24,597 nt of DNA from a virus: the IMG/VR virus record IMGVR_UViG_3300046028_007527, positions 1 to 24,597 of that record; one strand, 5' to 3'. Below the pieces are notes generated by a model that saw only the letters and a program-made list of their open reading frames with translations, made no database searches and was not told the DNA's origin. A program made the translations under genes and the position numbers. Positions 1 through 24,597 of this stretch are shown piece by piece (position 1 is the stretch's first letter; the number at the start of each line of letters is the position of its first letter).

Positions 1-395
1 ATGTGAATAATCAGTTGCTTATCGGTACCATAATTTTGTAATCCAATTAGTCCATTATGATAATTAATTTTAAATTGCTTATCGGCCCAGCTGTCAGTGT
101 CAATAGTATGTCCATAATATGGAGTGTCCTTGTGGTTGTCAAATATTGTGATCCGTTCCAATGGCGGGATTCCAACTAGTATCAGATCATTTGCCCAATC
201 AAACTGTTCCTGCATACTAATCAATAGATGACACACGCTGTCAAAACTATTAACCGGCCTAGAACAATTTTTTATTGTACCAATTCCTGCATGCTGTGCA
301 GTTAACCCCCAAAAACTATCTTGTGGCTCTACACTTACACCTGGGGTAGAATAACTATCACCAAATACCCAAAGTTTATTGTAGCTTTTTAACAA
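1..395 (-). CDS. SGNH/GDSL hydrolase-like protein, C-terminus beyond the window edge
   Basis: The first 131 residues are open to the left edge without a stop. The N-terminus reads VFGDSYSTPG, with the GDS block (G12, D13, S14) that carries the nucleophilic serine of SGNH/GDSL esterases. A hydrophobic strand LILVGIPPLER follows near residue 70, which fits a flavodoxin-like SGNH core. No ATG lies at the right place. The only fitting start is a TTG at 393-395, preceded nine bases upstream by AAGGA, and an in-frame TAA closes the frame just before it. The start lies inside the 3' end of the primase gene, a 20-base overlap that suggests translational coupling. The DxxH block expected near the C-terminus is outside the window. 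Related genes occur at 1356, 7280 and 17411. The substrate is unknown; glycan deacetylation or deacylation is a guess from the family. Confidence 0.72.
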   Translation of the reverse strand, partial: MLKSYNKLWVFGDSYSTPGVSVEPQDSFWGLTAQHAGIGTIKNCSRPVNSFDSVCHLLISMQEQFDWANDLILVGIPPLERITIFDNHKDTPYYGHTIDTDSWADKQFKINYHNGLIGLQNYGTDKQLIIH

Positions 396-1359
396 GTTGT
401 TTCTTCCTTAGTTCTATTTTGATTCGACTAGTTTCCCTGGCCTGCATTATAGTTAGCAATGTAGCCAAGCGTCCAAATGCAACCACTGCATCGTTGACGT
501 CTTTGATTCCTGCTGGCCAATCGGGCATGCTCACAGCCCACCCTAGTTCTACTGCACGGTCAACTAGGGCCATACCTGCAATGTCATGATCGGGAACTAC
601 TGTGATTTCTTTCCCTAGATTTCGTATCAGTCTAGCCTGCGCATCGTTAATATCGTTGTGCAATACCGCAATACCTCCGATACAGATTGCATCAAATACG
701 CCTTCCATGACCAGCACATGTTGCCAGTCATCATGCTGCAAGTCTGTACCAAACACATACCCTGGTTGTGTATCGTTTATAAACTTTGGTTGTTTGTTGT
801 CTATGAACCTACAGGCATAACCTACAATCTTGTTATCATATGTAAATGGTACAATCACATGTGGCCTTGTCCAATGGACACCATCATTGCGTATCTGTGT
901 CATTAGTGGAAAGCCTTCGGGCACGCATCTCTTGCGAGCATACTGCCAAAACTCACCGTGCTCGGGTGCAAGTAGTTCCGCCGACGGCGGCAGGTCGCGT
1001 TCTTTAAACTCAACACCTAACAATAATTCAGCTGTTCGCTGGCGATCCTCAATGATCCCATGTATGCTACGATGTCGTAAGCTTTCGATATTGAGCATTT
1101 CAATATCATGTTCTGCTACTCCGACCCAACCCAAAAACTTACGGGCTTTGATGCTTAGATTACGGCCCAGTTGCCAGCTTGCAGTAAATCGGCAATTGAA
1201 GCAATGAAAGCTCCAGCTATCCAGGGTCGACTTGATTCCACCTCGCTGCCTGCGATCAGCCGACTGCCCGTTGTGTACACAACAGGGTGCGTTGAAACTC
1301 AGCCAACCCGAAGAGGTTTGTTTTCGTCGTGCTGGCAAATAAGCAAGTAGATCTATCAC
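376..1359 (-). CDS. DNA primase, T4 gp61-like
   Basis: At 327 residues it is close to the length of T4 gp61. An N-terminal zinc-binding pattern is visible (C26, C27, H29, then C53 and C56 in FHCFNCRF). It is followed by a TOPRIM catalytic core: VMEGVFDAI holds the conserved glutamate E219, and VVPDHDIAG gives the D257-x-D259 metal-binding pair. KDVNDA near residue 286 matches the downstream primase motif. Family knowledge: such primases make the RNA primers for lagging-strand synthesis and work with a DnaB-type helicase (T4 gp41), which is not in this window. The start is a GTG at 1357-1359 overlapping the TGA of the upstream SGNH gene as GTGA, so translation is probably coupled. The primase call is firm; assignment to the gp61 branch rests on context and length. 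Confidence 0.88.
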   Translation of the reverse strand: MIDLLAYLPARRKQTSSGWLSFNAPCCVHNGQSADRRQRGGIKSTLDSWSFHCFNCRFTASWQLGRNLSIKARKFLGWVGVAEHDIEMLNIESLRHRSIHGIIEDRQRTAELLLGVEFKERDLPPSAELLAPEHGEFWQYARKRCVPEGFPLMTQIRNDGVHWTRPHVIVPFTYDNKIVGYACRFIDNKQPKFINDTQPGYVFGTDLQHDDWQHVLVMEGVFDAICIGGIAVLHNDINDAQARLIRNLGKEITVVPDHDIAGMALVDRAVELGWAVSMPDWPAGIKDVNDAVVAFGRLATLLTIMQARETSRIKIELRKKQLVKKLQ

Positions 1360-2045
1360 TTCATAAGTTTAACAGATTCTATCCAAGAAATCAACCTGTT
1401 AGCAATCAAAACATGCCCTTGTTCGTTAGGGTGTTTGTCCTTTGCTCGATTATCTTCGATCCAATTCCAGGCAGCTTCGCCAACATAAGCATGTTGTTTT
1501 CCATAGTACGGAGTTTGATCTGGATGTATATCAAATTGGACTACTGGGATTTGGTAGCGCTCAGCAATGCTATCAAAACATAACACTGCTTGCTGTCGGT
1601 GGTATCGATCTAGCATATCCCCCTGGCTATTCTTAAAATGATTTTGTTTAATAGAGCTCCATGGTTCAGCTAGGTTCGACCAGGCCGAATGCATGTGCAT
1701 GTTCCATTCAGGGGTTCGATCAGGGATGTTGTCTAAATACCAACTGGTTCTATGATCTAACGTATGTGCAGCTACTGCCACGCTGTCGGACACATCGTGA
1801 TTGTTTACCCACCATAGCGCCGTCCAAATCATGCTCTGCAAACTCATGCCGTTAAAAGCCAAGTTGACTAATTCCAAATCAAAGTGATCAGCTACATGTC
1901 TAGCCCAACAATGCTGTAGTCGATATTGATCATTCTCGGGCATTGCTGTATAACGATCTGCCCTATCCGCCAACTCCGGTGCCATTAACTCATCACCAAA
2001 GGTCCAGCTATCCCCAAATACAACCAGTTTCCTAATCTTACTCAT
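1356..2045 (-). CDS. SGNH/GDSL hydrolase-like protein
   Basis: This 229-residue protein begins MSKIRKLVVFGDSWTFGDEL, with the GDS nucleophile block at residues 11-13. Near the C-terminus KHPNEQGH matches the HPN-G-H ending of SGNH block V. The aspartate sits one residue before the histidine (DKH) rather than two, which is slightly unusual. PYYGKQH is shared in style with the left-edge SGNH protein (PYYGHT), so the two are probably paralogues. I chose ATG 2045; a TTG codon directly upstream (2048) is a less likely start. No clear Shine-Dalgarno is visible. It follows the structural gene ending at 2069 and is coupled to primase by a GTGA overlap. A lipase/esterase-like action on surface glycan is inferred from the family only. 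Confidence 0.8.
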   Translation of the reverse strand: MSKIRKLVVFGDSWTFGDELMAPELADRADRYTAMPENDQYRLQHCWARHVADHFDLELVNLAFNGMSLQSMIWTALWWVNNHDVSDSVAVAAHTLDHRTSWYLDNIPDRTPEWNMHMHSAWSNLAEPWSSIKQNHFKNSQGDMLDRYHRQQAVLCFDSIAERYQIPVVQFDIHPDQTPYYGKQHAYVGEAAWNWIEDNRAKDKHPNEQGHVLIANRLISWIESVKLMK

Positions 2046-2068
2046 CAAGTAATTAGCACACTAATCGG

Positions 2069-2854
2069 TCACCGGTAGACAATAACTGGTAGTGCTCCTG
2101 ATTGAACTTGTACTGCCAGGCGTAGTTGAGGATGGTAACCTTCGACATCAAACCCTAACCTCTCTGTGGAGTCGGTAAACGAAACTGAGTTAGCAATGTT
2201 TCCGGCCTTAAGATCTTCAAAGGCAATATTATACCACTCCACAGTGTTAGCAGTTCCGCCAGTGCTGCCTTGCACTGTCAAGTTACCTGTTAGGCCAACA
2301 GTGTCAACTTGGAATGTGGTCATGGCCCATCCATCAGTTGTTACAGTACTAGAATAGAATACATTATTTTGAGCTGCTTGACTAGGGATAGTCAAGATTT
2401 GACTGGCAACAAAAGTCGGAAACACAGAATTAACAATATCAATGTCTCCCCGGGCGTTTGAATATGCATCAACTAGCACAGCTTGATCTAAGTTACCAGA
2501 TGATATTTCCAAGCTCCAGCTTGCAGGTTGTGCCTGGAAATAGGCAGTGTCGGCTGCAGGAACTGTGACCTTGGCTCGGCCCAGTGCAGCACTAAGGGCA
2601 ACTAATTCAGTTGCGTATAGCAAGTCCTCACCGTTTTGACTAATAATGCGGAAGGTAAACGTGCAACCAGAAATGTTTACGGGTTTCTGATCTTGATTTT
2701 GAAATTGGATTAGGATCACGTTATCCACGCCCAAGTTGAGTTTTAAGTTCTTTGCATACACTGGTTGCCATCTCCGGTCAAAGTAAGCCCCACTGATATC
2801 AATCAATAAAACTGTCTGAATTTGCTGATATAAATATACGGGCGTTGAATACAT
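2069..2854 (-). CDS. Probable virion structural protein (tail fibre/baseplate-like)
   Basis: This 261-residue protein has no recognised enzyme motif. It is rich in T, S, V, N and Q with alternating hydrophobic positions throughout, typical of beta-sandwich phage structural proteins. The segment VNISGCTFTFRI followed by a strand-rich stretch recalls the N-terminal domains of baseplate or receptor-binding accessory proteins (BppU-type), but I cannot confirm this. There is no signal peptide or transmembrane segment. The ATG at 2854 is followed by MYSTPVYLYQQ. A GGTAAATA box ends six bases upstream of the ATG, a late-promoter-like arrangement that fits a late virion gene. The gene is divergent from the gene at 2897, with only 42 bp between them. 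Confidence 0.62.
   Translation of the reverse strand: MYSTPVYLYQQIQTVLLIDISGAYFDRRWQPVYAKNLKLNLGVDNVILIQFQNQDQKPVNISGCTFTFRIISQNGEDLLYATELVALSAALGRAKVTVPAADTAYFQAQPASWSLEISSGNLDQAVLVDAYSNARGDIDIVNSVFPTFVASQILTIPSQAAQNNVFYSSTVTTDGWAMTTFQVDTVGLTGNLTVQGSTGGTANTVEWYNIAFEDLKAGNIANSVSFTDSTERLGFDVEGYHPQLRLAVQVQSGALPVIVYR
2829..2836 (+). promoter_or_regulatory. T4 late-promoter-like TATAAATA box (upstream copy)
   Basis: An exact TATAAATA octamer on the plus strand lies inside the first codons of the divergent gene. If used as a T4-type late promoter, transcription would start near 2842 and give a leader of about 55 bases for the gene at 2897. It could equally be chance in AT-rich DNA. Confidence 0.35.
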
Positions 2855-2860
2855 AGACTA

Positions 2861-2868
2861 TATTTACC
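2861..2868 (-). promoter_or_regulatory. Late-promoter-like box GGTAAATA for the structural gene at 2854
   Basis: Read on the minus strand the octamer is GGTAAATA, which keeps the TAAATA core of the T4 late consensus and differs at two positions. Six bases separate it from the ATG at 2854, so transcription starting about six bases after the box would begin at or one base before the start codon. It mirrors the plus-strand box at 2882. Confidence 0.4.
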
Positions 2869-2881
2869 AAAAAAAAGAACA

Positions 2882-2889
2882 TATAAATA
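2882..2889 (+). promoter_or_regulatory. T4 late-promoter-like TATAAATA box for the gene at 2897
   Basis: This is an exact TATAAATA octamer in the context ACATATAAATAG, which recurs word for word before the gene at 14063. By T4 late-promoter geometry (octamer at -13 to -6) the transcript would start near 2895, two bases before the ATG. No Shine-Dalgarno fits between box and start. Confidence 0.55.
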
Positions 2890-2896
2890 GTCCGCG

Positions 2897-3274
2897 ATGG
2901 GTGAAAACATATTCCAAACTCTAACTTCTAAGTACCCTTTTATCACCCTGTGTTCATACGCAGGCGTGGAGTATGTCGGTATCATTCAAAATCGCGACGA
3001 TGCTATCACCACCATTTACGACTTTGGCAACATACTAGATGCTGCCCTGAAACGAATATTCATTGAGTTGGCCAACACTTGGTGGTGGGAAAGCAACCGC
3101 AGTATCCCCATCAATATCTTCCTTAAACACGAGTGGGACTTGTTCCGTCCTTATCTACGCACATTTAGCAATCGAGACCTTGAGATCATCCATGGCCCGG
3201 TGTGCAGCTTGAACGACCTGGGGCGCAAAAAATCCAAACGCAAGAGTATAACGCTAGTTAGACGAATCAACTAA
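2897..3274 (+). CDS. Conserved phage protein of unknown function
   Basis: This 125-residue protein is not recognised. It has a mixed hydrophobic N-terminal half (SKYPFITLCSYAGVEYVGII), a tryptophan-rich patch NTWWWES near residue 60 and a basic tail GRKKSKRKSITLVRRIN. It has no signal peptide or transmembrane helix. The basic C-terminus may bind nucleic acid or an acidic surface, but that is only a compositional hint. The ATG at 2897 lies seven bases after an exact late-promoter octamer with no room for a normal ribosome-binding site. Its TAA overlaps the next start as TAATG, so the following gene is translationally coupled. Confidence 0.75.
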   Translation: MGENIFQTLTSKYPFITLCSYAGVEYVGIIQNRDDAITTIYDFGNILDAALKRIFIELANTWWWESNRSIPINIFLKHEWDLFRPYLRTFSNRDLEIIHGPVCSLNDLGRKKSKRKSITLVRRIN

Positions 3275-4047
3275 TGGTAAAAATTAAAAAAGTTATTTTA
3301 GTAGCTGGTAAATGCGGGGCTAGAATGGATTTTGTTGCTGGGTGGTTAGGCACCTTGCCGCTATTTCTCGATAATGAGTGGCATATAGATCCATTGACCG
3401 GACAGAGTTACGGATTCATGCGACACACTAAAATGCTCGATTCCAAAAAAATTGACAGCTTTTCAAATTTATTTAGAGGGCATTTTATTATAGATCCAGC
3501 AGCAGAGTTATGTTATGCGGGTTCGTTGCATGCTGCTAGACCTGACAACATCCAGGATGCAGTTAATTCTGGACAAGCCGAACTTTTAATAATAGATACA
3601 TCCGCCGAACTCGTTAGTAATATCTACTGGGAGTGTATGGTTAAAACATTCCTATCGCAACTCAGAACTCGGCAAGCAATTAATCTTTGGAATAGGCCCT
3701 GGCAAATTGATCTTACAATTAATAAAAACGGTATGATACCAAATATTAATGACGTTGGTATAACAAACTCAGATCGTATTGCGCTAGTTAAACAACAGTT
3801 ACACAAAGAAATAACTATACACTATAGCACCAGTATGCCGATCATCGATATGCCGCATAAGAAAGTAGACTATAATCTATTATTTCAGCCAGGTGGTAGT
3901 AAATATCTTTGTAATACGTTGGGTCTCCCGGACGTCAACGAGAGATATCATAATTTCTGGGACCAACAGTTACCGCTATCAAAAAGTCCCGATTCTCTTG
4001 TTGTTCGGGGAGAGACATGGAACAAAGCAGACTACTTTAATGATTAA
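3274..4047 (+). CDS. Unknown protein, possibly P-loop/sulfotransferase-like
   Basis: This 257-residue protein has an N-terminus of the form beta strand, glycine-rich turn, helix (VILVAGKCGARMDFVAGWL), which recalls the start of sulfotransferase-type P-loop folds. A true GKS/GKT is absent, so nucleotide or PAPS binding is uncertain. A strand-plus-acid segment LLIIDTSAE lies near residue 110. The gene at 6453 has a comparable glycine-rich N-terminus and may be a distant relative. The start overlaps the preceding stop as TAATG. The 3' end overlaps the convergent DnaE-like gene by 11 bases, tail to tail. The function stays open. Confidence 0.72.
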   Translation: MVKIKKVILVAGKCGARMDFVAGWLGTLPLFLDNEWHIDPLTGQSYGFMRHTKMLDSKKIDSFSNLFRGHFIIDPAAELCYAGSLHAARPDNIQDAVNSGQAELLIIDTSAELVSNIYWECMVKTFLSQLRTRQAINLWNRPWQIDLTINKNGMIPNINDVGITNSDRIALVKQQLHKEITIHYSTSMPIIDMPHKKVDYNLLFQPGGSKYLCNTLGLPDVNERYHNFWDQQLPLSKSPDSLVVRGETWNKADYFND

Positions 4048-4600
4048 GCAAATTCATGTGTAGTGTTACCAGCATTGCGTAGGAAAGTGCATGTGCCTTC
4101 TTAAAGGTGTACCCCCGACTATCATCCCCGTTCCAGACTGATTCGAACACTTCTGCCCAGGGACAGTTTTGCAAGTGTGCTTTGCCTGGGCGAATAATTG
4201 AGATAAACGCAGCCATCTTGGGTATAGAGTCTGGACGCATCGACGCTAGCAAATCTGCATAGTTTCCCACGTGAACCAACTGCTTGGCCCAAGCTATGTC
4301 ATTCCAGATTCGATCCCACGGAGGGGCGGCTGCTAGCATAGTTGCATAGTGATCAGGATTTTGAATCAGTTGGTACACACTCATGTTCAAGAAGTCAATC
4401 TTAAAATACCCACGCTGGTCGGCTGCGGTGTAATCAATTGCAGCACATCCATGCACCGGATCTACAGGAATATCTGTAACATACACACCCGAATTGTGCT
4501 TACGCACTGTGTTGTCTACCCGTTGCATAGCTGGGATATGATCAATCAACTTTAGCACTAGTGATCGATCTGCAAAATCGATATCAATGTCTGCACTCAT
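4037..4600 (-). CDS. Miniature DnaE-like (DNA polymerase III alpha) protein
   Basis: Four blocks of this 187-residue protein line up in order with the palm and neighbouring regions of bacterial DnaE. DIDIDF (residues 4-9) matches PDFDVDF, which holds the catalytic pair D401/D403 of E. coli DnaE. KHNSGVYVTDIP (34-45) matches KHAGGVVIAP. YFKIDFLNMS (65-74) matches the VKFDFLGL block with the third catalytic aspartate (here D69). AFISIIRPGK (131-140) and YTFKKAHALSYAM (164-176) match the ALFRPGP and GFNKSHSAAYAL blocks. DnaE is normally about 1,100 residues, so the PHP domain, most of the fingers and the clamp-binding C-terminus are missing. The ATG is preceded directly by AGGAG, an unusually short spacing, just after the upstream TAG. 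It lies next to a zinc-finger gene and a possible clamp-loader gene. The homology is inferred by eye; activity is unknown. Confidence 0.72.
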   Translation of the reverse strand: MSADIDIDFADRSLVLKLIDHIPAMQRVDNTVRKHNSGVYVTDIPVDPVHGCAAIDYTAADQRGYFKIDFLNMSVYQLIQNPDHYATMLAAAPPWDRIWNDIAWAKQLVHVGNYADLLASMRPDSIPKMAAFISIIRPGKAHLQNCPWAEVFESVWNGDDSRGYTFKKAHALSYAMLVTLHMNLLNH

Positions 4601-4603
4601 CTC

Positions 4604-5302
4604 CTACCAGCCTGCTTGTTTTAAAATTTCCCGAGCATAGTCGCGATCTTCTGGATGGTCTCGAAGTCGTTGGCTCCAGGCGTCAGTCTCGACCATGGGC
4701 CAAATCATAGTCAACTGCTCAGAATTAAGTCGTGCCAATAGCTCATGTCCAGAATCACAGTTGTACACAGCCCAAGCCGATACCCGGCCGGTCGAGATTG
4801 CATAGCATAGTGTATTAGCGTTGCCATAACGAAGATAGTCGTGTGCTGCGTTACTAGTTTTTTCCTGCCAATCGATACTGGATTCAATTGATCGGGCTAG
4901 TGCGTCTCCCACCGATTCAGTGCGCAGGTACTCCATCAAGTATTCATAGTATACAGATTCATGGCACCAGTGATCAATCTTTTTATTTTTCTTAACCACC
5001 CAGTTGACAAACTGCGGCACATTGACAGCTCGGATCTCTTGACAGTAACGGCCAAATTTAACAAATGCCCTGTAGTAGGGACTGGCGGCAAAATCCTTGA
5101 ACGTTTTGTTCTTTGCTGTGCCTTGTGTGATCTCGTAAAATCTCAAGTACGCTTGGAGGGCAATCGTGACACCTACTTCGTCCCGCTCAAGATAGCGACG
5201 TTTGGATTCACACACATGTGTGGCCAAGCTTGGTTCCCGCTTAAACGCACGGGCACAATGGTTGCAAGTGTATTCAGTCTTTGTCAGTGTAGCCGTGTTC
5301 AC
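4604..5302 (-). CDS. C2H2/C2HC zinc-finger protein of unknown function
   Basis: This 232-residue protein begins with a single zinc-finger-like motif at about residues 13-31: CNHCARAFKREPSLATHVC, a CxxC pair followed by a spaced histidine and cysteine. The remainder is alpha-helical and rich in aromatic and charged residues, with SVYYEYLMEYL near the middle, and I do not recognise it. A zinc finger in a phage replication cluster suggests DNA or RNA contact. The start appears to be a GTG at 5300-5302, inside the 3' end of the upstream gene (29-base overlap), with an AGAG stretch about nine bases ahead of it. It is followed after three bases by the DnaE-like gene, so the two are probably made together. 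Confidence 0.75.
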   Translation of the reverse strand: MNTATLTKTEYTCNHCARAFKREPSLATHVCESKRRYLERDEVGVTIALQAYLRFYEITQGTAKNKTFKDFAASPYYRAFVKFGRYCQEIRAVNVPQFVNWVVKKNKKIDHWCHESVYYEYLMEYLRTESVGDALARSIESSIDWQEKTSNAAHDYLRYGNANTLCYAISTGRVSAWAVYNCDSGHELLARLNSEQLTMIWPMVETDAWSQRLRDHPEDRDYAREILKQAGW

Positions 5303-5720
5303 GCAAATACTCTTTCAAATCTTTCTTGTTGATGAGTTTGGATAGTGTGTCAATATCCGATAGCTTAGTGGTAGGCATGAGCTCCATGAGAGTTTTCTTG
5401 ATCTCATTGGATCCTGCTTCCTTCTTCTTGGGCGATATCCACTGATGCCGGTGTGTGCCCATGCCTGGACTCACAGCGGTAGCGCACAACCACTGTAGCC
5501 GAGGGTGACGGTTTATAGCAAAGAAGTGCTTGTTGAGTCTCTCGTTACATGAGATTAGATAAAACTCTTGCAGTTCTCGACTACCATGCACCGCCGATCC
5601 CCACCGTATCATAAGATAGTTGGAGAATTTTTTACGTTCCTCATCGGTGAGACTGTTATAAAATTCTCGATCCTTGAGATCGAAACAATTCATCTCATTT
5701 TGAATGCTAAGTTTATCCAC
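5274..5720 (-). CDS. Possible sliding-clamp-loader small subunit (T4 gp62-like)
   Basis: This is a helical, basic protein of about 148 residues: DLKDREFYNSLTDEERKKF, then a central region with NERLNKHFFAINRHPRLQWL, then PKKK, and a C-terminal helix pair ending KKDLKEYLREHGYTDKD. Size, composition and layout resemble T4 gp62-type clamp-loader subunits, but no signature motif makes this certain. The reading frame is open back to 5798, but that stretch lies over the upstream coiled-coil gene. I prefer the GTG at 5718-5720, which overlaps the end of that gene, or the ATG at 5693; neither has a strong Shine-Dalgarno. The partner large subunit (gp44) and clamp (gp45) are not in the window. Confidence 0.55.
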   Translation of the reverse strand: MDKLSIQNEMNCFDLKDREFYNSLTDEERKKFSNYLMIRWGSAVHGSRELQEFYLISCNERLNKHFFAINRHPRLQWLCATAVSPGMGTHRHQWISPKKKEAGSNEIKKTLMELMPTTKLSDIDTLSKLINKKDLKEYLREHGYTDKD

Positions 5721-5919
5721 GGCGTATGCTGTTGATTGCGCTGGTTGCTTCGTCAAGTTGATTTTGCATGCGTCGCATTTCGCGTTGCATGATAGCAATA
5801 GTGCGGGATTGATCTTGCAGCCGTTGATCTAACAAATCAATCTTCGAGCCAACTTGCTTTTGTTCAGGTGCCCGGTCCGGGGCATCAACTTTGGGTCCAC
5901 TTTTTTCGTATTGTTCCAT
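5713..5919 (-). CDS. Small coiled-coil protein
   Basis: This 68-residue protein, MEQYEKSGPKVDAP onward, has a charged and proline-containing first third. It is followed by about 40 residues with heptad-like spacing (KIDLLDQRLQDQSRTIAIMQ and the next helix), which predicts a parallel coiled coil. The frame is open further upstream, but the ATG at 5919 sits one base after the upstream stop and has AAGG nine bases ahead of it, so I take it as the start. It has no known name. It may be an oligomerising partner of the neighbouring replication proteins. Confidence 0.68.
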   Translation of the reverse strand: MEQYEKSGPKVDAPDRAPEQKQVGSKIDLLDQRLQDQSRTIAIMQREMRRMQNQLDEATSAINSIRRG

Positions 5920-5920
5920 A

Positions 5921-6421
5921 CTACCATGCCTTGTCATATTGTACAACTTCACAGTTTCGACTGATGTCTTTTACAAAGTACACGCATCGAGGTTTCGGCC
6001 CATCGTCAATGGGTACCGATAAAATTTGCCCATTTTTAAGCTTGGGAGCATACCAAGTAACTTCATGATAAACGTCCACAATCTCAATATCCGGGAAGCT
6101 GGGCCTAAAACTACTTAGCGGGTTAAACTCAAATGCCTTGAACCCACGATCATTGATACTGGTTAACGGTAGCATTTCTAAGTCTCCTAGATCCGGCTCG
6201 CCTATTAGAATTTGCCAATCCACTGGCATTTTAATAGTTTTGTCCCCAATACGCAGCACTAGTGCAGGGGCGCTAAAGCTTTCTAAAAAAATCAACGGGA
6301 TATAATAGTAGTCTGGACTGTTAGGGTCTGAATTGTCTAGGATAGCAAAACGCATGTCGTCGACTTCATCTGGCAAGGTGTCCAAGTCGTAGTGCTGATT
6401 CTCAAGGGTTAGGATTCTCAT
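5921..6421 (-). CDS. Conserved T4-like phage protein of unknown function
   Basis: This 166-residue acidic protein begins MRILTLENQHYDLDTLPDEV. Its pattern of segments (MRFAILDNSDPNSPDYYYIP, LPLTSINDRGFKAFEFNPLS, TWYAPKLKNGQILSVPI) looks like a conserved family of marine and freshwater T4-like phages that I cannot name. No catalytic motif is evident. ATG 6421 is preferred over the earlier in-frame start at 6448, because a near-consensus sigma70 promoter sits exactly upstream and its -10 element would lie inside the longer reading frame. Transcription should begin at the A of this ATG, giving a leaderless mRNA. It heads the 6421-4037 gene run. Confidence 0.8.
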   Translation of the reverse strand: MRILTLENQHYDLDTLPDEVDDMRFAILDNSDPNSPDYYYIPLIFLESFSAPALVLRIGDKTIKMPVDWQILIGEPDLGDLEMLPLTSINDRGFKAFEFNPLSSFRPSFPDIEIVDVYHEVTWYAPKLKNGQILSVPIDDGPKPRCVYFVKDISRNCEVVQYDKAW

Positions 6422-6427
6422 ATTTTT

Positions 6428-6456
6428 ATTATACACAGATATTAACAAAAAGTCAA
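6428..6456 (-). promoter_or_regulatory. Sigma70 promoter TTGACT-17-TATAAT driving the 6421-4037 run
   Basis: Read on the minus strand, TTGACT (6456-6451) is followed by a 17-base spacer and TATAAT (6433-6428). Six bases then separate the -10 element from the ATG at 6421, so the expected +1 is the A of the start codon. The -35 element contains the TGA stop of the gene at 6453. The match to consensus and exact spacing make this a strong early-type promoter. Confidence 0.82.
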
Positions 6457-7289
6457 CAGTGAGCTATCATATGTTCTAAATGCCGTTGCATGGCCAGTAC
6501 CCAGCAATCGTATAACTTCCGGATCTTATCACTGTCAAAATCATCAAATCCAAGTTGGGTATACAACATTTCTATATGTAATCGGTATTGCTCCCAGTCT
6601 AGGTACCACTCGGCATCCCACTGGTGGTTCCAATTGGTTGCTCCTAATAATGTTTGATATTTAGGGTAGCCCTCCTTTGCCAATGGTTTTGCTAGTATTG
6701 ATTTAATTGAGTTAATATGTTCAGCAATCCGTTGATACTCTGGCTTTTGAAATTCTATAATAGTACAAGGCGGCCTTGCTGGCCAATCAACTTTCTTGTG
6801 TCTTTTCCACCAATTTTTAAGTGCCCGCATCTGAGGAATCAAATGAGGTTGGGAAAGAGGCCAGCGGTAGGTTAGTATAAACTCTTGACAGTTTGTAAAA
6901 TGTATCACCTTGGCGTTTGGCCATATTTTTAACACATGGGCTAAATGGTCTAAGGCATGTGTTACAACGAAGAAATATTTTTGTTGCTTAATTAAGTCGA
7001 CTATTATGTCGTGATATTCTTGATCAATTGGCACGCCAGGCGACTGATCTACCCCAAATAATTCACCACAGCCTAAGTCGATGTCAGTCCAGGTATTATG
7101 TGTTGAATCATATCGATCACAGAGTAAATCCAATTTTTCTTTGCCATCGAGTTTAGTTAGATCACAATGTTGTAATACTGCGTGTTGGCTTAGTGCTAAA
7201 CTGTTTATTAGAAATTTACCCCCTGATAGACTTGGATAAGAAACAATAATTATTCTATCGGTAGCAAGTTGCGCAGGGGTTAACCGCAT
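6453..7289 (-). CDS. P-loop/sulfotransferase-like protein
   Basis: This 278-residue protein has an N-terminal IIIVSYPSLSGGKFLINSLA, a strand, glycine-rich loop and helix much like the SYPRSG-type PAPS-binding loop of sulfotransferases. Later, WPNAKVIHFTNCQEF resembles the PNAK-type strand that precedes the 3'-phosphate-binding region in that superfamily. Many tryptophans occur in the C-terminal half. A sulfotransferase-fold enzyme acting on glycan or lipid would fit the surface-glycan theme, but key residues are not certain and the fold may only be related. It overlaps the upstream SGNH gene by 10 bases. Its stop is inside the -35 of the next promoter. Confidence 0.7.
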   Translation of the reverse strand: MRLTPAQLATDRIIIVSYPSLSGGKFLINSLALSQHAVLQHCDLTKLDGKEKLDLLCDRYDSTHNTWTDIDLGCGELFGVDQSPGVPIDQEYHDIIVDLIKQQKYFFVVTHALDHLAHVLKIWPNAKVIHFTNCQEFILTYRWPLSQPHLIPQMRALKNWWKRHKKVDWPARPPCTIIEFQKPEYQRIAEHINSIKSILAKPLAKEGYPKYQTLLGATNWNHQWDAEWYLDWEQYRLHIEMLYTQLGFDDFDSDKIRKLYDCWVLAMQRHLEHMIAHC

Positions 7290-7969
7290 AATGGGTCGGT
7301 AATCAACAGTTGATGTATATTTTTTGCAATAACTTCTTGAGTTGCATGGTCTGTATGAAATAGACCATAACTATCTCCAAACTTATATGCTATCTCCCCA
7401 ACATGAGCATCGTTAAAACGAATAGGAATAATCTTATGTTTAATAATTTGATCTCGCCAATATTCAAACATCCAGGTGTCGATTTCAGTCTGAAGTTTAT
7501 CATTATACAGGTGCTTAATATATAAATTAACTGCTAAAATTTGTTCGTCAGATAAGTCCACAAATGGATTGTCTTTTAATCCTTGCCAAACTGTGCTTAA
7601 CACGTTGCCATTTTTTACATTACCCACATACTTGGTGCCAGTGCTGGCTTGGTTTGGATTAGAGTAAATGAAATTTTTTAAACCTTTTTCTATAGTAAAA
7701 TTTTGCCGGTTCATCATGATTTCAACTCTTGCTGACCAAGTTTGATTATATACAATAACGTGTGGAGACAGATTGATTGCTTCTCGAATTTGAAACCATA
7801 TTCCAACGTTACTCATTGCACCGTGTGCAAAGTTTATAACTGTGTATCCGTAACGGTCTTCTAATATTTGACTAAAGTGAGCACGATCACTAACGTCTTC
7901 GATTGTAGAATTGCCCGACGCACAATAACTATCCCCACATACAATTATTTTTATGCTATTTTCATCCAT
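7280..7969 (-). CDS. SGNH/GDSL hydrolase-like protein
   Basis: This 229-residue protein has an N-terminus KIIVCGDSYCASGNS with the GDS block at residues 12-14. INFAHGAMSN near residue 50 corresponds to the glycine block II region, with an asparagine-containing VIVYNQTW near residue 75 for block III. The C-terminal FHTDHATQEVIAKN supplies a histidine near the expected block V place. It overlaps UvsW by 19 bases and the next gene by 10, so it is embedded in a coupled operon. It is probably a paralogue of the SGNH genes at 1, 1356 and 17411, though divergence is high. Substrate unknown. Confidence 0.76.
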   Translation of the reverse strand: MDENSIKIIVCGDSYCASGNSTIEDVSDRAHFSQILEDRYGYTVINFAHGAMSNVGIWFQIREAINLSPHVIVYNQTWSARVEIMMNRQNFTIEKGLKNFIYSNPNQASTGTKYVGNVKNGNVLSTVWQGLKDNPFVDLSDEQILAVNLYIKHLYNDKLQTEIDTWMFEYWRDQIIKHKIIPIRFNDAHVGEIAYKFGDSYGLFHTDHATQEVIAKNIHQLLITDPLCG

Positions 7970-9420
7970 TCTAGTTTTTCCTGTGTATGCGGATAGTTTG
8001 CCTCTTTGTAAAAAACTTTACGTTTGGTCAAATGTCGTTTGGCAAATTTGCATGTGGATGTTATATCCCAAATTTGAACATGATCTTTATCTTCTGCCTT
8101 GCGGATGCCGCGGCCGATGCTTTGTATAACTCGAACAAAACTCTTGCCTGGTTCTAGCATGACTAGATTGAAAATACGAGGAATATTAATACCCACAGCA
8201 GCAACTCCGTATGTGGCTACAATGATCTTGCCAGTTGCGTCAGCTACTTCGTCGTACTCATCTTGGCGATCTTTTGCCTTGGTTGCACCTGATACAAATA
8301 CTGCACTCTCTCCTAGCCGCTCGACTAATGCTTTCCCGGCAGCTACTCGGTCCACGAGCACCAGTGTGTTACCAGTCTCATTAACACGAGCAACCAAGTC
8401 AGCAATTGTATCAAGTCTGCCCGGTTCTTCAAGTAAGTATTTAAGCTCGGCTTGGTATTCTTTAAACTCCACATGATCCACTAACTGCACTACGTTTACA
8501 TGACATTGTGCTAGTACACCACGCTCCTGTAACTCACTAGCTGCAAGACGACTTACAACGGGACCCAAGCTTACATGCAGGGCCTGGAATTCAAATGCTT
8601 CCTTGGGCACTGTGCCAGTGAGTCCCCATCGAATTGGGATTTGACTCATCACTCCTGTGAGCAGGGTCTTGAGTGCGTCAGCCTTGGCCATGTGTACTTC
8701 GTCTACCATGACGCACACTACGCCCTCGATAAAGTCTTGTATAGTGCAGTCGGCAGTTCCTGATCGGGTGTTTTTCAACAGAACATTGAGACTTTGCCAC
8801 GTACAAATAGTGTGTTGGTGCCCAAACTCCTTTCGATCCCCGAAGTATACACCAACATCTAATCCAATATTGATGTAATCCTTCTCAGTTTGTGTCACAA
8901 GACTCTTGTTGGGCACAATAACAATGCTACGGCCATACGGTCCAATCAAACAACTTAGCGCAGCAGTCATGATAGTCTTGCCGGCACCTGTAGCAACCTC
9001 TTGGATACACTGTGGGTTACTAAGAAAGTTGTTGATGATCTCAACTTGATAATCGCGCAGCTGAATCGGCACTCCTGCCTGTGGGTGTCCTTTAGGCCAA
9101 CACCGATCCTTAAAGGTATCTTCTGTAGCTAGCGCAAACTCAAAAGTTCTAGAGTACTCGCGTTGATCGTCAAGATCAATTTCATAATTGTAATCGTCAA
9201 GTATGGGTAAAATCTCCGGTAGAAGATTAGTATAAGTGCTGCCGCCGAGTTGAAAATAACTGACTTTGCCGTCCCATCGACCTAATCTCACTGCCGGTAA
9301 GTACCTGGCATAAGGTACATCATACTTGAACTTATTAACTAGTGCACGTCGTACATCTAAATCTAATCCTTCTATTTTGATGTTAACTTCATCACGTATT
9401 TGTATTGTACATTGCTTCAT
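7951..9420 (-). CDS. uvsW: UvsW-like DNA/RNA helicase
   Basis: This is a superfamily 2 helicase of 489 residues, close to T4 UvsW (about 500). Motifs in order: LRDYQ (Q-motif-like, 121-125), VATGAGKT (142-149, Walker A), VMVDEVHMAK (238-246, DEVH box), GLTGTVPKE (266-274, motif III), then VATYGVAAVGINIP (401-414) and QSIGRGIRK (433-441, motif VI with the arginine finger). The N-terminal 90 residues match the UvsW substrate-binding extension in size. In T4, UvsW drives branch migration, replication fork regression and R-loop unwinding and switches replication from origin-dependent to recombination-dependent mode. The start overlaps the upstream stop as ATGA. This is the surest gene in the window. 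Confidence 0.95.
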   Translation of the reverse strand: MKQCTIQIRDEVNIKIEGLDLDVRRALVNKFKYDVPYARYLPAVRLGRWDGKVSYFQLGGSTYTNLLPEILPILDDYNYEIDLDDQREYSRTFEFALATEDTFKDRCWPKGHPQAGVPIQLRDYQVEIINNFLSNPQCIQEVATGAGKTIMTAALSCLIGPYGRSIVIVPNKSLVTQTEKDYINIGLDVGVYFGDRKEFGHQHTICTWQSLNVLLKNTRSGTADCTIQDFIEGVVCVMVDEVHMAKADALKTLLTGVMSQIPIRWGLTGTVPKEAFEFQALHVSLGPVVSRLAASELQERGVLAQCHVNVVQLVDHVEFKEYQAELKYLLEEPGRLDTIADLVARVNETGNTLVLVDRVAAGKALVERLGESAVFVSGATKAKDRQDEYDEVADATGKIIVATYGVAAVGINIPRIFNLVMLEPGKSFVRVIQSIGRGIRKAEDKDHVQIWDITSTCKFAKRHLTKRKVFYKEANYPHTQEKLEWMKIA

Positions 9421-10280
9421 TCTAATCTTACTTGAGTTATATACTGTCTTTGAGCAATTGCTGATAGCAATACACTACGGGATCCGGTATCTACTAAATC
9501 GGCTACTGGGAAACGCAATGGTTGCGCTTGTACATTATACACACTTTCAACACCGTGGGCAACGAAAAAATCTCTATGCTGTTCATAATACGCAGCGATA
9601 GCGGGCAATTTTTCTTCGAGATTTTGATCGTAAAATGTTATCTTAAAATCTGCACTGTATTGATCAAACGGTTTAAACGCCTCATCACCAATGTACTGGT
9701 CGTTATCATGTGCGTAATCTTCAAGGGTCTTACCGACTTCTACATAGTTTAGATACACAGTCCCAAATGTCACCTGCATGGTACCATATTTCTTTTGTAG
9801 TGCATGATCAAGATGTTTCTTTTTAGGCATACCATACCAAGTGCAGACTAGTCGTGCAGGATTACTAGACATTGCACTTTCACACCGATGAACGGCTAAG
9901 TTAAGTTCAGCAAGTGCCAGGCGGACTACTACTGGAGCGGACATCCAGTATTCTGTATTCTGTTGATCTAATAATCCATGATACCTCTCAAAGATGTTAT
10001 GCATATAATTCAAGCAATCTTGATCAAATGAGAATGTTTTTTGAATTATCGGAGAGTGTGCATTAATAGTGCTAATGCATTTCTGAATGTATGTAGTTGC
10101 CCTATCGATTTCTTGTGCTCGATTATCAAAACCATAAAATCGATCTGGGTGATCCAACGGCCAATAGTGGCGCTCTTGCATACGTTCAACCCATAAGGCA
10201 GTTAACGGTGTTGGGCGAAGTTTGAAACGAAGTGTGATGGGATCAGTACGACCCAATTCAATGAGAAGAAATTGTGGCAT
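9417..10280 (-). CDS. Phage protein of unknown function, first gene of the uvsW operon
   Basis: This 287-residue protein, beginning MPQFLLIELGRTDPITLRF, is not recognised. It appears alpha/beta with a helical middle (AQEIDRATTYIQKC; LNYMHNIFERYHGLL) and conserved-looking aromatics in the C-terminal half (YADFK-like segments, YGTMQVTFGTVYLNY). No nuclease, nucleotide-binding or membrane motif is visible. The frame extends upstream to 10316, but I choose ATG 10280 because a sigma70 promoter overlaps the extension and places +1 on this codon. It is translationally coupled to uvsW by ATGA, which suggests an early role in DNA or RNA metabolism. Confidence 0.78.
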   Translation of the reverse strand: MPQFLLIELGRTDPITLRFKLRPTPLTALWVERMQERHYWPLDHPDRFYGFDNRAQEIDRATTYIQKCISTINAHSPIIQKTFSFDQDCLNYMHNIFERYHGLLDQQNTEYWMSAPVVVRLALAELNLAVHRCESAMSSNPARLVCTWYGMPKKKHLDHALQKKYGTMQVTFGTVYLNYVEVGKTLEDYAHDNDQYIGDEAFKPFDQYSADFKITFYDQNLEEKLPAIAAYYEQHRDFFVAHGVESVYNVQAQPLRFPVADLVDTGSRSVLLSAIAQRQYITQVRLE

Positions 10281-10286
10281 GGTGCT

Positions 10287-10316
10287 ATTATATAGCAGAT
10301 GATTTTTTAAAGTCAA
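10287..10316 (-). promoter_or_regulatory. Sigma70 promoter TTGACT-18-TATAAT driving the uvsW operon
   Basis: On the minus strand TTGACT (10316-10311) is followed by an 18-base spacer and TATAAT (10292-10287), then six bases (AGCACC) and the ATG at 10280. This is the same geometry as the promoter at 6428, with the expected +1 on the A of the start codon and no Shine-Dalgarno. Confidence 0.8.
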
Positions 10317-10465
10317 AAAGACAGGTGGTGCTTTTAAGGGTAATTACACTAAACCTAGCCATCGTTTGTTTGTCCACAATACCAGTATAGTCAAGAGTCT
10401 CCTAAAAACCCAACAGGATTATAGACAATAATAGTACGCCTTGGCATGAAAAATATTTAGCGGCT

Positions 10466-10494
10466 AAAAAAAGAGACACCGTTTTACGGGTGTC
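10466..10494 (-). terminator. Rho-independent terminator of the AAA+ ATPase operon
   Basis: On the minus strand a GGTGTC/GACACC-type stem of six pairs (10475-10480 with 10489-10494), extended by a bulged G-C, closes an eight-base loop and is followed after two bases by seven consecutive T. It lies 36 bp after the ATPase stop. A smaller inverted repeat at 10507-10522 (CCCTA/TAGGG) lies between. The rest of the gene-free stretch 10317-10530 holds only the uvsW-operon promoter at its left border; I see no other gene or site there. Confidence 0.82.
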
Positions 10495-10530
10495 CCACAA
10501 AGGATTGCCCTACTAGGGGTAGTTTGATTC

Positions 10531-11559
10531 TTATGCGTTACGCATACAAGTACATTCAGCAAGCGACTTCCAATTGCCCGGGGACACTTTGGTCAAATCA
10601 GCAATCTTCAGCGCCATGCGCAAGCTCACTTCGCGCAGGCGCATGTGATTGTCAGTCATGAACTCAATAATAGCGTCGCCCAGTTCCGGGGTAAAGTCAT
10701 AGTCTTGAAACAGGCTACCCCTACGGAAGATCTGCTTGATGCGCAAGATCTTGTCACGCATAGTGTTCAGCGTAAGATCAAGAAAGTGACAACGACTCTG
10801 CAACGCTTCCAAGTGATCTTGCAGCCGCTTGCTCTTAAGGTGATCAAACTTCAAGTTGGTGATAAAGATCACAGAACCCTTGAAGTCGAACTGATCTGGC
10901 ACTCCCTCGCGGCGCAACATGTTGCTGTCGGCGTTCCAATGTATACGACGCTTCTTGCCCGAGTCCAGCGCAGCCTTAAGAATGTTCAACGCAACATCGT
11001 CAAGCAGGATGCTGTCGCAGTCGTCAAACACCAGCACGTTCTTGGCATCACTGTGCTTGTACAAAGTACAGTACAAGCCAATTGGGGTCATTGCGCCCTT
11101 GATGACTTCGTATTTGGGTTTGCGATTGCCCACAACGTCAAACAGCCCAGACTTTTCCAACTGGTGCTCAACACCGTAGCTCTTGCCCACGCCCGGGGGG
11201 CCCACAACGATCATAGCACGGATGTCGCCGGCAATTGCAGCCAGTGTCATCTCGTCGAGCATGTTAAACCGCGTTTCAATACGCGCCATGATCTCGTCGT
11301 CAGTTTCTTGCGTCACAGCTGACATGGGGGTCACAGTAATGCCTGCAACAGGAGCAGTGGATCCGGTAATAATCACGTCTTCAATTCCGTTCACTTTAAT
11401 ACGCACAACATCAAAATCGGGTCCAAAGTACCCGTCGCTCTTGACCGTAACAAACCCGTTTCCGCGAGCGCCAACAGTAAAATCCTTGACTAGCTCAAAC
11501 GATGCATTCTGCACCGGGGTATTACGGTATGTACCTTTAATCACTTGAACTTGGGTCAT
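10531..11559 (-). CDS. AAA+ ATPase
   Basis: This 342-residue protein has an N-terminal domain of about 90 residues without recognised motif, then an AAA+ core. Walker A is GPPGVGKS (120-127), Walker B is LVFDDCDS (176-183) and the sensor 1 asparagine is in VIFITNLKF (N235). QSRCH (255-259) may carry the arginine finger. Walker B has DD in place of the usual DE, which could lower hydrolysis or reflect a subfamily habit. Single-domain AAA+ proteins of this type are common in T4-like phages and act as remodellers, with unknown targets. It has its own promoter and GGAG ribosome-binding site six bases before the ATG, inside the 64-bp repeat, and a strong terminator downstream. Confidence 0.88.
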   Translation of the reverse strand: MTQVQVIKGTYRNTPVQNASFELVKDFTVGARGNGFVTVKSDGYFGPDFDVVRIKVNGIEDVIITGSTAPVAGITVTPMSAVTQETDDEIMARIETRFNMLDEMTLAAIAGDIRAMIVVGPPGVGKSYGVEHQLEKSGLFDVVGNRKPKYEVIKGAMTPIGLYCTLYKHSDAKNVLVFDDCDSILLDDVALNILKAALDSGKKRRIHWNADSNMLRREGVPDQFDFKGSVIFITNLKFDHLKSKRLQDHLEALQSRCHFLDLTLNTMRDKILRIKQIFRRGSLFQDYDFTPELGDAIIEFMTDNHMRLREVSLRMALKIADLTKVSPGNWKSLAECTCMRNA

Positions 11560-11620
11560 TTCTTGCTCCGTTTTGCTACAGTAAATACATTATAGCACAA
11601 GCTGATTTATTGGGCAACCG
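11557..11620. repeat. 64-bp exact direct repeat, copy 1 (promoter-RBS-ATG cassette)
   Basis: Positions 11557-11620 are identical to 11874-11937. Read on minus, the unit holds a -35 element, an extended -10, a 23-base leader with GGAG, and the ATG. In this copy the first 14 bases also encode the last four residues (AVAQ) and stop of the small gene at 11607. Confidence 0.95.
11589..11617 (-). promoter_or_regulatory. Sigma70 extended -10 promoter of the AAA+ ATPase gene
   Basis: On minus, TTGCCC (11617-11612), a 17-base spacer and TATAAT (11594-11589), with TGC just before the -10 (TGCTATAAT, extended -10). The expected +1 is at about 11582, giving a 23-base leader with GGAG at 11569-11566, six bases before the ATG. 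The -35 lies in the coding end of the upstream gene. Confidence 0.8.
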
Positions 11621-11876
11621 CTTCGGTACCGCAAAGCACTGAGATTCGCCCCGGGTAACGAGCGTCGAACATCATTGCCCCTTCCTGCACAGTGCTAAAG
11701 GGCTGATCGAACTTCTCACTCTTGCCGTCCCAAACTCGACTAATTCCACGGCACTTGATAACTTCGTTTTGCACTTCGGTCACCACGCCGATCATGTAGC
11801 AGTCGTAGCGCCCGGCAAAATCCAGGGCCCGGATAACATCACCAACTTCGGCTACTTGAACTTTGGACTTCAGCAT
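11607..11876 (-). CDS. Small phage protein of unknown function
   Basis: This 89-residue protein begins MLKSKVQVAEVGDVIRALDF. Its strand-rich pattern with small glycine turns (YDCYMIGVVTEVQNEVIKCR, then SRVWDG) suggests a small beta-barrel of the SH3/OB size, but I do not recognise a family. It has no membrane segment. It is flanked on both sides by the same 64-bp promoter cassette. Its own start ATG and GGAG lie in copy 2, and its last four codons lie in copy 1. Recombination between the two copies would remove this gene and leave the ATPase gene with an intact promoter. Confidence 0.78.
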   Translation of the reverse strand: MLKSKVQVAEVGDVIRALDFAGRYDCYMIGVVTEVQNEVIKCRGISRVWDGKSEKFDQPFSTVQEGAMMFDARYPGRISVLCGTEAVAQ

Positions 11877-11937
11877 TTCTTGCTCCGTTTTGCTACAGTA
11901 AATACATTATAGCACAAGCTGATTTATTGGGCAACCG
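11874..11937. repeat. 64-bp exact direct repeat, copy 2 (promoter-RBS-ATG cassette)
   Basis: Identical over 64 bases to 11557-11620, offset by 317 bp. In this copy the stop-containing end does not close any gene I can recognise: upstream of it the same frame meets a TGA after a few codons. Confidence 0.95.
11906..11934 (-). promoter_or_regulatory. Sigma70 extended -10 promoter of the small gene at 11876
   Basis: The second copy of the TTGCCC-17-TATAAT promoter with TGC before the -10 (11934-11906 on minus). It drives the small gene and, unless terminated, also the ATPase gene. Confidence 0.8.
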
Positions 11938-11970
11938 ACCTCATCTTCAGCAGTCATCCTGCTATACAAA

Positions 11971-12010
11971 TTCTGCAAGCCTAAAGCCTATGCTATAATT
12001 AACATAGGAG
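11971..12010 (+). promoter_or_regulatory. Extended -10 promoter and AGGAG for the methyltransferase at 12025
   Basis: TGCTATAAT ends at 11999, the same extended -10 as in the divergent cassette. A weak TTCTGC stands 17 bases upstream (11971-11976). AGGAG at 12006-12010 lies 14 bases before the ATG, rather far. A second TATAAT at 12015-12020 is only four bases from the ATG. Confidence 0.55.
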
Positions 12011-12024
12011 AAATTATAATAGCA

Positions 12025-12717
12025 ATGTCACTCAATCCATACAACGCCAACCAATGTAAATCCATTGTAATAGATAATTATGATTCTGCTCTTGAAAAAA
12101 AATATAGTAGATGGAAGGTCAATGACTACCGTAAAATTTATACATTTGATGATATAGTGCATTGTCGTCAGACTCCACGATATTCAACTGTTATAAGTGT
12201 TATTCCATGTGCGTCATTTTATTACTTGCATTACCTTGTTGAACTACAACCAGATAAGATTGTAGATATTGGATGTGGGATGAATTTTTTTAAAGATATT
12301 ATACCCGGGGTTGTCGGCATTGATTACGACGGCCCGGAGATAGACATACAAGATTTTTTTGATACTACTTTTAGTATCAATCATGAAAATCAATTTAGCT
12401 GTGCATTTTCAATTGATGCTATGCATTTTATTCCAATAACAGAATTTTATAATCGAGTTATGGAATTTAAAAACATTATAAAAACAGGTGGCAGAGGGTA
12501 TATTGCCATGAATGTTGCAAGAATGGTTGAATACTCTGAGCCCGAAATTCTGTTAGAGTTATTTAACACCACCCAACCATCAAGTATTCAACTTGCTATG
12601 TACATTAATTGTGAAATTAAAAAATTACCCATTAAGTGGTTAGTAATTGATAATCTGATCGTAGAAAAATATGATGAGTTGATTGATGGTAATATTAGGT
12701 TGGTTTTTGAAAAATAA
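12025..12717 (+). CDS. SAM-dependent methyltransferase (class I)
   Basis: This 230-residue protein has motif I VDIGCGMNFFKDI at about residues 80-92, followed by GVVGIDYDGPEID with the acidic ribose-binding residue (D100), and a post-motif region FSIDAMHFIPITEFYNRVME typical of small-molecule methyltransferases. The final strand GGRGYIAMNVARM fits motif III. It is divergent from the small gene at 11876 and convergent with the gene ending at 12775, so it is a single-gene transcription unit. The substrate is unknown; given the window, a sugar is more likely than DNA, and no DNA-methyltransferase DPPY/NPPY motif is present. Confidence 0.82.
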   Translation: MSLNPYNANQCKSIVIDNYDSALEKKYSRWKVNDYRKIYTFDDIVHCRQTPRYSTVISVIPCASFYYLHYLVELQPDKIVDIGCGMNFFKDIIPGVVGIDYDGPEIDIQDFFDTTFSINHENQFSCAFSIDAMHFIPITEFYNRVMEFKNIIKTGGRGYIAMNVARMVEYSEPEILLELFNTTQPSSIQLAMYINCEIKKLPIKWLVIDNLIVEKYDELIDGNIRLVFEK

Positions 12718-12732
12718 ATGTCAACTAAAGGA

Positions 12733-12754
12733 AAACCCACATCACTGTGGGTTT
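12733..12754. terminator. Bidirectional hairpin between convergent genes
   Basis: A perfect eight-base inverted repeat, AAACCCAC and GTGGGTTT, encloses a six-base loop between the methyltransferase stop (12717) and the convergent stop (12775). The T content after the stem is better on the minus strand (TTTTCCTTT) than on plus, so termination is likely for minus and possible for plus. Confidence 0.65.
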
Positions 12755-12774
12755 GTAATTGGAGATTAGTCGAA

Positions 12775-13254
12775 TTACAGCCAGCCAGGCTCAGTGTTAA
12801 GAGTAGCGGAAAAATTAAACCCATCAGGTAAGGTCCAAGCCCATTGTCCTGTTGGTGTCGCATACCGTTGCCGAGGTTCTTCGTTTACTGTCACATCTGT
12901 GAACGGATCTTGACATGTTTCCCCGTCTACCAGCTGAAGATAATCCGTTGGTCCGAAAGTTTCTGCATCGCCGCTCTCTAATGCATAATTATTAATAGTC
13001 AAGCTTAACGTTATTTTACAATTAACCGGAACAACCGTCAGAATCGACTCTCCCATGTAGTCAATAGTATTAGTCCACTCAAATAATGGCAAAGCAGTAG
13101 TCGACTCTCCGGGCGGGCCTGTATAAGGCACAGGACCATCATACAGTTCCACCCCACCTAATGTTACAATAATCTGTCCATCGGCATTATCGAGGGTGTC
13201 ATAAACATACCCAAGTTGCTTGAAAGTTCTAATAATAGTCGAGTCTGTTACCAT
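12775..13254 (-). CDS. Small beta-rich protein, probably structural
   Basis: This 159-residue acidic protein begins MVTDSTIIRTFKQLGYVYDT. Alternating hydrophobic strands (IIVTLGGVELYDGPVPY; ILTVVPVNCKITLSLTINNY) and a tail rich in P, T, W and F suggest a beta-sandwich virion or fibre-accessory protein. No enzyme motif is seen. The frame is open upstream to 13311, but ATG 13254 has GGAG in a proper place and the longer version runs into the end of the glycosyltransferase gene. A TAAATA core lies near the upstream stop and may serve as a weak late promoter. Confidence 0.65.
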   Translation of the reverse strand: MVTDSTIIRTFKQLGYVYDTLDNADGQIIVTLGGVELYDGPVPYTGPPGESTTALPLFEWTNTIDYMGESILTVVPVNCKITLSLTINNYALESGDAETFGPTDYLQLVDGETCQDPFTDVTVNEEPRQRYATPTGQWAWTLPDGFNFSATLNTEPGWL

Positions 13255-13273
13255 AAAAATTCTCCAATATGCT

Positions 13274-14023
13274 TTATTTAGTCGGCAGTACATTCCAGTA
13301 TCTGGATACAACGGAATCTGTTACTTCATGAGGCTTAGGGCTGCCGTGAAAAATCATCACACTGGTTTTGGGATCTAGTACTGTACCGGTGCCGGGCTGG
13401 CGATAGGTACGTGTTTTTATATCGAGCCCGCCATCTTTGATTTGCCAACGCCAGCTTTGTACAGCATCACTATCAAAGAATCTACGGTCTTTAAAGTCAA
13501 CTGCTACATTTAAAAAATCCTGATCGCCGTGGAATTGCCTGGCAGTGTCAAGAATATTGCGAGTTTGAAAACTGGCCCAGATACGTTTCCACCGTTCTGT
13601 GTCCCAGTACATTATGCTGGAGTTTAGACCGGTCCAGGAGGGTCTCCAGAGGTGTCTAAAATCTCGTACAGCCCAAAAGTGGTGAGGACTTAGTCCCCAG
13701 ATCCAATCAATACTGCCTGTGATCACCACGTCAAGATCCATGTACAGCAGGTTTCCGGGCACATGCGCTGGATCAAACATCTGCATCTTGTACCACCAGG
13801 CCTTTTTTGGACCACTGATACCAGGCCAGTTTATTAAGTCGTGCTTGATCATTGGTGCTGGCACCGGTCTCGATGGTTCAGTAAACACATGAAACTTTAT
13901 TTTGTACTGGGTGTTAGCTTGCAGCATATTGTACAAGTTTTCAACATACCGCCAGTCATACATGTTTCCGTGTATCACGCAGGCAAAATTCTTTTGGTCA
14001 GCATGATTCTTATGTTTCTTCAT
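13274..14023 (-). CDS. Glycosyltransferase with DxD motif (GT-A fold)
   Basis: This 249-residue protein starts its core with FACVIHGNMYDWRYVENLYN, a nucleotide-sugar-binding strand-helix pair. The DxD motif is in LLYMDLDVVI (D96, D98). PSWTGLNSSIMYWDTERW and QFHGDQDFLN resemble acceptor-side segments of GT8/GT32-like enzymes. KTSVMIFHGSPKPHEV at the end matches the FHG-x-PKP ending common in these families. It transfers a sugar from a nucleotide donor; donor and acceptor cannot be read from sequence. It is divergent from the nucleotidyltransferase-cupin gene with only 39 bp between starts, and each start has a late-promoter-like box. Confidence 0.85.
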   Translation of the reverse strand: MKKHKNHADQKNFACVIHGNMYDWRYVENLYNMLQANTQYKIKFHVFTEPSRPVPAPMIKHDLINWPGISGPKKAWWYKMQMFDPAHVPGNLLYMDLDVVITGSIDWIWGLSPHHFWAVRDFRHLWRPSWTGLNSSIMYWDTERWKRIWASFQTRNILDTARQFHGDQDFLNVAVDFKDRRFFDSDAVQSWRWQIKDGGLDIKTRTYRQPGTGTVLDPKTSVMIFHGSPKPHEVTDSVVSRYWNVLPTK

Positions 14024-14027
14024 TTTG

Positions 14028-14035
14028 TATTTACA
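14028..14035 (-). promoter_or_regulatory. Late-promoter-like box TGTAAATA for the gene at 14023
   Basis: On minus the octamer is TGTAAATA, one mismatch from TATAAATA, with four bases before the ATG at 14023. The transcript would start at or within a base of the start codon. It faces away from the exact box at 14050. Confidence 0.5.
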
Positions 14036-14049
14036 TCAAAAAGTACACA

Positions 14050-14057
14050 TATAAATA
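14050..14057 (+). promoter_or_regulatory. T4 late-promoter-like TATAAATA box for the 14063-18092 operon
   Basis: An exact TATAAATA in the context ACATATAAATAG, the same 12 bases as before the gene at 2897. Five bases separate it from the ATG at 14063, so by T4 geometry +1 is the A of the start codon. Confidence 0.65.
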
Positions 14058-14062
14058 GAACA

Positions 14063-14827
14063 ATGAAAACTATCGTTCTTGCAACCGGTGGATTTGACCC
14101 CATCCACTCGGGACACATTGCGTATCTCAAAGCAGCACGTCAACTAGGAGACATTCTTGTAGTTGGTGTAAATTCCGATGAGTGGGTAGCTCGCAGAAAG
14201 GGGCGAGCATTTATGCCAATCTTAGAACGCACTGAGATTGTCCAGAATATCAAAGGTGTAGATTTTGTAATCACATTTGACGATCGTGACGACAGTGCAC
14301 GGCATGCCATTGAAATGGTGCGTCAGAGTTATCCACAGGACAAGATTATCGTCGCCGATGGTAACCAGCGCACAGACAAAAATATGCCCGAGCTGAGACT
14401 AGCAGACACTAATTTAGAATTTAAGTTTAACGTGGGTGGCGTGATTGAGAAAAACTCCAGTAGTTGGCTACTGGAAGAATGGCGTGCTCCTAAAACACGC
14501 CGCATGTGGGGGCATTATTGCGTAGTGCATGACTCACCCGGTGTCAAAGTTAAAGAACTTACAGTAGAGCCCGGGGCTGCACTAAGTATGCAAAGACACC
14601 AGGATCGCGCCGAGTTCTGGCTTGTGACCAAAGGCGAGGCCAGCATATACACGCTCAATGCCGAGACTGATCTAGAACTGCAAGGACGGTACACACAGCA
14701 TCAATACTTGCATATTGGACTACATTGTTGGCATCAGTTGGTTAATGAAACTTCAAACCCATTGACTCTTATTGAGATTCAATACGGTAGTCGTTGTACA
14801 GAAGAAGATGTAGAAAGAAGATTATGA
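14063..14827 (+). CDS. Nucleotidyltransferase (HldE/TagD-like) fused to a mannose-6-phosphate isomerase-type cupin
   Basis: This 254-residue protein has two domains. Residues 1-135 are a cytidylyltransferase-like nucleotidyltransferase: ATGGFDPIHSGHIAYLK has the HxGH signature (H15-H18), VGVNSDEWVARRKGR matches the HldE C-terminal/TagD family, and KIIVADGNQRTDKN stands where the second nucleotide-binding motif is expected. Residues 150-245 form a cupin like the type II phosphomannose isomerase domain of ManC: VKELTVEPGAALSMQRHQ, then RAEFWLVTKGEA, with H179 and E184 as likely metal ligands. The pairing suggests one protein that activates a sugar phosphate and isomerises or binds a related sugar. 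It is first in a five-gene overlapping operon, and its stop overlaps the next start (ATGA). Confidence 0.86.
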   Translation: MKTIVLATGGFDPIHSGHIAYLKAARQLGDILVVGVNSDEWVARRKGRAFMPILERTEIVQNIKGVDFVITFDDRDDSARHAIEMVRQSYPQDKIIVADGNQRTDKNMPELRLADTNLEFKFNVGGVIEKNSSSWLLEEWRAPKTRRMWGHYCVVHDSPGVKVKELTVEPGAALSMQRHQDRAEFWLVTKGEASIYTLNAETDLELQGRYTQHQYLHIGLHCWHQLVNETSNPLTLIEIQYGSRCTEEDVERRL

Positions 14828-15510
14828 AACCTATTCCAATTTTCATTGGATACGATCCACGTGAAGCAATTGCATTCCACGTTTGTGCAAACTCTATCAT
14901 TAGGTACGCCAGTCGGCCAGTGGCCATCATCCCCTTGGCCCTAAACTTGTTTGATGACTATAAAGAAACACACACCGACGGCAGCAATCAATTTATCTAC
15001 AGTAGATTCCTTGTCCCTCACCTTATGAACTTTCAGGGGCATGCAATCTTTATTGATGGCGATATGGTTGTTTGCGACGATATTATCAAGTTATGGGACT
15101 TGCGTCGCTTGGAACTAGATGTTCAAGTGGTCATGCATGACTATAAAACACGCATGACAGAGAAATACCTAGGGGCTAAAAATGAGAACTATCCGCGCAA
15201 GAACTGGAGCTCGGTAATTTTATGGAACTGTAACAGTTTTCCTAACCGTAAGCTTACGCCAGAGTTTATTCAGAAGTCTACCGGGGCCGAACTACATCGT
15301 TTTACCTGGCTGCAGAACGAACGAATTGGAGAGCTGCCCCCGGAGTGGAACTGGTTACCAGATGAATATGGCCCAAATGAGGATGCCAAACTGTTGCATT
15401 ATACTCTAGGCACGCCTTGCTTCCACGAATTTGCCACTACTAATCAAGGCAGTGAATGGCACCGGGAACGTATGCTAACAGAGTATTGTCAGCAAAGATC
15501 AATCGAATGA
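14824..15510 (+). CDS. Glycosyltransferase, GT8-like
   Basis: This 228-residue protein begins MKPIPIFIGYDPREAIAFHV. The DxD motif is FIDGDMVV (D78, D80), preceded by YSRFLVPHL, a pattern of phage and bacterial GT8-like enzymes in which an arginine-containing helix precedes the metal site. SSVILWNCNSF and LLHYTLGTPCFHE lie where the acceptor pocket and the final histidine metal ligand are expected. The start used is ATG 14824, overlapping the preceding stop as ATGA; an in-frame ATG at 14794 lies inside the cupin coding region and is unlikely. The stop overlaps the next ATG in the same way. Donor and acceptor unknown. Confidence 0.85.
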   Translation: MKPIPIFIGYDPREAIAFHVCANSIIRYASRPVAIIPLALNLFDDYKETHTDGSNQFIYSRFLVPHLMNFQGHAIFIDGDMVVCDDIIKLWDLRRLELDVQVVMHDYKTRMTEKYLGAKNENYPRKNWSSVILWNCNSFPNRKLTPEFIQKSTGAELHRFTWLQNERIGELPPEWNWLPDEYGPNEDAKLLHYTLGTPCFHEFATTNQGSEWHRERMLTEYCQQRSIE

Positions 15511-16517
15511 ACTGGGAACAGGTAGGATCATCGTATGTTCCGCCTCCACCTCCGCCACCGCCTCCACCTCCGCCACCGCATGTGTTTGACATGATACCGC
15601 CAACAGTTAAAACATTATTCGATGACATTCTCAAATATCGAGTTGACCCGGCCGGCACATATTATGGTATAACACTAGACGTTTTAGTTAATCAGCTAAC
15701 ACAGTTAGACAACAGTGCGGCCGCGGCAATCGGAACAGACGAAAAAGATACAAAATTTGAGAGGAAGGGCAAAATGTACGATCCATTTTTGCAAAGTTTT
15801 ATACTGGGATCTGGCGGACAAATTTCTGACTGGGAAAAACACAGTGCCAGCATGGCTCCAGCGGTATTTAGAGGCATAACCAACCGCAAAGAAATGGAGA
15901 TCTGTCGTTCTGTTGGCCGCGACTTTTACTACATAGACACAGGATATTTTGGCAATGGTCGCAAAAAAATCTATCATAGAATTACACGCAACGATGTACA
16001 AAACTTTGGCCCTATAATTGAACGACCCGGTGATAGGTTTGGTGCCACTGGTGTAAAATTAAGAAAATTTAGAGGCGGCCAGAACATATTGTTGGCCCCG
16101 CCCAGTCAAAAACTATTGAATATCTACAACATCAATCTTGAAGAATGGCTAGAACAAGTAAAAACAGAGATTGGATCAGTTACAGATCGACCCATTGTGT
16201 TAAGAACCAAACAGGGACGTAGTACCAGGGTCAATGATGATACCATGGAAATGGCCCTGGACCGCGACGTACATTGCCTTGTGACATTCTCCAGCATTGC
16301 TGCTGGCGAAGCATTATTGCACGGTAAACCGGCTATCACACTTGGTCCCAATGCTGCTGCTGCGCTGTGCAGTCAATCAGTTGCGGAGATTGAAAATTTA
16401 AAAATACCCACACTGGACGAAGTAGACGCCTGGGCACGACACATGGCCTACTGCCAATTTACCGAAGTAGACATGCGTGATGGCACAGCCTGGCGTATAC
16501 TGAACGAACATGTATGA
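15507..16517 (+). CDS. Capsule-polysaccharide-type transferase-like protein with a 13-proline tract
   Basis: This 336-residue protein begins with a short leader (MNWEQVGSSYV), then 13 consecutive prolines and an alpha/beta protein. TFSSIAAGEALLHGKPAITL near the C-terminus resembles the serine-rich donor-binding loop of KpsC/KpsS and CDP-glycerol-transferase-type enzymes, where SS-x-x-GEAL and GKP are typical. DRPIVLRTKQGR lies where a HPxP or RxK phosphate-binding segment would be. I take ATG 15507, which overlaps the preceding stop as ATGA; the ATG at 15456 is inside the previous gene. The next gene, at 16510, looks like a distant paralogue. The exact reaction is unknown. Confidence 0.75.
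   Translation: MNWEQVGSSYVPPPPPPPPPPPPPHVFDMIPPTVKTLFDDILKYRVDPAGTYYGITLDVLVNQLTQLDNSAAAAIGTDEKDTKFERKGKMYDPFLQSFILGSGGQISDWEKHSASMAPAVFRGITNRKEMEICRSVGRDFYYIDTGYFGNGRKKIYHRITRNDVQNFGPIIERPGDRFGATGVKLRKFRGGQNILLAPPSQKLLNIYNINLEEWLEQVKTEIGSVTDRPIVLRTKQGRSTRVNDDTMEMALDRDVHCLVTFSSIAAGEALLHGKPAITLGPNAAAALCSQSVAEIENLKIPTLDEVDAWARHMAYCQFTEVDMRDGTAWRILNEHV
15543..15578 (+). repeat. Two exact 18-bp tandem repeats encoding polyproline
   Basis: The unit CCTCCACCTCCGCCACCG occurs twice in phase, after a single CCG codon, and gives 13 prolines in a row. The unit is a whole number of codons, so copy-number change would alter the tract by six residues without a frameshift. Confidence 0.92.
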
Positions 16518-17409
16518 TGTTGTTGTTTATCTAAGTTCCTTACAAAAACAAAGTCCGGGTAGAAAAGTTGATACCTTGACAGCGTTTGCGGATGGCGCAC
16601 GATCTCACGGCGCCACAGTACACATAGAAAAACAAAATACATACACTCCTTCAAAGTTGGCCGTAATATTAGGATGGGCCAGTCCTGAACAACACACACC
16701 CAACATAAAACTACGAGCACACATAATACAACAGCAGCAGCAGTCGGGCAATCACACAATGTGTATTGATGCAAATTGTTTTAAATTTGCAGACCATGAC
16801 AGTCGGTATCTACGGTACAGTATAGGCAGTCCGTTTTACGACACCGGCAACTATGCTAATAAAAATTCAGACTCTTCCAGATGGAAGCAATTGTCAAAAG
16901 ATCTTGGAATTGCTGTGCCTGGGTGGCATTCAACTGGAAATTACATACTGTTACTGATGCAACGGGACGGTGGGTTTACCATGAAAGGTCTGCATCCGCT
17001 GGACTGGACCGAACAAAAAATAAAACTCATACAGCAACACACTGACATGCCCATCGTGTTACGCCCACATCCGGGGAAAATAGCTGATCCGACTGCTTTG
17101 ATACGACCCGGAGTCACAGTAAGTGATCCAATCCGACGCTCGTTATTGAAAGATTTAAAACAGTCCGCCTGCGCTTTTGTGTTTAACAGTAGCAGTGGTG
17201 TTGCTGCAATACTGCAAGGAGTTCCGTTGTGGGTAGATGATCCCAGTAGTGTGTGCTGGCCGGTGGCCAATACTGATGTCAAAACAATTCACAATCCGAT
17301 TATGCTCGATCGTACACAATGGTTAAATGATTTAAGTGCATGCCACTGGACCGACGAGGAAAGCCGTCAAGGATTGATCTACAAAAAATTCTTACCTTAT
17401 CTTGTTTAA
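16510..17409 (+). CDS. Capsule-polysaccharide-type transferase-like protein
   Basis: This 299-residue protein begins MYDVVVYLSSLQKQSPGRKV. MPIVLRPHPGKIAD near residue 185 is the HPG phosphate-binding segment of capsule-type and CDP-glycerol-type transferases. ACAFVFNSSSGVAAILQGVP near 220 is the matching serine-rich loop, comparable to FSSIAAGEALLHGKP in the preceding gene. WTEQKIKLIQQHTD precedes the HPG segment, as expected for the GT-B linker helix. The two neighbours are probably diverged duplicates acting on one glycan. It overlaps the previous gene by eight bases and is followed after one base by the SGNH gene start. No signal peptide or membrane helix is visible. Confidence 0.8.
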   Translation: MYDVVVYLSSLQKQSPGRKVDTLTAFADGARSHGATVHIEKQNTYTPSKLAVILGWASPEQHTPNIKLRAHIIQQQQQSGNHTMCIDANCFKFADHDSRYLRYSIGSPFYDTGNYANKNSDSSRWKQLSKDLGIAVPGWHSTGNYILLLMQRDGGFTMKGLHPLDWTEQKIKLIQQHTDMPIVLRPHPGKIADPTALIRPGVTVSDPIRRSLLKDLKQSACAFVFNSSSGVAAILQGVPLWVDDPSSVCWPVANTDVKTIHNPIMLDRTQWLNDLSACHWTDEESRQGLIYKKFLPYLV

Positions 17410-17410
17410 T

Positions 17411-18092
17411 ATGTCACAAAAAGTTATTGCTTGTTTTGGTTGTAGTTTTACAGGGGGTGTTTGATTCTTGTGAACCAAGACAGTCTTGGCCATATCAATT
17501 GTCATTGGCAAGACCAGATTTAAAAGTTTATAATTTTGGAAGACAAGCAACCAGCGTATTATTTTCGTTAAACATGATTGATCAAGTGTCTGAACAATTA
17601 AAATCAGATTTAGTGATAACACAACTTACCGAACCAACAAGAATGACGTTTTATGATCCAGGATTTAAATTAAATCTAGAACAAGACCTATTACAAATTT
17701 CAGATAATTATTCGGTGTTACCGATGAGCATCAAAGGCATTTGGCCGTTCAATGGTCTCAGCGGAAAAAGACAAACCAAGGAAAATTTGTCTAATCCTGC
17801 AACGGCAGAAAAATTTCAATTCCTAAAAAATCTTATGGTCATGCATGAAGATCAAAATCATTTTGATCCTGAGTACAGAGCATTTTCTCACAGAGCAAGA
17901 TCGTTATCCGATCTAGTATTCTTTCACAGAAAACTATATAGAGAAGTTCCGGGGCTAGAAAATGTACCCTGTGTAGAAAAGTTATTAGGCACTGAAAAAT
18001 TTTTAGATCTAGTTATAGACAAAGGATTTCACTTTGGTATCGACGGTGCCCAATGGATTTCAAACTGGGTTGTTGACAAATTGAAATTATAA
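17411..18092 (+). CDS. SGNH hydrolase-like protein with an apparent +1 frameshift near 17462
   Basis: The ATG at 17411, one base after the upstream stop, opens MSQKVIACFGCSFTGGV with a GCSF nucleophile block (S12), and then meets TGA at 17462-17464. The rest of the protein continues in the +1 frame: DSCEPRQSWPYQLSLARP, VYNFGRQATSVLF, LVITQLTEPTRM, and a C-terminal DKGFHFGIDGAQ that matches the SGNH DxxH block. Joined, they give about 226 residues, an ordinary SGNH length, so both halves belong to one gene. The junction AGGGGGTGTTTGAT has a run of five G and three T, so an indel (error or true mutation) is the simplest cause. Its likeness to the prfB +1 recoding site is the alternative. A longer +1-frame reading from 17340 is spurious, since it runs through the end of the preceding gene. 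Confidence 0.78.
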
Positions 18093-18095
18093 ATA
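18088..18095 (+). promoter_or_regulatory. T4 late-promoter-like TATAAATA box for terC
   Basis: An exact TATAAATA overlapping the TAA stop of the SGNH gene. Expected +1 near 18101 leaves a leader of about 50 bases, ending in AAGGA at 18143-18147 before the ATG at 18152. Unlike the other boxes here it feeds a normal leader. Confidence 0.58.
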
Positions 18096-18096
18096 C

Positions 18097-18124
18097 GTTT
18101 TGTTCAACAGGCTATAGACAAAAC
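18097..18124 (+). other. Stem-loop in the terC leader
   Basis: A perfect seven-base inverted repeat, GTTTTGT and ACAAAAC, encloses a 14-base loop. There is no T run after it, so it is not an obvious terminator. A transcript from the late box at 18088 would start inside the left arm, so the full stem would form only on read-through transcripts from the 14063 operon. Confidence 0.5.
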
Positions 18125-18151
18125 TGTGATACCATAACTTTTAAGGAATAT

Positions 18152-18841
18152 ATGGAACTCTTTACGATCCAAGCCCTTTGGGCATTTTTAGCTATCATCT
18201 TGATAGACATTGTATTAGCCGGCGATAACGCTCTTGTTATCGGAATGGCGGCTAACAAATTACCAGAACACCTACGCAAGAAGGCGATCTTCTGGGGTAC
18301 CTTTGGTGCCATTGCCATACGCTTTGTTTCAGTTGCGGCATTGACTTACTTGTTACTGATTCCGGGACTCCGAGCCATCGGTGCAGCAGCACTGGTCTGG
18401 ATTGGTTGGAAGTTAGTATTTGATGCAGGCGAACACAATGTAAACGCCCGGGACACTTTTTGGGGCGCCTTGTCTACCATTATAGTTGCTGATGCTGTCA
18501 TGGGCATTGACAATGCACTAGGCATTGCTGCAGCCGCTGATGGAAATTTTGTGTTGGTGATTGCTGGCTTGTTAATCAGTGTGCCTATCATTTTGTTCGG
18601 TGCTACCATGGTCAGCAAGATTCTTCAACGCTGGCCCGACACAGTGTTTGCGGGATCGTTTGTGTTGTTTGCTGTTGCTATGTTGATGTTGATGAAAGAA
18701 CCATTAATGGCCACATGGTGGGCAGGACTAGTACCTTGGGCAGCAGTTGTTATGCCGTGGGCATTTGCCTTGGTTGTTACTGCTGTTCAGTATAATCAAG
18801 CACGACTGCACCTGCATAAACGATATTTGTTTAAGTCATAA
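18152..18841 (+). CDS. TerC-family integral membrane protein
   Basis: This 229-residue protein has about seven hydrophobic helices and both TerC hallmark segments: LIDIVLAGDNALVIGMA in helix 1 and IIVADAVMGIDNALGIAAAA in the middle, each with acidic residues inside the membrane (GDNA and GIDNA). LPEHLRKKAIFWGTFGAIAIR is the usual loop and second helix. The length fits the short TerC/YjbE group. TerC relatives such as Alx and YkoY are linked to Mn2+ export and metal supply to secreted or membrane enzymes; tellurite resistance is the historic name. A normal AAGGA ribosome-binding site precedes the ATG. It is the only clear membrane protein in the window and probably came from a bacterial host. 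Confidence 0.93.
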   Translation: MELFTIQALWAFLAIILIDIVLAGDNALVIGMAANKLPEHLRKKAIFWGTFGAIAIRFVSVAALTYLLLIPGLRAIGAAALVWIGWKLVFDAGEHNVNARDTFWGALSTIIVADAVMGIDNALGIAAAADGNFVLVIAGLLISVPIILFGATMVSKILQRWPDTVFAGSFVLFAVAMLMLMKEPLMATWWAGLVPWAAVVMPWAFALVVTAVQYNQARLHLHKRYLFKS

Positions 18842-18875
18842 AAAATCCCCGTCGGTCTACTCATCACTGAGGGAT
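18840..18875 (-). terminator. Possible weak terminator of the minus-strand glycan operon
   Basis: On minus, ATCCC (18875-18871) can pair with GGGAT near 18850-18845 across a loop of about 20 bases, followed directly by six T. The five-pair stem is short, so this is tentative. The position, 36 bp past the stop at 18911 in a 69-bp convergent gap, is right. Confidence 0.38.
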
Positions 18876-18910
18876 CTAACGTGTATAGTTTGTTTTTGAT
18901 GCCGGGCTGA

Positions 18911-19543
18911 TCAAGACCTGGGCCTGTCAGGGTTGATGCCGCCGGAGGATATAGAATACCAGTTCTTGACTGAATGTTCAGTCTCTCTAAACCACCAGTA
19001 CAAATCAGACCCGGTCCAGCCAGCAAATTGTTCTTGGTACCATTCTATGCTTCTGGGATAGGTTACTCGGGTATAATCATACATTCTTTTTTTGGCTTTT
19101 ATCGGTTTCACAGGATTGTGTAGACTTATGAATACAAATTTTGTAGCATAACTCATCAACTTATCACGCAACCAAGGCATATCAATATCCGGAATGCTGC
19201 CCAGCACCTGTGTACAAATAACCGCATCAAACGTTTGTTCTGCGGGTTCAGTATCAAACTCCGGGACACAAGGATCAAATTTATAAACACTTTCTGCGTT
19301 GATTCTGGTCTGAAAAGTCATTGGTTGTGTCACTTGATCTCCGGGCAATCCGTATGGTACAAGATTTGTGTATTGTCTACCCTTGCCACATCCGTAGTCT
19401 AGTACTGTTTTAGCATCATACTTGTCCATCAGTACCCGGATTTGATTGTGATAATTTTTGCAATCATCTCCGCCCCAACTAGAATTCTCTGTTTGAAAGC
19501 GTTTACCTATTTCTACACTTTCTAGATAATACGCACTTGGCAT
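18911..19543 (-). CDS. SAM-dependent methyltransferase (class I)
   Basis: This 210-residue protein has motif I TVLDYGCGKGRQY at about residues 46-58, an acidic motif II region (VYKFDPCVPEFD) and a motif IV-like QTFDAVICTQVLGSIPD. The following CTQVLGSIPD segment corresponds to the post-I helix of small-molecule and sugar methyltransferases, and FVFISLHNP is the next strand. The N-terminus is short and soluble. It is the last gene of the overlapping minus-strand operon. Its ATG overlaps the upstream TAA as TAATG. It probably methylates a sugar or glycan end, as the operon is otherwise made of glycan genes. Confidence 0.85.
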   Translation of the reverse strand: MPSAYYLESVEIGKRFQTENSSWGGDDCKNYHNQIRVLMDKYDAKTVLDYGCGKGRQYTNLVPYGLPGDQVTQPMTFQTRINAESVYKFDPCVPEFDTEPAEQTFDAVICTQVLGSIPDIDMPWLRDKLMSYATKFVFISLHNPVKPIKAKKRMYDYTRVTYPRSIEWYQEQFAGWTGSDLYWWFRETEHSVKNWYSISSGGINPDRPRS

Positions 19544-20217
19544 TACAGTTCCTCTATAAGTTGTTTATTGTTTGCTACCCACTGTTGAGCAGTTTCTGAT
19601 TTGTAATATTCGCTAGTCCAGTCGCTATATATTTGCCAATTTGATGGCGCTGTGTAATCTTTCCTCAACAAATACATTTGACAACTAACGCTGACTGCTC
19701 TGGCATTGGGTGCCAAAATGTACTTGAACATCACATTTCCACTTTTGTGTTTGGGACCACTCAGTCGAGTCACAACAGATTCCTGGTTGTCTATACTGGA
19801 TCTTTTTGCAATCACCATAAAGTCTGTTACTTTTTTTGTTGTGCCGGCATCGATTCGTTCGTGAGTTTTATCATAATGATTGGTAAAGTCCACGCCCATG
19901 AATGCTACATCATTACTGTTGTCTAGTATAGCATCCAGTTCACTTGACACTGCCAGCATAGAGCTCGGGGTAAACCATGTGTCGGTTCTGAGTTTAATAA
20001 TAATGTCTTCTTGTGTTTGTTTTAGTGCTTGCAAGAAGTCCCATACCTGCACTCCACCACTAGACATAAATGGACCGTTGGTACTGGGACCGGACCGGGT
20101 AAAATCATAGACATTTATTTTGGACCTGGTGCTTAACAAATCAAACAATGCTGCGTGATTTTTTTTAGAAGTTGAGTCAAATTTTCGTTGGCCAATATAT
20201 ACTACAGCAATTGCCAT
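19543..20217 (-). CDS. WavE-like LPS-synthesis/glycosyltransferase protein, paralogue A
   Basis: This 224-residue protein begins MAIAVVYIGQRKFDSTSKKN. The core GGVQVWDFLQALKQTQEDII then KLRTDTWFTPSS (LRTD at 76-79) resembles the K-x-RTD signature of the WavE lipopolysaccharide-synthesis family. VTDFMVIAKRSS and KSGNVMFKYI are shared almost position by position with the neighbour at 20202, so the two are tandem duplicates. The family is thought to contain glycosyltransferases of LPS core synthesis, but the mechanism is poorly known. It overlaps the upstream gene by 16 bases. It is shorter than paralogue B, mainly in the acidic insert near residue 50 and at the C-terminus. Confidence 0.75.
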   Translation of the reverse strand: MAIAVVYIGQRKFDSTSKKNHAALFDLLSTRSKINVYDFTRSGPSTNGPFMSSGGVQVWDFLQALKQTQEDIIIKLRTDTWFTPSSMLAVSSELDAILDNSNDVAFMGVDFTNHYDKTHERIDAGTTKKVTDFMVIAKRSSIDNQESVVTRLSGPKHKSGNVMFKYILAPNARAVSVSCQMYLLRKDYTAPSNWQIYSDWTSEYYKSETAQQWVANNKQLIEEL

Positions 20218-21062
20218 CTTTTAAAATCCTGTATGTCTAGATCTTGTGGTTCCCATCCGTGTTGACTGCGCCACCAATTGACAGCATCTTGCATAGGGTG
20301 TGGAATTACAAATGTTTTTTTACCTATTTCTGATTTATCGTCAAGTATATAACTTTGTATATAGTCCTTGCAAACCTCCAGGTCTTGTGGATACTCACTA
20401 TAGGTTTTGCGAATCAGCCAGGTTTGGCATAGTATTCTAAAAGCATCAATCTCTTGAAAATACAGTCCGTCTTCTGTGACTCGCATGGGAATCAACAACT
20501 TAAAAAGATTGTTGCCACTACGACGTTTTTTTGCTGCAAGACTTGAAACATAGTCTATTACTTCCGGGCCTGGTTTCATTCGAGTCCGATTGGCAATGAT
20601 AACAAAGTCTTGTACACCTCCAGCAACTCTGTCAATTACGACTAGTTTTTGATAAACTTTTCCGGCATTTTCGTGAATCCAGTCACTGCCAAAATAAGCA
20701 ATGTCTGTTCGACCTACTAGAATATTTTTAATCTCTTCGCAAATTATATCTATGCTAGAATCAGTGAACCAAACATCAGTACGTAACCTCATTACGTAAG
20801 GTTCAGTAGTGCGTTCGCAACCTCTTACAAAATCCCAAACTTGTATCCCGCCGCCTTGGCCCCGGCGATAAGCAGTATCTAAGTTGGGGTCTCCTTCCTC
20901 GTACGGACATACGCCACGGGCAGAGTCATCTTTTGTAAACCAATAGATATTGATGTCTGTAATTTGTTTGATTTGATCAAACAGTCGTTGATGATTCTGT
21001 TTAGTAATTTCTAGGTTGTGTCGTCGATCACCTGTGTAGAATATTGCTATTTTTTGTTTCAT
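20202..21062 (-). CDS. WavE-like LPS-synthesis/glycosyltransferase protein, paralogue B
   Basis: This 286-residue protein begins MKQKIAIFYTGDRRHNLEIT. It shares with paralogue A the blocks GGIQVWDFVRGCE, RLRTDVWFTDSS (LRTD at 93-96), VQDFVIIANR and RSGNNLFKLL. A tryptophan-rich C-terminus (NWWRSQHGWEPQD) is unique to this copy. The start overlaps the previous stop as ATGA. A TATAAATA octamer on minus at 21104-21097 lies about 35 bases ahead of the start, inside the previous gene; it may be an internal late promoter, or chance. Function as for paralogue A: sugar transfer in surface-glycan assembly is inferred. Confidence 0.76.
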   Translation of the reverse strand: MKQKIAIFYTGDRRHNLEITKQNHQRLFDQIKQITDINIYWFTKDDSARGVCPYEEGDPNLDTAYRRGQGGGIQVWDFVRGCERTTEPYVMRLRTDVWFTDSSIDIICEEIKNILVGRTDIAYFGSDWIHENAGKVYQKLVVIDRVAGGVQDFVIIANRTRMKPGPEVIDYVSSLAAKKRRSGNNLFKLLIPMRVTEDGLYFQEIDAFRILCQTWLIRKTYSEYPQDLEVCKDYIQSYILDDKSEIGKKTFVIPHPMQDAVNWWRSQHGWEPQDLDIQDFKRWQLL

Positions 21063-22081
21063 AAAAAATCTTGAAGATTATCGTGATCGCGTTTGATATT
21101 TATAGACACTGCTCTAGGGTAAGGATTTGCCTCGTTGTAGTCGTTAATCAAGATGCGTTTAGCATTTGATAACCCAGATAGTAATTTAAAATTAACAAAT
21201 CCTAATTCAGTTAACATTTTTTCTGTGATAGCATGATGCTGAGCAGGTCGAGCTGTTGTAAAAACAACCTCACTGCCTGTTGCTATTAATTTTTTGATTG
21301 CTAATATATTTTGTTCTAATGCTACTGGTTTGGATCCTATTTCTGTTCTAGATTGTGCTTTGATAATAGTTCCATCTATGTCACAAAAAATCACAGCCTT
21401 GTCGTTGTACTCAAACCAGTCTTCGGCAGTGCCCACATCAACATAATTATGCACTGTACTTTCTTTAAAAACTACTCCAGAATTTAAACATTCCTCAATA
21501 ACATGACTGACAAATATTTCCTTCACGTGAGAATTTTGTAGTTTATCGAATGCAGATATAAACAAATCAGCAGATTCAAACTTGTAACCGCCCACACAAA
21601 ACTTATCCGACACAACTTGCTTTTCAATGATGCTGGTGATGATTCCTTGATCATTGGACACTATAAAACTTTTAGACGCTAATCTTTTTAGTATTTCGTG
21701 ATCTTTTACACTAGAAACGCAAATATAATTTCCTTCTTGGTGCTCGTGATCAAAGAAACTGTCACAGTCTTTGATCAGGAACTCTTCAGTAGTTAATCCT
21801 GTTTGTTTCAAAATTTGATAAACAGTATCTGCAGGACCGGTGGTTCGTGCTGCTAACACTACTACTTGTATAGAATCTCCGTATTCGCGTTTGATGTATT
21901 CCGAGGTATTGTAGGTGTCGTTGTGCTCTTTTAAAATACCAATGGTAATGTTGTGCTTGCCGATAAAGGATTCCAAGGATCGTTCAAACATCATCCGGCC
22001 CTTAAAATCGGACAAAATATATTTTGGCCGCATGTTAGGAAATCTTGCTGACAAGCCAGCTGCTGGCATTATTATTTCCAT
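21059..22081 (-). CDS. Nucleotidyltransferase fused to HAD-family phosphatase
   Basis: This 340-residue bifunctional protein has residues 1-220 as a sugar-phosphate nucleotidyltransferase: MEIIMPAAGLSARF with PKYIL (K20) is the NTP-binding loop, KDCDSFF (D105, D107) the metal site, and VGGYKFESADLF and HNYVDVGTAEDW the usual product-side segments. Residues 228-340 form a small HAD phosphatase: IFCDIDGTI (nucleophile D234, acid D236), VVFTTARP (T275) and ILINDYNE as the last acidic motif. Such pairs act in sugar-nucleotide activation, as in LicC-like or heptose pathways; the NTP and the sugar cannot be told. It overlaps the kinase gene by 10 bases and the WavE-like gene by four. Confidence 0.87.
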   Translation of the reverse strand: MEIIMPAAGLSARFPNMRPKYILSDFKGRMMFERSLESFIGKHNITIGILKEHNDTYNTSEYIKREYGDSIQVVVLAARTTGPADTVYQILKQTGLTTEEFLIKDCDSFFDHEHQEGNYICVSSVKDHEILKRLASKSFIVSNDQGIITSIIEKQVVSDKFCVGGYKFESADLFISAFDKLQNSHVKEIFVSHVIEECLNSGVVFKESTVHNYVDVGTAEDWFEYNDKAVIFCDIDGTIIKAQSRTEIGSKPVALEQNILAIKKLIATGSEVVFTTARPAQHHAITEKMLTELGFVNFKLLSGLSNAKRILINDYNEANPYPRAVSINIKRDHDNLQDFL

Positions 22082-22815
22082 AGCGATGTAATTCCTTCTA
22101 ATAAAAAATTTCTCTCAAGAGTATCAGGCAGACTGTGTCGATACACTCTCAACAACATCAGAATCAACAAGTAGTCATTGTTTGCTGTTGGATGTTGTTG
22201 CAATATTTTTTGCTGTATATGTTTTGTTTTAACATTCAGCCTGGCATTGTCTTTTCTAGTAAACCAACCTAGTTCTAAATCCTGTCTTAATTTTGCAATA
22301 TCAAATATGTATGAATCGTATTCTATTGTTGCACAATCTATTAGAAAAAATCCTCTATCCGCGGTCCAGATAATGTTCTCTAGTGTTAGATCTCCGTGAT
22401 AGTTTGAACTGGGCAAGTGCCGGGGCAATCGATCCAACAGTTGTTCACAAGTGAATGGCAAGTCATCAAAGTTAATTTCTTGTAATTTTTTGATATAGAT
22501 TTCTGTATAATCTTTGTTCACAGAGCCAGTAGAAAATTTTTCTAATATACACAATAAAAACTCCAACAACTTTTCATAGTTGTTTGTTTTAAGATACGAT
22601 TTTATATCTAGCCCGTGCAAGTACTCCATATCAATCATTTTTTTTGAAACTGTGTACAATTGAGGAAGTGGATACTCTCCAGTCAATGCTTGCATGCGCT
22701 CTATGTTCCGTGTGATATTTCCGATCTTGCGCACAAAAAGTCTATTGTGTTTTTGCATCAACCATATTTGATTGCCAGAAAAACCATAGAGCTCTTTAAC
22801 TACTTTGGCGGCCAT
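22072..22815 (-). CDS. APH/choline-kinase-family small-molecule kinase
   Basis: This 247-residue protein has the kinase catalytic loop YHGDLTLENIIW (H140, D142, N147) and the metal-binding GFFLIDCATIEYDSYIFDI (D160), both typical of aminoglycoside phosphotransferase and LicA-like choline kinases. RLFVRKIG (K30) fits the ATP-anchoring lysine and MEYLHG the hinge. It is followed by the nucleotidyltransferase-HAD gene with a 10-base overlap, which suggests phosphorylation and then nucleotidyl activation of one small molecule or sugar. Antibiotic inactivation is unlikely given this context. It begins just after the upstream stop (TAACATG). Confidence 0.84.
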   Translation of the reverse strand: MAAKVVKELYGFSGNQIWLMQKHNRLFVRKIGNITRNIERMQALTGEYPLPQLYTVSKKMIDMEYLHGLDIKSYLKTNNYEKLLEFLLCILEKFSTGSVNKDYTEIYIKKLQEINFDDLPFTCEQLLDRLPRHLPSSNYHGDLTLENIIWTADRGFFLIDCATIEYDSYIFDIAKLRQDLELGWFTRKDNARLNVKTKHIQQKILQQHPTANNDYLLILMLLRVYRHSLPDTLERNFLLEGITSLWK

Positions 22816-22816
22816 G

Positions 22817-23374
22817 TTATTTGTATGCTACTACTCTGCTGTCGATTGATGATTTACCATGATGGTTGCCTTGAATTTCGGTCCGGGCAAATCTCACCTG
22901 TTCAAATATTTTACACATGCTTTCGGCACTGTACCCCCATTTGTGCAGCATTGTTGGGTCCGGATATCGGGCACTATCTCCATAGATGCCCGATATTGTT
23001 CGTTTGATTAAACGTTTGTCATGGGTCCAAAAACAATCAGGATTTTTTATAACCTCCTGACACATTTTCAACAGGTCTGGCCACTCTATCGCAACAAAAC
23101 CCCCGGGTTTGCAAATTCTCAAAAATTCCGTGAACATAGGTTGAATGTGCTGCCTACTGATATGTTCTATTACATGCACTAATAAAATTTCATCTACACA
23201 ACTGTCTGGCAGTGAAAATGGTTGAGTTATATCATGAATCATGACACTGGGATCATGAGCCATGTAGTCGCCGTCTACATTTAGGTATCCGTCGAATAAC
23301 CGGCTACCACAGCCAAGATGCAATTTTACTTTTTGTCCGCTGTTTATTAGTTCGGTTACCTTCTCATTAAGCAT
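22817..23374 (-). CDS. SAM-dependent methyltransferase (class I)
   Basis: This 185-residue protein has motif I VKLHLGCGSRLFDGYLNVDG (GCG at 21-23, acidic D34) and VDEILLVHVIEHISRQHI, the post-motif helix of sugar and small-molecule methyltransferases. FLRICKPGGFVAIEWPD follows. The frame is open to 23452, but that part lies over the upstream methyltransferase gene. ATG 23374 overlaps the upstream stop by eight bases and gives the normal family length, so I choose it. It may act on the sugar built by the neighbouring genes. Confidence 0.82.
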   Translation of the reverse strand: MLNEKVTELINSGQKVKLHLGCGSRLFDGYLNVDGDYMAHDPSVMIHDITQPFSLPDSCVDEILLVHVIEHISRQHIQPMFTEFLRICKPGGFVAIEWPDLLKMCQEVIKNPDCFWTHDKRLIKRTISGIYGDSARYPDPTMLHKWGYSAESMCKIFEQVRFARTEIQGNHHGKSSIDSRVVAYK

Positions 23375-23969
23375 TTTTTGTTCCGAGCATATTGATAGAC
23401 AAATATTTAATATATTTCTTAGTTTTTCGTCCAGCCTCATCGTAATCAGCAATTATCATTTTACGTTCACTAATTCGATCCATCTCTTGAAATTGAATAT
23501 CATCTGCAGAGGTGCTGGACCAGGCAAAATTGCCCCAGGTAAAATTTGGATATAGATATTCTATAGCAGTATGTGTAAACCTATAATAGTCTTTGGGGTA
23601 TCCGTGATATTTCCAAACCCACGGAACTGCAATGTATAGTTTGCCGCCCGGCTTTACCAGCTCTGATATTTTTTCAGCCATGACCCAGGGATTTGGCACA
23701 TGCTCCATCACACTGCAACAGATCACAAGATCAAAATGATTTTTAGGCAAGGGATTTTCAGGAGCTGTTAAATCACACACAACATCAACGTCTGTTCCGG
23801 GCTCTATATCAGTGCCAATGTATTCTGTGGCTAGGCGAGGTTGACCTTTAGTAGGGACAAAATGTCCTCGAAACCCAGTGGAGTTTTCTCTGGCCCCAAT
23901 TTCTAACACCGAACCTGTAAATGTTGGACACACTGTCTTAATGTAAATTAAATCGTTTGGACTTCCCAT
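23367..23969 (-). CDS. SAM-dependent methyltransferase (class I)
   Basis: This 200-residue protein has motif I SVLEIGARENS at about residues 20-30, EYIGTDIEPGTDVDVVCDLT carrying the acidic residue of motif II, HFDLVICCSVMEHVPNPW (motif IV and the EH helix), and VKPGGKLYIAVPWVWKYHGY. The PW-x-W-KYHGYPxDYYR segment is common in methyltransferases of O-antigen and glycan clusters. AGGAAATAAT before the ATG at 23969 is a good ribosome-binding site. It starts one base after the stop of the partial glycosyltransferase. The acceptor is unknown. Confidence 0.86.
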   Translation of the reverse strand: MGSPNDLIYIKTVCPTFTGSVLEIGARENSTGFRGHFVPTKGQPRLATEYIGTDIEPGTDVDVVCDLTAPENPLPKNHFDLVICCSVMEHVPNPWVMAEKISELVKPGGKLYIAVPWVWKYHGYPKDYYRFTHTAIEYLYPNFTWGNFAWSSTSADDIQFQEMDRISERKMIIADYDEAGRKTKKYIKYLSINMLGTKNA

Positions 23970-23970
23970 A

Positions 23971-24597
23971 TTATTTCCTAAGTTGTTTAATAATTTCGTC
24001 TATGAATCGTTTAGATAACACCCGTGCTGAGTAGTTTTCTTCAACATATTTTTGTCCTTGCGTGATCATATCCAACACTTGCCCAGGATTGGCTCTGGCC
24101 CATTGAATACCTTCAATATAATCTCCTTGCCAGGTGTAAGGTGCAAACTCTAGGTAACTGTGCAAAGAGGTAGTAATAACAAACCGTCCGGAGATTAAGC
24201 TGTCAATTAATCGATTGGCACTTTTGGTATCAGTACGTGGATTCTCAGTCAATACCGGCATTAACACAATATCTGTTTGCTCCAGCAACTTTCCTTGCAA
24301 TTCCCAGGTCCACTCTCGCATGTCCAGTCGATTAAAGTTGATACCGCTTACTACATCTTTGGCTTGTCTTAATTTGAATTTACTAAGTACTCTGTCAGTC
24401 TTGGCACTGATCATGGTATAAGAGTAATTGCATACTTCTTTTTCTAACCGTTGCCATATTTCTAATAGAGGTAAAAATTTAAAACTACTTTGAGAACCAA
24501 ACCATAACAAACTGATATCACCACCTGGAGAAAATTTTGGAGACAGTTTAGGGCGCTCAAACGGATCTGGCATCACAATACTGTCTTTGCCTGTGAA
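23971..24597 (-). CDS. GT4-like glycosyltransferase, N-terminus beyond the window edge
   Basis: The C-terminal 208 residues of a gene that is open through the right edge. A GTG at 24576 is a possible internal start, but the sequence before it (FTGKDSIV) continues naturally into VMPDPFERPKLSP, the linker that opens the C-terminal Rossmann domain of GT4 enzymes, so the true start is outside. ISLLWFGSQSSFKFL is the first strand of that domain and NRLIDSLISGRFVITTSLHS the donor-binding region, in which the usual ExxE is reduced to a serine-rich NRLIDSL form. Such enzymes transfer sugars from nucleotide donors. It probably continues an operon that begins to the right. Confidence 0.82.
   Translation of the reverse strand, partial: FTGKDSIVMPDPFERPKLSPKFSPGGDISLLWFGSQSSFKFLPLLEIWQRLEKEVCNYSYTMISAKTDRVLSKFKLRQAKDVVSGINFNRLDMREWTWELQGKLLEQTDIVLMPVLTENPRTDTKSANRLIDSLISGRFVITTSLHSYLEFAPYTWQGDYIEGIQWARANPGQVLDMITQGQKYVEENYSARVLSKRFIDEIIKQLRK

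Follow-up and report, generated by a model that had tools for sequence, protein, structure and literature searches.

An exact 64-bp promoter-RBS-ATG repeat around a small phage gene and its cassette family in T4-like phages

Genes and promoter elements at the repeat locus

The window (the whole stretch of DNA analysed here, 24,597 nucleotides) contains a 64-nt direct repeat on its minus strand. The two copies, at 11557-11620 and 11874-11937, are 100% identical and lie 317 nt apart from start to start. They form the sole long exact repeat within the 24.6-kb window, and the probability that a 64-mer recurs by chance in this length is negligible (~N^2/2 x 4^-64, by arithmetic). The original prediction had proposed a search for further copies of the 64-mer in the phage record; no third copy was found in the window, which is the whole record. 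Inverted repeats were not found at the borders of either copy. In close relatives, the corresponding region runs terminator - Pa - gene A - Pb - gene B - Pc - nrdC.10, where Pa, Pb and Pc are cassettes, gene A is the gene preceding Pb, and the terminator hairpin stands directly before Pa. The window contains the following features:

10531-11559, minus strand: gene for an NrdC.10-like AAA+ protein of 342 aa, the constant downstream neighbour of the cassette
11557-11620, minus strand: cassette copy 1 (Pc), with -35 TTGCCC (11617-11612), a 17-nt spacer, extended -10 TGCTATAAT (TGC-TATAAT, 11597-11589), leader, GGAG (11569-11566) and the ATG of the nrdC.10 homologue (11559-11557)
11607-11876, minus strand: gene B, 89 aa, an ORFan and the cargo of the cassette pair, with its stop codon at 11609-11607
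11874-11937, minus strand: cassette copy 2, which stands before gene B (the Pb position) but has the Pc sequence type, with -35 TTGCCC (11934-11929), -10 TATAAT (11911-11906), GGAG (11886-11883) and ATG (11876-11874)
11938-11948, minus strand: probable 3'-end remnant of gene A (EDEV), the last 11 nt of a block homologous to the relatives, which read GACGAGGACGAGGTCGGTTGA
11949-12719, no strand assigned: module replacing Pa and gene A of the relatives; blastn homology stops at 11948 and restarts at 12720
11960-12010, plus strand: foreign-type cassette of the methyltransferase gene (TATGCTATAATTAACATAGGAG), of the type that flanks this gene in relatives L109-L112
12025-12717, plus strand: methyltransferase-like gene of 230 aa, imported and oriented the opposite way (phrog_4752, E 7.8e-05)
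12733-12754, minus strand: hairpin resembling an intrinsic terminator, kept from the ancestral arrangement, within the homologous block that begins at 12720

Each 64-nt copy comprises -35, extended -10, leader, GGAG and ATG, and this reading of the duplication was confirmed by coordinates and a promoter scan. The GGAG lies six bases 5' of the start codon in both copies, and the scanned region has no extended -10 (TG) sites besides those of the two copies (consensus matches 10/12). Judged by these motifs, the promoter is probably sigma-70-like (host type), and cassette promoters of this kind would be active and early. No RNA stem-loop was found in the window copies, which fold no better than shuffled sequences (z-score +0.28). 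The claim that copy 1 also encodes the AVAQ-stop end of the small gene is correct as well: the first 14 nt of this copy code for the final residues and the stop codon of gene B. Upstream genes end within the -35 region of cassettes (e.g. window 11607-11617, L085 4937-4950): TTGACC contains TGA and CCAATAA contains TAA in another frame, so that a cassette can end upstream ORFs in two frames.

The gene downstream of copy 1 encodes a homologue of T4 NrdC.10. It matches phrog_1250 over the full length of the profile (positions 1-327 of 327, E 1.6e-83); 1236 phage records match this family, and the name nrdC.10 is the annotation in Acinetobacter phage Acj9. Gene B has no PHROG or Pfam match at E<=0.001 (the best is phrog_7048, E 0.24) and was found only in contigs of the window's species-level clade. 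Within this clade its DNA differs from that of the window by 8-11% while the protein remains 94-98% identical, which indicates purifying selection. The predicted structure is mostly beta at low confidence (AlphaFold, pLDDT 66). According to the original prediction, recombination between the two copies would delete the 89-aa gene without impairing expression of the AAA+ gene. Carried out in silico, this recombination indeed costs exactly 317 bp; one 64-mer remains, and the 342-aa ORF is undamaged.

Relatives of the methyltransferase-like gene in L109-L112 are 54-58% identical to it. In these contigs (~2900-3020, 3690-3790), the methyltransferase gene has a promoter cassette of another, unrelated type, TTTACAAACTCTGCC..CTATGCTATAATTAACATAGGAG, in front of it, and in L109, L110 and L112 this type is also found 3' of the gene. 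This pattern of motifs suggests a one-gene-per-cassette design in another phage lineage. Further along the window, an ORF at 15456-16517 carries a run of ~13 prolines near its N-terminus that is kept in relatives, and 18152-18841 encodes a TerC-family membrane protein (Pfam PF03741, E 2e-39). Reference phages showed no DNA similarity to window 10400-12100 and 1-8000.

Related cassettes and single-gene alleles

The data basis for the following comparisons consists of metagenome contigs of uncultured phages. A related early-promoter cassette of ~65 nt lies directly before nrdC.10 in every one of the ~70 relatives inspected (protein 62-99% identical), with a consensus of approximately GGTTGACCAATAATTC, ~7 nt, TGCTATAATA...AACAAAANGGAGC...ATG. 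The most conserved parts are the -35, the -10 and the GGAG. The original prediction had also proposed a search for the 64-mer in relatives; a search with a cassette profile returned 149 matches (E<1e-3) in 75 loci. Cassettes stand in tandem, two to four at a time, in 47 of the 75 loci, mostly with a spacing of 200-400 bp. Each is usually followed by one small gene, and the encoded proteins fall into 18 small-protein clusters plus nrdC.10. In 68/149 cases, the end of an upstream ORF (>=40 codons) falls at the cassette or within it, as that of gene B does. Large contigs contain many cassettes: 9-11 in the 160-kb G007 (at least 9 of them strong matches), 8 in the 99.6-kb G011 and 10-12 in the 167.6-kb G015, compared to a few weak matches in reversed controls (4 in that for G007 and G011). 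By this sequence comparison, the 64-mer belongs to a dispersed family of predicted early-promoter cassettes in a T4-like phage lineage.

Cassettes from the same genome are more alike than those from different genomes (0.763 vs 0.709, p 0.0005), and this also holds for the leaders alone (0.620 vs 0.578, p 0.002). Near nrdC.10, the identity to paralogues of the own and of foreign genomes differs only slightly (0.691 vs 0.659). Part of this likeness could reflect selection for the same promoter and RBS rather than exchange. Cassettes are all that G015 and the window have in common, and this at first suggested transfer between unrelated phages. We dropped this idea because G007 is related to both (tblastx coverage, 44% of the window; 45-47% with G015). 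Since contigs of both types also co-occur in samples, window-type and G015-type contigs most likely belong to one phage type.

Alleles that differ by the presence of a single gene were found at a sister locus of this phage type, where a 41-nt part with -10, leader, RBS and ATG is common to the cassettes before several genes. A 375-bp module consisting of a 106-aa gene plus a cassette is present in four contigs (G016-G019) and absent in six (G015, G020, G022-G025). The empty alleles keep one complete cassette, the upstream half of which is that of the first copy, and the downstream half is compatible with the second. In L088, a different ORF has taken the place of gene B itself; it starts at the -10 of Pb and reaches nearly to the 3' end of B. 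Of 356 homology breakpoints across 15 contigs, 47 are no more than 15 nt away from a cassette, compared to a mean of 8.3 and a maximum of 20 in 2000 null draws, with the proviso that breakpoints are not independent among homologous contigs. The earlier description of gene B as a ready-made removable insert therefore stands in part: one-gene presence/absence alleles bounded by cassettes do occur at the sister locus, but the exact 317-bp-deletion (B-less) allele or junction of the window itself was not found in IMG/VR. In L129 (contig 3300042544_003411), the start of the 215-aa gene carries a short, eight-residue tandem duplication at the N-terminus (MMYANYRKPVYANYRKPV) that is absent in other alleles.

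Origin of the identical pair

The perfect identity of the two copies had been taken to imply a recent duplication or continuing gene conversion. A recent tandem duplication can be rejected, since all close relatives carry cassettes at both positions, and these are diverged (Pb and Pc agree at 50-55/67). Conversion is the better of the two proposals. The Pc of close relatives matches both window copies at 62-64/64, whereas their Pb, with a quite different leader that is 3 nt longer, reaches 50-53/67. Copy 2 thus occupies the place of Pb with the sequence of Pc, which indicates that Pb was overwritten by Pc-type sequence. The TTGCCC variant of the -35, common to both window copies and the Pc of L083, gives the direction as Pc to Pb. 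Among 66 within-locus pairs, that of the window is the only one near 100% identity; the next best reaches 84%.

Identity by itself does not date the event. Pc of L083 matches window Pc and copy 2 at 64/64, although gene B differs by 8.3% and nrdC.10 by 6.7% between the two contigs. More broadly, Pc shows 0-2 changes in 64 nt while its neighbours differ by 5-8%. Perfect identity is therefore a poor clock. Homology to relatives breaks off at 11948, which is 11 nt past copy 2 and within the apparent end of gene A, and restarts at 12720, the terminator/Pa border. The Pc type of copy 2, the module swap beside it and the foreign cassette together imply that the pair marks at least two exchanges. Elsewhere the window and G002 form a mosaic, with 97% identity over 11.4 kb and 92% and 77% in other parts (window 13223-24597 versus 4578-6456 and 7966-9420), pointing to frequent recombination between close phages.

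The explanation we favour, with a probability of about 80%, is that the repeat belongs to a dispersed cassette family, that recombination between cassettes moves single genes, and that Pb in the window was overwritten by the Pc type. Each cassette, with its host sigma-70-type promoter, short leader, Shine-Dalgarno sequence and ATG, would drive one small accessory gene. The phage recombination system would then exchange, insert or delete a single gene lying between two cassettes, which is possible because these share long sequence stretches. Since the repeat ends at the ATG, any crossover would provide the next gene with a complete promoter, RBS and start codon; upstream genes may end within the -35 region. 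In the window lineage, Pc sequence would have overwritten the Pb cassette, whether by gene conversion, by a double exchange or because B was lost and inserted again, next to the site where the methyltransferase gene replaced the neighbouring module. Homologous recombination at the cassettes is the probable cause of these changes, and gene B may actually be lost at some frequency.

The same machinery could have produced the pair by another route, in which B was first lost from the lineage and a B-Pc unit was then acquired anew from a relative; the resident Pc would be copy 2, while copy 1 would have arrived with B. This history would account for the Pc type of both copies, and alleles with and without a comparable module do coexist at the sister locus. 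We nevertheless regard it as unlikely, though well worth considering: the remnant of the gene A end abuts a complete Pc-type 5' end, which a single crossover would explain only if it fell within the first ~6-11 nt, a second event being needed otherwise, and the B-less intermediate was not found in IMG/VR. Less probable still is that selection acted independently on the two copies, with strong early expression demanding the same -35, -10, leader and RBS, and the identity in the window reflecting convergence or slow evolution. The slow change of Pc and the strong conservation of -35, -10 and GGAG fit such constraint. The divergent, longer Pb leader of the relatives, however, shows that identity at 64/64 positions, spacer and leader included, is not required, and the presence or absence of whole genes and the breakpoints map to cassettes.

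An artefact of assembly, in which reads of two alleles were joined at the repeat, must be considered for a metagenome contig whose junction has no second record in IMG/VR. However, the sequence common to Pb and Pc amounts to ~13 nt at the ATG end and ~7-11 nt at the 5' end. A k-mer misjoin usually needs more shared sequence than this, which means that reads must contain both copy-2 junctions. Relatives, moreover, independently carry a cassette at each of the two positions, and we consider an artefact very improbable. One-gene units bounded by the same sequence might also suggest that the small genes are parts of a specialised mobile element, of the site-specific or homing kind, which travels with the cassette. 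Yet the cargo is spread over 18 small-protein clusters, the cargo genes of the window locus are without significant PHROG match, none reads as a recombinase or nuclease, and the copy borders lack inverted repeats. Such an element is hardly credible here.

Comparison with known systems and implications

Mobile regulatory cassettes of T4-type phages, termed PeSLs, were reportedly described by Arbiol et al. in 2010 and Comeau et al. in 2014. The window locus would resemble them in its repeated early-promoter cassettes among small accessory genes of T4-like phages, placed in many intergenic sites, and in the swapping of gene modules at cassettes, seen here as presence/absence alleles, module replacement and breakpoint enrichment. 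In contrast to PeSLs, the window copies are without stem-loop or terminator, the conserved unit takes in the RBS and ends at the ATG, the cassettes mostly enclose a single gene, and the phages are uncultured. Pa of the relatives, with its adjoining terminator hairpin, fits the PeSL description better than the window copies do. A passage in PMC4503421 cites PeSLs (promoter early stem-loop) as mobile regulatory cassettes of T4-type phages. Because the window copies have no stem-loop, we do not file these cassettes as PeSLs; by analogy they would work like them, and PeSLs are the closest described system.

Other T4-related phages offer partial parallels. T4 amplifies or deletes segments between 6-10-bp repeats and keeps one repeat copy, as documented for tifA/dmd evolution (PMC9391042). 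There, too, direct repeats around accessory genes recombine while one copy and the outer genes stay; the repeats are microhomologies of 6-10 bp, whereas here a 64-bp functional promoter is repeated, and by comparison the longer exact repeat should be a better substrate. In the T4-related Campylobacter group II phages CP21 and CP220, similar repeats separate modules, some enclose genes, and they are proposed to drive rearrangement (PMC4546147). Modules are thus parted by similar repeats in both cases, but those of CP21/CP220 form large arrays of 72-86-bp units between large modules, with no promoter mentioned. T4-like genomes also contain many copies of an early promoter with a phage-specific consensus, often before novel ORFs, according to a passage in PMC1524935. 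This resembles the present cassettes; the passage describes promoters, not their exchange or homogenisation. Phage gene shuffling at mobile cassettes is therefore already known, and what is new is the promoter-RBS-ATG form of the cassette and the unusually clear allele evidence.

Phage early regions are rich in lineage-specific small genes, including anti-defence genes in T4. Repeats that comprise a promoter, RBS and start codon would account for how such genes can be gained or lost one at a time without harm to the next gene. More tentatively, and at somewhat less than even odds, the cassettes could be a standard plug for single-gene cargo, with cassette-to-cassette exchange and continual homogenisation within genomes, which would make the early accessory region a gene-exchange array. 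If true, this arrangement would be integron-like in its result, yet built on general recombination. The cassette also provides a simple sequence handle for finding cargo genes in uncultured phages, and the natural allele pairs could serve to measure rates of gene loss and gain and their fitness effects.
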